Source: Celeribacter litoreus
GTDB lineage: Bacteria > Pseudomonadota > Alphaproteobacteria > Rhodobacterales > Rhodobacteraceae
DNA: 64,000 nucleotides
Direction: 5' to 3'
Assembly: GCF_020165855.1 (NCBI RefSeq)
Contig: NZ_JAIUFY010000005.1
Coordinates: 984,087 to 1,048,086, forward strand
Part shown: positions 1-64,000 of the stretch, piece by piece
How the letters are laid out: each line of letters opens with the position of its first letter
Position numbering within the stretch: the stretch's first letter is position 1
The notes under the pieces: model-generated
The model's database searches: none
What the model was told of the DNA's origin: nothing
Seen by the model: the letters and a program-made list of their open reading frames with translations, nothing else
Translations under genes and position numbers: made by a program

Positions 1-1275
1 GCAATGCCAGAGGGCATCGTCTTGTCCCCGCTCCCGCCGCGCGATGCGAGCCTCGCGGACGGTGGGGATTTCGGGCAGATCGAGAGCGCCCCAAAACCCG
101 CATTTGTCACAACCGTGTCCTTTCTGGGCAATAGTCCGGACCGTCTCTCGGGGCAGGAACTCAAACTCGGGATCGTATCTCCGGCCCTGCGCTATGCGGT
201 CTCGGATTTGCCATCCACCGAGGGGCAGCCTGTCGCGCTCGCCTTCGGTGCGCTCACACGGTCACTCGCGACTTTCTGTTCCGAGCCTCTGCTCTACGCG
301 CAACTCGGGGATCAACCATGGCTCGAAATTGACGGAACTGCCCTCTGGGGCTGTGAAGCCGCGCCAAGGGATTACAGGCTCTTTGCCATTCTCCTCACTG
401 TCGTCGCGCTCGCCGCGCTTTCGACTTGGGCGCTTGATACTTCCGCACGATTTGAACAGTTCGCGGCAGCCCTTCGCAATCGGCGACGTCTTGGTGGACC
501 GGAGAGCTATAGCGTCGACGGCCCTGCGGAGCTTCAGGAGATCGTTGCGGCGGTCAATATGACCCTTGAGGCGGAGCGCGAGCAGTTGCGTAAACGCGTG
601 ATCGTGCTCTCGGGGGTCAGTCATGATCTCGGCACACCGGCAACGCGTCTGAAACTCCGTGCCAATTTGATCTCTGATCCAGACCTTCGTGACAAATTCG
701 TCGGCGATATCGAACAGATGACCGACATGATCGAAAGCGTGCTCACCTATACGCGCGCCGAACTCGCGGCGGAGACGCCGCGCGAGTTGTCGCTCGACAG
801 CCTGCTCGCGGCTATGGTCGATGACTATGAGGACATGGATCACCCCGTGAGTCTCATTCCGATGAAGCCGCGCATGATCGAGGGGAGCGGGTCGCTCTTT
901 TCCTCCAAACGCGGGCAAATGTGGGTGCCGGGGCCGGAGCATGTTGTCGTGACAGCCCGGCCTGTGTCACTCAAGCGTGCAATTGCAAACCTCATCGACA
1001 ACGCGCTCAAATACGGGCGGCGTGCGTCGGTCGGGTTGGAAACCACCTATGACCGCGTTGTGATCATTGTGGAGGACGAAGGCTCCGACATGTCACCAGA
1101 GGACATCGATGCCGTTTTTGCCCCGTTCGAACGTGGGGAAAACGTGGGCACAGTGTCGGGCTTCGGGCTCGGCCTCACCATCGTTGCAACCGTTGCGGAA
1201 CAGCATGGCGGGCGTCTCTGGTTCGAACAAGGCGCGCATGGTCTTCGCGCCTGCCTCGACATTCCGCGCGGCTGA
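1..1275 (+). CDS. Sensor histidine kinase, 5' end cut by window edge
   Basis: C-terminal part of a membrane sensor kinase. The reading frame is already open at base 1, so the ATG at base 4 need not be the start, and an N-terminal membrane segment probably lies outside the window. Numbering from that ATG, residues about 123-145 form a membrane helix. A HAMP-like linker follows, then a dimerisation/phosphoacceptor helix with H207 in the box SHDLGTPATRLKL, an N box (NLIDNALKYG) near 335 and the glycine-rich ATP lid (GFGLGLTIV) near 395. This layout matches EnvZ-type kinases. The H box has Gly where HDLRTP is usual. No partner regulator is visible, so it may lie upstream. The signal sensed is unknown. 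Confidence 0.85.
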   Translation, partial: AMPEGIVLSPLPPRDASLADGGDFGQIESAPKPAFVTTVSFLGNSPDRLSGQELKLGIVSPALRYAVSDLPSTEGQPVALAFGALTRSLATFCSEPLLYAQLGDQPWLEIDGTALWGCEAAPRDYRLFAILLTVVALAALSTWALDTSARFEQFAAALRNRRRLGGPESYSVDGPAELQEIVAAVNMTLEAEREQLRKRVIVLSGVSHDLGTPATRLKLRANLISDPDLRDKFVGDIEQMTDMIESVLTYTRAELAAETPRELSLDSLLAAMVDDYEDMDHPVSLIPMKPRMIEGSGSLFSSKRGQMWVPGPEHVVVTARPVSLKRAIANLIDNALKYGRRASVGLETTYDRVVIIVEDEGSDMSPEDIDAVFAPFERGENVGTVSGFGLGLTIVATVAEQHGGRLWFEQGAHGLRACLDIPRG

Positions 1276-1383
1276 AAGGTCGAATGCGGCGCGGGGCTGA
1301 TATGCGGTCGGCTCTTCTCAAAGCTGGCGGCTTGCTCTAGCCTTGGGGCAAAGCATTGATCGCAAAAGGGTCCCGACCGGACG

Positions 1384-2715
1384 ATGGAAAAGATTTCCAC
1401 GAAATTGGGTGACGGATTGAAACCGGGTCTGGACGACGCGGTCTGGGTTGATGTGCTCGATGCGGTGGACAAGACCTATGCCGAGCTCGTCGACTATCAG
1501 GAGCAGCTAGAAACGCGCAATACCGAGCTCACAGCGCTCCGTGCGTTCCTCGGCTCTATTATGAACTCGATTTCCGACTATCTGATCGTGACGGACAAGG
1601 ACGGCCAAATCGCGGATGTGTCGCGCTCTTTTTGTGATGCCATCGGGCGAGGAAAAGACGGGCTCGTTGGGCAGGCGCTCTCCGAATTCTTCGAGGGTGA
1701 GATGCAGCAGCGCCTCACGAATGCGATTGCGGAAGTGACGCGCACGCGGATGGAGACCACGTTCGAGGCCGATATCGAGGCTGCAGGTGGCGCAAGTCCC
1801 GTGGACTTCCGTGTCGCGCCGCGTCTCGACCGTCGGCATCGCGTGAACGGGATTATCGTCACGGGCCGCCCGTTGGGTGAATTGCGCAAGGCCTATCACG
1901 ATCTAGAACAGAGCCACGAAGACCTCAAGCAAGCGCAAATCCAACTGGTGCGCACGGAAAAGCTCGCCTCCCTCGGTCGCCTGCTCGCTGGTGTGGCGCA
2001 TGAGTTGAACAACCCGATTTCTTTTGTCTACGCGAACACCCATAGCCTCCAGAAATACCTCGACCGCTTCGAGACCTATTTCGACCGTGTCGAAGCCGGT
2101 GCAACGCGTGAGGAGCTGGTGCAGTTGCGCGTCGATCTGAAACTCGAGCGCGACCTGCGGAACTTGCGCACCGCGATTGAAGGTGCGCGGGACGGGGCGG
2201 AGCGGGTTCGGGACATTGTGGCTGACCTTCGCAGGCTGTCGTCGGACGGGTCCGGTGAAATCGCGCCATTTGATCTCGCGGAGACCGCGAAGGTTGGCGC
2301 TGATTGGGTCAAGCGCGGCCTCAAAAGCGAAATGGAAATCATTGTGGACGGCGAAATGCCCTGCATGGCGCTCGGGCGCGTGGGGCATGTCCAGCAGGTG
2401 ATCATGAACCTCGTCCAAAACGCCGCTGACGCGGTGCGAGACGTGCCGAATGCGCAAATCAGGGTCCAGCTTCGCTACGAGGGCGACTTTGCCATCCTTC
2501 AGGTTTGCGACAATGGTCCAGGCGTGCCCGAGGACATGCAGGCCGCCATCTTTGATCCGTTCTTTTCCACCAAAAGTGTTGGGCAGGGGACGGGGCTCGG
2601 TCTGTCGATCTCGCAAAAGATCGCGGAGGAGCATGGCGGTGATCTCACCTACCTGCCGGACGTTGCGCCGGGCGCTTGCTTCCGTCTGACCTTGAAGCGG
2701 GGAGATCGCGCGTGA
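1384..2715 (+). CDS. hupT: HupT, histidine kinase of the H2-sensing system
   Basis: Soluble PAS-containing histidine kinase. In R. capsulatus HupT receives the H2 signal from HupUV and phosphorylates HupR, which lowers hydrogenase expression. The 443 residues show a coiled N terminus (30-55), a PAS domain (about 55-165), a second coiled segment, the H box AGVAHELNNPISF with H206, an N box (NLVQNAADAV) near 345 and the G boxes DNGPGVPED and GTGLGLSIS. There are no membrane segments, so it should be cytoplasmic. Its stop overlaps the GTG start of hupU by four bases, which points to coupled translation of kinase and sensor. The gene order hupT-hupU-hupV makes the assignment firm. Confidence 0.93.
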   Translation: MEKISTKLGDGLKPGLDDAVWVDVLDAVDKTYAELVDYQEQLETRNTELTALRAFLGSIMNSISDYLIVTDKDGQIADVSRSFCDAIGRGKDGLVGQALSEFFEGEMQQRLTNAIAEVTRTRMETTFEADIEAAGGASPVDFRVAPRLDRRHRVNGIIVTGRPLGELRKAYHDLEQSHEDLKQAQIQLVRTEKLASLGRLLAGVAHELNNPISFVYANTHSLQKYLDRFETYFDRVEAGATREELVQLRVDLKLERDLRNLRTAIEGARDGAERVRDIVADLRRLSSDGSGEIAPFDLAETAKVGADWVKRGLKSEMEIIVDGEMPCMALGRVGHVQQVIMNLVQNAADAVRDVPNAQIRVQLRYEGDFAILQVCDNGPGVPEDMQAAIFDPFFSTKSVGQGTGLGLSISQKIAEEHGGDLTYLPDVAPGACFRLTLKRGDRA

Positions 2716-3707
2716 ATATCCTCTGGCTCCAATCGGCGGGCTGTGGCGGCTGCACGATGTCTCTGCTCTGCGCCGAGAGCCCCAATGTCTTTGACCTGTT
2801 CAAATCCGCCGGTCTCGAATTTCTCTGGCACCCGTCGATCTCTGAAGCGACGGGCGCGGAGGTGCGGCGTCTTTTGACCGCGATTGAGAGCGGCGAGCAA
2901 GAACTTGATATCCTTTGTGTCGAGGGCTCAATCGCCCACGGGCCGCGCGGCACAGGGCGGTATCAGATGCTCGGGGGCACGGGGCGCTCCATGCTCGACT
3001 GGGTGCAGAGTCTCGCGCCCAAGGCGAAACATGTCGTCGCGGTCGGCACCTGCGCGACTTATGGCGGTGTGACCTCTGCGGGCGCCAATCCGTCCGATGC
3101 GACGGGTCTGCAATACGATGGTCGTCATTCCGGCGCGGCGCTGGGCGCGGGGTTCCGGTCGCAATCGGGTTTGCCGGTGATCAACATTTCAGGCTGTCCG
3201 ATCCATCCGGATTGGGTCACGGAAACGCTGCTGCTCTTGGCCGAAGATGCGCTCGGGCCAAACGATCTCGACAGCTACGCACGCCCGCGTTTCTTCGCTG
3301 ACAACCTCGTCCACCACGCCTGTACGAAAAACGAGTTCTACGAATACAAGGCCTCTGCGGAGGAACTGTCGCAGATGGGCTGTATGATGGAGCATCTCGG
3401 CTGTATCGGCACGCAGGCGGTTGGCGACTGCAATATCCGGCTCTGGAACGGCGAGGGGTCCTGCACGCGGGCGGGCTATCCCTGCATCAACTGCACTGCG
3501 CCTGAATTCGAAGAGCCCGGTCACGGCTTTACAGAGACGCCGAAATTCGCGGGGATTCCTGTGGGTCTGCCAACGGACATGCCAAAGGCGTGGTTCATGG
3601 CGCTCGCGTCCCTCTCCAAACGCGCGACGCCCGAACGGGTGGCCAAGAATGCCGTCGCGGACCGGACCCTAGTCCCCCCGTCGGTGAAAGCACGCAAAGA
3701 TGACTGA
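2712..3707 (+). CDS. hupU: HupU, regulatory [NiFe] hydrogenase small subunit
   Basis: Electron-transfer subunit of the cytoplasmic H2 sensor (regulatory hydrogenase, RH). A GTG at 2712 overlapping the hupT stop gives a 331-residue protein beginning MNILWLQSAGCGGC. An ATG 36 bases further upstream lies inside hupT and is less likely. There is no Tat signal peptide, as expected for a cytoplasmic sensor and unlike hupS in the same window. Fe-S ligand motifs are visible: SAGCGGC near the N terminus, GTCATYGG, SGCPIHPDW, and the cysteine-rich C-terminal block around MGCMMEHLGCIG and GYPCINC. The proximal-cluster region has CGGC and lacks the extra cysteines seen in HupS. It overlaps hupV by eight bases. 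Confidence 0.93.
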   Translation: MNILWLQSAGCGGCTMSLLCAESPNVFDLFKSAGLEFLWHPSISEATGAEVRRLLTAIESGEQELDILCVEGSIAHGPRGTGRYQMLGGTGRSMLDWVQSLAPKAKHVVAVGTCATYGGVTSAGANPSDATGLQYDGRHSGAALGAGFRSQSGLPVINISGCPIHPDWVTETLLLLAEDALGPNDLDSYARPRFFADNLVHHACTKNEFYEYKASAEELSQMGCMMEHLGCIGTQAVGDCNIRLWNGEGSCTRAGYPCINCTAPEFEEPGHGFTETPKFAGIPVGLPTDMPKAWFMALASLSKRATPERVAKNAVADRTLVPPSVKARKDD

Positions 3708-5133
3708 CAACACCACATTGCTCGTCGGCCCGTTCAATCGGGTCGAGGGAGATCTCGAAATCCGCTTGGACATCGCGGAGGGTGCCGTCACGGCGGCCTA
3801 TGCGAATTCGCCGCTATTTCGAGGGTTTGAAACGATCTTGCAGGGCAAGGGGCCGCGCGATGCGCTCACCATCACGCCGCGGATTTGCGGGATTTGTTCC
3901 GTGAGCCAATCCATCGCGGCGGCACGGGCGCTTGCGGATTTGGCGGGGGTGACGCCCTCTGTGCAGGGCGAAAAGGTGGCCCAGCTTCTTCATATGGTCG
4001 AAAACGTCTCTGACCACCTGATGCATTTCAATCTGTTCTTCATGCCCGACTTCGCGCGTCCGGTGTATGAGGCGCGGGGATGGTATGATGATGTCGTGTC
4101 GCGCTTTACGGCGGGCGCAGGGTCGGCGATCCGACGCGCCACAGAAGCCCGCGCGGCGCTCATGCACATCACGGGGCTATTGGGTGGGAAGTGGCCGCAT
4201 ACGCTGGCCATCCAACCCGGAGGTGTCACGCGCGCACCGACAACACGGGACAAAGTGCGCATGGGCGCGGACCTCGCGGCATTTCGTTCGTATCTCGAAG
4301 AGGTGGTGTTTGGCGGCCCGCTGGAGGCGTTTGTTGGCCTCGGCTCGATTGCCGCGCTGGACAATTGGGAGGCGGGTGATGCGGGCCTTTTCCTGCGGGT
4401 TGCGCAGGAGATCGGTTTGGAAAATTCCGGTGTGGGTAAACGGCGCTATTTGTCCTTCGGAGCTTATCCCTCTCAGAGCGGCGAAGTGTTCAAACAGGGC
4501 ATTCTCGCGGGGGGGGTGGCGGCAGACCTCGCGCCGCAGGACATCGTCGAAGAACTGTCACACGCGTGGATGCTCGGGCCGGACATGCACCCGTCGATGG
4601 GGCAGACCATGCCGGACGAAGACATGCGTGAAGACGCCTATAGCTGGTGCAAAGCCCCGCGCCTCAACGGGCAGACATATGAGACGGGCGCCCTCGCCCG
4701 GCAGGCGATTGACGGTCATCCGCTCGCAGTCGAACTGGCGCAGAAGGGGTCTGTTCGCGCGCGTGTCGCGGGTCGCTTGCTCGAACTGGCCCGCACACAG
4801 ATCGAGATGGAGCGCCTCTTGGCCGAGATCGACCCGCGTGAACCATTTATGAAGCATGTCAAACTGCCGCAAAACGGCACGGGTGTTGGCTTGGTCGAGG
4901 CTGCGCGCGGCGCGTTGGGCCATTGGATCCGTGTCGAAGGTGGGCAAATCGCCAGCTACCAAATCATCGCCCCGACCACATGGAACTTCTCCCCGCGCGA
5001 TAGCCGTGGTGTGCCGGGTCCTGTCGAAGCCGCGCTCGAGGGTGCGCCCGTCGGGGAGGGTGAAGAGACGCCGATCTCTGTGCAGCATATCGTGCGCTCG
5101 TTCGACCCGTGCATGGTTTGCACGGTGCACTAA
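3700..5133 (+). CDS. hupV: HupV, regulatory [NiFe] hydrogenase large subunit
   Basis: Catalytic-type subunit of the H2 sensor, 477 residues. The NiFe ligands are in RICGICSVSQ (C63, C66) and in the C-terminal DPCMVC motif. The protein stops right after the following histidine (CTVH-stop), so it lacks the C-terminal peptide that HupD-type proteases remove. This is a known hallmark of regulatory hydrogenases. Two gas-channel positions carry Ile65 and Phe113, where the energy-converting HupL of this window has Val and Leu. In the Ralstonia RH the bulky pair restricts O2 entry. It starts inside the end of hupU and is followed ten bases later by hypF. Confidence 0.94.
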   Translation: MTDNTTLLVGPFNRVEGDLEIRLDIAEGAVTAAYANSPLFRGFETILQGKGPRDALTITPRICGICSVSQSIAAARALADLAGVTPSVQGEKVAQLLHMVENVSDHLMHFNLFFMPDFARPVYEARGWYDDVVSRFTAGAGSAIRRATEARAALMHITGLLGGKWPHTLAIQPGGVTRAPTTRDKVRMGADLAAFRSYLEEVVFGGPLEAFVGLGSIAALDNWEAGDAGLFLRVAQEIGLENSGVGKRRYLSFGAYPSQSGEVFKQGILAGGVAADLAPQDIVEELSHAWMLGPDMHPSMGQTMPDEDMREDAYSWCKAPRLNGQTYETGALARQAIDGHPLAVELAQKGSVRARVAGRLLELARTQIEMERLLAEIDPREPFMKHVKLPQNGTGVGLVEAARGALGHWIRVEGGQIASYQIIAPTTWNFSPRDSRGVPGPVEAALEGAPVGEGEETPISVQHIVRSFDPCMVCTVH

Positions 5134-5143
5134 GGGCGGCGCG

Positions 5144-7393
5144 ATGACGGGTGAGCAGATGACAGGCCTTGAGGTCCGCGTGCGCGGGCAGGTGCAGGGG
5201 GTCGGGTTCCGGCCCTTCGTCTGGCTGCTCGCACGCGACATGGGGCTGACGGGCGAAGTGCTCAACGATGCGCAGGGTGTGCTGGTTCGGATTTACGGTG
5301 AAACGGACGGGTTCGAGGCACGACTGAAGGCGGAGTTGCCGCCGCTCGCTCGTATCGACAGCGTCGAAAGCCATCCGATTTCGGGGTTGGCGGAGGACTT
5401 TCGGATTGTTGCCTCGGAAGGCGGAGAAGCCCGCACGCGGGTGACGCCGGATGCGGCGACCTGTGCGCATTGCGTTGAGGAAATCCATGACGCCGAGGCG
5501 CGCCGTCACGGGTATGCATTCACGAACTGCACCCACTGCGGTCCGCGGTTCACCATTGTTGAAGGGCTTCCTTATGATCGTCCGAAAACGACGATGGCCC
5601 CGTATGAGATGTGTCCCGCCTGTCGCGCGGAATATGAGAACCCGGAGGACCGCAGGTTCCATGCACAGCCGATTGCCTGTCCGGACTGTGGTCCTCGCAT
5701 TTGGGTGGAGCCGGAAAGTGAGGGGGACCCGATTGAGGTCGTTGCGAAACGGCTTCTCGCCGGAGAGATCGTTGCGATCAAGGGCCTCGGCGGGTTTCAT
5801 CTCGCTTGCGACGCGACCAATCAGGACGCGGTGCAAACACTCAGAGATCGCAAGCGGCGTCCCGCGAAGCCTTTCGCCCTTATGGGGTCGCTCCCGATGA
5901 TCCGCGACTGGTGTGCGGTCACTGAGGACGAGCAAGCCCTCTTGGAGTACCCCGCCGCGCCGATTGTGCTGCTTGAGGCCAACAAATTCCCAGAAGGCAT
6001 CGCGCCCGGCCAATCCACGCTTGGCTGGATGCTGCCCTATACGCCGTTGCACCATCTGCTGATCGACACCGTCGGACGGCCTCTGGTCATGACCTCCGGC
6101 AACCTGTCCGGCGAACCGCAAGTCATCGACAATCAGGAAGCGCGGGACAAGCTCTCCGGCTTTGTTGACGCCTATCTGATGCACGACCGCAAGATCGCGC
6201 GGCGCTTGGATGACAGTGTGGAGCGGATCACCCCGCAGGGTCCGATGGTCCTGCGTCGTGCGCGTGGGCGCGTGCCGGGAACTTTGCCGCTCCCGAAGGG
6301 GTTCGAGAATGCGCCGCAGATCGTCGCGTACGGCGGGCAGATGAAAGGTGCGATTTGTCTGATCAAGGACGGGCAGGCGCTCCTCGGGCATCATTTGGGA
6401 GAGTTGGATGAGGCGCTGACCTACGAGGCGTTTCTGAAGGCCGACGCGGATTATGCGGAGCTGTTCGATCATCGCCCGGAGATCGCAGCATGTGACCTGC
6501 ATCCGGAGTTCCGCGCGACGATCCACGCCTATGAAACCGGATTGCCCGTCGAAGAGGTGCAGCACCACCATGCTCATCTGGCGGCGTGCCTCGGTGAAAA
6601 TGGCTGGCCTCTGGATGGGGGGAAGGTCGCGGGGATCGTCCTCGATGGCTTGGGCCTCGGGACGGATGGGACTGTTTGGGGCGGTGAAATCCTTCTCGGC
6701 GATTATCGCGAATTCGAACGGACGGCGTGGCTCAAGCCTGCGCCTCTGATTGGTGGCGATATGGCGGCGAAGGAGCCGTGGCGCAATCTTTTGGCGCGCA
6801 TGGATCAGGCCGGATGCGGAGATGCGGTGGAGGATCTTCTTCCCGATGACGCGCCTGTCTCAGTTCTGCGCCGAGCCGTTGAGCGGGGCGTTAATGCGCC
6901 GATGTCATCCTCTGCAGGACGCTTGTTCGACGCATTTGCGGCGCTGCTGGGCTTTCATCAGGCGCAGTCGTTCGAAGGGCAGGCCGCAATGTGGCTTGAA
7001 GCGCGGGCGTTGAAGGAAATTGCGTCCGACGGGTTTGACGCTCTGGAGGCGCTCGGTCTGTCTTTTAGCAACGGCGAGATAGACCCTACTGTACTTTTTA
7101 TGGCTGTGATTGACCCGGATGGCGCTGGAGTCGGAGACTGGACCCGCACGCCCGCCGCGCTTTTCCATGCCTCTCTGGCGCAGGCGTTTGCGGATGAGGC
7201 GCGAGGACTTGTTGTGTCTGGTAAGGCGCAAGCAGTCGCGCTCACGGGTGGCGTGTTTCAGAACGCTCTGCTGCTCGATCTCACCCTCTGCGCGCTCGGC
7301 GATGTCCCCGTCCTGATCCACACCAAGACCCCTGCCAACGACGGCGGTCTGGCGCTCGGGCAGGCGCTTGTTGCTGCTGCGCGGCGACTTTGA
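5144..7393 (+). CDS. hypF: HypF, carbamoyltransferase for cyanide ligand synthesis
   Basis: Makes the thiocarbamate on HypE from carbamoyl phosphate and ATP, the first step towards the CN ligands of the NiFe site. The ATG at 5144 lies just after hupV and gives 749 residues, the normal family length; the frame is open further upstream only as a shadow of hupV. Domains in order: acylphosphatase-like (about 5-90, VRGQVQGVGFRPF), two zinc-finger-like Cys pairs (CAHC...CTHC near 105-130 and CPAC...CPDC near 155-180), a YrdC-like nucleotide domain (about 195-380) and a Kae1/TobZ-like carbamoyltransferase domain with the metal motif VQHHHAHLAAC near 470. In this gene order it sits between the sensor genes and the structural genes. 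Confidence 0.94.
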   Translation: MTGEQMTGLEVRVRGQVQGVGFRPFVWLLARDMGLTGEVLNDAQGVLVRIYGETDGFEARLKAELPPLARIDSVESHPISGLAEDFRIVASEGGEARTRVTPDAATCAHCVEEIHDAEARRHGYAFTNCTHCGPRFTIVEGLPYDRPKTTMAPYEMCPACRAEYENPEDRRFHAQPIACPDCGPRIWVEPESEGDPIEVVAKRLLAGEIVAIKGLGGFHLACDATNQDAVQTLRDRKRRPAKPFALMGSLPMIRDWCAVTEDEQALLEYPAAPIVLLEANKFPEGIAPGQSTLGWMLPYTPLHHLLIDTVGRPLVMTSGNLSGEPQVIDNQEARDKLSGFVDAYLMHDRKIARRLDDSVERITPQGPMVLRRARGRVPGTLPLPKGFENAPQIVAYGGQMKGAICLIKDGQALLGHHLGELDEALTYEAFLKADADYAELFDHRPEIAACDLHPEFRATIHAYETGLPVEEVQHHHAHLAACLGENGWPLDGGKVAGIVLDGLGLGTDGTVWGGEILLGDYREFERTAWLKPAPLIGGDMAAKEPWRNLLARMDQAGCGDAVEDLLPDDAPVSVLRRAVERGVNAPMSSSAGRLFDAFAALLGFHQAQSFEGQAAMWLEARALKEIASDGFDALEALGLSFSNGEIDPTVLFMAVIDPDGAGVGDWTRTPAALFHASLAQAFADEARGLVVSGKAQAVALTGGVFQNALLLDLTLCALGDVPVLIHTKTPANDGGLALGQALVAAARRL

Positions 7394-7627
7394 GGGGTTG
7401 GTAACTGACTTTCCGCTCGAAGTGGTGAGCGGTTAGCCACCTCCCGCACCTTTCTCTCCGTATCTCCCATAAGGCTTTGAATCCCATAGTCTAAATCAGG
7501 TGCACAGATTGTCGCACTTTGTTTGTTTTGCGTCTGCTCTCTCGCGATGATGGGTGTGAGGCATTGTATGCCATTGCATTCGTTAGGGGCCAAAGGCCCG
7601 CAAACCTGACAACGGGAGGGACGCACA
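7394..7627 (+). promoter_or_regulatory. hupSL upstream region
   Basis: A 234-base gap separates hypF from hupS and should carry the hydrogenase promoter. A nested set of repeats GCAT-tgt-ATGC-catt-GCAT lies at 7561-7579, and a small hairpin GGGCC-aaa-GGCCC at 7587-7599 precedes the ribosome site GGGAGG at about 7614-7619. TTGTATGCCAT (7564-7574) differs by one base from TTG-N5-CAA, the HupR half-site pattern I recall from R. capsulatus. It lies much closer to the gene than expected, so I treat it as weak. I see no sigma-54 element with correct GG/GC spacing. Confidence 0.4.
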
Positions 7628-8734
7628 TTGACCAATACTGAGGGTCAGATCGAGACGTTTTACGACGTCATGCGCCGGCAGGGGATTACCCGCCGGTCCT
7701 TCATGAAATACTGTTCGCTGACAGCGGCTGCACTCGGACTGTCACCGTCCTTCGTGCCGAAGATCGCACATGCGATGGAGACGAAGCCGCGGACGCCGGT
7801 GATCTGGGTGCACGGTCTGGAATGCACCTGCTGTTCCGAGTCCTTCATCCGCTCGGCGCACCCGCTGGCGAAAGACGTTGTGCTGTCGATGATTTCTCTC
7901 GACTACGACGATACGCTGATGGCGGCTGCCGGTCACGCGGCCGAAGCTGCGTTTGAAGAGACCATCGAGAAATACAAAGGCAACTATATCCTCGCCGTGG
8001 AAGGCAACCCGCCGCTCAACGAGGATGGCATGTTCTGTATCACGGGCGGCAAGCCGTTCGTTGAAAAGCTGAAACATGCGGCCAAAGACGCGAAGGCGAT
8101 CATCAGCTGGGGGGCCTGTGCGTCCTACGGCTGTGTGCAGGCCGCCAAGCCGAACCCGACGCAGGCGACCCCTGTCCACAAGGTGATCACCGACAAGCCG
8201 ATCATCAAGGTTCCGGGCTGTCCGCCGATTGCAGAGGTCATGACCGGCGTCATCACCTACATGCTCACCTTCGACCGTCTGCCGGAACTCGACCGCCAAG
8301 GTCGTCCGGCGATGTTTTACTCCCAGCGTATCCACGACAAATGTTACCGCCGTCCGCACTTTGACGCCGGTCAGTTCGTCGAGACCTGGGACGACGAGAA
8401 CGCGCGCAAGGGCTACTGCCTCTACAAAATGGGCTGCAAAGGCCCGACCACCTACAACGCCTGTTCGACCGTGCGTTGGAACGAGGGCGTGTCCTTCCCG
8501 ATCCAATCCGGTCACGGCTGTATCGGCTGTTCTGAAGACGGGTTCTGGGATCAGGGCAGCTTCTATGACCGCGTGACCGATCTCACCCAGTTCGGCGTCG
8601 AAGCAAATGCCGACAAGGTCGGTCTCGCCGCCGCCGGTGTCGTCGGCGCCGGTGTCGCAGCCCATGCCGCTATCTCCGCGCTCAAAACCGCACAACGCAA
8701 AGTTCAAGACAATAAGAAGAAAGAGGAGGCGTAA
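7628..8734 (+). CDS. hupS: HupS, uptake [NiFe] hydrogenase small subunit with Tat signal
   Basis: Fe-S subunit of the membrane-bound uptake hydrogenase, passing electrons from the NiFe site to cytochrome b HupC. The TTG at 7628, eight bases after GGGAGG, gives 368 residues. The N terminus, with TRRSFMKYC at 21-29, is the Tat signal that exports the folded HupSL heterodimer. Proximal-cluster ligands sit in LECTCCSES (C66, C68, C69) and [10 protein letters not shown] (C164, C169). C68 and C169 correspond to the two extra cysteines that build the [4Fe-3S] cluster of O2-tolerant hydrogenases. Medial and distal cluster cysteines follow at about 215-325. A hydrophobic stretch near 330-350 is the usual C-terminal membrane anchor. 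Confidence 0.95.
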
Positions 8735-8737
8735 TCC

Positions 8738-10528
8738 ATGGTCAGCACTCCCAATGGTTTCGACCTCGACAACACGGGCAAACGGATCGTCGTTGATCCC
8801 GTGACCCGTATCGAGGGCCACATGCGCTGCGAAGTGAACGTGGACGAGCAAGGCGTGATCCGTAACGCCGTGTCCACCGGCACGATGTGGCGCGGTCTCG
8901 AAGTGATCCTCAAAGGCCGCGATCCGCGTGATGCGTGGGCCTTCACCGAGCGCATCTGTGGCGTTTGCACCGGCACCCACGCACTCACCTCTGTGCGCGC
9001 GGTGGAAGATGCGCTTGGCATCCAGATCCCGGACAACGCGAACTCCATCCGCAATATTATGCAGCTGAACCTGCAAATCCACGACCATATCGTGCATTTC
9101 TATCACCTGCACGCGCTCGACTGGGTGAACCCCGTCAACGCGCTCAAAGCGGACCCGAAAGCGACCTCCGAGTTGCAGCAGATGGTGAGCCCGTCTCACC
9201 CGCTGTCCTCGCCGGGCTATTTCCGCGATGTGCAGAACCGTCTCAAGAAGTTCGTTGAGAGCGGCCAGCTTGGCCTCTTCAAGAACGGCTACTGGGACAA
9301 TCCGGCCTATAAACTGCCGCCCGAAGCTGATCTGATGGCGACCACGCACTATCTCGAGGCGCTCGATCTGCAGAAAGAGGTGGTGAAGGTTCACACGATC
9401 TTCGGCGGCAAGAACCCTCACCCGAACTGGCTCGTGGGTGGTGTGCCGTGTCCGATCAATGTGGACGGTGTTGGTGGCGTTGGCGCGATCAACATGGAGC
9501 GTCTCAACATGGTTGAGTCGATCATCAACAAGTGCATCGAGTTCAACAAGAACGTCTATGTGCCCGACGTGATCGCCATCGGCGGCTTCTACAAAAACTG
9601 GCTCTACGGTGGCGGTCTGTCCTCCAAGGCGTGTCTCGCCTACGGTGACATTCCGGAAAACGCGAACGACTTCTCCGCGGAGCAGCTTCACCTGCCGCGC
9701 GGCGCGATCATCAATGGCGATCTCTCGACCGTCTACGACGTTGACCCGCGCGATCCGGAGCAGGTTCAGGAATTCGTCGATCACTCGTGGTACGAATACG
9801 GCGAGCCGGGCAAAGGCCTGCACCCGTGGGATGGGGAAACCTCTCCGAAGTTCGAGCTTGGCCCGAACGCCAAGGGCACCCGCACCAACATCAAAGAGCT
9901 TGATGAGGGCGCGAAATACTCTTGGATCAAGGCGCCGCGCTGGAAAGGTCACGCGATGGAAGTGGGGCCGCTGGCCCGTTACATCGTTGGCTACGCGAAG
10001 GGTCATGAAGAGATCACGGATCAGGTCAACGGCTTGCTTCGCACGATGGATCTGCCGGTCGATGCGCTCTTCTCGACGCTCGGTCGTACGGCGGCTCGCG
10101 CGCTCGAATCCGAGTATTGCGGTCGCCTGCAGAAGCACTTCTTCGACAAGCTGGTGACGAACATCAAAAACGGCGACAGCTCCACGGCGAACGTCGAAAA
10201 GTGGGATCCGTCGACTTGGCCGGCCGAGGCAAAAGGCGTTGGCATGACCGAGGCCCCGCGTGGTGCTCTGGGTCACTGGATCAAGATCAAGGACGGTCGC
10301 ATCGAGAACTACCAGTGCGTCGTGCCGACGACATGGAACGGGTCGCCGCGCGATGCCGCAGGCAACATCGGGGCGTTCGAAGCATCGCTTCTCAACACGC
10401 CGATGGAACGTCCGGAAGAACCGGTCGAAATCCTGCGCACGCTGCACTCGTTCGACCCGTGTCTTGCCTGTTCGACCCACGTGATGTCTCCGGACGGGGA
10501 TGAACTCACGACCGTCAAAGTGCGCTAA
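8738..10528 (+). CDS. hupL: HupL, uptake [NiFe] hydrogenase large subunit
   Basis: Catalytic subunit oxidising H2 on the periplasmic face, 596 residues. NiFe ligands are C74 and C77 in [11 protein letters not shown] and the C-terminal pair in DPCLAC. The sequence continues after CSTH with a 15-residue extension ([15 protein letters not shown]) that HupD should remove after nickel insertion. Gas-channel positions are Val76 and Leu124, the normal pair for energy-converting enzymes. It has no signal peptide of its own and is carried out by HupS. It starts three bases after the hupS stop. A very long open frame on the opposite strand here is a codon-usage shadow. Confidence 0.96.
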
Positions 10529-10542
10529 GGGAGGATCGCACC

Positions 10543-10731
10543 ATGAAAAAACTCATCGCACTCTCCATGCTGATGGCAACCCCTGCGCTGGCCCATGAGG
10601 GTCACGCAGAACTCGCTGGCAGTCACGGGCATCAGGCCGCGCATTTCGCGATGGCGGCCATTGCGGCCGCTGTGGTCTGGCTCGTGGTTGAGACGGTCAA
10701 AGGTAGGGCCGCGCGCACCAAGGGGGAATGA
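10543..10731 (+). CDS. Small His-rich single-helix protein between hupL and hupC
   Basis: 62-residue protein with a clear Sec signal-like start (MKKLIALSMLMATPALA), followed by a short segment with five histidines (HEGHAELAGSHGHQAAH), one membrane helix (about 37-52) and a basic tail. It begins 14 bases after hupL behind GGGAGG, and ends three bases before hupC, so it is almost certainly translated with the structural genes. It resembles small uncharacterised Rhodobacterales proteins that I recall under a DUF label (DUF6732), but this is from memory. It is not part of the hupSLC order I know from R. capsulatus. A metal-related or HupC-assembly role is only a guess from its position and histidines. 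Confidence 0.75.
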   Translation: MKKLIALSMLMATPALAHEGHAELAGSHGHQAAHFAMAAIAAAVVWLVVETVKGRAARTKGE

Positions 10732-10734
10732 CGG

Positions 10735-11514
10735 ATGGCTGACGATTCCATTCACACCCCGAACCCGAACATGCCGCTCCCCTTGGAGGCGTCCCGCCTG
10801 ACAGGGGATGCAACGGCCGAGGACATTGAAAGCATCCGCACGCGGACGTCAGTCTTTGTCTACGAATGGCCGGTGCGCCTGTGGCATTGGGTGAATGCGC
10901 TCGCGATCATGATCCTGTGCTTTTCGGGTTGGTTCATCGCGTCTCCGCTTCCGTCCATGGACTACGCCGAGGCGACGTATCAGTTCGTTATGGGCTACAT
11001 CCGCTTCGCACACTTCGCGGCAGGGATGATCCTCACTGTGGGTTTCTTCGGGCGCATCTACTGGGCGTTCGTTGGCAACCACCACGCCAAGCAACTCTTC
11101 TACATTCCGGTGTGGAAAAAGCGCTGGTGGCAGGAAGTTGTCTTCGAGTTGAAGTGGTATGCTTTCCTTGAAAAAGAGCCGAAGAAATACGTGGGTCACA
11201 ACCCTTTGGCGCAAACCGCTATGTTCTTCTTCATGACGCTTGGTCTGACCTTTATGATCCTGACCGGTTGGGCGCTCTATTCCGAAGGCACAGGGCAGGG
11301 CAGCTTTGCTGATAGCGTGGCTGGTTGGGTTTTGACGCTCTTTGGCAATAGCCAGATCGTCCACTCCGTTCATCATCTCGGCATGTGGTTCATTGTGGTC
11401 TTTATGATCATCCACATCTACGCGGCGATCCGCGAAGACATCCTGTCGCGCCAGTCCATGGTCTCGACGATGATTTCGGGGACGCGGACGTTCAAGGACG
11501 ACCGTCCGGAGTAA
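10735..11514 (+). CDS. hupC: HupC, Ni/Fe-hydrogenase b-type cytochrome
   Basis: Dihaem membrane subunit that anchors HupSL and passes electrons to quinone. The 259 residues show a hydrophilic N-terminal tail (1-40), then four membrane helices at about 55-75, 88-110, 160-182 and 210-230. Histidines suited to haem binding lie in RLWHWVNAL, RFAHFAAG, and in the last helix around SVHHLGMWFIVVFMIIH. Aromatic and basic residues between helices two and three (KKRWWQEVVFELKWY) fit the cytoplasmic loop of the family. It is the last gene before a 321-base gap containing a possible terminator. Confidence 0.94.
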   Translation: MADDSIHTPNPNMPLPLEASRLTGDATAEDIESIRTRTSVFVYEWPVRLWHWVNALAIMILCFSGWFIASPLPSMDYAEATYQFVMGYIRFAHFAAGMILTVGFFGRIYWAFVGNHHAKQLFYIPVWKKRWWQEVVFELKWYAFLEKEPKKYVGHNPLAQTAMFFFMTLGLTFMILTGWALYSEGTGQGSFADSVAGWVLTLFGNSQIVHSVHHLGMWFIVVFMIIHIYAAIREDILSRQSMVSTMISGTRTFKDDRPE

Positions 11515-11835
11515 TCTTCCGATCGTGCCGCAAGGCGACAAATCAGAATCAAAGAATGGCGGGGGCAACCTCGCCTTTCTGCATTTTTGCCTTTCGGTTT
11601 TTGGATGAATCGGAAATAAACTTTCCACCCACATTTCTGGATATGCGAATTGTTATGCGCAAAATGCAGCAATTTCCGCGTCTTAACGGTGTGCCATTGT
11701 ATTCCGAAAAATGCGTGAGCCCGAAAATCAGAAGGAATACGATCACTGGACAACAAGATCGGAAACTAACCATCCACCCGTTTGGGCGCTAACAGACGCG
11801 CAAGGGGCAGGATGGGTCCTTAGGAGGAAGGGCAG
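11515..11835. other. 321-base gap between hupC and hupD
   Basis: This is the only stretch above 300 bases without a gene. It is visibly more AT-rich than its surroundings, especially 11580-11760. No open frame looks coding on either strand. It holds a hairpin at 11558-11575 and a good ribosome site, TAGGAGGAAGG, before hupD at 11836. It could carry a promoter for the maturation genes, which would let them be made when hupSL is off, but I find no convincing -35/-10 pair. Confidence 0.5.
11558..11590 (+). terminator. Possible intrinsic or attenuating terminator after hupC
   Basis: Seven-pair stem GGCGGGG/CCTCGCC with one G-U pair and a four-base GCAA loop, followed by TTTCTGCATTTTT. The T run is interrupted, so termination would be partial. 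It lies 43 bases after the hupC stop and would raise structural gene output relative to hupD-hypE. Confidence 0.45.
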
Positions 11836-12441
11836 ATGACTGCACGAATTTTGATCCTCGGCATCGGCAATGTGCTGTGGGCGGATGAGGGCTTTGGTGT
11901 GCGCTGCGTCGAAGAACTTGCGCAGACCTATGCGTTCGGACCGGAGGTCAAGCTGCTGGACGGTGGCACGCAGGGTCTCTATCTCCTGCCGTTTCTTGAA
12001 GACGTCGACACGCTCCTCGTCTTTGACGCGGTGGACTACGGTTTGGAGCCAGGCACGCTCAAAATCGTCGAGGACGATGAGGTGCCGTCCTTCATGGGCG
12101 CAAAGAAAATGTCGCTCCATCAGACCGGCTTTCAGGACGTGCTCGCGACCGCTGAACTCAAAGGCATCTGCCCCGAGCGTCTGATCCTCATCGGCTGCCA
12201 GCCCGAGGAACTCGAAGACTACGGCGGAGGTCTGCGTGACATCGTCGCGGCCCAGATCGCGCCCGCGATCGAGATCGCGCTCGAAAAACTCCGCGCGCTG
12301 GGTGTCGCTTTCGAACTCGGTCAAACGCCGACCAACGACCTCGCCGATCCGTCCATCATGCGCGGCGCCTATGAGGATGGCCGTCCGAGCGAAGAAGAGG
12401 CGTGCCGCATCGGCGACGACCGCTTCCTGCCGCAGGTCTGA
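11836..12441 (+). CDS. hupD: HupD, hydrogenase maturation endopeptidase
   Basis: Nickel-dependent endopeptidase that cuts the C-terminal extension of HupL after the histidine of DPCxxCxxH. The 201 residues start with LILGIGNVLWADEGFGVR, whose Glu is a metal ligand in HybD. The second acidic ligand lies in DTLLVFDAVDYG, and the His ligand in MSLHQTGF near residue 95. The start at 11836 has a strong TAGGAGGAAGG site. The C-terminal tail after residue 165 is longer than in HybD. HupV lacks a cleavable tail, so HupL is the only visible substrate. Confidence 0.93.
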   Translation: MTARILILGIGNVLWADEGFGVRCVEELAQTYAFGPEVKLLDGGTQGLYLLPFLEDVDTLLVFDAVDYGLEPGTLKIVEDDEVPSFMGAKKMSLHQTGFQDVLATAELKGICPERLILIGCQPEELEDYGGGLRDIVAAQIAPAIEIALEKLRALGVAFELGQTPTNDLADPSIMRGAYEDGRPSEEEACRIGDDRFLPQV

Positions 12442-12445
12442 TCCG

Positions 12446-12766
12446 ATGTGTGTCGGCATTCCTATGAAAATCCTCTTCGGTGAAGACCTCCACGCGACGG
12501 CCACCGACGGGGAACAGAACCACCTGATCGACATGTCCCTGACGGGGCCGGTCGAGCCGGGGACATGGGTTCTCACCTTCCTCGGGACCGCACGAGACGT
12601 GCTCGACGAAGAGCAGGCCCTCAAAATCCAAAGCGCGCTCAAGGGCCTCGCGGCTCTGATGGAGGGCCGCGATCTCGGTGACGCCTTCGCTGATCTCGAA
12701 GCACGCGAACCACAACTGCCGCCGCACCTGCAGGCGGCCTATGACAAGGGAGAGACAGTCGGATGA
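12446..12766 (+). CDS. hupF: HupF, HypC-family chaperone of the large subunit
   Basis: 106-residue HypC paralogue starting MCVGIPMKI; Cys2 is the residue that binds the Fe(CN)2CO unit or the large-subunit precursor in this family. In Rhizobium leguminosarum HupF protects HupL during maturation in the presence of O2. The ATG at 12446 lies four bases after the hupD stop; longer frames upstream only shadow hupD. It is longer than HypC (100 residues here), with a C-terminal helix rich in Leu and Ala. It ends in an ATGA overlap with hupG. Confidence 0.9.
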   Translation: MCVGIPMKILFGEDLHATATDGEQNHLIDMSLTGPVEPGTWVLTFLGTARDVLDEEQALKIQSALKGLAALMEGRDLGDAFADLEAREPQLPPHLQAAYDKGETVG

Positions 12767-13149
12767 GCCATCCATTGATTGAACGATTGACCAGCGAATT
12801 CGGCTGGCCGGTTCTGGACACCGAACATGACATTCGCGAATTCGGCAGCCTGCCGGGAACGCACGTCTTCTTTTGCCCGGGCGATCCGAAACGCAATCTG
12901 GAGAGCGCCGACGTGGCCGTGATCCTGCCTGAGCTTAAACTCGCGTTTCAGGGCAAGTTCGACTGCGCCGTAGTGGGTGCGGGCGTGGAAACGGCGCTGC
13001 GCGAGGCGACCGGCGTGCTCAAAACCCCCTCGCTGATTTTCTACCGCGACGGACAGTTCCTCGCCGGTATTCCGAAGGTCCGCAACTGGGACGACTACAT
13101 GAACCGCATCGCGCAAATCCTCGCGATGCCCACGCCGCAGCCGGCGTAA
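12763..13149 (+). CDS. hupG: HupG, hydrogenase assembly protein (HoxO/HyaE family)
   Basis: 128-residue cytoplasmic protein with a thioredoxin-like pattern (GLPVLDTEHDIREFG-like start region, then TPSLIFYRDGQFLAGIPKVRNWDDY near 85-110), typical of HyaE/HoxO. It lacks a CxxC redox pair, as its family does. HyaE-type proteins hold the small-subunit precursor and its Tat signal until the Fe-S clusters are in place. Its start overlaps the hupF stop (ATGA), and hupH follows 22 bases later. Identification rests on family pattern and gene order. Confidence 0.85.
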   Translation: MSHPLIERLTSEFGWPVLDTEHDIREFGSLPGTHVFFCPGDPKRNLESADVAVILPELKLAFQGKFDCAVVGAGVETALREATGVLKTPSLIFYRDGQFLAGIPKVRNWDDYMNRIAQILAMPTPQPA

Positions 13150-13171
13150 GGGACAAGAAGGACACGCACAC

Positions 13172-14005
13172 ATGGTAAACAACTTTCAGCTTCCGCCGAT
13201 GGGATTTGGTCCCGGGTCTCAGGTCGAAGAGGGCGAAGACCTCGAATACATGGACATGCCGCAGGACATGCGGACCTATAGCCTCCACGTGCCGGAAATG
13301 GACGAGATGGGCGATGTGTCTGCCGCTCTCGAAATGATGGAACAAATCTCCCGCGCCTGCGCTGTCGCTGCAGAGACCGGCATCGGGGAAACCTTTGATC
13401 TCAGCGGGTTGAATGCGGAAAACCGTGCTCTCATGGCGGAAACAATGGGCGCGGGCGAAGTGGCGATGAAAGTGCGCGGCATTCCCGCCGTCGCCGTTCA
13501 GGAAAGCGTGTTCGCGGGTGTTTGGGGCCTCAAGGCGGCAGGTGTCGACAAGATCGAAGTGGGCCGTGTGCCGGACCTCGCGCAGAGCCGTGCGCATGAG
13601 CCGTTCCGCCCCGCGCTCTTGAATGATGCGCCGCGCACCGTTGGCGTGGTCAACGCGCCCTCACTGCTCGTCGAGCTGATTGATAAATCGAAGACCTACA
13701 CGCTTGGCGATGTGCCGCATGTTGTGAACCTCACGCTGCTGCCGCACACCGAGGAAGACCTCGCATGGCTCGCACAGGCGCTCGGGCAAGGCGCGACAGA
13801 AGTGCTCTCTCGCGGGTATGGCAACTGCCGGGTGACGGCGACGGCGCTGCCCTATGTCTGGCGCGTGCAGTTCTACAACTCGATGGACACGCTGATCCTC
13901 GACACGTTTGAAGTGACCGACATGCCGGAGGTCGCGCTCGCCGCGAAAGAAGACCTCGAAGACAGCGCAGAGCGCGTCAAAGAAGTGCTGGAGGCCATCC
14001 GATGA
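13172..14005 (+). CDS. hupH: HupH, hydrogenase expression/formation protein (HoxQ/HyaF)
   Basis: 277-residue member of the HupH/HoxQ/HyaF family. The acidic, proline-rich start (FQLPPMGFGPGSQ), the central ARALAQSRAHEPF-like region and the C-terminal LSRGYGNCRVTATALPYVWRVQ block, followed by a VQFYNSMDTLILDTFEV strand, are the usual family marks. Family members help mature the Fe-S subunit together with HupG. It is soluble, with no signal peptide. The ATG at 13172 follows a GGACAAGAAGGA site. The stop overlaps the hupJ start by four bases. Confidence 0.9.
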   Translation: MVNNFQLPPMGFGPGSQVEEGEDLEYMDMPQDMRTYSLHVPEMDEMGDVSAALEMMEQISRACAVAAETGIGETFDLSGLNAENRALMAETMGAGEVAMKVRGIPAVAVQESVFAGVWGLKAAGVDKIEVGRVPDLAQSRAHEPFRPALLNDAPRTVGVVNAPSLLVELIDKSKTYTLGDVPHVVNLTLLPHTEEDLAWLAQALGQGATEVLSRGYGNCRVTATALPYVWRVQFYNSMDTLILDTFEVTDMPEVALAAKEDLEDSAERVKEVLEAIR

Positions 14006-14835
14006 GCGGGTTTGAGGGCTCCTATCTGGGCGCGAATGATAAAATCTCCGATCAGGCGATCATGGAGTGCAAAATCTGCTGGACGCCCTACGATCCGGCG
14101 GAAGGCGATGACACGCGCTCCATCCTGCCCGGCACGCCGTTCCTCGCGTTGCCGGAGGACTGGAAATGCCCGAACTGCGACGCACCGAAAGAGCAGTTTC
14201 TTGTCTCTGAGGACCCGGGTTCCGACGCCATGCTCGCGGCCGCCCGCCTGTCGCGCAAGACCGAAGCACTGGTGAATGATTTCACCGAGGTCTGGCACGC
14301 GAAAATGCGGGATGTGCCGCTGGTGAACAAGCTCCTGCATGTGCAGGCTGTGGGCTTTATGGAATACGACGGCCGCCCCCTCGGTGTCCTAATCTCACCA
14401 TGGTTTATGAACCTGATGATGCTCCCCGCCGAGGGGGAGGACTGGAGTGAATTGAAAGCTGGTGAGAAGGAAGTTATCTCTTTCCCTTCAGGCGATTACG
14501 AGTTCATCCATAACACCCGCGAGCAAACTGGCGGCTACAAGGCCTGTTCTCTGTTTTCGCCGATGGGGGACTTCAAGACCCACCAACAGGCCGTTGATGT
14601 CGCTGCTGCTGTGATGGTCCACCTGTTCGAAGAAGAGCATCGTGCCGAGACCGACCGCCGCGCCGACATTCGTGCTGCCCGTGAGGACGAAGTTGCCGCC
14701 GTAGAGGCCGCAGAACGCGAGGAGGCCGAGGCCGAGGCACGCGCCGAGGAACTGGCATCCGCGCCGTCCCGTCGTCAGGTTCTGACCGCAGGACTTGCAT
14801 CCGCGCCGGAACAGGCAGAGGCTACCGGAGAGTAA
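14002..14835 (+). CDS. hupJ: HupJ, rubredoxin-HybE fusion assembly protein
   Basis: Two-domain maturation factor of 277 residues. Residues about 20-70 are a rubredoxin with both CxxC knuckles (MECKICWTPYDP and DWKCPNCDAPK). Residues about 90-215 are a HybE/HupJ-type chaperone domain (YDGRPLGVLISPWFMNLMMLP). The last 60 residues are a charged Glu/Ala/Arg helix followed by a disordered tail. In R. leguminosarum the parts are separate (HupI, HupJ); the fused form is the one I recall for R. capsulatus. HupI/HupJ act on HupS maturation under oxygen. It overlaps hupH by four bases and precedes hupK by six. Confidence 0.9.
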   Translation: MSGFEGSYLGANDKISDQAIMECKICWTPYDPAEGDDTRSILPGTPFLALPEDWKCPNCDAPKEQFLVSEDPGSDAMLAAARLSRKTEALVNDFTEVWHAKMRDVPLVNKLLHVQAVGFMEYDGRPLGVLISPWFMNLMMLPAEGEDWSELKAGEKEVISFPSGDYEFIHNTREQTGGYKACSLFSPMGDFKTHQQAVDVAAAVMVHLFEEEHRAETDRRADIRAAREDEVAAVEAAEREEAEAEARAEELASAPSRRQVLTAGLASAPEQAEATGE

Positions 14836-14841
14836 CTTACC

Positions 14842-15702
14842 ATGACGTCCTCATTTGCCCCTCTTGCTGCCACCTGTGCTCCGGCTCTGCCGGTGCAGCA
14901 GTTGGTTATTGGCAAGCCGGTGGGTGAGGTCGTCGCCCTGATCCCGCGACTGTTCAATCTCTGCAAAGGGGCGCAGGAAGCGGCGGTCAAACTTGCGCTT
15001 GGTGTCGATCTCGGGGCCACAGCGACCGCCGATCTCGGGGCCGAGTTCGCGCGTGATCACCTTCTTCGTCTCGGGCTGATCTTGCCGAAGAGCCTCGGTC
15101 TTGATCCTCTGCCGGTCGGGCAGGGGGCTGAGGGCCTGATGCCCGCGGATATGCCTGCGGACTGGGATGCGTTCAGCGCATGGATGGAGAGCGGACAGGG
15201 CTTTGCGCCCGTGTTTGCCGCGCTCAATGAGGCGTTTGAAGCGGGCGAAGCGGTGGCGGTTTTGCCGACACCGACGGACGACGACTTCTTTGAGGCGGGG
15301 GCCTATGAAAACTCCACCGCGATCAGACATATTCAAAAACCGTTGATGCAAATCATGGAAGAGAAGTTTGGACGCGGTCCATTGTGGCGCGCGACAGCCC
15401 GTCTCCTGGATTTGCAGGACTGTCTGTCGGGCGACCTGCCTGCGCCGCGTCTGATTGGCGACGGGGCAGCGCTCGTTCCGGCGTCGCGCGGTGTCTACGC
15501 TGTGCGTGCGACGGCCAAAGACGGGTATGTGACGCAATTCTCGCGGGTGACCCCGACGGATCACCTCATGGCCTCGGGTGGTATCATGGAGAAGACCTTG
15601 GAAAACCTGCCAGCCTCGAAACACCACCTCGCTGCGGTCGTTCTCGACACGCTCGACCCGTGTGTGCCCGTGAACCTGTCCGGAGGCGCGGCTGATGCAT
15701 GA
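14842..15702 (+). CDS. hupK: HupK, scaffold protein related to the large subunit
   Basis: 286-residue degenerate relative of [NiFe] large subunits (HoxV family). The N-terminal RICGxC site is reduced to a single Cys in [10 protein letters not shown] near residue 40. The C-terminal DPCxxC is reduced to DTLDPCVPV with one Cys. Such proteins are proposed to carry the Fe(CN)2CO unit to HupL. The loss of half of each Cys pair matches that idea and rules out a catalytic role. It overlaps hypA by eight bases. Earlier in-frame starts are absent, so the ATG at 14842 is the likely start. Confidence 0.88.
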
Positions 15703-16036
15703 AATGTCGCTCGCAGAAGGCATCCGCACGGTGATTGAGGATAGCGCGCGCGTGAACGGGTTCGATCACGTGAAAAAGGTGCGCGTCGAAATCGGGAAAT
15801 TCGCGGGCGTTGAAAAGCCCGCGCTGGAATTCGCGTTTGACGTGGTCATGCGCGGTTCTGTGGCCGAAGGAGCCATATTGGAAATGATCGACCTGCCGGG
15901 AAAAGCCATGTGCTACGACTGCGCGAAAGAGGTCGAGATTGAACACCGCTTGGACCTCTGCCCGATTTGTGGCGGTGGCAAGCTGATGCCCTCAGGGGGC
16001 GATGAAATGCGGATCAAAGATTTGGAGGTCAACTGA
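15695..16036 (+). CDS. hypA: HypA, nickel insertion metallochaperone
   Basis: 113-residue metallochaperone delivering nickel to the large subunit with HypB. It starts [10 protein letters not shown], where His2 and the N terminus form the nickel site. The structural zinc site is CYDC near 73-76 with CPIC near 90-93. It starts eight bases inside the end of hupK, and its stop shares one base with the hypB start (TGATG). The full-length family signature is present, and no change is seen in metal-binding residues. Confidence 0.95.
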
Positions 16037-16920
16037 TGTGTACGGTTTGCGGATGCGGATGCGGAACGGCGAGCGTTGAGGGGCATGGTCACGACCATTC
16101 CCATAGCCATGATCACGCCCATGGCCACGATCATCACCACCACGATCACGCGCATGATCACCACCATCATCACGATGGCGATAACATGCATTTCGGCCAT
16201 GGGCCTGCGGGCACAGAAGTGCCGGGCATGTCGCAGGACCGTCTGATCGAGATCGAAACCAACATCCTCGCCAAAAACGACCGGTATGCGGATGGCAACC
16301 GTCACAAACTCGCTCATCTCGGTGCGTTTGCGGTGAACCTTGTGTCCTCGCCAGGCTCGGGCAAGACGACCCTGTTGTGTAAGACAATCGAGATGCTCGG
16401 GGATCAACCTCTCGCTGTGATCGAGGGAGATCAGCAGACCGCCAATGATGCAGAGCGCATCCGCGAAACGGGTGCACGCGCTGTGCAGGTGAACACCGGC
16501 AAGGGCTGTCACCTCGACGGCCATATGGTTGGTCATGCGCTTGAACATCTGACGCTCGAAGAGTGCGCGATGCTCTTTATCGAGAACGTTGGCAACCTCG
16601 TGTGTCCCGCCGGTTTCGACCTCGGCGAAGATTGCAAGGTTGCGATCCTCTCGGTCACTGAAGGCGAAGACAAGCCTTTGAAATATCCGGATATGTTTAC
16701 CGTGTCGGAAATTGCGCTGTTGAATAAAGTGGACCTCGCGCCCTATTGCGATGTCGATCTGGATCTCTACGAGGCCAACCTGCGCCGCGTGAATCCGCAG
16801 ATTGAAATCCTGCGCGTGTCCGCCCGCACCGGCGAAGGGATGGAGGCATGGGTCGATTGGCTCAAGCATCGCCTCGCCACCAAGCCGGTCCACGTTCACC
16901 ATCATGACGCCGCCGAGTGA
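16036..16920 (+). CDS. hypB: HypB, nickel-binding GTPase
   Basis: GTPase that drives nickel insertion and stores nickel; 294 residues. The N terminus has the CxxCGCG-like metal motif ([10 protein letters not shown]). An unusually long histidine tract follows, with 21 His between residues 17 and 55. The GTPase core has the P-loop [11 protein letters not shown] at about 104-114, a switch/metal region with GCHLDGHMV near 160, and the guanine motif NKVDLAP near 235. The His tract is the type that lets HypB store several nickel ions, useful when nickel is scarce. It overlaps hypA by one base and hupR follows. Confidence 0.96.
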
Positions 16921-16928
16921 GAGACGCC

Positions 16929-18422
16929 ATGGCCCAGACCTTGCCCACAATCCTACTGGTTGATGACGAAGAACATTCGCTCTCCGCGATGCGGATGGCG
17001 CTTGAGGACGACTTCGACTGTTTGACCGCGAAAGGCGCGGACGAGGCGCGGGCCTTCATGGAGGAGCATGACGTTCAGGTCGTGTTCTGCGATCAGCGGA
17101 TGCCCGGCAAAACCGGTGTCGAGTTCCTCTCCGAGGTGCGCGCGACATGGCCGGACACGGTGCGGATCATCATCACGGGCTATACGGAAACCACGGACAT
17201 GATCGACGCGATCAACGAGGCGGGGATTTACCAGTTCCTGACAAAGCCTTGGCATCCCGATCAGCTCATGATGGCCGCCAAAAACGCCGTCGATCTGTTC
17301 CGTCTGACCCGCGATCACGACCGTATGTCTCTGGAAATGCGGTATCTTTCCAAATCTGTCGAGGTGAAGCTCGAGGCCCAGCGGAAAGCCCTTCGTGAGG
17401 GGATGGGATTCGAGAGCGTGCTGCGCTCTGCCAATTCTCCGATGAACGCGGTGATCGAACAGGCGCGCCAGTTTGCGACCTTCGATGTACCGGTGATCCT
17501 GTCGGGTGAGGCTGGGACAGGAAAGCGGACGCTCGCGCGGGCGATGCATTATGCGTCACTGCGCTCGGATAAACCGTTTTTCGAGTTCGACTGCACGGCC
17601 GTGGATGACGACATTCTGGAGATGGAACTCTTCGGTGCGCGGCGCGGGGCGAACACGGGTCTGCCGACGAACAAGGCGGGTCTGTTTCAGAAAGCCGATC
17701 GCGGGACGCTCTATCTATCGGGGATCGAGGCGCTCTCTCCGCGTCTGCAACTGCTTCTTCTGCGGGCCGCCCGCGATGGCGCGTTCCGTCCTTTGGGTGG
17801 CCACGAAATGATGCGCTCCAACGTGCGCCTTTTGATAGGGACCCACCGCGATCTGCGACTGGAGGTCTCGGAAGGTCGGTTCAACCCAGAGACCTATTAC
17901 TCGCTCGCCCGCACAACACTTTGCGTGCCGCCGTTGCGGGAGCGTCGTGAAGACATCGGCATTTTGGCCCAGACCTATCTCTTTGAAGCGGCGGAAGAGC
18001 ACGGGAAACCTGTGAAGGGGCTCTCGGACGATGCCCTCCAGTTCCTCTCCGATTACGACTGGCCGGGCAATATGCGCGAGCTTGAGAACGAAGTCGTGCG
18101 GATGCTGATTTTCTCGCAGGACGCGCTGCTTGGGCCGGAACTCATTTCCCGCCACATCCTTCAGGCCACACCGGAAAAACGCGGCGTGAGCGAGACGGCG
18201 GTGGATCAAGTGCTCATCGGCACAGGCACGCTCAAGGATCGGGTGGAGCAAATCGAAATGCGCATCTTGCGCGAGACGCTCACCCGCCTGAAATGGAACA
18301 AGAGCCGCGCGGCCAACGAACTTGGGCTGTCCCGTGTGGGGCTGCGGGCGAAAATTGAACGCTATGGACTGATTGAGCCCGCACGCTCCGGTGTTCGCAG
18401 CCAATCTGACGAGGAGGAATAA
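16929..18422 (+). CDS. hupR: HupR, NtrC-family regulator of hupSL with degenerate AAA+ domain
   Basis: Response regulator controlling hydrogenase transcription. The ATG at 16929 gives 497 residues; an in-frame GTG at 16917 overlapping hypB is possible. The receiver domain (1-125) has D55 as phosphoacceptor. The AAA+ domain keeps a Walker A-like [10 protein letters not shown], but the sigma-54 contact loop GAFTGA is changed to GANTGL. The Walker B equivalent reads GTLYLSGIE instead of GTLFLDEI, so the catalytic acidic pair is gone. A Fis-type helix-turn-helix ends the protein ([18 protein letters not shown]). This fits what is known of R. capsulatus HupR, which works with the sigma-70 holoenzyme and is active when not phosphorylated. 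Confidence 0.94.
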
Positions 18423-18424
18423 TC

Positions 18425-18727
18425 ATGTGTCTCGGAATTCCCGGACAGATTGTCGAGATCACGGACGAGAGCCGCATGATGGCCTTGGCCGATGTCTCCG
18501 GTGTCAAACGTGAGGTGTCGGTGGCCCCTGTGCTGACCGGTTCGATTGAGGAGCTCATTGGCAAATGGGCGCTGATCCATGTCGGATTTGCTATGGCGAT
18601 CATTGATGAGGAGGAGGCCGCTGCGACGCTCGAAGCGCTCCATGATCTCGGCGAGGCGCAAGAAGCGCTTGAGGCGATGGCGGAAGGCGACAAAGCCCTC
18701 GCGCAAGGCACGGAGGAGCGGGCATGA
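18425..18727 (+). CDS. hypC: HypC, chaperone for Fe(CN)2CO assembly
   Basis: 100-residue HypC starting MCLGIPGQIV, with the essential Cys2. It works with HypD as the scaffold on which the iron receives CN and CO, then transfers it to the large subunit precursor. It begins two bases after hupR behind GAGGAGG, and its stop overlaps hypD by four bases. The C terminus is an acidic Ala/Glu-rich helix, a little longer than in E. coli HypC. HupF upstream is its paralogue, dedicated to HupL. Confidence 0.94.
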   Translation: MCLGIPGQIVEITDESRMMALADVSGVKREVSVAPVLTGSIEELIGKWALIHVGFAMAIIDEEEAAATLEALHDLGEAQEALEAMAEGDKALAQGTEERA

Positions 18728-19866
18728 AATACGCAGAAGAATTCCGCGACCCGAAGGCCGCCAAAGCGCTCCTCGCGAAAATCGCAGAGACCTGCGACGC
18801 GATTGGTGCGACGAAGGAAAAGCCGGTCTACATCATGGAGATTTGTGGCGGTCATACCCACGCGATCTTCCGCTATGGCCTTGATAAGCTGACCCATCCG
18901 GGTGTCGAATTTATCCATGGACCGGGCTGTCCGGTGTGTGTGCTTCCAATGGCACGCGTGGACGAATGCGTTGAGATTGCGGAACGGCGTGACGTAATCT
19001 TCACGACCTTCGGCGACGCGATGCGCGTGCCGGGGCAGAAGAAATCCCTGATGCAAGCCAAGGCCGACGGCGCGGACATTCGCATGGTCTACAGCCCACT
19101 TGATGCGCTCGAACTCGCCCGTCGCAATCCGGACCGCGAGGTGGTGTTCTTCGGCCTCGGGTTTGAAACGACAACGCCCTCCACCGCTCTCTCGATTCAG
19201 CAGGCGTCGCGCGAAGGGCTCACCAACTTCACCGTGTTCTGCAACCACATCACCGTCCCGCCGCCCATCAAGGCGCTCTTGGATGATCCCTATATGATGC
19301 TTGACGGCTTTGTCGGGCCGGGACATGTGTCCATGGTTATCGGCACGCATCCATATGATTTCATTGCGGAAGACTACGGAAAGCCGATTGTCGTCGCGGG
19401 GTTCGAGCCGCTTGATCTGCTCCAATCCGTTCTCATGGTCCTCACCCAGATCAAAGAGGGCCGTGCGGAGGTCGAGAACCAGTATTCCCGCGTTGTGCCG
19501 GAGCACGGCAATCCGGTCTCCGTTGCCGCGATTGAAGATGTCTATGAGATGCGCCCGTCGTTTGAGTGGCGCGGTCTTGGCGAGATCGACAAATCGGGTC
19601 TGCGCATTCGAGAGAAATACCGCGCCTATGATGCCGAAGAGAAATTCGGGATCGGCTATGCGGCAGGCGAGCGCAGTGTGCAGGAGCCGGAGGGCTGCGA
19701 ATGTGGTGCCGTGATGACTGGCCGCATGAAGCCGACGCAATGTCCGCAATTTGGCAAGGGCTGCACGCCCGAGATGCCGCTCGGTGCTCTGATGGTGAGT
19801 TCCGAAGGCGCCTGCGCGGCCTATTATCAATACGGTGGTGCCCGCGCAGCCGAGCCCGCCGAATAA
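18724..19866 (+). CDS. hypD: HypD, Fe-S scaffold for the Fe(CN)2CO unit
   Basis: 380-residue Fe-S protein that holds iron between itself and HypC while ligands are added. Signature motifs: MEICGGHTHAIFRYG (Cys near 40), FIHGPGCPVCVLP near 65-75, FGLGFETTTPSTA near 140, and a C-terminal cluster of cysteines (CECGAVMTGRMKPTQCPQFGKGC region, 325-350) that bind the [4Fe-4S] cluster. It starts inside the hypC stop (ATGA). A 28-base spacer separates it from hypE. Confidence 0.95.
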   Translation: MKYAEEFRDPKAAKALLAKIAETCDAIGATKEKPVYIMEICGGHTHAIFRYGLDKLTHPGVEFIHGPGCPVCVLPMARVDECVEIAERRDVIFTTFGDAMRVPGQKKSLMQAKADGADIRMVYSPLDALELARRNPDREVVFFGLGFETTTPSTALSIQQASREGLTNFTVFCNHITVPPPIKALLDDPYMMLDGFVGPGHVSMVIGTHPYDFIAEDYGKPIVVAGFEPLDLLQSVLMVLTQIKEGRAEVENQYSRVVPEHGNPVSVAAIEDVYEMRPSFEWRGLGEIDKSGLRIREKYRAYDAEEKFGIGYAAGERSVQEPEGCECGAVMTGRMKPTQCPQFGKGCTPEMPLGALMVSSEGACAAYYQYGGARAAEPAE

Positions 19867-19894
19867 GCATTCCATAATTAGAAAGGCCAGAGAA

Positions 19895-20920
19895 ATGGCA
19901 CTCAGAGGCGACAAAGTCACGCTGGCACATGGTGGCGGCGGCAAGGCAATGCGGGATTTGATCGAGGAAGTGTTCACCGCCGTGTTCGAACCCGACAGCA
20001 TGGAAGATCAGGCGCGCCTAATGTCTGACGCGCTCCAAGAACCGGGCGCGCAGCTTGCCTTTACGACGGATAGCTTTGTGGTCGAGCCGGTCGAATTTCC
20101 GGGCGGAGATATTGGCAAGATTGCCGTCTGTGGAACGGTCAATGATCTGGCCGTGGGCGGTGCGACGCCTCTGTGGTTGTCGGCGGCGTTCATCATCGAA
20201 GAAGGCACAGAGATCGCGCTGTTGAAACGTGTCGTCGCCTCAATGAAGGCGGAGGCCGAGAAAGCGGGCGTGCGCATTGTGACGGGTGACACGAAGGTCG
20301 TCGAACGCGGCTCTGCGGATACCGTCTTTGTCACAACTTCCGGCGTCGGTGTGATCCCTGCGGGACGGAACCTGCGGGCGGAGGCGGTCCAAGAGGGCGA
20401 CGTCGCCATCGTGAACGGGGTGTTGGGCGACCATGGGGCGACTATCCTCGCGGCGCGCGGGGACATGGCGCTGAGCGCTGATCTCCAATCCGACTGTGCG
20501 GGTCTCGGGCATCTGATGGCCGCCGTCGCGGAGGCCTGCCCGAACCTGCGGTGCGCGCGCGACGCGACGCGGGGCGGCGTGGCGTCTTGTTTGAATGAGA
20601 TCGCAGAGGCGGCAGGTGTTGCCATTGAACTCGATGAAGACGCACTCCCGCTTCGGACCGAAGTGAAAGGGATGTGCGAAATCCTCGGGCTTGATCCGCT
20701 TTACCTCGCCAACGAAGGGCGTCTCGTTCTCTTCGTCCCTGCGGACGAGGCGGACGCCGCGCTTGCTGCCATGCGGACGGTGCCGGAGGGTGAGGGGGCT
20801 GTGATCATCGGCAAGGCAAAACCTGCAGGGCCGGGGCCGAAGGTGACCATGCGCACGCTCTTTGGTGGTGCGCGGATTGTCGATATGCTCGTCGGTGAAC
20901 AGTTGCCCCGCATTTGCTAA
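19895..20920 (+). CDS. hypE: HypE, cyanide-ligand synthesis dehydratase
   Basis: 341-residue PurM-like enzyme that receives the carbamoyl group from HypF on its C-terminal Cys and dehydrates it with ATP to thiocyanate, the CN donor for HypCD. The glycine-rich N terminus (LAHGGGGKAMRDLI), the ATP-binding region (GGDIGKIAVCGTVNDLAVGGA) and the strict C-terminal tetrapeptide PRIC are all present. The ATG at 19895 is preferred, since homologues begin close to this point; the 20 upstream in-frame codons contain no family sequence. It is the last gene of the hydrogenase locus in this order. Confidence 0.95.
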   Translation: MALRGDKVTLAHGGGGKAMRDLIEEVFTAVFEPDSMEDQARLMSDALQEPGAQLAFTTDSFVVEPVEFPGGDIGKIAVCGTVNDLAVGGATPLWLSAAFIIEEGTEIALLKRVVASMKAEAEKAGVRIVTGDTKVVERGSADTVFVTTSGVGVIPAGRNLRAEAVQEGDVAIVNGVLGDHGATILAARGDMALSADLQSDCAGLGHLMAAVAEACPNLRCARDATRGGVASCLNEIAEAAGVAIELDEDALPLRTEVKGMCEILGLDPLYLANEGRLVLFVPADEADAALAAMRTVPEGEGAVIIGKAKPAGPGPKVTMRTLFGGARIVDMLVGEQLPRIC

Positions 20921-20966
20921 GTTGTGATAGTCCCGTCAAAACAGAGAACGGTTTGAGGGATTTATC

Positions 20967-21638
20967 ATGCAGGGCTGGCTCGGATTTCTGATCGCATTCA
21001 TCGCGTTTTTCGCGACACATGCCATCCCAGTGCGACCGCCGGTGAAAGCGCGTCTCGTGGCGCTCATCGGGGCGCGCGGCTTCTCAATTGCTTACTCCCT
21101 CTTATCCCTCGCTGTGCTCATCTGGCTTCTTATGGCGGCTGGACGCGCGCCGTTTGTGCCTCTTTGGGGCAAGCCGCTGTGGATCAATCACCTCGTTATG
21201 ACGCTCATGTTGCCCGCCTGTCTCCTTCTGGCATTTGCCATCGGGCGGCCCAACCCGTTCTCTTTCGGCGGCGGGAAGAGTGAGGCCTATGTGCCTGAAA
21301 AACCGGGCCTTATCCGGTGGGTGCGTCATCCTCTGTTGGTAGTCTTGCTGATCTGGTCTAGCACGCATGTGATTGCGAATGGCGATCTGGCGCATGTCCT
21401 TGTGTTCGGGTCATTCGCAATTTTCTCCGTCTTCGGGATGCGGATGATCGACCGGCGCAAGCGTCGGCAGATGGGCGCGCGACATGACGACTTACGCATT
21501 GCGACACGGTCCGCCCCTCTCTTCACGACCCAAGCAACGCCGTCAGGACTCATCATACGCGGGCTTCTAGGAGTCGCACTCTACGGGGTTTTGCTCTTTG
21601 CACACGGGCCAGTCATCGGGATCAGCCCCTTGCCGTGA
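20967..21638 (+). CDS. NnrU-family integral membrane protein
   Basis: 223-residue membrane protein with about six helices (3-20, 38-58, 72-92, 115-132, 138-155 and 195-213). The helix content, the AFFATHAIPVRPP start region and the ARGFSIAYSLLSL motif fit the NnrU/MAPEG-like family. NnrU was named for a role near nitric-oxide reductase and denitrification genes. PF07298 members also occur elsewhere, and the biochemical function is unclear. No denitrification gene is in this window. It lies 46 bases after hypE behind GAGGGA and may be transcribed with it. Confidence 0.75.
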   Translation: MQGWLGFLIAFIAFFATHAIPVRPPVKARLVALIGARGFSIAYSLLSLAVLIWLLMAAGRAPFVPLWGKPLWINHLVMTLMLPACLLLAFAIGRPNPFSFGGGKSEAYVPEKPGLIRWVRHPLLVVLLIWSSTHVIANGDLAHVLVFGSFAIFSVFGMRMIDRRKRRQMGARHDDLRIATRSAPLFTTQATPSGLIIRGLLGVALYGVLLFAHGPVIGISPLP

Positions 21639-21643
21639 GCGCC

Positions 21644-21729
21644 CAGGCAGCTATCTGACTAACCTGCCTGAATTAAGTGCAATTCGGCAGAGATAGGTAG
21701 ATCGGTGTGACGAATGCTGCCAAGCAGCA
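21644..21729 (+). promoter_or_regulatory. glgP leader with competing hairpins
   Basis: CAGGCAG (21644-21650) can pair with CTGCCTG (21664-21670). Part of the second arm can instead pair downstream: CTGCC-t-GAATT (21664-21674) with AATTCGGCAG (21681-21690), one T bulged. A third hairpin, TGCTGC-caa-GCAGCA (21715-21729), follows. The first two are mutually exclusive. They could be an attenuator, a terminator for nnrU without a T run, or overlapping protein sites. The 212-base gap should also hold the glg promoter, which I cannot place firmly. Confidence 0.35.
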
Positions 21730-21850
21730 AGAAAAATTAACGCGCTGTCTTGCTATGTATTTTGAATGTGACTTAGCGTCGCTAAAGAGCTTGACGAGAT
21801 ACTGCGCGAATGTGCGCGTGGGATCTCCAATTCACATAAGAAGGTGACCC

Positions 21851-24235
21851 ATGGCTTCGACCTCTTCCCCGAATTTCCGCGACGCCCTGCTTCGGCATTT
21901 GACCTACACCATGGGTAAGGACCCCGAGCACGCGCAGTTTTTCGATTGGCGTATGGCGCTGAGCCACGCCATCCGTGACCGGATCGTGGACACGTGGGTC
22001 TCCTCAACGCGCAAGACGTATCAGCAGGACGGCAAGCGGGTTTACTACCTCTCCATGGAGTTCCTGATCGGGCGCTTGCTTGAAGACGGTATTGTGAACC
22101 TCGAACTGGTGGATGAGGTCAAAGAGGCTCTCACGAGCTTCGGCATGGATTATCGCACCATTCTGGACGACGAACCCGACGCCGCGCTCGGCAATGGCGG
22201 CTTGGGCCGTCTGGCGGCTTGCTTCCTCGACAGTCTTTCCACCATCGGGTGTCCAGCCATGGGCTATGGCATCCGCTATGAGAACGGTCTCTTCAAACAG
22301 AGCTTTGTCGATGGCCGTCAGGTCGAGAGCCCGGAGACATGGCTCCAAGAACCGCATCCGTGGGAATTCGAACGTCCCGAAGTGCTGCTGCGCATCGGGT
22401 TCGGCGGTGAAGTGAATTACGAGAACGGCAAGACCCTCTGGCGCCCGTCGGAGATGATCGAGGCCGAAGCCTTCGATACCCCGATCTGCGGCTGGCAGGG
22501 CAAATGGGCCAACACCCTGCGCCTCTGGGCCGGTCGTGCTGTTGATCCGTTTGACCTCGGGCTGTTCAACTCCGGTGACTTTGCCGCCGCTGCGGAGCAC
22601 GAAGCCCTCGCGCGGACGATCTCCCGTGTGCTTTATCCCGAGGACAGCAACGAGGCCGGTAAAGAGCTGCGCCTCAAGCAGGAGTATTTCTTCTCCGCAG
22701 CCTCCATCCGCGACATTCTCCGCCGCTTTGAGAGCGCGCATGACGATCTGCGTGAACTGCCGAACAAGATTGCCATTCAGCTCAACGACACGCACCCCGC
22801 GATTGCAGGGCCGGAACTTCTTCGCATCCTGCACGATGAGCGCGGGTTCTCCTTTGAGGAGGCGCTGGAAATCACACATGGCTGCCTGAACTACACCAAC
22901 CACACGCTTCTGCCGGAGGCGCTTGAGCGTTGGGACGAGCGTCTCATGGGCCGTCTTCTGCCGCGTCACCTCCAGATCATCGACCGGATTGACGACGCGC
23001 ACGCCAAGGCCAATCCGTCCCGCACCCTTTCGGCGCGTTCTGACGGGCAGGTCAAGATGGGGGAACTGTCCTTCATCGTCGCCAACAAGGTAAACGGGGT
23101 GTCCGCGCTCCACACTGATCTGATGAAGCAGACTGTGTTTAAAGAACTGCACGAGTTGCACCCCGACCGCATCGTGAACCAGACGAACGGCGTCACGCCG
23201 CGCCGTTGGGTCCATAGCTGTAACCCCGCTCTGTCCTCTCTCATCACCGAGAGCATCGGGGACGAGTGGGTCGCGGATCTCGAACAGCTCAGAAAGCTCG
23301 AAGGGGTGATTGACGACAAAGGCTGGCTCGACCGCTTTATGCAGGTCAAGCAGAACAACAAGCAGGCCCTTGTGGATTACGTCGCCAAGTCGCACGGTGT
23401 CGTTTTGAACCCGAACGCGATGTTCGACGTCCAGATCAAGCGGATGCACGAATACAAGCGTCAGCACCTCAATATCCTTGAAACCATCGCCCATTGGCAG
23501 GAGATCAAGGATAACCCGCATGCCGATTGGGTGCCGCGCGTCAAAATCTTCGCGGGGAAAGCGGCGCAGGGCTATTACTTCGCCAAAGATATCATCCGAC
23601 TGATCAACGACGTTTCGAAGGTGGTGAACGCGGATGTGGAGACGCGCGATGCGCTTCAGGTGATCTTCTTGCCGAACTACAATGTGAGCCTCGCAGAACG
23701 TCTCATTCCGGCGTCCGATCTGAGTGAACAGATTTCGACCGCTGGTAAAGAAGCGTCTGGCACGGGCAACATGAAATTCGCGCTCAACGGCGCGCTGACG
23801 GTCGGCACGCTCGACGGGGCCAACGTCGAAATTCGCGAGCAAGTCGGGGAAGAGAACTTCTTCCTCTTCGGCTTGTTGGCGGACGAAGTCATGCAGCGCC
23901 GGATGATCCACGACCATGCGCAACAGGCGATTGATGCCGATCCGCGTCTGGGCCGTGCACTCGCCGCATTGCGCGATGGAACCTTCACTCCGGAGGAGCC
24001 GGGACGCTACAATCACATCGCGGATAACCTCACTTGGTCGGACTATTTCCTCGTCTGTTCGGACTTCTCCGACTACTGGCGTGCGCAGCGCGAAGTTGAC
24101 AAAGCGTATAAGATTAAGCCGAAATGGAGCAAGATGGCTGCTCTGAATACGGCGCGCTCAGGCTGGTTCTCCTCTGACAGGACAATCCGCGGCTACATGT
24201 GCGATATTTGGGGGGCAGAGAGTCTGCTTGCCTAG
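21851..24235 (+). CDS. glgP: Glycogen phosphorylase
   Basis: Releases glucose-1-phosphate from glycogen chain ends with phosphate and pyridoxal phosphate; 794 residues, the usual bacterial length. Family landmarks include YYLSMEFLIGRLL near 60-72, ALGNGGLGRLAACFLDS near 112-128, and the PLP lysine in EASGTGNMKFALNGALTVG near 635-650. Pairing of a breakdown enzyme with the synthesis genes glgBCA in one operon is common in this class. The start has an AGAAGGTGA site. It heads the operon, 65 bases before glgB. Confidence 0.96.
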   Translation: MASTSSPNFRDALLRHLTYTMGKDPEHAQFFDWRMALSHAIRDRIVDTWVSSTRKTYQQDGKRVYYLSMEFLIGRLLEDGIVNLELVDEVKEALTSFGMDYRTILDDEPDAALGNGGLGRLAACFLDSLSTIGCPAMGYGIRYENGLFKQSFVDGRQVESPETWLQEPHPWEFERPEVLLRIGFGGEVNYENGKTLWRPSEMIEAEAFDTPICGWQGKWANTLRLWAGRAVDPFDLGLFNSGDFAAAAEHEALARTISRVLYPEDSNEAGKELRLKQEYFFSAASIRDILRRFESAHDDLRELPNKIAIQLNDTHPAIAGPELLRILHDERGFSFEEALEITHGCLNYTNHTLLPEALERWDERLMGRLLPRHLQIIDRIDDAHAKANPSRTLSARSDGQVKMGELSFIVANKVNGVSALHTDLMKQTVFKELHELHPDRIVNQTNGVTPRRWVHSCNPALSSLITESIGDEWVADLEQLRKLEGVIDDKGWLDRFMQVKQNNKQALVDYVAKSHGVVLNPNAMFDVQIKRMHEYKRQHLNILETIAHWQEIKDNPHADWVPRVKIFAGKAAQGYYFAKDIIRLINDVSKVVNADVETRDALQVIFLPNYNVSLAERLIPASDLSEQISTAGKEASGTGNMKFALNGALTVGTLDGANVEIREQVGEENFFLFGLLADEVMQRRMIHDHAQQAIDADPRLGRALAALRDGTFTPEEPGRYNHIADNLTWSDYFLVCSDFSDYWRAQREVDKAYKIKPKWSKMAALNTARSGWFSSDRTIRGYMCDIWGAESLLA

Positions 24236-24299
24236 TTTTCGCAGGATTGATCGGTTTGGCGAATCTCCTAAGGTGGCAGAGAATAAAGGGAATTTTTTG

Positions 24300-26483
24300 A
24301 TGGCCTCGCCAACCGCCCAAGACTTCGCGGACCCAATAACTTTAGCTCACATCTGCGAAGGAACGTATGACGATCCCTTCGCAGTGCTCGGACCGCACAA
24401 AATCGGACGGGTGCGCTACGTCACCTATTTCGACCCCGGCGCCGAGACAATCACGGCGCTGGCGGCGGGCAAGGAATACCCCCTCGCGCCCGTCGACGGG
24501 TATAAAGGCCTTTTCCACGGAAAGGTTTCCGGCGCAAAACCCTATGTGATCCGCGGGAAGTTCGGGGGCGATATCTGGCAGGTTGAAGATGCCTACAGGT
24601 TCGGTCCCGTTCTCGGTGATCTCGATGAATACTTGCTCGGCGAGGGCTCTCACCGCGAGTTGTGGAAAGCCCTCGGCGCGCATGTCATTGAGCACGAAGG
24701 CGTCAAAGGCACGCACTTCGCGGTCTGGGCACCGAATGCCCGTCGCGTCTCTGTCGTTGGCGACTTCAACGCGTGGGACGGTCGTCGCCATGTGATGCGC
24801 AGACGCGGGGCGACGGGAGTCTGGGAAATCTTCATGCCGGACCTCGGGGACGGCACGATCTACAAATACGAAATTCTCGGTGCCTACGGTGAGGCGGCGC
24901 TCAAGGCCGACCCCGTTGGCTTCGGTGCGCAGCATCCGCCGGAAACGGCCTCGGTCGTGCGCGATATCTCCGGCTATGGCTGGTCCGATGACGCGTGGAT
25001 GTCGACCCGTGAGGCCGTCCAGAAGCGTGACAAGCCGATCTCGATCTACGAGGTGCAGCTCGGGTCTTGGCGGCGCAAGGAGGGCGGGCGTCCGATTTCC
25101 TACAAGGAAGCCGCTGTTGAGCTGGTGAATTATGCCAAAGACATGGGATTTACTCACATCGAACTGATGCCGGTGTCCGAATATCCCTATGACGGCTCTT
25201 GGGGCTATCAACCGGTGGGTATGTTCGCCCCGACGATCCGTTTCGGTCCTCCGCATGAATTCCGCGATCTTGTGGAGTCCGCACATGAGGCAGGTCTCGG
25301 GATTTTGCTCGACTGGGTGCCGGGACACTTCCCGACAGATAGCCATGGTCTCGCGAAATTCGACGGCACGGCGCTCTATGAGCACGCCGACCCGCGCGAA
25401 GGGTTCCATCAGGACTGGAACACGCTCATTTACAACTACGGGCGGCACGAGGTGTCCAATTACCTGACCTCCAACGCGCTTTACTGGTTCAAGGAATACC
25501 ACATCGACGGTCTGCGCGTGGATGCGGTCGCGTCGATGATTTACCGCGACTATTCGCGCAAGGACGGGGAATGGATCCCCAACTCCCGCGGCGGACGCGA
25601 GAATTTCGAAGCCATCGGCATGCTCCAGACGATGAACACCCTCGTTTACGGCGAGGTCGAGGGCGCGATGACGGCGGCTGAGGAAAGCACGGCATTTGCA
25701 GGCGTGTCCGCGCCGGTTGATACGGGCGGCCTAGGCTTCGGGTTCAAATGGAACATGGGGTGGATGAACGACACGCTCGACTACATGTCGCGCGAACCCG
25801 TCCACCGCAAATACCATCACCATCAAATGACCTTTGGCCTCCACTACGCCTTTTCTGAGAACTTCATCCTGCCGATCAGCCACGATGAAGTGGTGCATGG
25901 CAAAGGCTCCATGCTCACCAAAATGCCGGGCAATGAGTGGGAGAAATTCGCCAACCTGCGGGCCTATTACGGGTTCATGTGGGCGCATCCGGGCAAGAAG
26001 CTTTTGTTCATGGGGCAGGAGTTTGGCCAATGGCATGAGTGGAATTACGAGTCGGAGATCGACTGGGCCTGCCTCGGTTATCACATGCACAGCGGGGTTC
26101 AGAACCTCGTTCGCGACCTCAACCATCTCTATACCTCAACGCCGTCTCTTTATGAGAAAGACTGCGAGGAAGATGGCTTCCAGTGGATTGAGGCGAATGA
26201 CTCCGAGAACTCGATCTATGCCTGGGTCCGCCGAGGCGGAGCTGGACAGCCGGAGGTCGTCGTCGTGTGTAATTTCACGCCTGTTGAACGCACCGGCTAC
26301 AAACTCGGTCTGCCGTCCACCGGCACGTGGATCGAAGCACTCAATACCGACGCCGAGATTTATGGCGGCGGCGGGCGTGGAAATATGGGGAAAATCATCG
26401 CGGAAGACGGAAGTTGGCAAGGGCAGGGGGCCTTCGCAACTTTGACGCTTCCACCACTAAGCACGCTGATTTTTGTCAAGTAA
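24300..26483 (+). CDS. glgB: 1,4-alpha-glucan branching enzyme
   Basis: Creates alpha-1,6 branches in glycogen; 727 residues from the ATG at 24300. The frame is open 24 codons further upstream, but that stretch lacks family sequence. There is an N-terminal carbohydrate-binding (CBM48-like) part (10-230) and a GH13 barrel (about 240-600). The catalytic Asp is in GLRVDAVASMIY, the acid/base Glu in TAAEESTAFAGVS, and the transition-state Asp in ISHDEVVHGKGSM; a beta-sandwich domain ends the protein. The conserved MGQEFGQWHEWN is also present. Confidence 0.95.
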   Translation: MASPTAQDFADPITLAHICEGTYDDPFAVLGPHKIGRVRYVTYFDPGAETITALAAGKEYPLAPVDGYKGLFHGKVSGAKPYVIRGKFGGDIWQVEDAYRFGPVLGDLDEYLLGEGSHRELWKALGAHVIEHEGVKGTHFAVWAPNARRVSVVGDFNAWDGRRHVMRRRGATGVWEIFMPDLGDGTIYKYEILGAYGEAALKADPVGFGAQHPPETASVVRDISGYGWSDDAWMSTREAVQKRDKPISIYEVQLGSWRRKEGGRPISYKEAAVELVNYAKDMGFTHIELMPVSEYPYDGSWGYQPVGMFAPTIRFGPPHEFRDLVESAHEAGLGILLDWVPGHFPTDSHGLAKFDGTALYEHADPREGFHQDWNTLIYNYGRHEVSNYLTSNALYWFKEYHIDGLRVDAVASMIYRDYSRKDGEWIPNSRGGRENFEAIGMLQTMNTLVYGEVEGAMTAAEESTAFAGVSAPVDTGGLGFGFKWNMGWMNDTLDYMSREPVHRKYHHHQMTFGLHYAFSENFILPISHDEVVHGKGSMLTKMPGNEWEKFANLRAYYGFMWAHPGKKLLFMGQEFGQWHEWNYESEIDWACLGYHMHSGVQNLVRDLNHLYTSTPSLYEKDCEEDGFQWIEANDSENSIYAWVRRGGAGQPEVVVVCNFTPVERTGYKLGLPSTGTWIEALNTDAEIYGGGGRGNMGKIIAEDGSWQGQGAFATLTLPPLSTLIFVK

Positions 26484-26499
26484 ACAGCGTGACGGGAAA

Positions 26500-26519
26500 A
26501 CCGGTCTCTCGAAACCGGT
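26500..26519 (+). other. Hairpin between glgB and glgC
   Basis: ACCGGT at 26500-26505 and again at 26514-26519 can form a six-pair stem with an eight-base loop in the 59-base spacer, before the glgC ribosome site GGAGAAGGA. There is no T run. A role in mRNA stability is possible but unproven. Confidence 0.3.
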
Positions 26520-26542
26520 CACTTGGGGAGAAGGAATAGAAA

Positions 26543-27805
26543 ATGCCGCACATGGGAAACCGACTTTCAAATCGCTCAATGGCTTTCGTTCTGGCCGGTG
26601 GGCGTGGGTCTCGTCTCAAGGAACTTACAAACAATCGCGTGAAACCTGCCGTTTATTTCGGTGGGAAAAACCGGATCGTTGATTTCGCGCTGTCGAATGC
26701 GCTCAACTCCGGCATCCGGAAGATGGCGATTGCGACGCAATACAAGGCGCACTCCCTGATCCGCCACATCCAACGTGGCTGGACATTTTTCCGCGCGGAA
26801 CGGAATGAATTCATCGACATTCTTCCGGCGTCCCAACGCTATGAGGAGAGCACATGGTATCGCGGCACTGCGGACGCTGTTGCCCAGAACATCGACATCA
26901 TTGACAGCTATGACGTTGATTACATTCTAATCCTCGCGGGCGACCACATCTACAAGATGGATTATGAAATCATGATCCGTCAGCACGTGGAAACCAATGC
27001 CGACGTGACGATCGGCTGTCTGACCGTTGATCGGAAAGAAGCGAGCGCCTTTGGCGTGATGGGGGTCGATGAAAACGACCGCATCGTCTCCTTCCTCGAA
27101 AAGCCCGCTGATCCGCCCGCGATCCCGGGCGAGCCGAACAAGGCGCTCGCGTCCATGGGGATTTATGTGTTCAGCTGGAAGTTCCTGCGAGAGCTTCTGC
27201 TCGCCGACATGGAGGACAAATCCTCCAGCCACGATTTCGGCAATGACTTGATCCCGTCGATTGTGAAGAACGGCAAGGCACAGGCCCACCGCTTCACCGA
27301 CAGTTGCGTGCGTCATTCGGAGGCGGAGGCGTATTGGCGTGACGTGGGCACGATTGATGCCTACTGGAAGGCGAACATCGACCTCACGGACTTTACGCCC
27401 GAGCTTGATATGTGGGACCGCGATTGGCCGATTTGGACCTATTCGGAGAACACGCCGCCCGCGAAGTTCATTCACGACCGCCCCGACCGTCGTGGTTCTG
27501 CTGTGAGTTCGATGGTGTCCGGCGGATGTATCATCTCGGGCACGGAGATCCGCGAAAGCCTTTTGTTCACTGACGTGCGGACGAACTCCTATTCGTCGCT
27601 TGAGCGGGCCGTGGTCTTGCCGAAGGCGGAAATCGGACGACATTGTCGTCTCAAGAATGTGGTGATCGACCGCGGCGTTCAGATCCCTGCGGGGCTGGTC
27701 GTGGGCGAAGACCCCGAGGTAGATGCACGCTGGTTCCGCGTGTCAGAGGGCGGGGTCACTCTCATCACTCAAGAAATGATCGACAAGAGGGCAGCAGGCG
27801 TATGA
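26543..27805 (+). CDS. glgC: Glucose-1-phosphate adenylyltransferase
   Basis: Makes ADP-glucose from ATP and glucose-1-phosphate, the controlled step of glycogen synthesis; 420 residues. The nucleotidyltransferase motif is [15 protein letters not shown], with the [22 protein letters not shown] region behind it. Substrate residues lie in [12 protein letters not shown] and [10 protein letters not shown], and a left-handed beta-helix region ends the protein. The start follows GGGGAGAAGGA. It overlaps glgA by four bases, coupling the supply and use of ADP-glucose. Confidence 0.96.
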
Positions 27806-29250
27806 TCAAGGTTCTTTCGGTCACATCGGAATGCGTTCCGTTGGTCAAAACCGGAGGTTTGGCGGATGTTGCGGGCGCATTGCCCGGTGCATTGGCCCCA
27901 CATGGCGTAGAAATGCGCACTCTGTTGCCCGGCTACCGAGAGGTGCTCTCGGCGCAACCAGACGCCGAAACAGTGTTCGAAGTCTGGGACCTGTTCGGCG
28001 GTCCCGCGCGCGTTCGTCGTGGCGTGCTCGGTTCCGGCTCCGAGGCGTCCGTTCTCTACATTCTTGACGCACCGCATCTGTATGACCGTGACGGACGTCC
28101 CTACACCGGGCCGGACGGGCACGATTGGGGCGACAATGCCCAGCGGTTTGCGGCTCTTTCTCTCGCCGCGGCCATGATTGCGACGCACGGCATTGAGGAA
28201 TGGTTTCCCGATGCGATGCATCTCCACGACTGGCAGGCGGGTCTCACCCCGATCTATCTTCGTGAACTGGGTGCGGCAGAGCGTGTGAAAACGCTCATGA
28301 CCATTCACAACGTCGCCTTTCAGGGCTGTTACGGCGCCGATATGGTCGAAACGCTCGGATTGCCGCCGCAGGGCTTTACGTCGGGCGGGTTCGAATACTG
28401 GGGCCAGCTGTCGATGCTCAAGGCGGGGATTATCGCCTCTTCGAAGGTCTCCACAGTTTCACCAACCTATGCGCGTGAGCTCATGGATGGCTCTTTCGGC
28501 ATGGGCATGGAAGGTGTTCTTGCGGCCCGTGGCGGCGATTTTACAGGCATTCTCAATGGGATCGACCTCGACGTGTGGTCGCCGTCCTATAAATCCGCAC
28601 GCGGAAAGGCAAAGCACAAGGCCCTTTTGCGCGAGGAAATGCACCTGCCAGAGAGCGACGGCCCGCTCTGCGTTGTGATCTCCCGTTTGACGGGGCAGAA
28701 GGGCTTTGATCTCCTGCTTGAGTCCCTTCCTACGCTGCTCAAAAACGGTGGGCAACTGGCGCTTCTTGGCTCCGGTGAGGGCTATTTCGAGAGTGCGTTC
28801 CGCGATGCCGCGCTCCGTCACGAAAACGTCTCTGTGCGCATTGGTTATGACGAGGGGCTGGCACGGCGGTTGATCGCGGGCGGCGATGCTATTCTCGTGC
28901 CGTCGCGCTTTGAACCGTGCGGCCTGACGCAGCTCTACGGCCTGCGCTTTGGCACTCTGCCGCTGGTGTCTCTCACCGGCGGTCTGGCCGATACTGTGAT
29001 CCCTGCAACGCCTGCGTCTCTCTCCAGAGGGGTCGCAACAGGTCTCCAATTTTACCCGACCTCTGTCGAGGCGCTCAAACATTCGATCAACACGCTCTGT
29101 GATCTCTACCAGAAACCAAAGATCTGGCAGCAGATGATCCGCAACGCTATGGCGCAGCCGGTCGGGTGGGACACATCTGCCGCGCAATATGCCGATCTCT
29201 TCACGAACATGGTCGGCGCATCCGCCGCGCTAGAGGAAGCCGCCGAATGA
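27802..29250 (+). CDS. glgA: Glycogen synthase (ADP-glucose)
   Basis: GT5 glucosyltransferase elongating glycogen from ADP-glucose; 482 residues from the ATG at 27802, which overlaps the glgC stop (ATGA). The ADP-glucose motif [16 protein letters not shown] lies at about residues 15-30. The C-terminal GT-B half has [13 protein letters not shown] near 295, and the acidic active-site block [23 protein letters not shown] near 370-392. It ends in another four-base overlap with glgX. Longer in-frame extension upstream only shadows glgC. Confidence 0.95.
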
Positions 29251-31329
29251 GTTCACTGACCGTCCTGGGAGGCCATGCAGCTCCTCTCGGGGCCACGTTT
29301 GACGGCGAGGGCGTCAATTTTGCGGTGTTTTCCGAACACGCGCGCCGCATCTCTGTCTGTCTCTTTTCGCCCGATGGCCGGACAGAGACGCACCGTATCG
29401 ACCTACCCGAACGGGATGGCGATGTGTGGCACGGGTATGTGCCGGGGCTACGTCCGGGACAGCTTTACGGGTTGCGGGCCGATGGCCCCTACGCGCCGCA
29501 GGAGGGGCACCGGTTCAACTACAACAAACTGTTGATTGACCCCTATGCCAAGCGACTGACCAAACATCTCGATTGGCACGATAGCCTCATGGGCTACCGC
29601 GTCGGCCATGCTGATGTGGACCTGAGTTTCGACAAACGTGACAGCGCCCGCTATATGCCGCGCTGCGTTGTTGAGGACGTGCTCTTCGCATGGGGCAGGG
29701 ACAAGGCCCCGCACACCCCCATCGCGCAATCCGTGATCTACGAAGCCCATGTCAAGGGCCTCACCCAGATGCACCCGAATGTGCAGCACAAGGGAAAATT
29801 CCTTGGCCTTGCCTCTGATGCCGTTCTGGATCACCTGCTGAACCTCGGCGTGACGGCGATCGAGTTGTTGCCCGCACAGGCCTTTCTCAACGACCGGTTT
29901 CTCGTCGAAAAAGGGCTGGTGAACTACTGGGGCTATCAGACCCTCGGCTTCTTCGCGCCGGACCCGCGTTACCTCGCCTATGACCAACTCGCCGAATTCC
30001 AGCACATGGTCGCGCGCCTTCATTCGGCGGGGATCGAGGTCATTATGGATGTGGTCTACAACCACACCGGCGAGGGGAGCGAGCTTGGCCCGACGCTCTC
30101 GTTCCGTGGTCTCGACAACCGGAGCTATTACAGGCTTGCCGACGATCCGCGCTACTACATCAACGACACGGGCACAGGGAACACGCTCAACATCGATCAC
30201 CCGATGGTGCTTCGCATGGTGCTCGATAGCCTGCGCTATTGGGTCGAAGAGATGCATGTGGACGGCTTCCGTTTCGATCTCTGCACGACGCTCGGCCGTA
30301 CGCCCACAGGCTTTGATCGCGGCGCGTCGTTCTTTGACGCCATCCGTCAGGATCCGGTGCTCACAAAGGTCAAACTCATCGCAGAGCCATGGGACATCGG
30401 TCCGGGCGGCTATCGCGTTGGGGGCTTCCCGCCGCCGTTCCTCGAATGGAATGACAAGTTCCGCGACGGTGTGCGCCGTTTCTGGCGCGGGGATGCGGGC
30501 CATGTGGCCGTGCTTGCGGACAGGATCACCGGATCGGCGCTCCAGTTCGACCACTCGGGCCGTCCAGCCACGAGTTCGGTCAACTTTGTCACCGCGCATG
30601 ACGGGTTCACGCTCATGGATGTCGTGAGCTACACCGCCAAGCACAACGAGGCGAACGGTGAGGGCAACCGTGACGGCCACGGGGACAACTGTTCCGACAA
30701 CATGGGCGAAGAGGGGCCAACGGATGATCCCGCGATCATCGCCGCCCGCGCGCAACGCCGCCGCAACCTTCTCGCGACCGTGTTCTTCTCACAAGGCACG
30801 CCGATGATCTTGGCGGGCGACGAGCTTGGCAACAGCCAGATGGGCAACAACAACGCCTATTGTCAGGACAATGAGATCGGTTGGATCGACTGGTCCGACT
30901 ATGATCAGGATTTCCTCGACTTCACGCGCCGCCTAATCGCGTTCCGCCGCGAACACCCGATTTTGCGGCAAAAACGGTTCCTTCATAGCCATGAACGGAT
31001 CGTCGATGGCATCGAAGACCTCTTCTGGTGGCGTCCGGACGGGGAGCCGATGCGCGATAGTGATTGGGGCGCGGCGGAGGTCAAGACGCTCTGCGCGGAA
31101 ATGCGAATTGCCTCGGGCACACCCGCCTACGCGCAGCGGGAAGAAGCTCTCTTTCTCATCTTCAACCGCGGTGAAGCCGTCGATGTTGTTCTGCCGGAGT
31201 GCCCCGATGGCCGTCGTTGGCGGCTCTGGATCGACACTGGTCGTCCCGAGATTGACGGCAAAGTAATGACGAAACCCACAGTTCACGCAGGCACGGAGAC
31301 GGTGTTGGCACTGGAATTGGAGGCCTACA

Positions 31330-31337
<8 letters not shown>
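29247..31337 (+). CDS. glgX: Glycogen debranching enzyme GlgX
   Basis: GH13 isoamylase-type enzyme that removes short branches left after phosphorylase action; 696 residues. It starts at ATG 29247 overlapping the glgA stop. The CBM48-type N domain (GATFDGEGVNFAVFSEHA) is followed by the barrel, with the nucleophile region HVDGFRFDLCTTLGR, the acid/base region VKLIAEPWDIGPGGY and the third acidic site FVTAHDGFTLMDVVSY. All are intact. It ends eight bases inside malQ. Confidence 0.95.
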
Positions 31338-34840
<3,503 letters not shown>

Positions 34841-34860
34841 CGCGCAGCATAAATCTCAAC

Positions 34861-34895
34861 AAAAAAGGCCGGAGCAGAGATGCTCCGGCCTTTTT
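34861..34895 (+). terminator. Rho-independent terminator after pgm
   Basis: Ten-pair stem GGCCGGAGCA/TGCTCCGGCC with loop GAGA, flanked by six A and five T residues. The A/T flanks make it work in both directions, so it also serves the convergent RND gene ending at 34915. Confidence 0.93.
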
Positions 34896-34914
34896 CTTGG
34901 TCATATTTTAGCGG

Positions 34915-37900
34915 TCAGGCCGTGCGTTTCTTTTTGCCTGTGAGCTTGGTCACCACGACGTAGAACAGCGGCACAAACAGGATGCCGAGCACCGTCCCCG
35001 TGATCGTCCCGCCGAGGACGGCTGCGCCAACCGCTTGGCGGCCACCGGCACCTGCGCCGGAGGAGAGCACCAGAGGCACAACCCCGAGGGAGAAGGCCAT
35101 CGATGTCATCACGATCGGACGGAAACGCTGCTTCGCGGCTGTCAATACGGCCTCGAACATATCCACGCCCGCCTCCACCTGTTCACGGGCGAATTCGACG
35201 ATCAGGATAGCGTTCTTACCGGTCAGACCGATGACGGTGAGCAGACCCACCTGAAAGAACACACCGTTCTGGAAGCCGAAGTGCCATGCGGTGAAGAGCG
35301 TGCCTAGGATACCCACCGGCATGGCGAGCATGACTGAGAACGGGATCGCCCAGCTTTCATAGAGTGCTGCGAGACAGAAGAAGATCGCAGCAAGAGAGAG
35401 CATATAGAGCATCGGCGCCTGAGAGCCGGATTCACGTTCTTCGAGCGACAGGCCCGTCCATGCGACGGAGAAGCCGCCGGGGATTTGAGAGACGAGACGT
35501 TCGATCTCTGCCATTGCTTCGCCGGTCGAGACACCCGGCGCCGGAGAGCCCTGAATCTGCATCGATGGGGTGCCGTTGTAGCGGGTGAGGCCCTGCGGAC
35601 CATAGACCCAGCGCTCGCTCGTGAAGTTGGAGAAGGGCACCAACTCGCCAGCGTTGTTCCGGACGCGCCATTTCTGGAGATCGCTCGGGGTTGCACGGCT
35701 ATCCGGATCGCCTTGGACATAGACGCGTTTGGTGCGGCCATTGTCGTTAAAGTCGTTCACATAGGTGCCCGCCATCGCGATAGAGAGCGTGTTGCCGACG
35801 ACACCCGGATCAATCCCCATCGCACCGGCAGCGCGCCAGTCAATGTCGAGTTTGAACTGTGTCGCATCTTCGAGACCCGAGGGGCGTACGGAGGCGATCA
35901 GATCGCTTTGGCCCGCCATGCCAAGGAGCATGTTACGTGCTTCGAGAAGCTGCTCGTGTGACTGACCGGCCTGCGCCTGCAAGTAGAAGTCAAAGCCGGA
36001 GACGTTGCCCAGTTCGATCACAGCCGGTGGGACGATCGGGAAGGCCATGGCCTCCTGAATGCCCATCATGGCCGGGAAGGCACGTCCTGCAACGGCCTGA
36101 ACGGATTGGGACGGATCAGGCCGTTCTTCCCAGTCCTTCATCCGGATGAAGGCGAGACCGTTGTTCTGACCCGCACCGGAAAAGGAGAAACCAACGATGC
36201 TGAACACGGCTTCGACGTTCTCGCTCTCGGCGGAGAGGAAGTAGTCCTTAATCTGGGTGTTGGCCTTGAGCGTGTTCTCGGAGGTGGACCCCGACGGACC
36301 CTGAACGAGGGCCATCATGATGCCTTGGTCCTCATCCGGCAGGAAGCCTGTCGGAGTTTGCATGAAGAGCCACGCGATGCCGCCACCCATGAGGGCATAG
36401 ACCATTAGCATCCGGAGCGGACGGCGGATGATATAGCCCACAGTGCCGCCGTAGCCGCCGGAGAGCTTGTCAAACGCAGTGTTGAACCAGCCGAAGGGGC
36501 CACGATGGGTGTGGTGGGCGTCCTTGCCGCGTAGGATCGTGGCGCAGAGTGCAGGGGTCAGCGTCAGTGCGACCAGCACAGAGAGCATCATCGCGGAGAC
36601 GATGGTGATCGAGAACTGGCGATAGATCACGCCGGTGGAGCCGCCAAAGAAGGCCATCGGAATGAACACAGCGGAGAGCACGAGGGCGATACCCACGAGC
36701 GCGCCGGTGATCTGATCCATGGACTTGCGGGTCGCCTCACGCGGACTGAGCCCTTCTTCTTCCATAATCCGTTCGACGTTCTCCACCACAACGATCGCGT
36801 CATCTACGAGCAGACCAATCGCGAGCACCATGGCGAGCATGGTCAGCACGTTGATGGTGAACCCGAAGAGCGCGAGGATCGCGAAGGTCCCCAAGATCAC
36901 GACCGGCACAGCCAGCGTCGGAATGAGGGTTGCACGGAGGTTTTGCAGGAAGAGAAGCATCACGAAGAACACCAGAACGATGGCTTCCATGAGGGTCTTC
37001 TGCACTTCGTGGATCGAGATTTCGATGAACGGTGTGGTGTCGTAAGGAATGACGTAGCTCATGCCCTCGGGGAAGTATTCCGCGTAGTCCTCAACCATCT
37101 CACGCACACGGTGCGAGGTGTCGAGAGCGTTTGCACCGGGGGCAAGCTGGATCGCCATGCCGGATGCGGGCTGACCATTGTATTGGGAAATGGTCATGTA
37201 GTTTTCCGCACCGATCTCCACCCGTGCCACGTCGTCGAGCAGCACAAGACCGCCGTCCTGCTCGGACCGCAGAATGATGTTGCGGAAGTCGTCCGGCGTC
37301 TGCAGGAGCGATTGCGCGGTGATGGTTGCTGTGAAGGCCTGACCGTCGGGCGACGGCATGGAGCCAAAGGAGCCAGCGGAAATCTGGGCGTTGTAGCCGG
37401 AGATTGCAGACACAATGTCGGAGGGCGTCATGTCGAATGCGGCGAGCTTGGACGGGTCAAGCCAGACGCGCATTGCGTATTTCGCACCGAAGACCTGCGT
37501 ACCGCCCACGCCTTCGATCCGGCTGAAGGCATCCACGAGGTTCGTGTTGAGATAGTCGGCGAGGTCGGATTGGTCCATGCTGCCGTCCTCAGAGATCACG
37601 CCGATCACCATGAGGAAGCCTGCGGAGCTCTTTTGGACGGTCACACCCTGTCTTTGCACCGCATCCGGGAGGAGCGCGGTCGCCTGTGACAGTTTGTTTT
37701 GAACCTGAACCTGAGCAATGTCAGGGTCTGTGCCTGTCTCAAACGTCAATGTGATCGAGGCAGAGCCGGCAGATGTCGAGGACGACGACATATAGCGCAT
37801 GCCGTCGAGGCCGGTCATCTGCTGTTCGATGATCTGGGTGACGGTATTCGCGACGGTTTCAGCCGACGCACCCGGATAGGTGGCGCGCACCGAAATGGAG

Positions 37901-38022
37901 GGCGGCGCGATCTGCGGATACTGTGCGACGGGGAGGGAGAAGATCGACAACAGGCCGATCCCCATGATCAAGATGGAAATCACCCACGCAAAGACCGGGC
38001 GATCAATAAAAAAGCGAGCCAT
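34915..38022 (-). CDS. RND efflux transporter, HAE1 family
   Basis: Proton-driven inner-membrane drug/hydrophobe exporter of the AcrB/MexB type, 1035 residues. It shows the internal duplication, with twelve membrane helices and two large periplasmic loops (about 30-340 and 560-870). The proton-relay Asp pair is in LLVDDAIVVVENVERIM near 405-409, with the conserved GxSPREAT region behind it. The C terminus is basic (KLTGKKKRTA). The adaptor gene lies 21 bases upstream in the same transcript. No outer-membrane TolC-type gene is in the window, so the channel must come from elsewhere. The substrate cannot be deduced. Confidence 0.94.
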   Translation of the reverse strand: MARFFIDRPVFAWVISILIMGIGLLSIFSLPVAQYPQIAPPSISVRATYPGASAETVANTVTQIIEQQMTGLDGMRYMSSSSTSAGSASITLTFETGTDPDIAQVQVQNKLSQATALLPDAVQRQGVTVQKSSAGFLMVIGVISEDGSMDQSDLADYLNTNLVDAFSRIEGVGGTQVFGAKYAMRVWLDPSKLAAFDMTPSDIVSAISGYNAQISAGSFGSMPSPDGQAFTATITAQSLLQTPDDFRNIILRSEQDGGLVLLDDVARVEIGAENYMTISQYNGQPASGMAIQLAPGANALDTSHRVREMVEDYAEYFPEGMSYVIPYDTTPFIEISIHEVQKTLMEAIVLVFFVMLLFLQNLRATLIPTLAVPVVILGTFAILALFGFTINVLTMLAMVLAIGLLVDDAIVVVENVERIMEEEGLSPREATRKSMDQITGALVGIALVLSAVFIPMAFFGGSTGVIYRQFSITIVSAMMLSVLVALTLTPALCATILRGKDAHHTHRGPFGWFNTAFDKLSGGYGGTVGYIIRRPLRMLMVYALMGGGIAWLFMQTPTGFLPDEDQGIMMALVQGPSGSTSENTLKANTQIKDYFLSAESENVEAVFSIVGFSFSGAGQNNGLAFIRMKDWEERPDPSQSVQAVAGRAFPAMMGIQEAMAFPIVPPAVIELGNVSGFDFYLQAQAGQSHEQLLEARNMLLGMAGQSDLIASVRPSGLEDATQFKLDIDWRAAGAMGIDPGVVGNTLSIAMAGTYVNDFNDNGRTKRVYVQGDPDSRATPSDLQKWRVRNNAGELVPFSNFTSERWVYGPQGLTRYNGTPSMQIQGSPAPGVSTGEAMAEIERLVSQIPGGFSVAWTGLSLEERESGSQAPMLYMLSLAAIFFCLAALYESWAIPFSVMLAMPVGILGTLFTAWHFGFQNGVFFQVGLLTVIGLTGKNAILIVEFAREQVEAGVDMFEAVLTAAKQRFRPIVMTSMAFSLGVVPLVLSSGAGAGGRQAVGAAVLGGTITGTVLGILFVPLFYVVVTKLTGKKKRTA

Positions 38023-38043
38023 TCAAAGGGATCCTTTTGCCGG

Positions 38044-39201
38044 TCAGTTGTTGTCTGCGGTGGGTTGTGCGGCCGCGCCTTGTTCTTGCGGCACGACCGT
38101 TGCACCCGGTGCGGTTTTCTGGAGGCCTGCAACGATGACACGATCACCGGCGGCGAGACCATCGGTGACGACCCAGTTAGCGCCTTGATCGCTCACCACC
38201 TCGAGGACGCGCTGTTCAACGACGTTCTCTGCGTTGACGACGAGCGCCATCGGACGACCGCGGCGGTCGCGGCTGACGGCTTCTTGAGGGACGAGGATCG
38301 CGTCAGACACGACGCCTTGCGGCATCTCGACCTGAACGTACATGCCTGGCAGCAGGAAGTTGTCAGGGTTCGGGAAGGAGAGACGCAACAGGATCGTGCC
38401 GGTGTCCTCGTTCACATAGGGTTCAGCGGCGGAAAGTTCGCCTTTGTGATCGTAGGCGATGCCGTCGGCGAGTGTGAGAGACACAGTTTGTCCGAGGTCG
38501 TCGGCGAATTCCTGGCCACTGCCGAGACGGCGCCAACGCAGCATTTCAGACGCGGATTGAGTGACGTCCACATAAATCGGATCAAGCGCACGGATGGTGG
38601 TGAGGGCGCTCGCCTGTCCTGCGGTGACGAGTGCACCCTGGCTGATGTCGCTGAGGCCAACCACGCCAGAAATCGGCGCACGGATTTCGGTGCGTTCCAG
38701 ATCGATTTCAGCGGCGAGGAGGTTCGCCTCGGCAACTTTCACCGCGGCTGCGGCGGAGTCGCGTTCTGCAATCGCCGTGTCGAGGTTCTGCTGAGCGACG
38801 ACGTTGCGGGATTTGAGTTCCTGCTGGCGCTCGTATTCAATTTCAGCCGACTTCAGCGCAGCTTTGGCTTGGGCGAGGCTGGCCTCTGCCACGGCTTTCG
38901 CGGCCTGATAGGTCGCCGCGTCGATTTGGTAGAGGGGATCCCCCTCATTCACCGCGCTGCCTTCTTCGAACTGGCGCGTCTGGATGATGCCGCCGACCTG
39001 CGGGCGCACTTCTGCCTCGGACGAGGCGGCCACACGACCGGGGAGCGGGCTGCTCAGCGTCACGTCTTGCGCAGAGAGCGTAACAACAGTCACAGGCATC
39101 GCGGGCGGGCCGCTTTGGGCAAAAACAGGTTGGGCAAGTGCGAGAGACAGTGCGAGCACTGCTCCAGAGCCGAATGTCAGGGAAGGGCGAAGGTGTGTCA
39201 T
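38044..39201 (-). CDS. RND periplasmic adaptor (AcrA/MexA family)
   Basis: Membrane-fusion protein joining the RND pump to an outer-membrane channel; 385 residues from the ATG at 39201. It has a Sec signal peptide (about 1-28, ending VFAQ) with no lipobox Cys, so unlike AcrA it should not be lipidated. Next come the barrel-sandwich/lipoyl halves (SEAEVRPQVGGIIQTRQFEEG near 55-75 and ERTEIRAPISGVVGLSDI near 150), an intervening coiled-coil hairpin rich in Ala/Glu, then beta-barrel and membrane-proximal domains. The tail is Gln/Ala-rich. It is divergent from a TetR gene. Confidence 0.93.
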   Translation of the reverse strand: MTHLRPSLTFGSGAVLALSLALAQPVFAQSGPPAMPVTVVTLSAQDVTLSSPLPGRVAASSEAEVRPQVGGIIQTRQFEEGSAVNEGDPLYQIDAATYQAAKAVAEASLAQAKAALKSAEIEYERQQELKSRNVVAQQNLDTAIAERDSAAAAVKVAEANLLAAEIDLERTEIRAPISGVVGLSDISQGALVTAGQASALTTIRALDPIYVDVTQSASEMLRWRRLGSGQEFADDLGQTVSLTLADGIAYDHKGELSAAEPYVNEDTGTILLRLSFPNPDNFLLPGMYVQVEMPQGVVSDAILVPQEAVSRDRRGRPMALVVNAENVVEQRVLEVVSDQGANWVVTDGLAAGDRVIVAGLQKTAPGATVVPQEQGAAAQPTADNN

Positions 39202-39269
39202 AGGTAACTCCGGCAGAACATGCCCGCGATCTAGTGCGGGGGAGGGAAAAATCGCCCTCAAAATGACGC

Positions 39270-39317
39270 GTTCCGGTTTTGTGCGTTGGAACTGGGCTTG
39301 ATTTTCGATTATTGAAA
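39270..39317. promoter_or_regulatory. Divergent RND/TetR control region with candidate operators
   Basis: The gap between the adaptor and the TetR gene holds two inverted repeats: GTTCC-N13-GGAAC at 39270-39292 and TTTC-N7-GAAA at 39303-39317. TetR repressors often bind such sites between themselves and the pump they control. Neither is a close copy of the AcrR site. Confidence 0.35.
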
Positions 39318-39379
39318 CCCGATGGTTTTGTAAAGCGCGGTGAGTGTGCTCTGATGATCAAGGGGGTGTGGGTAGCTGC

Positions 39380-40075
39380 ATGTGTGCAAAAAAAATGCAG
39401 GTTGAGCGATGTAGTGTGTTCGGTGTCGCCGAACGCAAGCGCGGACGTCCGGTCCAGATGGACGGTGAGGTCCGCGAAGGTCTGATCCTCGATGCGACAC
39501 AGGCGTTGATGACGGAGCAGGGCTTTGATCAGATCACTATGGCATCGATTGCGCGGCGTGCGGGGATGTCGAAGCGGACCGTTTATGAACATTTCGACAG
39601 TCAGGAAGAACTTCTTGGCCGCGTTATCGCGCGGGTCGGGGAAAGTATTTTTGAACCACTTCCGGCTGAAATGCGTGATGCGCACATCTCAGAACGTCTT
39701 GATCGGCTGTTGACGATCAACAAGCCCCCGGGAACGGACGCTCACAAACGCGAATTCCTGCGCACTTTGATTGCGCGGGCCCAGACTTACCCGACCTTGT
39801 GCCTTGAGTTGCTAAGGAACGGGCGCGACCGTCTCAACCGGTATGTATGTCAGGAATTGGAGCGCGAGATTGAAATGGGACGCCTCACTTTGACGTCTGC
39901 TCAATGCGCGCTGGCGGCAGATCTTCTGGTTAATATGGCCTTCGATGATCCGCTCAGAAAGTTGATCGAACCCGATTTTGTTGAGCCGTCGTCCGAACAG
40001 GAAGCCGAACGCCGTGCTCTCGCCATCCGCTTGTTCCTTGATGGCTGTGCCGTGAAAATGGGCGCGCGTGCCTGA
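39380..40075 (+). CDS. TetR-family regulator, likely repressor of the RND pump
   Basis: About 231 residues from the ATG at 39380; the exact start is uncertain because GTG 39344 and ATG 39395 are also in frame. The helix-turn-helix is clear (ITMASIARRAGMSKRTVYEHFDSQEELL), preceded by an RKRGRP-type basic arm. The C-terminal ligand domain is of the TetR_C type with no recognisable specificity. Divergence from the RND operon suggests that it represses the pump, and probably itself. Three in-frame Cys lie in the first 30 residues of the longest version. Confidence 0.85.
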   Translation: MCAKKMQVERCSVFGVAERKRGRPVQMDGEVREGLILDATQALMTEQGFDQITMASIARRAGMSKRTVYEHFDSQEELLGRVIARVGESIFEPLPAEMRDAHISERLDRLLTINKPPGTDAHKREFLRTLIARAQTYPTLCLELLRNGRDRLNRYVCQELEREIEMGRLTLTSAQCALAADLLVNMAFDDPLRKLIEPDFVEPSSEQEAERRALAIRLFLDGCAVKMGARA

Positions 40076-40178
40076 AACGCGGGCAGAGCGTTTTCTGGTG
40101 CGTGCCGCCCGTCGAAAATGCGGGCGTTCGCGCAAACACGCGCTAGTGTCTCAAAGGACCTAAAGAACGAGAAGACCC

Positions 40179-41561
40179 ATGTGCGCCTATTCCTGCACCC
40201 TTGGTGGCGAGAGATTTCAATTCCCGAACTTGGCAGATGTGATGGCGAAAGCGACGCCCGCGCGGTCTGGCGATGCACTGGCGGGATTGATCGCGGAAAG
40301 CGATGTGCAGCGGGTCGCGGCGCAGATGGTTCTCGCCGATTTGCCGCTCAAGGTGTTTCTTGAGGAGCTGTTGATCCCCTATGAGGAGGACGAGGTTGCA
40401 CGCCTGATCGTCGACAGCCATGACGCGGAGGCCTTCGCGCCCGTGTCGCACATGACAGTTGGACAGTTTCGCGACTGGCTCCTCTCGGATGCAGCGACGC
40501 CGACGGTGCTTAAGGCGCTCGCGCCCGGTCTCATGCCGGAAATGGCGGCTGCAGTCTCCAAACTGATGCGAAGCCGCGATCTCATTGCCGTGGCGCGCAA
40601 GATCACGGTCGTGACGGCGTTTCGCTCTACCCTCGGCCTTGAGGGCCGCATCGGCTCGCGGCTTCAGCCCAATCACCCCGCTGATGATCTGAAGGGCATC
40701 GTGGCCTCGACCCTCGACGGGTTGTCCTATGCGGTGGGCGATGCGGTGATCGGGATCAATCCGGCGACGGACAATATTCCGACGGCGATGACTCTATTGT
40801 CCATGCTCGACGATCTTCGGGCACGCTATGACATTCCGACGCAAAGCTGCGTGCTGACCCATGTCACCAACTCCATTGAGATCATAAATCGTGGCGCGCC
40901 GCTCGATCTCGTGTTCCAATCCGTGGCGGGGACGCAGGCCGCGAACGAGGGGTTCGGTGTCACGCTCTCGATGCTCAAAGAGGCGCATGAGGCGGCGCTG
41001 TCGCTCGGGCGCGGCACGGTTGGCACCAATGTGATGTATTTCGAAACGGGGCAGGGCAGCGCGCTCTCTGCTGACGCGCATCATGGGATCGATCAGCAAA
41101 CTTTGGAAGCGCGCGCCTATGCGGTCTGCCGCGCCTATGATCCGCTGATCGTCAATACCGTGGTCGGCTTTATCGGGCCGGAATACCTCTACGACGGCAA
41201 GGAGATCATCCGCGCGGGGCTCGAAGACGTGTTCTGCGGCAAGCTTCTCGGCCTGCCGATGGGGTGTGACGTCTGTTACACGAACCACGCAGAAGCCGAT
41301 CAGAACGACATGGATGTTCTGATGACGCTCCTCGCCAATGCCCGCGCGCAGTTCCTGATCGGCGTGCCGGGGGCAGATGACATCATGCTGAATTACCAGA
41401 GTCTCTCTTTCCACGACATCGCCTATCTGCGTAACTCTCTGGGCCTGAAGGCCGCGCCGGAGTTCGAGGCGTGGTTGACGTCCATGGGGCTGGTGAATGA
41501 GGCGGGCCACTTGCTCCCGAGCGGACAGGCCACCGAGAGACTTCTGGAGGCCGCACAATGA
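40179..41561 (+). CDS. eutB: Ethanolamine ammonia-lyase large subunit
   Basis: Adenosylcobalamin-dependent lyase subunit turning ethanolamine into acetaldehyde and ammonia; 460 residues. Family sequence covers the full length: LMAKATPARSGD-like start region, SKLMRSRDLIAVARKI, RLQPNHPADD near 165, DAVIGINPATDN near 190, and GTNVMYFETGQGSALSADAHHG near 290-310, where the substrate Glu lies, with MGCDVCYTNHAEADQND near 365. No microcompartment shell genes or EutA reactivase are present, so this is the free-enzyme type. The upstream 103 bases show no cobalamin riboswitch. It overlaps eutC by four bases. Confidence 0.95.
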   Translation: MCAYSCTLGGERFQFPNLADVMAKATPARSGDALAGLIAESDVQRVAAQMVLADLPLKVFLEELLIPYEEDEVARLIVDSHDAEAFAPVSHMTVGQFRDWLLSDAATPTVLKALAPGLMPEMAAAVSKLMRSRDLIAVARKITVVTAFRSTLGLEGRIGSRLQPNHPADDLKGIVASTLDGLSYAVGDAVIGINPATDNIPTAMTLLSMLDDLRARYDIPTQSCVLTHVTNSIEIINRGAPLDLVFQSVAGTQAANEGFGVTLSMLKEAHEAALSLGRGTVGTNVMYFETGQGSALSADAHHGIDQQTLEARAYAVCRAYDPLIVNTVVGFIGPEYLYDGKEIIRAGLEDVFCGKLLGLPMGCDVCYTNHAEADQNDMDVLMTLLANARAQFLIGVPGADDIMLNYQSLSFHDIAYLRNSLGLKAAPEFEAWLTSMGLVNEAGHLLPSGQATERLLEAAQ

Positions 41562-42319
41562 GCGATGTGGTGAAAGACAAATGGGCGGCCCTGCGTCAGG
41601 CGACGCCTGCGCGGATTGCGCTCGGGCGCACGGGGGCGGGGCTTCCGACCGGTGCGAACCTCGAATTCCAGTTTGCCCATGCCCGTGCCCGTGATGCGGT
41701 GCACTCCGCGCTGGATATGGATGCGCTTGAGGCGGAGTTGGCGCCGCTCGAAACCATCCGAGTAGCCTCTGCTGCGCCCGACCGCGCGAACTATCTGCGG
41801 CGTCCGGATTTGGGGCGCAAACTGGCGGCGGGCGAGGCGGATAAACTCAACGCGCGGCCCCTGTGTGATGTGGCCTTCGTCATTGCGGACGGGTTGTCCT
41901 CCGCGGCTGTGCAGGCCCATGCGGCCTCGGTTGTTCATGCGGCCCGCGCAAAACTTGAAGGACTGTCCTTCGGTCCTGTCGTGGTTGCCTCACAAGCGCG
42001 GGTGGCCATCGGCGACGAAATCGGTGCAGCCCTCGGCGCACGGCTTGTCGTCCTTCTGGTCGGTGAGCGCCCTGGCCTGACGGTTGCTGATAGCCTCGGA
42101 GCCTACCTGACCTATGGCCCGAAAGCAGGTGTCAAAGACAGCCAGCGCAACTGCCTCTCCAACATCCACGGCAAGGGCGGCATGTCCTACGAACAGGCAG
42201 CGGAAAAAATCGCTTGGCTGACACGTACGGCGCTTGAGCGGGGGCTCACGGGCACCGGTCTCAAAGAGGAAAGCGGCACCCTCACGCAAGAAAACGCCCC
42301 GCACATCGGCGAGGCGTAA
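41558..42319 (+). CDS. eutC: Ethanolamine ammonia-lyase small subunit
   Basis: Cobalamin-binding partner of EutB, 253 residues. Conserved marks are LRQATPARIALGRTGAGLPT near the N terminus, FVIADGLSSAAVQAHA near 110, GDEIGAALGARLVVLLVGERPGLTVADSLGAYLTYGP region at 150-190, and SQRNCLSNIHGKGGMSYEQA near 195-210. It begins in an ATGA overlap with eutB, which favours the 1:1 complex. It converges with the aminotransferase gene, with only 31 bases between, and no clear terminator there. Confidence 0.95.
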   Translation: MSDVVKDKWAALRQATPARIALGRTGAGLPTGANLEFQFAHARARDAVHSALDMDALEAELAPLETIRVASAAPDRANYLRRPDLGRKLAAGEADKLNARPLCDVAFVIADGLSSAAVQAHAASVVHAARAKLEGLSFGPVVVASQARVAIGDEIGAALGARLVVLLVGERPGLTVADSLGAYLTYGPKAGVKDSQRNCLSNIHGKGGMSYEQAAEKIAWLTRTALERGLTGTGLKEESGTLTQENAPHIGEA

Positions 42320-42350
42320 TCCATTTTAATCAGAGTGTTGCGAGGCGAAG

Positions 42351-43724
42351 TTACATCGTCGCCGCGACGGTCGTGAGCGCGTTGTCGACCGCATTCAGGA
42401 TGCGATCAATGTCGTCTGCGGTGGAGATCAGCGCAGGCGAGAAGCACAGTGTGTTGTTGAATCCCGGCACAGAACGGTTGGTCGCGCCGATAATGACGCC
42501 CTGCTTGTCGCATTCCGCGACGACAGCGCCAACGAGTTTCTCGGAGAGCGGCTCTTTCGTCGCGCGATCCACAACGAGTTCAGCGCCACAGAAGAGGCCC
42601 TTGCCACGCGTGTCTCCGATGAGCGGGTGCTTGTCCATCAGAGCATCGAGGCCCGCCATCAGGCGATCGCCCATGACTTTGGTGTTGGCGAGGAGGTTTT
42701 CCTCTTCGATGATTTTCATGTTCTCGATTGCCGCCGCCGGACCGGCCGTGCAGCCGCCGAAAGTCGAGATGTCGCGGAAGTAGTTCATCGGGTCTTCCGG
42801 CGTGTCAGAGAACATGGAGAACACTTCGTCCGTGGTGATCATGCAAGCGATGGCGGCATAGCCGGAGGCGACGCCTTTCGCGGTGGTGATGAAGTCGGGC
42901 TTGATGCCATAGTTCTGATAGCCGAACCATTCACCCGTGCGGCCCATGCCACAGACGACTTCGTCGATGTGGAGGAGCACGTCATACTTTTTGCAGATCT
43001 CCTGCACCTTTTCCCAGTAGCCCTGCGGCGGAACGATCACGCCACCGCCAGCGGTTACGGGCTCAAGGCAAAGTGCGCCGACCGTCTCGGGGCCTTCGCG
43101 GAGAATGACCTCTTCGATGGCTTCTGCAGCGCGTTCGCCGTAGTTCTCGACATCCCACTGGGCGCGGTAGTCGAGGCAGTGGGGAACTTCGATGAAGTCA
43201 GGGGCAAACGGACCGTACTGTTGGGCGCGCTGTTGCTGGCCGCATGCGGACAGGGTGCCGATGGTTGTGCCGTGGTAATCGCGGTCGCGGAACAGGATTT
43301 TGGTCTTCTTGCCGCCATAGCGTTTGTGCGCGATCTGACGGACCATTTTGAAAGCCTTTTCATTGGCTTCCGAACCAGAGTTACAGTAGTAAACGCGGCT
43401 CAGGCCGGGGGTTTTTTCGGTCAGCATTTCAGAGAATTGCGCGCCCGGTATGGAGCCAGCGGAGCCAGCAAAGTAGTTCATCTTGATGAGCTGGTCGCGC
43501 ACGGCATTGGCGATGCGCTCGCGGCCGTAGCCGACGTTCACGGTCCAGACGCCGCCGGACACAGCGTCGAGGAACTCACGCCCGTTCTGATCCCAGACAG
43601 ACATGCCTTTGCCCTCCACGATGATACGCGGGTCGCGGGTTTCCAGCGCCTTGTGCTGGAACATGTGGTGCCAGACGTGGGCGCGGTCGGCCTCTACGAT
43701 GGCTGAGAGATCATTGTCGTGCAT
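42351..43724 (-). CDS. Class III pyruvate aminotransferase, taurine/hypotaurine type
   Basis: PLP omega-aminotransferase of 457 residues. The N-terminal half (VWHHMFQHKALETRDPRIIVEGKGM, read in two parts, then LDAVSGGVWTVNVGYGRERIANAVRDQL) resembles taurine--pyruvate aminotransferase (Tpa) as I recall it. The PLP lysine lies in TTAKGVASGYAAI near 280, with the Asp of LLHIDEVVCGMGRTG near 240. Tpa makes sulfoacetaldehyde; the related Hpa acts on hypotaurine. No xsc gene follows, so sulfoacetaldehyde acetyltransferase is not encoded here. It is divergent from an aldehyde dehydrogenase, with paired repeats between them. A putrescine-type substrate cannot be excluded. Confidence 0.8.
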   Translation of the reverse strand: MHDNDLSAIVEADRAHVWHHMFQHKALETRDPRIIVEGKGMSVWDQNGREFLDAVSGGVWTVNVGYGRERIANAVRDQLIKMNYFAGSAGSIPGAQFSEMLTEKTPGLSRVYYCNSGSEANEKAFKMVRQIAHKRYGGKKTKILFRDRDYHGTTIGTLSACGQQQRAQQYGPFAPDFIEVPHCLDYRAQWDVENYGERAAEAIEEVILREGPETVGALCLEPVTAGGGVIVPPQGYWEKVQEICKKYDVLLHIDEVVCGMGRTGEWFGYQNYGIKPDFITTAKGVASGYAAIACMITTDEVFSMFSDTPEDPMNYFRDISTFGGCTAGPAAAIENMKIIEEENLLANTKVMGDRLMAGLDALMDKHPLIGDTRGKGLFCGAELVVDRATKEPLSEKLVGAVVAECDKQGVIIGATNRSVPGFNNTLCFSPALISTADDIDRILNAVDNALTTVAATM

Positions 43725-43777
43725 GGAGTTCTCCGTAGTTCAGTTCCATGAGCAAATCATACCGCTCATAGACGGGT

Positions 43778-43859
43778 CTAGAGCCAGCGAATGACATTTA
43801 TCGGTCCAGCGCAAGAGGTCGAATATACTGGACTCATTGTTTTGAATCTCTGGCACCTA
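43778..43859. promoter_or_regulatory. Divergent TauR/MocR-type operators
   Basis: On the plus strand CTGGACTCAT (43828-43837) is followed by CTGGCACCTA (43850-43859). On the minus strand CTGGACCGAT (43809-43800) is followed by CTGGCTCTAG (43787-43778). Both pairs are direct repeats with 22 bases start to start, facing away from each other. They resemble the CTGGACYTAA direct repeats reported for TauR of R. capsulatus. On the minus strand a TATGAT -10 box sits 17 bases beyond a poor -35 that overlaps the inner repeat, as expected for an activated promoter. Confidence 0.75.
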
Positions 43860-43892
43860 TTCGGCTGACAGGTTTCGGGCAATGCAAGGGAT

Positions 43893-45383
43893 ATGACCCA
43901 GATTGCTTCCACCTTCCCCGACTCGCAGGCCGTAACTGCGGCTTACCGCAACCTTAACCTCGTGGGGGGCAAACGTGTGCCTGTTTCTACGGGGCTAGAC
44001 GTTTTGAACCCTGCGACAGGCGCGGTTCTTGGTCAGGCGGCCGCGTCGGGGGCCGAGGAAACGGGTGCCGCTGTCGCGGCGGCGAAAGAGGCCTTTCCGG
44101 CTTGGGGTGCGACACCGGCGCGGGAGCGGGGCAAGGCCGTAGCCGCGGCGGGACGTGCGCTTCTGGAGAACTTCGAACTTGTCGCGCAAGTGCTCGCACG
44201 CGAGACGGGCAAAGCGATCCGCACGGAATGCCGTGGAGAGGTCAAGACAGCCGCAGATATCCTTGAATTCTATGGCGGTTTGGGATCGGAACTCAAAGGC
44301 GAGACCATCCCGTTCAGCCCGAATATGCTCACCATGACGACGCGGGAGCCGCTCGGTGTTGTGGGGGCGATCGTGCCGTGGAACGTGCCGCTCGTGCTCA
44401 TGATGCTCAAGATTGCACCAGCACTCGTGGCGGGCAATACGGTGGTGGTCAAAGCGTCGGAGGAAGCCCCGTTCGCGACCTATCTCGCCGCCGAGATTGT
44501 GATGGAATTTCTCCCCGCTGGCGTGCTCAACGTCATCAACGGCAACGGCCCCGATTGTGGCGCGGCGCTGACCGCGCATCCGGACGTGGCGAAGATCACC
44601 TTCACCGGTTCCGAAGCTGTCGGTGAAACGGTCTACAAAGCCGCCGCTGAGCGCATTGTGCCAGTCTCTTTGGAGCTTGGCGGTAAAAGCCCGATGATCG
44701 TCTGCGACGATGCCAATCTGGACAAAGCTGTGGCTGGTGCCATCTCCGGCATGCGTTTCACCCGCCAGGGACAGAGCTGCACGGCGTCCTCGCGGATTTA
44801 CGTGCATGAAAGCCTCTATGAGCCGTTTCTCAAGGCGCTAACGGATGCCCTGAACGCGCTCAAAATTGGCGATCCGCTCGATGAGGAAACCGACATAGGC
44901 ACCATCATCAACGCCAAACAAGCGGCCGTGGTTGACGACTACGTCGCGCAGGCGGAGGCTGCTAAGGGCGCGACTGTGATCCGCTGCGGTCAGATGCCGG
45001 AGGGGACGACGCTTTCACTTGATCTCTTCGCTTTGCCGACGCTCTTGCTCGACCTGCCGGAAGATCACCCCTGCGTTCAGAACGAGATTTTCGGGCCGGT
45101 GGCCGTTGTTCAGAAGTGGTCCGACTATGAGGACGTGATCGCAAAGGCGAACGACAGTCGCTATGGCCTGGCCGCGACGGTGTGGACGGAAACGCTCTCG
45201 ACTGCTCTCGATGCGACGTCTCGGTTAAACGCGGGCTATGTGCAGGTGAACCAGAACCTGACGATCCAGCCGAACGTGTCCTATGGCGGGTTCGGTCGCT
45301 CCGGTCTCGGGAAAGAAGCCTCGCTCGAAGCCATGCTCGCGCATTTCACGCGCTCCAAGACCATCGTCATCGCGATGGACTAA
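43893..45383 (+). CDS. Aldehyde dehydrogenase of the amine-catabolism block
   Basis: NAD(P)-dependent aldehyde dehydrogenase, 496 residues. Catalytic Cys lies in RQGQSCTASSRIYV near 292, the general base Glu in SLELGGKSPMIV near 258, the cofactor loop in FTGSEAVGETVYKAAAE near 235, and the structural Asn in VPWNVPLVLMMLK near 163. Divergence from the aminotransferase and shared operators make it the likely next enzyme. It would be a sulfoacetaldehyde dehydrogenase (SafD-like) if the amine is taurine. It would be an acetaldehyde dehydrogenase if the amine is hypotaurine, whose product loses sulfite to give acetaldehyde. It could also serve acetaldehyde made by EutBC. Confidence 0.85.
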   Translation: MTQIASTFPDSQAVTAAYRNLNLVGGKRVPVSTGLDVLNPATGAVLGQAAASGAEETGAAVAAAKEAFPAWGATPARERGKAVAAAGRALLENFELVAQVLARETGKAIRTECRGEVKTAADILEFYGGLGSELKGETIPFSPNMLTMTTREPLGVVGAIVPWNVPLVLMMLKIAPALVAGNTVVVKASEEAPFATYLAAEIVMEFLPAGVLNVINGNGPDCGAALTAHPDVAKITFTGSEAVGETVYKAAAERIVPVSLELGGKSPMIVCDDANLDKAVAGAISGMRFTRQGQSCTASSRIYVHESLYEPFLKALTDALNALKIGDPLDEETDIGTIINAKQAAVVDDYVAQAEAAKGATVIRCGQMPEGTTLSLDLFALPTLLLDLPEDHPCVQNEIFGPVAVVQKWSDYEDVIAKANDSRYGLAATVWTETLSTALDATSRLNAGYVQVNQNLTIQPNVSYGGFGRSGLGKEASLEAMLAHFTRSKTIVIAMD

Positions 45384-45392
45384 TCTCACGCG

Positions 45393-46862
45393 TCATCTGG
45401 CGCGGTTGATAGCCTCTGACAGTCGGGCGATCCCGGTCGGGATTTTCGAGACATCAATCGCGCCAAACCCCATCCGGAGCCTGTTTTGGGGTGGATTTTC
45501 ACGCATGTAATGCACCGTGCCGGCCTCGATCACGACACCGAGTTCGAGGGCGGCTTTCTGGACGGACGGGGCATCTACCCCCTCAGGTAGTGCGAGCCAG
45601 ATGCCTGACCCGCCCGTCGTCATCGTCACGGAGCACTCGGGAAGCTGGCGGTCGATTTCACGCAGCATCACACGCCATTTCTCCGCCATTCCACGTCTGT
45701 GCCGCCGGATATGGGCGTCGTAGTGACCTTCTGACAGAAAGAGCGCCATCGCGCGTTGCGCAAGCGCGGAGGGGTGACGATACATCAGACGGCGCAAATC
45801 CCGCAGTTCCGCAATCACCTCCCGATCCGCCGCAATGAACCCGAGGCGAATGCCGGGGAAGAGCGGTTTGGTGAGAGAGCCAACGTGGATCACGCGACCG
45901 GTGGCGTCGAGCGCCTTGAGCGTCGGGTGTTGGGCGCCGATAAAGTTGAGTTCGTGTTCGTAGTCGTCTTCGAGAATGAGAAAGTTCTGCTCATTCGCCG
46001 CCTCAATGAGCGCGAGACGTCGCTCCATCGGCATGGTGACATTGGTAGGGGACTGGTGTCCCGGGGTGACATAGACCATATCCGCGCCGTCGAGCTTTGA
46101 ACGGAAATTGAGCCCCTTGCTGTCCACAGGCGCAGGCCGGACCTCGCAGCCGTGCGAGAGAAAGATATTGCGGGCATCGACATAACCGGGGTCCTCGACA
46201 ACGATTGTTTTGGTGGTGTCGAGAAACAGGGTCGCGACCATCCAAATCGCATTTTGCGCACCGACGGTGATCAATAGCTCATCAGCTCCCGCACGGAACC
46301 CGCGCTGCGGGAGCACGCGGCGGGTAATCTGTTCCAAGAGAAGCGGATCGTCGCTGTCCGTCAAATCGTCAGCCCATGTGCCCACGTGCCGAGACGTGCC
46401 CGCGCGACGGAGACAGTCGCGCCAGCGCGCCACGGAAACGTCGTCCCGCGCGACCTGTCCGAAGATGAACGGATAGGGATAGCGGTGCCAGTCGTGCAGT
46501 TTCTCGATATTCACCTGTGCGGTGTAGCGCCGTGGGATGAACCGGCCGAAATCCGGTTTGGACGCCGATCCGGGCCGGTGACGCGGCGGCGCGACGTCGA
46601 GCTTTTCACGGACGAAATTCTCATCAATGAAATAGCCACGGCGCGGTTTCGCGGTGATGAACCCATCCTGATGCAACCGGTCGTAGACAATCGAAACCGT
46701 ATTGCGGGAGACATTGATTGTCTTGGCAAATTCTCGCGAGGAGGGCAGGGGATCGACAGGTGAAACCGCCCCGTCAAGAATGGCTTCGATCAAGCGTTCC
46801 TGAATCTGATGCTGCAAAGAGGCGCTGTCGTCAAACGGGGTCTCGAAATAGCGTTCCAGCAT
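45393..46862 (-). CDS. MocR/TauR-type GntR regulator with aminotransferase domain
   Basis: 489-residue MocR-family regulator. Residues 10-80 form a GntR winged helix (LPSSREFAKTINVSRNTVSIVYDRLHQDGF, seen in two parts). A linker follows, then a fold-type I aminotransferase-like domain (about 120-485) with a PLP-binding lysine in HVGSLTKPLFPGIRLGF near 325 and the tyrosine/aspartate region ILEDDYEHELNF. Family members such as TauR, GabR and PdxR sense an amine or its PLP adduct and bind direct repeats. Position between the dehydrogenase and the transporter, with CTGG repeats at both, points to TauR-like activation of this block. Confidence 0.85.
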   Translation of the reverse strand: MLERYFETPFDDSASLQHQIQERLIEAILDGAVSPVDPLPSSREFAKTINVSRNTVSIVYDRLHQDGFITAKPRRGYFIDENFVREKLDVAPPRHRPGSASKPDFGRFIPRRYTAQVNIEKLHDWHRYPYPFIFGQVARDDVSVARWRDCLRRAGTSRHVGTWADDLTDSDDPLLLEQITRRVLPQRGFRAGADELLITVGAQNAIWMVATLFLDTTKTIVVEDPGYVDARNIFLSHGCEVRPAPVDSKGLNFRSKLDGADMVYVTPGHQSPTNVTMPMERRLALIEAANEQNFLILEDDYEHELNFIGAQHPTLKALDATGRVIHVGSLTKPLFPGIRLGFIAADREVIAELRDLRRLMYRHPSALAQRAMALFLSEGHYDAHIRRHRRGMAEKWRVMLREIDRQLPECSVTMTTGGSGIWLALPEGVDAPSVQKAALELGVVIEAGTVHYMRENPPQNRLRMGFGAIDVSKIPTGIARLSEAINRAR

Positions 46863-46975
46863 GGGGCGACTCGTGCCTTTTCAACATGTTCATGTCCTGC
46901 CCCGATCACGTGCAAGGCGCGGCGACAGGTGCCACTCTATTGTGCATTTTTCCAAGTGGTCAGGGCAATCCCCTT

Positions 46976-47030
46976 CTGGACCTATAGTTTGGGGCCTCTG
47001 GCTCTAAATGGGCTCTTTTGCTGGCTCCTA
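46976..47030 (+). promoter_or_regulatory. Triple CTGG direct repeat before the ABC transporter operon
   Basis: CTGGACCTAT (46976-46985), CTGGCTCTAA (46998-47007) and CTGGCTCCTA (47021-47030) lie in the same direction with spacings of 22 and 23 bases. The first two match the order and spacing of the pairs at 43778-43859. They lie in the 269-base region shared by the MocR gene and the transporter operon. The first unit is the closest match to the published TauR repeat. Confidence 0.72.
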
Positions 47031-47131
47031 GGCTCATTCTCATACGCAGCGTGGACATCTTTGTCAGTCCGCGGGGGCCAGCGGCTTCGCGCGTAACGTA
47101 TTTTAAATATTAAAAATCACAGGGAGTGATT

Positions 47132-48265
47132 ATGACAAACCTCACCAAACCCACCGGTCTGAAACGCCGCTCGTTCCTCAAGGGCACCGCAACGGTGCTC
47201 GGCGGTCTGGCAGCACCGGCCATCGTGAGCAAACAGGCTCTCGCCTCCTCCGGCGAGATCAATGTGATGATGTGGTCCGACTATCTTCCGGAAAGCTTTG
47301 TCACCGCGTTTGAAGGCTCCACCGGCATCAAACTGAACTTTACCGGCATCGGCTCCAACGAAGAGATCATCAATAAACTCAAAGCCACCGGTGGCGAAGG
47401 GTTCGACATCATCTCCCCGACCGTGAACCGTAACCTCCTGTGGGCTGAACTGGGCCTTCTGCAGCCGTTCGACATGTCCAAGATCGCCATTGAAAAGGTG
47501 AACCCGGCGATGGCTCTGGGTGAGGCGCACTGGAACTTCGGCGGCACCTGCTGGGTCCCGCACATCTGGGGCACCGAAGGCGTTGCATGGCGCACCGACA
47601 TGTTCACCCCTGCGGGCGAGTTCCCGTCCTATTACGACATCTGGGACGACGCCAACGCCGGTAAAACCATGGGTCGCGGTCACTCCATGCTCTTGGGCCT
47701 CGGTCTCGGCATGGAACGTCTCGGCATGATGGAGCCGGGTTCCATGTGGGCGGCCTATGAGACACCGGAGAAAATGGATGAGGTCTGGAGCATGCTCGTT
47801 GAGCACGCGATCGAAAAGAAAGGCAACATCAAGCTGATCTGGAACGACGCGGACACCCAGAAAAACGGTCTCCTGAACGAAGGCGTCATCGTTGGCCAGA
47901 CTTGGGACGGCCCGCCGATCGCCCTGAAAAACGAAGGTGAGCCGGTCATGTACCGTGCGCCAGTCGAAGGCGCGATGGCGTGGGTCGACGGTATGGCGAT
48001 GCCGACCGGTGCCAAGAACATCGAACAGGCCTATGCCTTCATCGACGCTTGCTACAACCCCGAGTGGGCCGGTGAAGCGATCAAGACGCACGGCTACAAC
48101 TCGCCGGTTCTGGGCGCTGACACCTATGGTGGCGAGATCTACGCGAAAAACTTCGCAGACGCCTATCCGGGTGAGGCCCTCGCGAACCTCAACGCATGGC
48201 CGGCAGAGGCCCCGTGGTATTCGGAAAAACGTACCGAATTCACCAACAAGTTCCTCTCTGCCTAA
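47132..48265 (+). CDS. ABC transporter substrate-binding protein, PotD/PotF type, Tat signal
   Basis: 377-residue periplasmic binding protein. The start at ATG 47132 fits AGGGAG five bases before it; a GTG at 47126 is in frame but overlaps that site. The twin-arginine signal KRRSFLKGTA near 11-20 is followed by a hydrophobic segment ending near SKQALA. The mature part begins with INVMMWSDYLPESFV, typical of the spermidine/putrescine family, and contains FDIISPTVNRN and GTEGVAWRTDMF regions. Despite the family name, substrate is best judged from the regulon, where an amine such as taurine, hypotaurine or putrescine is likely. Confidence 0.88.
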   Translation: MTNLTKPTGLKRRSFLKGTATVLGGLAAPAIVSKQALASSGEINVMMWSDYLPESFVTAFEGSTGIKLNFTGIGSNEEIINKLKATGGEGFDIISPTVNRNLLWAELGLLQPFDMSKIAIEKVNPAMALGEAHWNFGGTCWVPHIWGTEGVAWRTDMFTPAGEFPSYYDIWDDANAGKTMGRGHSMLLGLGLGMERLGMMEPGSMWAAYETPEKMDEVWSMLVEHAIEKKGNIKLIWNDADTQKNGLLNEGVIVGQTWDGPPIALKNEGEPVMYRAPVEGAMAWVDGMAMPTGAKNIEQAYAFIDACYNPEWAGEAIKTHGYNSPVLGADTYGGEIYAKNFADAYPGEALANLNAWPAEAPWYSEKRTEFTNKFLSA

Positions 48266-48276
48266 ACACTCCTCCA

Positions 48277-48316
48277 TCAGGCCCCGTGCACCCCGTGTGC
48301 GGGGCCTGACCTTTTG
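48277..48316 (+). terminator. Intercistronic hairpin, partial terminator
   Basis: Perfect ten-pair inverted repeat TCAGGCCCCG/CGGGGCCTGA at 48277-48309, extended in the loop by GCAC/GTGT pairing, then CCTTTTGG. It sits between the binding-protein gene and the transporter genes, where partial termination or 3' end protection commonly gives an excess of binding protein. Confidence 0.7.
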
Positions 48317-48339
48317 GCACCATAAAAATCAGAATCGAT

Positions 48340-49431
48340 ATGCCCGACAGATCCGTCCTCCTCGACCACATCACGATCCGCTTCGGCAATTTCACTGCCG
48401 TCGACAACGCAAATCTCAAAATTAATTCAGGCGAATTCTTTTCCTTCCTAGGGCCCTCCGGCTGCGGCAAGACGACCATGCTGCGCTGTATCTCGGGCTT
48501 CTCCGAGCCGACCGAGGGCAAGGTGCTCATCGGCGGCAAGGATATGGCCGGTGTCGGACCGAACAAACGTCCGACGGCACTGATCTTTCAACACCTCGCG
48601 TTGTTCCCGTTGATGACCGTGGCGGAGAACATTGCCTTCCCGCTGGAGGTCCGTGGTGTCTCCAAAAAAGAGCGTCGCAAGAAAGCGGATGAACTTCTTG
48701 AAATGATTGCGCTTCCGGGGATTGGTGACAAGAAGCCCGGCGAACTTTCGGGCGGTCAGAAACAGCGTGTGGCTATCGCCCGCGCACTCGCGGTGGAGCC
48801 GGATATCCTCTTGCTCGACGAACCGCTCTCCGCGCTCGATCTCAAACTGCGCCAGCATATGCGGACGGAACTTCGCGCCATTCAGAAACAGGTCGGCGTG
48901 ACCTTCATCTACATCACCCACGACCAAGGCGAGGCTCTGACCATGTCCGACCGTGTGGCCGTTATGAGCCGCGGTGTGATCGAACAGGTTGGCGAACCGG
49001 ACCGCATCTACAACCGTCCACGCTCTGCCTTTGTTGCGTCCTTCGTGGGGGAGAACAACGCCGTTGAGGGGATTATCAAAGGCCAGTCGGGGGAAACCGC
49101 AGCACTTGAGACCCCGATGGGCACGTTTGAAGCCCGCGTCGGCGGTGGCCGCAAATACAAGGCAGGGGACAAAGCGCTCCTGTTCGTTCGTCCCGAACAA
49201 CTCATTCCCGGCGAAAGCGCGAATGCATTCCAATCCGTGCTCTCGCGTCAGGAATTCGAGGGGGCGACGAACCATGTGTTTGCTAATACCGGCGATCAGG
49301 AACTTCGCATCTCCATGGTCAACGCCGGTCTCGCAGGCAGCTTGCCGGGGCAGGGCGAAACCCTCTCCCTCGGGTTCCGGCCCCTGAACGCCACCATCCT
49401 TCCCGTCGGTCACATGGCGAGTGAAGCATGA
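48340..49431 (+). CDS. ABC transporter ATPase, PotA type
   Basis: 363-residue ATPase energising the PotD-like system. Walker A GPSGCGKTTML lies near 45, the Q loop in IFQHLALFPLMTV near 90, signature LSGGQKQRVAIARAL near 140, Walker B ILLLDEPLSALD near 163, and the switch His in YITHDQGEA near 195. A C-terminal TOBE domain (about 245-355) is present, as in PotA. It starts 74 bases after the binding-protein gene, behind the hairpin, and its stop overlaps the next gene by four bases. Confidence 0.93.
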   Translation: MPDRSVLLDHITIRFGNFTAVDNANLKINSGEFFSFLGPSGCGKTTMLRCISGFSEPTEGKVLIGGKDMAGVGPNKRPTALIFQHLALFPLMTVAENIAFPLEVRGVSKKERRKKADELLEMIALPGIGDKKPGELSGGQKQRVAIARALAVEPDILLLDEPLSALDLKLRQHMRTELRAIQKQVGVTFIYITHDQGEALTMSDRVAVMSRGVIEQVGEPDRIYNRPRSAFVASFVGENNAVEGIIKGQSGETAALETPMGTFEARVGGGRKYKAGDKALLFVRPEQLIPGESANAFQSVLSRQEFEGATNHVFANTGDQELRISMVNAGLAGSLPGQGETLSLGFRPLNATILPVGHMASEA

Positions 49432-50351
49432 AACATCTGAAAGCCGCCTATACGACGCTCGCCGCGCGTCACGGCATGGGGGCCGCGCTGTTCGTGGCCA
49501 TTGCCGTCACGCTCTGGGTCGTCGTCTTTATCACCCTGCCGCAGCTGTCGATGCTCGACTATTCCTTCCGCTTCAACCTGCCGGTCGACCAACTCGGCAC
49601 CGATGCGGACCACTACACGCTTGAGCAATACCGCAGTTTCTTCTTCAACAACGATGGCTCGATCAATACGCTCGACATCACGATCCTCGTGCGCACCTTG
49701 GTTGCGGCGCTGATCGTCACGGCGATTGACGTGATCATCTGCTACCCCATCGCCTACATCCTCGCGCATGGGGCCAACGGCGTCGCTGCCCGCCTCATGG
49801 TGATTGGTCTGATCATTCCCTACTGGATCAACGAAATTTTGCGCGCTTTTGCGTTCCGTGTGCTTTTCGGTGCTACGGGCGTTGTGAACACATGGGGGAT
49901 GCAGCTCGGCCTTTGGGATGCGCCGATTGATTTCATCCGTGCCGATGTCGCGCTCTATTGCGGGTTGGCCTATGCCTATATCCTCCTGATGATCTTCCCG
50001 ATCTACAACGCGGTCGAAGCGCTCGATCATACGCAGGTCGAGGCCGCGCGCGATATGGGCGCACCGCTCTGGCGCGTGCACTGGCGTGTTGTCCTGCCGA
50101 TGGCCAAGCCGGGGATCGCGTCCGGTGCGACGATGGTCTTTATGCTCACCGCCGGTGCGCTGGCCGCGCCGCAGATTTTGGGCGGGCCGTCGTCCCTCTG
50201 GTTCACGCAAGTCATCTATCAGTGGTTCAATGAATCCTCGAACTGGCCGCGCGGCTCCGCCTATGCGGTCGTGCTTCTCGTGACCTGTATCTCCTTCGTC
50301 CTTCTGATGATGCGGGTGTTCAAGGTTTCTGTCGGGGAGATTGGCAAATGA
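49428..50351 (+). CDS. ABC transporter permease, PotB type
   Basis: 307-residue inner-membrane permease with six membrane helices (about 25-45, 95-118, 122-142, 175-195, 230-250 and 275-295). The cytoplasmic EAA loop reads EAARDMGAPLWRVHWRVVLPMAKPG near 205-228 and contacts the ATPase. The 70-residue periplasmic loop after helix one is slightly longer than in E. coli PotB. It is coupled on both sides by ATGA overlaps, so the four genes form one operon. Confidence 0.92.
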   Translation: MKHLKAAYTTLAARHGMGAALFVAIAVTLWVVVFITLPQLSMLDYSFRFNLPVDQLGTDADHYTLEQYRSFFFNNDGSINTLDITILVRTLVAALIVTAIDVIICYPIAYILAHGANGVAARLMVIGLIIPYWINEILRAFAFRVLFGATGVVNTWGMQLGLWDAPIDFIRADVALYCGLAYAYILLMIFPIYNAVEALDHTQVEAARDMGAPLWRVHWRVVLPMAKPGIASGATMVFMLTAGALAAPQILGGPSSLWFTQVIYQWFNESSNWPRGSAYAVVLLVTCISFVLLMMRVFKVSVGEIGK

Positions 50352-51538
50352 ACCGACACACGCTTTTCGGTGGCGCCTATGCCATCGCCTTTTTCTCCTT
50401 CCTGTTCGGCCCGCTGATCATCATGTCGATGACCGCGTTCAACTCCTCGCGCTTTCCGCGGGTGTCTCCGTGGGAGTGTTTTACGACGGGCTGGTTCAAC
50501 GAGTTGTTCGGCAATGCGCGCCTTATGGAGGGCTTGCTGAACTCCGTGATCATCGGTGTGGGCGTTGTGGCGCTCGCGGTGCCAATTGGTCTCGCCGGTG
50601 CGCTCGCGCTCTCTGAACTGCCGGCTAAGCTCCGCGCTGCGCTCTATACGGTTCTGATCCTGCCGATCCTGATCCCGGGCGTTGTGCTTGGTATTTCGAC
50701 CATCGTCCTTTGGGGCCAAATCTCTCGCGGGATGGGGGCGGGGTTCCTCTACAACGGTTACTTCCTCACCATCGTGGGTCAGATCACCTTTGTGTCGGCC
50801 TACGCGATGCTCGTCTTCATCGCGCGCTTGCAACGCTTTGACGCGACGCAGACCGAAGCCGCGCTCGACCTCGGCGCAACACCGGGGCAGGCGTTCCGCA
50901 AAATCCTGTTGCCGTTCATGGCGCCTGCGATTGGCTCTGCTGCGTTCATCACGCTGTTGGCGTCGTTCGAGAACTACAACACGACGGTGTTCACGGTTCT
51001 CTCGGAGAGCACATTCACCACCGCACTGGCCTCCAAAGTCCGCCACGGCACGGACCCCTCCCTGTCCGCGCTCGCGGTGATCATCATCACGATCACACTC
51101 GTGGGGGCCCTGACCAACGAGGCGCTGCAACGTCGCAAAGAGGCCGAGATGGGTGGGCGTGCCTCACGCTCTCCGCTCTATCTCAATCCGGTCACGCGGA
51201 CACTCACGCACCCGGGTGTGGTCCTTGCGATCCTTGTGGCGGTGATTGGCGGGATTTCCTACGCAGGGTCGCAACATGACAGCTCTGTCTGCGAAGCCGG
51301 TGTCCTGCAAGAAAAGCTCGACCGTCAGGAAGAACTCCGCGCGGCGCAACGGGCCAAGATCGAAGCGATGGAAGCCGAGCAGGAAAAGACCCTGCCGAAG
51401 TCCAACTCCGCCTTCGGTGGCGCGTTTGGCGGTCTCGGAACGCCTGCGCCCGCGCCCGAGCCAGCGCCCAAACCGGAAAGCCCGTCCGCCTTTGGCGGCG
51501 CCTTCGGGGGCATCACGGCCCCGAAAACCGACGAATAA
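50348..51538 (+). CDS. ABC transporter permease, PotC type, with C-terminal extension
   Basis: 396-residue permease. Residues 1-262 are an ordinary PotC-like permease with six helices and the EAA loop EAALDLGATPGQAFRKILLPF near 170-190. About 130 extra residues follow. They hold a seventh membrane helix (about 289-306), a charged helical segment with coiled-coil character (316-348, Glu/Gln/Arg/Lys-rich), and a low-complexity tail with SAFGGAFGG at 354-362 and again at 380-388, joined by a Pro/Ala/Glu linker. PotC proteins usually end near residue 265. The extension ends at a single stop and keeps the local codon style, so it does not look like a frameshift. Its role is unknown. Confidence 0.9.
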   Translation: MNRHTLFGGAYAIAFFSFLFGPLIIMSMTAFNSSRFPRVSPWECFTTGWFNELFGNARLMEGLLNSVIIGVGVVALAVPIGLAGALALSELPAKLRAALYTVLILPILIPGVVLGISTIVLWGQISRGMGAGFLYNGYFLTIVGQITFVSAYAMLVFIARLQRFDATQTEAALDLGATPGQAFRKILLPFMAPAIGSAAFITLLASFENYNTTVFTVLSESTFTTALASKVRHGTDPSLSALAVIIITITLVGALTNEALQRRKEAEMGGRASRSPLYLNPVTRTLTHPGVVLAILVAVIGGISYAGSQHDSSVCEAGVLQEKLDRQEELRAAQRAKIEAMEAEQEKTLPKSNSAFGGAFGGLGTPAPAPEPAPKPESPSAFGGAFGGITAPKTDE

Positions 51539-51540
51539 GA

Positions 51541-51565
51541 AAGGGGGCCAAATGGCCCCCTTTTT
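51541..51565 (+). terminator. Bidirectional terminator between convergent operons
   Basis: GGGGGCCA/TGGCCCCC stem with a very short loop, preceded by AA and followed by five T. It lies between the end of the transporter operon and the end of the minus-strand creatininase gene, so it can serve both. Confidence 0.9.
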
Positions 51566-51586
51566 CAATCCAGCGCTGCGGTCGGC

Positions 51587-52375
51587 TTAGTCCGGAATGG
51601 TCCGCGCGTAGCCGTCCGTTGGCAGGTCCCGCAACTCTTTGAGCATCTCGATAAAGCCCGCAACCTGATGTTCGCAGGTGGCGACGCCTTTCTCGGCGGT
51701 GGCCAGATGCGCTTCGCCGACGGTGCCTTTCGGGTTCAGGTCTTTGGAGACCCACGCGAGGTTCACCGGACCAATCGGAGAAATCGGCGCGGTCTCGGCG
51801 GTGGAGCGGAAGTCCTCGGCCATCTCCATATCCACCAGATGCGGTTTGAAGTGGAGCATCAGCGAGGTCTCGAGGTCACCACCGTGGATGCCGTAGCTGT
51901 TCTCTTGCGCGCTATACATGCCCTCCGGCTTGCCGAAGTTGCCCCACTGGCATTTGACGACCATCATGCCTGCCTGCACGCGCAGCTCGCGGCCCAGAAT
52001 GGAAATCAGATCGAGGTTCCCGCCGTGGGAGTTGACAATCACCATCTTCTTGAGACCGGCGCGCGCGACAGACAGACCGATCTCCGTCCACGCGTCGAGC
52101 GCGGTTTTGGCCGTGTAGGTCAGCGTGCCCTTGGCGTGGATGTGTTCGTTCGACTTGCCGACCGCCTGAACGGGCAGGATCAGGATGTCGACATCGTCGG
52201 GGCAGGTTGCGCGAAGTTGTGCGAGCATGCCTTCGTTGATGTAGGTATCGACGCCAACCGGCAGGTGCGGACCGTGCTGCTCTATGGCGGCCGTGGGCAG
52301 GATGACGATGGTTTTCTCGGGGTCGAAGTCGGCGAATTCCGTCGTGCGGTATTCGGCCCAATCGAAACGTCTCAT
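51587..52375 (-). CDS. Creatininase-family amidohydrolase
   Basis: 262-residue member of the creatininase family (creatinine amidohydrolase, also the FAPy and mycofactocin MftE hydrolases). The two-metal site is visible: Glu and His in AAIEQHGPHLPVGVD near 28-42, with Asp42, His in NSHGGN near 117, and Glu in HGGDLETSLML near 168. Family members open cyclic amides or cleave formamide bonds. It is the last gene of the nine-gene minus-strand operon, with its start overlapping the oxygenase stop. Given the operon partners, a ring-opened nitrogen heterocycle is a more likely substrate than creatinine itself, but this is inference. Confidence 0.85.
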   Translation of the reverse strand: MRRFDWAEYRTTEFADFDPEKTIVILPTAAIEQHGPHLPVGVDTYINEGMLAQLRATCPDDVDILILPVQAVGKSNEHIHAKGTLTYTAKTALDAWTEIGLSVARAGLKKMVIVNSHGGNLDLISILGRELRVQAGMMVVKCQWGNFGKPEGMYSAQENSYGIHGGDLETSLMLHFKPHLVDMEMAEDFRSTAETAPISPIGPVNLAWVSKDLNPKGTVGEAHLATAEKGVATCEHQVAGFIEMLKELRDLPTDGYARTIPD

Positions 52376-53298
52376 TGGATTTCCTTTGGTGTGTAGGTCG
52401 CGTCCAGCCGCGACCGCAGATAATCGGCACCCGTCACAGTCGGGTATTTCGGCTCACCCGTGCCCGGGAGGGCAGAGAGCACGCTGTCCGGATTGGGGTC
52501 GAGGAAGAAGGCGATGGAGCGACGCGCCTGTTTCGGGGGCAGGACGCGGTGCGGGGTCGAAACGTAGATGTCATTGGACCAACGCATGAGGCAGTCGCCG
52601 ATATTGACCACAAAGGCCCCCGGCACATGCGGCACGTCAATCCAGTCTTTCCCGCGCGGTTTCACCTGAAGCCCGCCGACGCCATCGGTCCAGAGCATGG
52701 TGACAGATCCATAGTCCGTATGCGCGCCCGCGCCGATCCCCTCGCCATCAGGCGCTGCGGGATAGGACAGGACGCGGAGTGTGGCCATCGGTTCGGTAAA
52801 GTGCGGGGCGAAGTAGCCCTTCGGCAGTTCGAGGTCCATCTCGAACGCTTCATGAAGGTCGACGGAGAGCGCAAGAATGGCGTTGTAATAGGCGAGCATC
52901 GTGTCACGAAAGCCATCGACCTCTGGCCAGATGTTGACGCCCCTGAACGGCTCTCCGGCAAGGACGCGCGGGTCGTCGGCAGGCAGGTCAAACCCGACAT
53001 TGAACGCCTCTTTGCGGTCCATCAGGCCGGACGTCTCGTCAAGCGCCTCTGAGCCCTGACAGGCCCAGCCCCGATTGTGCGGGTTGTTGCGGATGTCGAT
53101 TTTGGATTTTTCCGCGACAGGGAGCGCAAAGAATTCATCGCCTTTCGCGAAGACGTCTGCGATGAGGTCTTCTGAAATGCCATGGCCGGAAATCAGGAAG
53201 AACCCTGTATCGCGGCAGGCGTGGCCGAGGTCTTTGACAAAGCCCTCAACGTCATTGCCGGAGGTAAAACGTTGCCAGTCGAGAACGGGGATCTCCAT
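52372..53298 (-). CDS. 2-oxoglutarate/Fe(II)-type dioxygenase, isopenicillin N synthase-like
   Basis: 308-residue non-haem iron oxygenase. The DIOX_N domain (3-110) is followed by the double-stranded helix core. It has the facial triad His-x-Asp in GAHTDYGSVTM near 200 and His in STPHRVL near 255, and an Arg-x-Ser cosubstrate site in ARRSIAFF near 267. This group includes thymine 7-hydroxylase and gibberellin oxidases as well as isopenicillin N synthase. The RxS motif favours 2-oxoglutarate use. It sits in the operon with a cytosine-deaminase-like protein, so hydroxylation of a pyrimidine-like compound is plausible. It ends four bases before the flavodoxin-fold gene start. Confidence 0.87.
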   Translation of the reverse strand: MEIPVLDWQRFTSGNDVEGFVKDLGHACRDTGFFLISGHGISEDLIADVFAKGDEFFALPVAEKSKIDIRNNPHNRGWACQGSEALDETSGLMDRKEAFNVGFDLPADDPRVLAGEPFRGVNIWPEVDGFRDTMLAYYNAILALSVDLHEAFEMDLELPKGYFAPHFTEPMATLRVLSYPAAPDGEGIGAGAHTDYGSVTMLWTDGVGGLQVKPRGKDWIDVPHVPGAFVVNIGDCLMRWSNDIYVSTPHRVLPPKQARRSIAFFLDPNPDSVLSALPGTGEPKYPTVTGADYLRSRLDATYTPKEIQ

Positions 53299-53301
53299 CT
53301 C

Positions 53302-53922
53302 TTAGCCCTCCTTCGGCGCAGGGGCCGCAATGAGTTTGTCCAAACGCTTACCCACGTTCACAAGGTGCTTCGCGCGGCTTTCCGGCGTGGAGCTGTCCAT
53401 GAGGTAGTGGGCGGCGAAGGCCGTCTTGCAGCGTTTTGCGAGGATGACCCGCAACCCGCGCATCAGTGTCCGCTTGCCCGGTGCGCCGACGAGGAACGTC
53501 AGCCATCGCGACGCGCCACAGGTCGTGAACACGCCGAGTTTGGTGATGTGCGTCAGGCCGGGTTTGATGTCATCCCCGTCCTTTTGCGGCATGATGAAGG
53601 CCACACCCGACACCATCGTGCGGTCGAGCCAGCCCTTTAGCATCGCAGGCAGGCCATACCACCACGTCGGATAAACGAAGATGAGGCTGTCGCACCATTC
53701 CATATCGGCGCAGTCACGCTCTACGAGCGCGCGATTTTCCGGCACATTTTCGTAAATCTCGTGATCATGCGCGGAGAGGACGGGATCGAAGCCTTCGGCA
53801 TAGAGATCGCGCAGACGATACTCGACGCCTGCGGTCTCCAGCCGTTCGACCACGAGGTCGCGAATGCCGCGATTGAACGAGGTGTCGCGCGGGTGACAAT
53901 AGACGACGAGGGCGCGCTTCAT
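53302..53922 (-). CDS. NAD(P)H-dependent flavodoxin-fold reductase, copy 2
   Basis: 206-residue NQO/KefF-type flavoprotein (Flavodoxin_2 family). It begins ALVVYCHPRDTSFNRGIRD, the FMN phosphate-binding loop. It has FVYPTWWYGLPAMLKGWLDR near 80-100, a pattern specific to this family, and TTCGASRW near 135. It shares its first base with the stop of the adjacent paralogue (TGATG). Two tandem copies from the same family in one operon suggest either a heteromeric enzyme or two successive reductions. No substrate can be inferred. Confidence 0.85.
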   Translation of the reverse strand: MKRALVVYCHPRDTSFNRGIRDLVVERLETAGVEYRLRDLYAEGFDPVLSAHDHEIYENVPENRALVERDCADMEWCDSLIFVYPTWWYGLPAMLKGWLDRTMVSGVAFIMPQKDGDDIKPGLTHITKLGVFTTCGASRWLTFLVGAPGKRTLMRGLRVILAKRCKTAFAAHYLMDSSTPESRAKHLVNVGKRLDKLIAAPAPKEG

Positions 53923-54512
53923 CAGAACGCCTCCATCGCCCGTCTCACCCGTTCGAGGTGGGCTTTGAGTTGCGGCTCTTGGTTGTTGTTCATGTCATAG
54001 AGACCGATGTATTTCTTCTTCGGCATCCCGCAGGCATACCACACAGCGCGTGTCACACATTTGCGCGGCGGGTCGCCGTTCATCATCGCGCGGAACCGCG
54101 TGCCGCCATAGGTCGTGCAGGCGTAAAGCTTTTTGATGTTCGTGAGCCCCGGACGAACGCCGCCGTCCTGAAGCTTGAAGGATACATCCGGCAGGAACAC
54201 ACGATCCAGAAACCCTTTGAGGATCGCGGGGTAGCCGAAGTTCCAGACGGGAAAGACCATGACGAGCGCATCTGCGGCCTGCACGCGTTCAACATATTCG
54301 CGCACAGGTTCGATGTTTTCTGGAATGTCGTGATAGGCACGACGCTCCGCCTCAGTGAGGACAGGGGAGAACCCCTCGACGTTGAGGTCGCAATCATCGA
54401 CCTCCCAGCCGGATTTGGTGAGGGTCTCTACGACCACCTCATGCACTGCGGCGTTGAAGCTCTCGGGGCACGGGTGGGCGTAGAGGACCAGAACGCGTCC
54501 TTTCGAACTCAT
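53922..54512 (-). CDS. NAD(P)H-dependent flavodoxin-fold reductase, copy 1
   Basis: 196-residue paralogue of the neighbouring reductase. It begins VLVLYAHPCPESFNAAVHE, with the family flavin motif MVFPVWNFGYPAILKGFLDRVF near 82-103 and TTYGGTRFRAMM near 133. The two are clearly diverged, so this is not a recent duplication. It overlaps the FAD oxidase gene by four bases upstream. It may supply reduced flavin or reduce a quinone or nitro-type intermediate made by the oxidases of the operon. Confidence 0.85.
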   Translation of the reverse strand: MSSKGRVLVLYAHPCPESFNAAVHEVVVETLTKSGWEVDDCDLNVEGFSPVLTEAERRAYHDIPENIEPVREYVERVQAADALVMVFPVWNFGYPAILKGFLDRVFLPDVSFKLQDGGVRPGLTNIKKLYACTTYGGTRFRAMMNGDPPRKCVTRAVWYACGMPKKKYIGLYDMNNNQEPQLKAHLERVRRAMEAF

Positions 54513-55924
54513 TCTGCGGTCTCCGGTTTCGGCAGGATCTTCGCGTAGGAATACATGTCGGCATAATCAAAGTCCGGCTCGTCCCATGCGATCATCTTGC
54601 CAGGGTTCAAGAGGCCCTTTGGATCAGACTCACGTTTGAAGTCGAGCTGGCGCTGGTCGGTGGACTGACGACCGCCTTCTTCGAGCGTGTAGCGGTGCGG
54701 GTTGAAGATCATGCAGTCGAGCGCCTCGTGACGGGCTACGAGATCGTTGAGCTCTTCCTTGTCTTTCGGGAAGACGATCGGGAGGCCGGCAAAGGACAGA
54801 CCTGCGCCTTCGCGCATGACTTCGAGGTGCATGTAGAGATCGTCTTTGAAGGTCTCGTAGGCGTTCATGATCTTTTCAATGTCATCGCCATAGCGGACCT
54901 GAAGATAGGTCAGGTCTTTCTCGAACTTCAGTGCGCGCAGCGTGGTGTGGTTCCAGCCGTATTCATAGACCGGACCCGGGTGACGGTCCCACTGCACATC
55001 GTCAGAGCGATAGATGACCTCGCCATCTTCAAAACGGTCGAGGAGGGTTTTAAACCCGTCCATGTTGTGCGGCGCGACGATGAAGCCACAGAGGTGATCG
55101 TTCTCGGTCACGTGTGCTTTCACGCGCTGGAAGTATTTATGCGCGATCGGCGCGGCGTAGACGGAGGCCAGTTTCACGAGGATACCCGGTTCAGCCGTCA
55201 GAGCACCCGCAAACTCGGTCGCAGCGCGGAAGGTGTCGAAGCGCACGAACATTTCGACCCAGTCATAGGCCGGCGCGAGCGGCATTTCGATCTCGGTGAT
55301 GATGCCGTTGGTGCCGTAGGCGTGGGACACGCGGTGGAGCTCTTCGCCGGTAAACTCATGGATTTGTGGCTCGGCTTCCATCGTCACGACGCGCAGTCGG
55401 TTGATGTTGCCGAGATCACGCAGCGCGCCCCAGTTGGCGGACCCGATGCCACCGGAACCCCCTGCGATGAAGCCGCCGAGGGAGGCTTGGGAATAGGTGG
55501 ACGGAAACATGCGCAGTTCCTGACCGGATTTCTCGCGCAGCTCGTCGTCCATCTCTTTGACGATGATGCCCGGTTCGGCAACTGCATAGCCTTTGCCGAT
55601 TTCCTTGATCTTGTTCATGCCGGTGAGGTGCATGACGCAGCCGCCTGCGAGGGGCATGGCCTGACCGTAGTTGCCGGTGCCGCCGCCGCGGCAGGTGACA
55701 GGCACGTCATGGGCGTAGCAGGTTTTGAGAACCTCGATCACTTCCTCTTCGGATTTCGGGTTCACGACAAAGTCGGCCTGAAGGTGATCCATCTCGGCCT
55801 TCAGGACCGGAGAATACCAGAAGAAGTCCCGCGATTTGTTGCGGATCGTTGCGGGGTTTTCGTCGATTTCCAGATGGGACAGAGCAGCCTTGGCTGCGGC
55901 GACGTTCGGTTTCATGTCGGACAT
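54509..55924 (-). CDS. FAD-linked oxidase, GlcD/vanillyl-alcohol oxidase fold
   Basis: 471-residue flavoprotein with a PCMH-type FAD domain (about 45-230; CRGGGTGNYGQAMPLAGG near 78-95 and GGFIAGGSGGIGSANWG near 150-165), followed by a substrate/cap domain. The family covers glycolate, D-lactate and aromatic alcohol oxidases; specificity cannot be read. The C terminus has the Arg- and Asp-rich DQRQLDFKRESDPKGLLNPGKM block seen in this group (shown in the final 50 residues). It starts four bases after the amidohydrolase gene and is part of the same transcript. Confidence 0.86.
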   Translation of the reverse strand: MSDMKPNVAAAKAALSHLEIDENPATIRNKSRDFFWYSPVLKAEMDHLQADFVVNPKSEEEVIEVLKTCYAHDVPVTCRGGGTGNYGQAMPLAGGCVMHLTGMNKIKEIGKGYAVAEPGIIVKEMDDELREKSGQELRMFPSTYSQASLGGFIAGGSGGIGSANWGALRDLGNINRLRVVTMEAEPQIHEFTGEELHRVSHAYGTNGIITEIEMPLAPAYDWVEMFVRFDTFRAATEFAGALTAEPGILVKLASVYAAPIAHKYFQRVKAHVTENDHLCGFIVAPHNMDGFKTLLDRFEDGEVIYRSDDVQWDRHPGPVYEYGWNHTTLRALKFEKDLTYLQVRYGDDIEKIMNAYETFKDDLYMHLEVMREGAGLSFAGLPIVFPKDKEELNDLVARHEALDCMIFNPHRYTLEEGGRQSTDQRQLDFKRESDPKGLLNPGKMIAWDEPDFDYADMYSYAKILPKPETAE

Positions 55925-55928
55925 GGGA

Positions 55929-57203
55929 TTAGCTCACGATTTCATCGAGTTCAGAATAGGAGGGCAGGGTGCGGTCGATGGGATCTCCGTCCCTCAAGAC
56001 CACCCGGTCAGATTGCGGGCGGGCGAATAGCTCCGTCCAGTTGCGTGCGTTACAGATGACGAGATCGGCGGGGGCGCCTTCTGTCAGTGTCGGGATGTCG
56101 AAACCGCAGGCTTTGGCGGGGTTCGACAGGAAGGCACTCACCCACGGCACCTCTGTATGGTCGAGATGGCAAATTCGCGTGGCTTCGCGCATCACTTCGA
56201 TCATGTCGAGATCGCCATAGGCGTAGAACGGGTCGCGGGTGTTGTCCGAGGAGAAGGATACGTTCACACCGGCGGCGTGAAGTTCATGCGCCATGGTCAC
56301 ACCACGCCACCGCGGTGTGCGGCCCTTGTAACGGTCCTGCAGATACATGTTGCACATCGGCAGGGACACGACGTTGAGACCGGCCTTGGCCACGAGGCCA
56401 ATAATCTCGTCTGCGGTCTCTTCGGGCATCACGGAGATGGAGCAGCAGTGGCCCACAGTGACCGTGTTCTTGAAGCCAAGCTCCAGAACCGTCTCCGCAA
56501 TGGTGCGCAGGGTGTCAGAGGTCGGATCGTCCGTCTCGTCCACGTGGAAGTCCACGTCGAGATCATAGAGCATCGCGTAGTGGAAGAAATCCAGCAGACG
56601 CTCTTTGAGATCCGGCACCGGATAGGTGACGGAGCCGAGGATGTTGCCCGTGTCTGCCACGATCTTTGCCACGGCCGGGAAATCACCCTCGTCCTTGAAG
56701 ACCTTGTCGATGGCGACCAAACAGGACGCCTGCAGGTCGATCTTGCCCGCCCATTTCTCTTTCATGCGCTGAACAACGCCAAAGGAGGAGGAGGCGAGGT
56801 TGTCGAGGCTGTCGATATGGGTGCGGATCGCTTTAGTCCCGTGCGCATAGGCGCAACGGAGAGCGAAATCCATCCGCGCTTCGACGTCCTTCGCGGTCCA
56901 GTTGGCATGGTCCGCGCGCACGGTTTCGAGCGCGCCCATAAAGGAGCCGTCAGGGTTCGAGGCGCGGGGCCAGATGTGGCCTTTGTCGAGATGCGTGTGC
57001 ATATCAACGAAGGCCGGAAACACCATGGCCCCTTTCATATCGATTGTAGTTTCGGCCGGTTGCCCAGCGTCCGTTTTTACAATCTTGCCGTCTGCAATAG
57101 TGAGGTCAGTCGTGATGAGGTCTCCGGTTTGACCGAGTAGGCTGGCCGGAACTGTGACATTCAAAAGTGTCTTCGCGCCGCTGGGCAGAACGCAAAAGCT
57201 CAT
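55929..57203 (-). CDS. Cytosine-deaminase-like amidohydrolase
   Basis: 424-residue metal-dependent hydrolase of the CodA group. The metal site is HTHLDKGHIW near 68-77, HVDETDD near 215, and HCCSIS near 248. The catalytic Asp lies in FSSDNTRDPFYAYGDLDM near 315, which parallels CodA. CodA-type enzymes deaminate cytosine, isoguanine, creatinine or related heterocycles. The protein is full length, with no signal peptide. It lies between the ABC transporter genes (8-base gap) and the oxidase, so the imported compound is probably its substrate or close to it. Confidence 0.85.
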   Translation of the reverse strand: MSFCVLPSGAKTLLNVTVPASLLGQTGDLITTDLTIADGKIVKTDAGQPAETTIDMKGAMVFPAFVDMHTHLDKGHIWPRASNPDGSFMGALETVRADHANWTAKDVEARMDFALRCAYAHGTKAIRTHIDSLDNLASSSFGVVQRMKEKWAGKIDLQASCLVAIDKVFKDEGDFPAVAKIVADTGNILGSVTYPVPDLKERLLDFFHYAMLYDLDVDFHVDETDDPTSDTLRTIAETVLELGFKNTVTVGHCCSISVMPEETADEIIGLVAKAGLNVVSLPMCNMYLQDRYKGRTPRWRGVTMAHELHAAGVNVSFSSDNTRDPFYAYGDLDMIEVMREATRICHLDHTEVPWVSAFLSNPAKACGFDIPTLTEGAPADLVICNARNWTELFARPQSDRVVLRDGDPIDRTLPSYSELDEIVS

Positions 57204-57211
57204 ATAAGTCC

Positions 57212-58066
57212 TTAAGACTCCCGTTTGATCGCGCTCTCATGCCATTTGTGCAAGAGGAAGTGGCTGAGAAGCGAGGCTGCAGTAAAGATCACCACCCCTG
57301 TGGCGGCGATCAGAAGAAGGGCCGCGAACATGCGCGGAATGTTGAGGCGGTAGCCCGCTTCCAGAATGCGGAAAGCGAGGCCGGAACCGATGCCGCCGGT
57401 GCCGGCGACATATTCGGCGACCACGGCCCCGATGAGGGACAGGCCACCTGCGATGCGCAGACCACCGAGGAAGTACGGCAGAGCCGTCGGCAGTTGCAAG
57501 TAACGAAGGCGTTGCCAACGGGTTGCGCCGTAAATCTTGTAGAGATCGCGCAGGTTGTGGTCCGTCGAGTTGAGGCCGAGCGTTGTGTTCGACAGGATCG
57601 GGAAGAACGCCACGATCCACGCACAGAGCAGTAGGCCCGCGAGGCGGCTATCGACGTAGATGAAGATCAGCGGCGCGATGGAAACAACAGGCGTCACCTG
57701 TAGGATCACTGCGAAGGGGTAGAAGGACATCTCGAAATAGCGCGACTGTGTGAACAGAATCGCGAGGCCAACGCCACCGATCACGGCAACAGCAAGCGCC
57801 GCCAAGGTGATTTTGACCGTGACCCAGAGAGCGGAGGAGAGCATCCCCCAGTCCTGGATGAGGGTTTCGAGAACAAGGCCTGGTCCAGGCAGGAGATAGT
57901 GCGGAATGTTGTTCCAGACGACGATCCGGTCCCAGAAGAAGATCGCGAGCGCAATCACGAGCACGGGCAGAACCCATTTACCGATCTTCTCACGCTTTTG
58001 GGCGCGGGCGTAGCGGAGCTCTTCCTCATCGACGATTGGAGCGGTGTTGATGTCTGTCGTGCTCAT
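57212..58066 (-). CDS. ABC permease, SsuC/TauC/ThiX type
   Basis: 284-residue permease with a 35-residue charged start, then six helices (about 38-55, 88-108, 120-140, 145-165, 200-222 and 250-272). The EAA-like loop is LYKIYGATRWQRLRYLQLPTALP near 185-208. This is the permease type used for sulfonates, taurine, nitrate and hydroxymethylpyrimidine. It overlaps the ATPase gene by four bases. Linkage to the amidohydrolase argues for a nitrogen compound rather than a sulfonate; no sulfonate monooxygenase is nearby. Confidence 0.9.
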   Translation of the reverse strand: MSTTDINTAPIVDEEELRYARAQKREKIGKWVLPVLVIALAIFFWDRIVVWNNIPHYLLPGPGLVLETLIQDWGMLSSALWVTVKITLAALAVAVIGGVGLAILFTQSRYFEMSFYPFAVILQVTPVVSIAPLIFIYVDSRLAGLLLCAWIVAFFPILSNTTLGLNSTDHNLRDLYKIYGATRWQRLRYLQLPTALPYFLGGLRIAGGLSLIGAVVAEYVAGTGGIGSGLAFRILEAGYRLNIPRMFAALLLIAATGVVIFTAASLLSHFLLHKWHESAIKRES

Positions 58067-58869
58067 GCCGAAGCCCTCGCGCCATGTTCGTTCATTGCTG
58101 CATGCAGCGCATCAGACGCCTTGCGGCATAGTTCTGCGTAATCTGCGGATGTGCGGAATTCCTCGGTGCGCGGGTAGGGCGCATCGACCGTGACCTCGGA
58201 GGACACGCGCCCCGGACGGGCCGCCATGACCACGATCCGGTCAGAGAGGAATACGGATTCAAACACCGAGTGCGTGACGAAAATCACCGTGCACTTGAGT
58301 TTTTCGCGGAGTTCCAACAGGTCGTTGTTCAACTTGTGGCGCGTGATCTCGTCGAGCGCGGCGAAAGGTTCGTCCATGAGGATCAGGCGCGGCTCGGTCA
58401 CGAGAGAGCGGGCAATAGAGACGCGCATTTTCATGCCGCCGGAGAGCTCACGCGGATAACTTTTCTGGAATTTCTCCAGACCCACCATCTTGAGCGCCCA
58501 CATAATTTCGTCTTGGACGTCGGCCATCGACTTGCCGCGCAGGCGGAAAGGAAGCCAGACGTTCTGTTCGACCGTAGCCCAAGGCATCAGGGTCGGTTCT
58601 TGAAAGACAACACCGAGGTCGCCGGTCTTCATGCCGCCTTCCCACGCGATTTGCCCCGAGGTCGGGCGCATCAGGCCGGAAATCAGGCGCAGGGCCGTGG
58701 ATTTGCCGCAGCCGGACGGCCCCAAAAGCGAAATAAAATCGCCTTGGTTCACGGTCAGGTTCATGTCCTTCAGGGCGACAACATTGCCGTTGAAGATTTT
58801 GTCCACGCCGGACATCTCCAAGAGCTTTTCACGTTGCCCCATGGGCGGAATGGAGGAGGGAAGGGTCAT
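58063..58869 (-). CDS. ABC ATPase, SsuB/TauB type
   Basis: 268-residue ATPase with Walker A GPSGCGKSTALR near 50, Q loop VFQEPTLMPWATV near 90, signature LSGGMKMRVSIARSL near 145, Walker B LILMDEPFAALDE near 167 and switch His in VTHSVFE near 205. It partners the permease and the binding protein. A hairpin lies between its start and the end of the binding-protein gene. Confidence 0.92.
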   Translation of the reverse strand: MTLPSSIPPMGQREKLLEMSGVDKIFNGNVVALKDMNLTVNQGDFISLLGPSGCGKSTALRLISGLMRPTSGQIAWEGGMKTGDLGVVFQEPTLMPWATVEQNVWLPFRLRGKSMADVQDEIMWALKMVGLEKFQKSYPRELSGGMKMRVSIARSLVTEPRLILMDEPFAALDEITRHKLNNDLLELREKLKCTVIFVTHSVFESVFLSDRIVVMAARPGRVSSEVTVDAPYPRTEEFRTSADYAELCRKASDALHAAMNEHGARASA

Positions 58870-58896
58870 GTGCGTCTTTCAGATCAGGAGGTGCGA

Positions 58897-58912
58897 GGGC
58901 GGCTGACCGCCC
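58897..58912 (-). other. Hairpin between binding-protein and ATPase genes
   Basis: GGGCGG-ctga-CCGCCC, six G-C pairs with a four-base loop, in the 65-base spacer. There is no T run, so it is more likely a processing or stability element than a terminator. Confidence 0.4.
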
Positions 58913-58934
58913 CCGCAATGCGTTTTCGGGAACC

Positions 58935-59930
58935 TTATTTCAGGTCCATGCCGACTTTCATGTTGGTGAACTCGGTGGTGTAGGCTGCGGAGTAATCGAG
59001 ACCTGCCTCGATCACGCCAGCTTCGACCATTTTGTTGTAGAAGTCTGCGATCTTCTCGTCGGTCATTGCGCCGATGCCAAGCTCAAGCGCGTCGCCGCTA
59101 TCCACGATGCCTTCGGATTTCATTTTCGAAATGGCGTAGTCGATCTTGTCCTGAGTCATGTCCGGGTTGTCGGCCATGATCATTTCGTTCGCAGCGCTGT
59201 TGTCGTTGTAGAGGTAGTTATACCAGCCGATCGCGGACCCATCGACGAAGCACTTCACGGCTTCCGGGTTTTCGTCGATCGTGTTCTGCATGGTCTCGAT
59301 GGTGGTTGCGTAGGTGGAGTAACCTGCATCCGCGATCAGGAAGACGTCAGGGGTAAAGCCGCCTTCGGTTTCGATCACATACGGCTCGGAGGAGAGGTAG
59401 CCCTGCATGGACTTCATCTCATCCGCGAGGAACGGAGCCGGGTTAAAGGTGTAGGGCTCACGCTGCTCCACGGTGAAGCCGTAGGCTGCGACCATCCACT
59501 GGTAGTAGGATGCGAAGCCGTTGTCGCCGATGAGGAGCGTGGTTTTCTTCAGGTCTTCAAAGGTTTCCGCGACGCCCGGGTGTGCAATGATCACCTGCGG
59601 GTGTTTCTGGAAGGTTGCGGCCACAGCCACAACAGGGATGCCTTCTTTGGCTGCGTTGAACGCCTGAAGCAGGTCGCCGCCCATGTGGAACTGGATTTTG
59701 TCCGCCATCATCAGGGCGCGGTTGTTCACCTGCGGTCCGCCCGGTTGGATGGTCACGTCGAGGCCGCAGGCTGCGTAGGTGCCGTCTGCGACTGCTTGGT
59801 AGTAGCCGCCGTGCTCAGCCTGAGCGAGCCAGTTGGTGCCGAAGGCAACCGGTGTCAGGTCAGATGCCAGTGCGGCGGTGGAAGTCGTCGCGGCAAGGGC
59901 AAGCCCCGCGAGAACGCGTGTCGTGGTCAT
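58935..59930 (-). CDS. ABC substrate-binding protein, NMT1/THI5-like
   Basis: 331-residue periplasmic protein from the ATG at 59930; the frame runs 60 codons further up without family sequence. The Sec signal peptide is about 1-23 (ending TAALA). The mature part has LTPVAFGTNWLAQAEHGGYYQAVADG (seen in two parts) and QPGGPQVNNRALMMADKIQFH, typical of the THI5/SsuA group, whose known ligands include hydroxymethylpyrimidines, riboflavin and sulfonates. As first gene of the operon it sets the likely substrate class, a heterocyclic nitrogen compound. Confidence 0.85.
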   Translation of the reverse strand: MTTTRVLAGLALAATTSTAALASDLTPVAFGTNWLAQAEHGGYYQAVADGTYAACGLDVTIQPGGPQVNNRALMMADKIQFHMGGDLLQAFNAAKEGIPVVAVAATFQKHPQVIIAHPGVAETFEDLKKTTLLIGDNGFASYYQWMVAAYGFTVEQREPYTFNPAPFLADEMKSMQGYLSSEPYVIETEGGFTPDVFLIADAGYSTYATTIETMQNTIDENPEAVKCFVDGSAIGWYNYLYNDNSAANEMIMADNPDMTQDKIDYAISKMKSEGIVDSGDALELGIGAMTDEKIADFYNKMVEAGVIEAGLDYSAAYTTEFTNMKVGMDLK

Positions 59931-60071
59931 GTAAAGTCTCCAAGGGTGAAATTCCGACCCCCACGATATCGTTGCAGACAGGGAGCGCACGGGGGCGCGG
60001 GCACGGCGTTTCTGCACAGCGCCTGTTTGCTCAAATACAAGGCATTTTTTTGAGCATCGGGTCAAAAAATG

Positions 60072-60113
60072 ATCAAATTGATTTGGGATCGGATGCGATA
60101 TTGTGTACAAAAT
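60072..60113. promoter_or_regulatory. Divergent control region with GntR-like operator
   Basis: ATTGTGTACAAAAT at about 60100-60113 resembles the ATTGTATACAAT operators of FadR/VanR-type GntR regulators (half-sites TTGT/ACAA). ATCAA-a-TTGAT at 60072-60082 is a separate perfect inverted repeat. Both lie between the minus-strand operon and the divergent Rid gene. No GntR gene of that subfamily is in the window. Confidence 0.45.
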
Positions 60114-60183
60114 CCCCTTCGGCGTCGGTTCGTGTCATGCAATTTGGCGTAACTTCCCTCCGAATCTCGACAGGATGCTGATC

Positions 60184-60576
60184 ATGAAAACTGCATTGAC
60201 CCCCGATAGTATTGCCGCGCCGTTTGGTGCGTATTCCCACGGTATCGATAGTGGACCAGCAGGACGCGTGATCGTCACCTCAGGACAGCTCGGGCTCTCT
60301 CCCGATGGCACCTGCCCAGAGGGCGTGACCGCGCAGGCAGAGCAATGCTTCGCGAATATTGATGCGATCCTCAAAGAGGCGGGTGTTGGCCGTGACCAGG
60401 TTGTGCGGGTCAGCGGGTTCGTCACGAAACGTGAGGATTTCGCGACCTACATGGCCGTTCGCGACGCGTGGCTTGCGGATGTCGAGGTAAAGCCTGCCTC
60501 GACACTGCTCATCGTCACGGGGTTCACCCGTGAAGAATTTCTCGTCGAGGTCGAGGTGACCGCCGTCGCGCCGTAA
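60184..60576 (+). CDS. Rid-family (YjgF/RutC-like) protein
   Basis: 130-residue Rid protein. ATG 60184, eight bases after AGGA, is preferred over ATG 60175. Marks are FGAYSHGID and VTSGQLGLSPDG in the N half and GFTREEFLVEVEVTAVAP at the end. The residue equal to Arg105 of RidA (PAR) is Ser here (KPASTLLIV), so classical enamine/imine deaminase activity is doubtful, and it likely belongs to another Rid subgroup. Divergence from the heterocycle operon suggests a linked role, as RutC has in pyrimidine breakdown. Confidence 0.85.
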   Translation: MKTALTPDSIAAPFGAYSHGIDSGPAGRVIVTSGQLGLSPDGTCPEGVTAQAEQCFANIDAILKEAGVGRDQVVRVSGFVTKREDFATYMAVRDAWLADVEVKPASTLLIVTGFTREEFLVEVEVTAVAP

Positions 60577-60592
60577 GTGGCGCTACCTGTCG

Positions 60593-61231
60593 TTAGTCCT
60601 TTGAAATCTTGAGGCCCATCTTTTTCAGAAGCGGGTGCCATTGCTCCTGAAGCTGACGATAGCGCGCTTGGGTCTGGTCAAAGACCGAAAGCCCCTCGCG
60701 CGCGAGGTCCACATAGGCTGCACGCTCGGAAATAAGCGTCACGAGCTTGTGCCCGTTGGCTTCCACAAAATCGCCCAAGAGCTTGGTGTCCTTCCGGCGC
60801 AGATCGACACGCGACCCGATCGGGAGGATATCAATCTTGTCTTTACGGACGCGCTTGAGATCTTGCAGGTCCTTGAGGAAGGACCGGATCGCCAATTCGT
60901 CAAAGAGCGACGCCATGATTGGGGTGACGAGATAGTCTGCGTCCTTGACGAAGGGCTTCACGTCATCGGCTCCAACGCCCGCCCCACTGTCAATGATGAG
61001 CCAATCGGTCTTTTTCGGCACAGACGGCAGCGTCTCTTTCGACCAGTTCAGCACCGGAATATGTGCGGCATAGGCCGAGCGTCTCTTGCCCCACATACGC
61101 GCGGATTGTTGAGGATCAGCATCCGCAAGAGCAACCCGATGGCCGAGGGACTTGAGCGCTCCGGCCAGTGTGATCGCTGTCATCGTTTTGCCTGCACCGC
61201 CTTTGCTGTTGGCAACGAGAACAGTTTTCAT
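60593..61231 (-). CDS. ParA/MinD-type ATPase
   Basis: 212-residue orphan ParA-like ATPase. It has the deviant Walker A KGGAGKTMTAITLA at about 10-23 (signature Lys first), ALADADPQQSARMWGKRR (switch I) near 36, and Walker B WLIIDSGAGVG near 80. It lacks an N-terminal DNA-binding extension, so it is the small type that normally needs a separate DNA-binding partner. The ATG at 61231 shares a base with the stop of the ribbon-helix-helix gene upstream. There is no ParB gene or replication gene, so it is either a chromosomal positioning system or a relic of a plasmid partition cassette. Confidence 0.88.
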   Translation of the reverse strand: MKTVLVANSKGGAGKTMTAITLAGALKSLGHRVALADADPQQSARMWGKRRSAYAAHIPVLNWSKETLPSVPKKTDWLIIDSGAGVGADDVKPFVKDADYLVTPIMASLFDELAIRSFLKDLQDLKRVRKDKIDILPIGSRVDLRRKDTKLLGDFVEANGHKLVTLISERAAYVDLAREGLSVFDQTQARYRQLQEQWHPLLKKMGLKISKD

Positions 61232-61395
61232 CACGACCCTTTCTTGGCGTTCTTCTTCAAAAATTTCCGGATATGATCACGCAATTCGCGAGAGGCGGAT
61301 GTGTCCATGTCCTCACACAATGCCACAAAGGCATCGCGATCCTCCTTCGGTAAGCGAATGATCAGACTGGCGTCTTTTTTGTTTTTCTGGCCCAT
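61231..61395 (-). CDS. Small ribbon-helix-helix protein, likely ParA partner
   Basis: 54-residue protein starting MGQKNKKDASLIIRLPKED at 61395 behind GGAGA. The strand ASLIIRLP, helix one KEDRDAFVALCEDMD and helix two SASRELRDHIRKFLKK fit the Arc/CopG ribbon-helix-helix fold, and both ends are lysine-rich. It overlaps the ParA ATPase by one base (TGATG), so the two are made together. The arrangement recalls ParG or omega proteins that pair with small ParA ATPases, though in those systems the order is usually ATPase first. Confidence 0.8.
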   Translation of the reverse strand: MGQKNKKDASLIIRLPKEDRDAFVALCEDMDTSASRELRDHIRKFLKKNAKKGS

Positions 61396-61422
61396 GCGCG
61401 TGTCTCCTAGTGCCTATACCGC

Positions 61423-61466
61423 GTATATACACAATCTGGGTGCGTCAAGGCCTTGGGTCTGACTTT
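61423..61466 (-). promoter_or_regulatory. Promoter/operator of the RHH-ParA pair
   Basis: Reading the minus strand, TTGACG is followed by a TATACG-like -10, with a spacer of about 15 bases. The perfect palindrome GTATATAC (61423-61430) overlaps the -10. Ribbon-helix-helix partners of ParA commonly repress their own promoter at such sites. Confidence 0.4.
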
Positions 61467-61516
61467 CCTGCCGCCGCGTCAATCGCTTGAATATTGAGGT
61501 GGATAGCTGATAGCGC

Positions 61517-62011
61517 TCACACGCCGCCGGAGTGAACGATCTCGTAGTAGATTTTTTCGAGCTCCTCTTTGTGCTCTGCTTCTTCATTCGCAAGGAAGGT
61601 GAAAGCCTCTTTGAGCGGTCCTTCCGGCGCCGTCGTGGCGAGTTCGGTGTATTGCTCCATCGCTGCCGTTTCGCGCATCAGGGCGTATTGGAGGACTGTC
61701 TGGTCGTCGGGGTTTTCGCCCAGATCGGGCACCTGCACGCAGTCGGAGAATTTGCCATCCGCCACGGGGCGCTGGATTTTCTCCGCCATCGCCTCGGAGA
61801 CTTTCGGATCGTTCGCGAGCTTGGTGAAGAGGTCCACGTGGCCTTGTTCCTCTTCCGCAAGTTCGTCCACCAGCCATCTGATATTCTTGGAGACTTTCGG
61901 CGCAAGGGCTGCGTAAAAATCGCGGGCAACGACCTCGAACGAGGTGGCGGTGTCCATGATCTCTTTGACCGTCGTCAGGCCAGAGAGTTTTTCCTTGTTC
62001 GCTTCACTCAT
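61517..62011 (-). CDS. Ferritin-like diiron protein (erythrin type)
   Basis: 164-residue four-helix diiron protein from the ATG at 62011. Iron-ligand pattern: Glu in SFEVVARDFY near 25, ELAEEEQGHVDLF near 50-62, Glu in MRETAAMEQY near 115 and NEEAEHKEELEKIYYE near 143-158, giving two ExxH pairs. There is no rubredoxin domain, so it resembles the erythrin part of rubrerythrin. Such proteins reduce peroxide or store iron. Its start overlaps the stop of the flavoprotein gene by four bases, so it should be made with that redox complex and may protect it or receive electrons from it. Confidence 0.87.
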   Translation of the reverse strand: MSEANKEKLSGLTTVKEIMDTATSFEVVARDFYAALAPKVSKNIRWLVDELAEEEQGHVDLFTKLANDPKVSEAMAEKIQRPVADGKFSDCVQVPDLGENPDDQTVLQYALMRETAAMEQYTELATTAPEGPLKEAFTFLANEEAEHKEELEKIYYEIVHSGGV

Positions 62012-63804
62012 TGCAGCGCCTCCCGTTTTGCTGTGAGCATTCTGCTGATCGAAACCGCAACACGGTGGCCGTCCGCGACGGCGTGAATGACGTCGGGACC
62101 AGAGACCGCATCGCCCGCTGCCCAGAGCCATGGCTCGGAGGTTTGGCCGTCCGCATCAATCATGATCCGCCCACGGTTCCATTCGAGCTGTTCGGTGAGT
62201 TCCGCGCCCAAGAGCGAAATATCGGCCATCTGTCCGATGGCCTCGACGACCATACCGGCAGGATGGACCATCTCGTCGTCCTCATCGTATTTCGGGGCAA
62301 AGCGTCCCTCTGCGTCAAAGATCGCATCGACCTTCCATGTGCGCAGTCCAGTGACGGTGTCGCCATCGACCAGAATTTCCTGCGGTCCGCGCGCGGGGAA
62401 GATATCGCAGCCCTCTTCGAGCGCTTCTTCGATCTCTTCCTTATCGGCGAGGAAGCGGTCGAGTTCTTCGAGCGCGGTCACTGTCACGCCGACCTTGCCG
62501 TGTTTGATCTTTTGCAGGCGGGCCATGGAACGAGCGATATCCATCGCCACGTTGCCGCCGCCGATGACCGCGACTTGTTCGGGCACAGGAACCTCTTCGC
62601 CCGCCGTGATCCGGCGCAGCAGGTCAATCGCAGCTTCGGCTTTCTCCGAACCCGGCACGCGGGTGGAGCGGCCTTGGTGTAGGCCGATGGAAAGGACGAC
62701 TGCGTCATAGGCCGTTTTCAGTTGGTCCATCGAGATTTCCTGACCCACCCGCATGTTGCAGCGGATCTCGACGCCCATGCTCTCAATGACGGAAATCTCG
62801 TGGTCCAGCACGTGGTAGGGCAGGCGGTATTCGGGAATGCCGTAGCGCATCATGCCGCCGGGTTTGTCGAGAGCTTCGAAAACCACGACCTGATGCCCTT
62901 TGCGGGCGAGATCGTAGGCGGTGGTCAGTCCCGCAGGTCCCGCACCGATAATGGCGACCGATTGACCCGTCTCCGGCACATCGGGTTTCTGGATCAGGTC
63001 GAAATAGCGCTCACGCGGCACGCTGTCTGTGATTGAGCGTTTGAGCCAGCGGATGGCGATGGCGTCGCCCTCATGCATCGCGGCGCAAGTCGTTTCGCAT
63101 TTGTGGGTACAGATGCGCCCGCAAGCCTGCGAGAACGGGTTGGTCTCATAGAGAAGCTGCAAACCGCCCTCATAATCGCCGTCCCGCACTTTGGAAATGT
63201 AGTCGGGGATATCCATGTGGGCGGGGCAGGTGGCAACACACAGCCCGCATTCGACGCAGCGGTCGGCCTCGATGATGGCCTGCTCCGCCGTGAACCCATC
63301 AACGATTTCGTCAAAGTTTCCAATGCGATCCTCGGGGCAGGTTTCTCCCATCGGGGCGCGGACGGTGCCGGTCAGGCGACGCTCGTCCTCGCGTTGATAG
63401 CCCTTTGGCTCCAGGTCCCACGATTTGGCGTCCACACCAGGGACAAACCGGAACGCGTCAGGGTCGCTATCAACCCAGGTGTATTCGTTCGACATCGTGA
63501 GAGAACCGGTCATGCAGACATCGACACAGAGCGCACACCAGCAGCAGCGCCCGTAGTCGATCATCGGGCGCAGGCCCGAGTCTCCGGGACCGGCGTTCTG
63601 GCCCTCAACCGGCACCATGTCGATGGCGGCGTTCTGGCAAATCTCTTCGCAGGAGCCGCAGCCGATGCATTTGTCCATATCGTTCTGGTGAAAGCCCCGA
63701 TACCGGTCCGAGGCCTCGCGGCTGAACGGGTCTTTGATCGTCACGGGATCATTGATGACATGTTTCCATGCCGTGAATGGGGAGAGAACATCGCGAAGGG
63801 ACAT
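62008..63804 (-). CDS. NuoI-like ferredoxin fused to GltD-type flavoprotein
   Basis: 598-residue fusion. Residues 1-110 resemble NuoI, with two CxxCxxCxxxC sites (C46, C49, C52, C56 and C87, C90, C93, C97). Residues 170-270 carry the GltD-type Fe-S region (CVECGLCVATCP; CGRICTHKCETTC). Residues 285-598 are the FAD/NAD(P) module, with FAD motif IIGAGPAGLTTAYDLA near 290 and the pyridine nucleotide motif VIGGGNVAMDIARS near 425, ending in a WAAGDAVSGPD flavin site. It joins an electron-input flavoprotein directly to a complex-I-like ferredoxin. The NuoD-like gene just upstream (5-base gap) supports a Nuo-like complex fed by NAD(P)H or a soluble donor. Confidence 0.9.
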   Translation of the reverse strand: MSLRDVLSPFTAWKHVINDPVTIKDPFSREASDRYRGFHQNDMDKCIGCGSCEEICQNAAIDMVPVEGQNAGPGDSGLRPMIDYGRCCWCALCVDVCMTGSLTMSNEYTWVDSDPDAFRFVPGVDAKSWDLEPKGYQREDERRLTGTVRAPMGETCPEDRIGNFDEIVDGFTAEQAIIEADRCVECGLCVATCPAHMDIPDYISKVRDGDYEGGLQLLYETNPFSQACGRICTHKCETTCAAMHEGDAIAIRWLKRSITDSVPRERYFDLIQKPDVPETGQSVAIIGAGPAGLTTAYDLARKGHQVVVFEALDKPGGMMRYGIPEYRLPYHVLDHEISVIESMGVEIRCNMRVGQEISMDQLKTAYDAVVLSIGLHQGRSTRVPGSEKAEAAIDLLRRITAGEEVPVPEQVAVIGGGNVAMDIARSMARLQKIKHGKVGVTVTALEELDRFLADKEEIEEALEEGCDIFPARGPQEILVDGDTVTGLRTWKVDAIFDAEGRFAPKYDEDDEMVHPAGMVVEAIGQMADISLLGAELTEQLEWNRGRIMIDADGQTSEPWLWAAGDAVSGPDVIHAVADGHRVAVSISRMLTAKREALQ

Positions 63805-63809
63805 GGGGC

Positions 63810-64000
63810 TTACCTTTCGATCTCTGGCGGGTAGGTGTGGAGCGACACCATGAGTGCGGCGACATCGGAGATATTGGTGCCGGAGATCAGGTGTTCGAGC
63901 AAAGCCATGGCGTGCGTATAGCTCGGCCCGCGCACGTTGATCCGACGCGGATATCCGGTGCCGTCTGTAACGAGATAATAGCCATACTCCCCGCGCGAGC
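63810..64000 (-). CDS. NuoD-like subunit, 3' end only
   Basis: The last 63 codons of a gene running off the right edge on the minus strand. The text SRGEYGYYLVTDGTGYPRRINVRGPSYTH (read in parts) and GTNISDVAALMVS match the C-terminal end of NuoD/49-kDa subunits. There is no DPCxxC motif, so it is not a catalytic [NiFe] hydrogenase. It is followed five bases later by the NuoI-GltD fusion, so it belongs to the same operon. Whether NuoC is fused and which other subunits exist cannot be seen. Confidence 0.8.
   Translation of the reverse strand, partial: SRGEYGYYLVTDGTGYPRRINVRGPSYTHAMALLEHLISGTNISDVAALMVSLHTYPPEIER

Follow-up and report, generated by a model that had tools for sequence, protein, structure and literature searches.

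Genes and direct repeats at the locus

The window, by which we mean the whole 64-kb stretch of DNA analysed, carries on its minus strand a gene for a class III aminotransferase of the Tpa family (42351..43724, Pfam Aminotran_3) and, divergent from it on the plus strand, a gene for an aldehyde dehydrogenase (43893..45383, Pfam Aldedh), non-acylating by family. The gene at 45393..46862 (minus strand) encodes a protein over the cut-offs of Pfam GntR (PF00392) and Aminotran_1_2 (PF00155). An N-terminal GntR winged helix joined to a C-terminal fold-type-I aminotransferase-like domain places it in the MocR subfamily of regulators, and it is the putative binder of the three operators described below. 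A solute-binding protein of a Pot-like ABC importer is encoded on the plus strand at 47132..48265 (SBP_bac_8; ATG at 47132, in-frame GTG at 47126), with the operon 48340..51538 for the importer ATPase (48340-49431) and two permeases (49428-50351 and 50348-51538) on the same strand. The eutB and eutC genes of ethanolamine ammonia-lyase (40179..42319, plus strand) lie beside the aminotransferase gene. Near them, at 34915-40075, are genes that presumably resemble those of an RND efflux pump, and a typed TetR-family regulator is divergent from these RND-like genes. A creatininase-family gene (51587-52375) follows the importer operon on the opposite strand; it is found in all nine Celeribacter loci (incomplete in L039-L041) and was not seen in the available stretches of other genera. 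No RNA family reached the Rfam gathering score in the window.

Between the aminotransferase and aldehyde dehydrogenase genes are two pairs of CTGG direct repeats. The AT-side operator, which faces the aminotransferase, occupies 43778..43809 of the minus strand, with box 1 at 43800-43809 (CTGGACCGAT) and box 2 at 43778-43787 (CTGGCTCTAG). The ALDH-side operator, facing the aldehyde dehydrogenase, occupies 43828..43859 of the plus strand, with box 1 at 43828-43837 (CTGGACTCAT) and box 2 at 43850-43859 (CTGGCACCTA). Spacing within both pairs was read from the sequence as 22; the positions that the sequence-only reading had given (43828/43850 on the plus strand, 43809/43787 on the minus strand) and its spacing were all confirmed. 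That reading had also proposed one form for the first half-sites and another for the second, and the consensus of the two boxes does differ: the half-sites are non-identical and share one orientation at a spacing of 22 bp, box 1 approximating CTGGMNYNAT and box 2 being mostly STGGCTCTAA, with CTGGCTCTAA the most frequent second half-site across loci. What it overlooked is a stronger third copy on the plus strand at 46976..47007 (CTGGACCTATAGTTTGGGGCCTCTGGCTCTAA), upstream of the MocR gene and facing the ABC-importer operon, which is the main conserved operator.

The exact pattern CTGGAC-NN-AT-N12-CTGGC had 3 matches in the 64-kb window vs. 0 in 100 dinucleotide-preserving shuffles. In the whole genome (3.66 Mb) it again matched three times, always within 3.2 kb around the MocR gene, and its reversed control gave no match in the same 3.66 Mb. 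With a second genome pattern two of the three sites were recovered, with 0 controls and no place outside the cluster. A third one, allowing up to two mismatches, recovered all three sites and none outside the cluster, and it adds little because its reversed control also matched twice. When the window was scored with a profile made from 15 non-Celeribacter sites, the three operators took ranks 1 to 3 (third operator 31.9, AT-side 25.1, ALDH-side 16.0), and the fourth-ranked place scored 13.0. The maxima of 100 simulated Markov-1 windows, used as the null, had a mean of 8.6 (sd 2.6) and a largest value of 19.5. As the ALDH-side score is lower than this best simulated maximum, the profile by itself does not single this site out, and the case for it is made by its conservation and the exact pattern.

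Conservation and promoter geometry of the operators

Twenty loci with relatives of the window's MocR were taken from the GTDB contig set by six peptide patterns, as a sample and not as a census; nine are from Celeribacter and the others from Labrenzia/Roseibium/Stappia, Agrobacterium, Martelella, Jiella and one MAG. To these were added L005, from the same family as the window, and L060, a Paroceanicella plasmid. The importer adjoins the MocR gene in 19 of the 20 fetched loci, and in 22/23 when L005, L060 and the window are counted; the exception, L050, was left out of the importer-promoter counts as it is without an importer orthologue there. The loci come from related species, so these counts are not independent events; regulator identities among the operator loci nevertheless fall to about 48%, and conservation of the MocR-adjacent site spans four named families. 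A scan of related genomes, proposed by the sequence-only reading, thus found direct-repeat operators conserved beside MocR orthologues, and the CTGG repeats are real sites, conserved in evolution beyond chance.

As to the importer side, TGG-N19-TGG, that is, the 22-bp spacing, is present in 22/22 importer promoters beside a MocR orthologue (window included), and any other TGG spacing from 12 to 44 occurs in at most 4/22. The most frequent form of this site is CTGGCNCCATAGTTT-N7-STGGCTCTAA. A TAnnnT element starts 20 nt (9 loci) or 21 nt (13 loci) after box 2, making 22/22 importer promoters, and is absent at the other offsets from 0 to 39. At the third operator of the window this -10-like element is TAGGCT (47029..47034, plus strand), which follows box 2 by 21 nt. 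If the spacer has the usual 17 bp, a -35 hexamer would run into the last bases of box 2, an arrangement typical of an activator in contact with RNA polymerase. Activation at the importer promoter is supported by this geometry, from which we infer an activator contact at -35; it is at this promoter only that a direction of control appears supported. MocR probably controls its own gene too, since the importer operator lies shortly before that gene. A further CTGG at 47021, 23 bp past importer box 2, is not conserved in other loci and was set aside as chance. Within window positions 46862-46976, between the MocR start and the operator, there is a core CCA[CT]TCTATTG[TA]GCA that is kept in 10/10 genus loci (window included). 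This conserved stretch is possibly the MocR promoter.

For the region between the aminotransferase and aldehyde dehydrogenase genes, nine genus loci were counted, the window among them and L034 excluded as these genes are outside its stretch; all nine were aligned for conservation, and six sites on each side were listed for the -10 geometry. The ALDH-side pair is kept in 9/9 loci, with GTGG as the core of box 1 in L052. On the AT side, CTGG cores at 22-bp spacing are found in 6/9 and are degenerate in L036, L037 and L038. Mean pairwise identity amounts to 0.85 and 0.79 for the ALDH-side boxes, 0.67 and 0.67 for those of the AT side, and 0.49 for the remainder; when a 22-spaced 10+10-mer was tried at 136 placements between the two genes, conservation was highest at the ALDH-side pair. 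Spacing within an intact pair is always 22. In contrast, the start-to-start distance between the pairs varies among the six loci having both: it is 19 in four of them, and 43 and 54 in L035 and L052. Variable distance and a degenerate minus pair together point to separate operators with no conserved mirror unit, and the mirror-image arrangement described earlier is thus present in this genome without being a conserved unit across the genus loci.

A -10 at the importer distance was absent from the listed sites on both sides (AT-side 0/6, ALDH-side 0/6), box 2 of the ALDH-side pair ends 32-33 nt before the ATG, and a promoter search of the window returned no sigma-70 promoter at 43700-43920. The suggestion that one regulator switches on both divergent genes keeps one part, an operator facing each gene, and loses the other: with no -10 at an importer-type distance, activation is not supported there.

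The MocR regulator and its relation to TauR

We compared 23 orthologues of the window's MocR, of which that of L053 is frame-broken. The residues which, by role, we take to form the MocR PLP site (Lys, Asp, Tyr, Asn and Arg) are K332 (22/23), D299 (23/23), Y301 (23/23), N274 (21/23) and R339 (22/23); the role of N274 is unsure, because Asn is found in only 10/28 TauR-type rows. Against the NCBIfam PdxR model the regulator scored 319.9 with a cut-off of 320, and it was far below the other NCBIfam models. In the tree, the 23 members form a clade apart from 28 TauR-type relatives, each with 100/100 support; the latter are 38-42% identical to the window's MocR, and other MocR-like matches in the genome are partial and at most 31% identical. 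The tree also points to Celeribacter as the genus of the window. The TauR-type label follows from Xsc neighbouring the two loci typed by profile, and among further TauR-type stretches the order aminotransferase-tauR-xsc is seen in 11/20. A sister relationship to TauR was not supported, the branching order of the three MocR clades having a support of 18.

Two residues of the DNA-binding domain separate the groups. Residue 54 of the recognition helix is N in 23/23 window-type and I in 27/28 TauR-type sequences, and residue 75 of the wing is R in 23/23 and S in 28/28, respectively. These differences would be in line with the changed second box: in the window sites, box 1 agrees with the TauR repeat CTGGACYTAA over its first six bases and box 2 departs from it. 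Upstream of the 28 TauR-type loci, 22-bp CTGG repeats were present in 13, absent from 13 and spurious in 2, and inspection by eye revealed no fixed -10 in 11 of the TauR-type sites.

In the available part of PMC5320631, MocR boxes are said to recur after one or more turns of the helix and frequently to contain a TGG group, which agrees with the 22-bp spacing found here in 22/22 importer promoters. According to the same part of PMC5320631, TauR of Rhodobacter capsulatus and other Rhodobacterales (Wiethaus 2008, via PMC5320631) is likewise a MocR protein with direct CTGG repeats and a Tpa-type aminotransferase as target, and the content of TauR regulons varies. As far as that text goes, TauR differs in having CTGGACYTAA as box 2 vs. 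STGGCTCTAA here, Xsc as partner vs. aldehyde dehydrogenase here, and TauABC/TauMLK as transporters vs. the Pot-like importer. TauR2, known to us by its description in the same portion of PMC5320631, shares with the window a TauR-like motif and a COG1012 aldehyde dehydrogenase in the regulon, whereas its regulons hold tauE, oppABCDF and TRAP transporters and not the importer or aminotransferase of the window. Similarly, OapR/GabR are MocR proteins said there (PMC5320631, in the part available) to control an omega-aminotransferase and a semialdehyde dehydrogenase, as the window's would; their motifs include inverted boxes, whereas the window has two direct boxes only. No account of this MocR group was found in the available part of PMC5320631 or in article titles and abstract openings, and it may be among the unnamed groups of PMC5320631/RegPrecise.

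Enzymes at related loci, the candidate substrate and the proposed regulon

Relatives of the aminotransferase at E <= 1e-150 were obtained from 301/390 Rhodobacterales genomes and, outside the genus, are 72-79% identical among the matches listed; identity to the relatives in the 11 aminotransferase-tauR-xsc stretches (of 20 fetched) is 73-78%. The enzyme can be assigned to the Tpa (taurine:pyruvate aminotransferase) family. The aldehyde dehydrogenase-linked aminotransferases (Celeribacter, L131, L132 and L144) form one group (96/92), which includes one row of other context. In L131, L132 and L144, relatives of the aldehyde dehydrogenase (70-73% identical) are found near a Tpa-type aminotransferase and a different MocR, and no CTGG-type 22-bp direct repeats were detected around these aminotransferase-aldehyde dehydrogenase clusters; the same enzyme pair near a third MocR clade without CTGG repeats is a regulator exchange. 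Among the 20 genus genomes, 13 have the window's MocR at >=73% identity, once with an in-frame stop (G589:C4:1445098-1446560).

Outside Celeribacter, an AptA-type omega-aminotransferase about 28% identical to that of the window is encoded near MocR in 10 loci. Of five that were typed, four exceed the NCBIfam cut-off for AptA. The other one, L053, is broken: MocR and aptA of this Jiella pelagia locus (6001-7450 and 9956-11256) match piecewise in different frames. An SDR gene is divergent to aptA in 9/10 loci. The operator precedes aptA in 10/10 loci having this gene (L043 included), and in 7/9 listed aptA sites (L043 not listed) TA stands at offset 20 after box 2 without a full TAnnnT. The Celeribacter layout, with an operator for each of two divergent genes, recurs in Jiella (L050, L053), where the genes have only a distant relationship, or none, to those of Celeribacter. 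A copper amine oxidase gene follows MocR in Paroceanicella (L060) and G263, with no operator found before it in L060, and neither enzyme is present in the available stretch of L048.

The solute-binding protein has PotD/PotF as relatives among solved structures. We take D168, E171 and Y85 of PotD to be polyamine-contact positions; the residues aligned to them are H, L/M/I and N in 22/22 sequences, and D257, W255, W34 and Y37 are kept. With these three positions replaced, import of a di- or polyamine looks less likely, PotD-like as the binding protein is. A predicted structure of the binding protein was discarded (mean pLDDT 41). Importer neighbourhoods were inspected in 17-kb stretches for 26 of 40 full-length places outside the genus with >=63% identity; genes for glutamine-synthetase-like (GS-like) protein, aldehyde dehydrogenase and iron-ADH are beside the Pot-like importer in 4/26 of these (L093, L097, L116 and L117). 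Importer orthologues L066-L090 and L092-L115 (62-69% identical) have no window-type MocR relative within their 17-kb stretches. Many of them carry CTGGMCYTAW-N12-CTGTCACTKT, a 22-spaced repeat whose first box resembles that of TauR and whose second box differs, about 100-125 nt upstream of the importer (187 in L100). It was counted in 16/27 of one set (plus a match in L065 that is not upstream) and in 15/26 of another, the two sets overlapping.

The clues on the substrate point several ways, and ethanolamine would be its main rival identity. AptA and SDR in other genera suggest beta-alanine-like substrates; taken together, the genes suggest a 2-aminoethyl compound, H2N-CH2-CH2-X. Paracoccus denitrificans reportedly (in 2013 work attributed to Felux et al.) transaminates hypotaurine to sulfinoacetaldehyde, which decays to acetaldehyde. 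Hypotaurine degradation there is said to need a Tpa-type aminotransferase and an aldehyde dehydrogenase, and no Xsc. Hypotaurine appears to fit best because the product acetaldehyde suits an ordinary aldehyde dehydrogenase; that pathway is like the window in pairing a transaminase with oxidation of acetaldehyde to acetate.

We consider it probable that the locus is a MocR regulon with three operators, serving the importer, the Tpa-type aminotransferase and the aldehyde dehydrogenase, for a 2-aminoethyl compound, hypotaurine being the first candidate. The adjacent MocR most likely binds all three operators. Several observations count against this reading: the AT-side pair is degenerate in a third of the genus loci (3/9), the intergenic sites have no -10 at the fixed distance (0/6 and 0/6) with ALDH-side box 2 only 32-33 nt from the ATG, the ALDH-side profile score is exceeded by the best one among 100 simulated windows, and the loose genome pattern gave two reversed-control matches. 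In addition, 13/28 TauR-type loci are without a 22-spaced pair, two more having spurious ones, and the aldehyde dehydrogenase-linked aminotransferases of three other genera are near a different MocR clade without boxes. That the repeats are due to chance or belong to an unrelated regulator is barely credible: only the weak, third-rank ALDH-side profile score and the control matches of the loose pattern speak for it, against conservation beside MocR in four named families, which already refutes chance, and the exact genome-wide count. A single composite mirror operator of four half-sites, made for looping or for a repressing tetramer, would agree with the start-to-start distance, which is 19 bp in 4 of the 6 loci where both pairs exist, and with intergenic sites lacking importer-type promoter geometry. 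We regard it as quite improbable, since L035 and L052 have distances of 43 and 54, 3/9 loci show a degenerate minus pair next to a preserved plus pair, and the importer carries a single pair.

The sequence-only reading had likened the repeats to those of TauR, and TauR operators in an ordinary taurine regulon would explain the Tpa-type aminotransferase as well as the CTGG core with 22-bp spacing; this spacing, common to 13/28 TauR-type loci, is the part of the likeness that stands. Against it, the regulator belongs to a separate 100/100 clade, the second box differs, no other full-length MocR at the TauR level (38-42%) is encoded in the genome, and Xsc over the family cut-off was found in none of the 20 genus genomes, the window's included (weaker matches reach up to 280 of 676 bits). 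An ordinary taurine regulon is therefore highly improbable, and the system is judged to resemble TauR, yet not to be TauR. A rather unlikely alternative, though the least so of these, leaves the operators and the regulator as they are and makes ethanolamine the sensed substrate. Adjacency of eutBC and the aminotransferase gene in the window and the 8 Celeribacter loci having the aminotransferase would fit it, as would the binding protein, which in 22/22 is without acidic residues at two PotD polyamine-contact positions, and the GS-like, aldehyde dehydrogenase and ADH genes beside importer orthologues in 4/26 loci. One of the four, L093, has the order DctM-DctP-GS-ALDH-ADH of the Phaeobacter ethanolamine cluster, as given in the available part of PMC10132767. 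Yet the 260 nt preceding eutB contain a 22-spaced TGG pair in 0/8 loci (window included; L035 was excluded because eutB is incomplete there), and eutBC were accordingly rejected as regulon members; the aminotransferase is of the Tpa type, and no GS-like gene is present in the 17-kb stretches of the other 22/26 importer loci. The importer of the Phaeobacter cluster, which acts by gamma-glutamylation, is moreover a TRAP system in the part of PMC10132767 available, unlike the Pot-like importer here. No paper joining ethanolamine and Celeribacter was found in the literature searched.

In the three-operator MocR regulon, a head-to-tail MocR dimer would contact the two boxes from the same side of the helix, 22 bp being about two helical turns. 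Its PLP-containing aminotransferase-like domain would sense the primary amine, and RNA polymerase would be recruited from box 2, which would abut or overlap the importer -35 region. The imported amine would then be transaminated to an aldehyde and the aldehyde oxidised. More doubtfully, the comparison of genera hints at an unnamed MocR clade with a heterotypic direct-repeat operator, in which the order of the half-sites may set the direction of activation and box 2 may replace the -35. Such a clade would sense a 2-aminoethyl compound and keep a constant Pot-like importer (22/23 loci), its deaminating module being exchanged between Tpa-type aminotransferase with aldehyde dehydrogenase, AptA with SDR and possibly copper amine oxidase, the first two with operator copies of their own.

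The regulon gives a concrete operator, regulator and three promoters for a MocR group of which the texts, titles and abstract openings examined gave no account. The half-site change, paired with two DNA-binding residues that differ from TauR, offers a testable specificity switch. The regulon also hints at how Rhodobacterales without Xsc may process amines of the hypotaurine or ethanolamine type.
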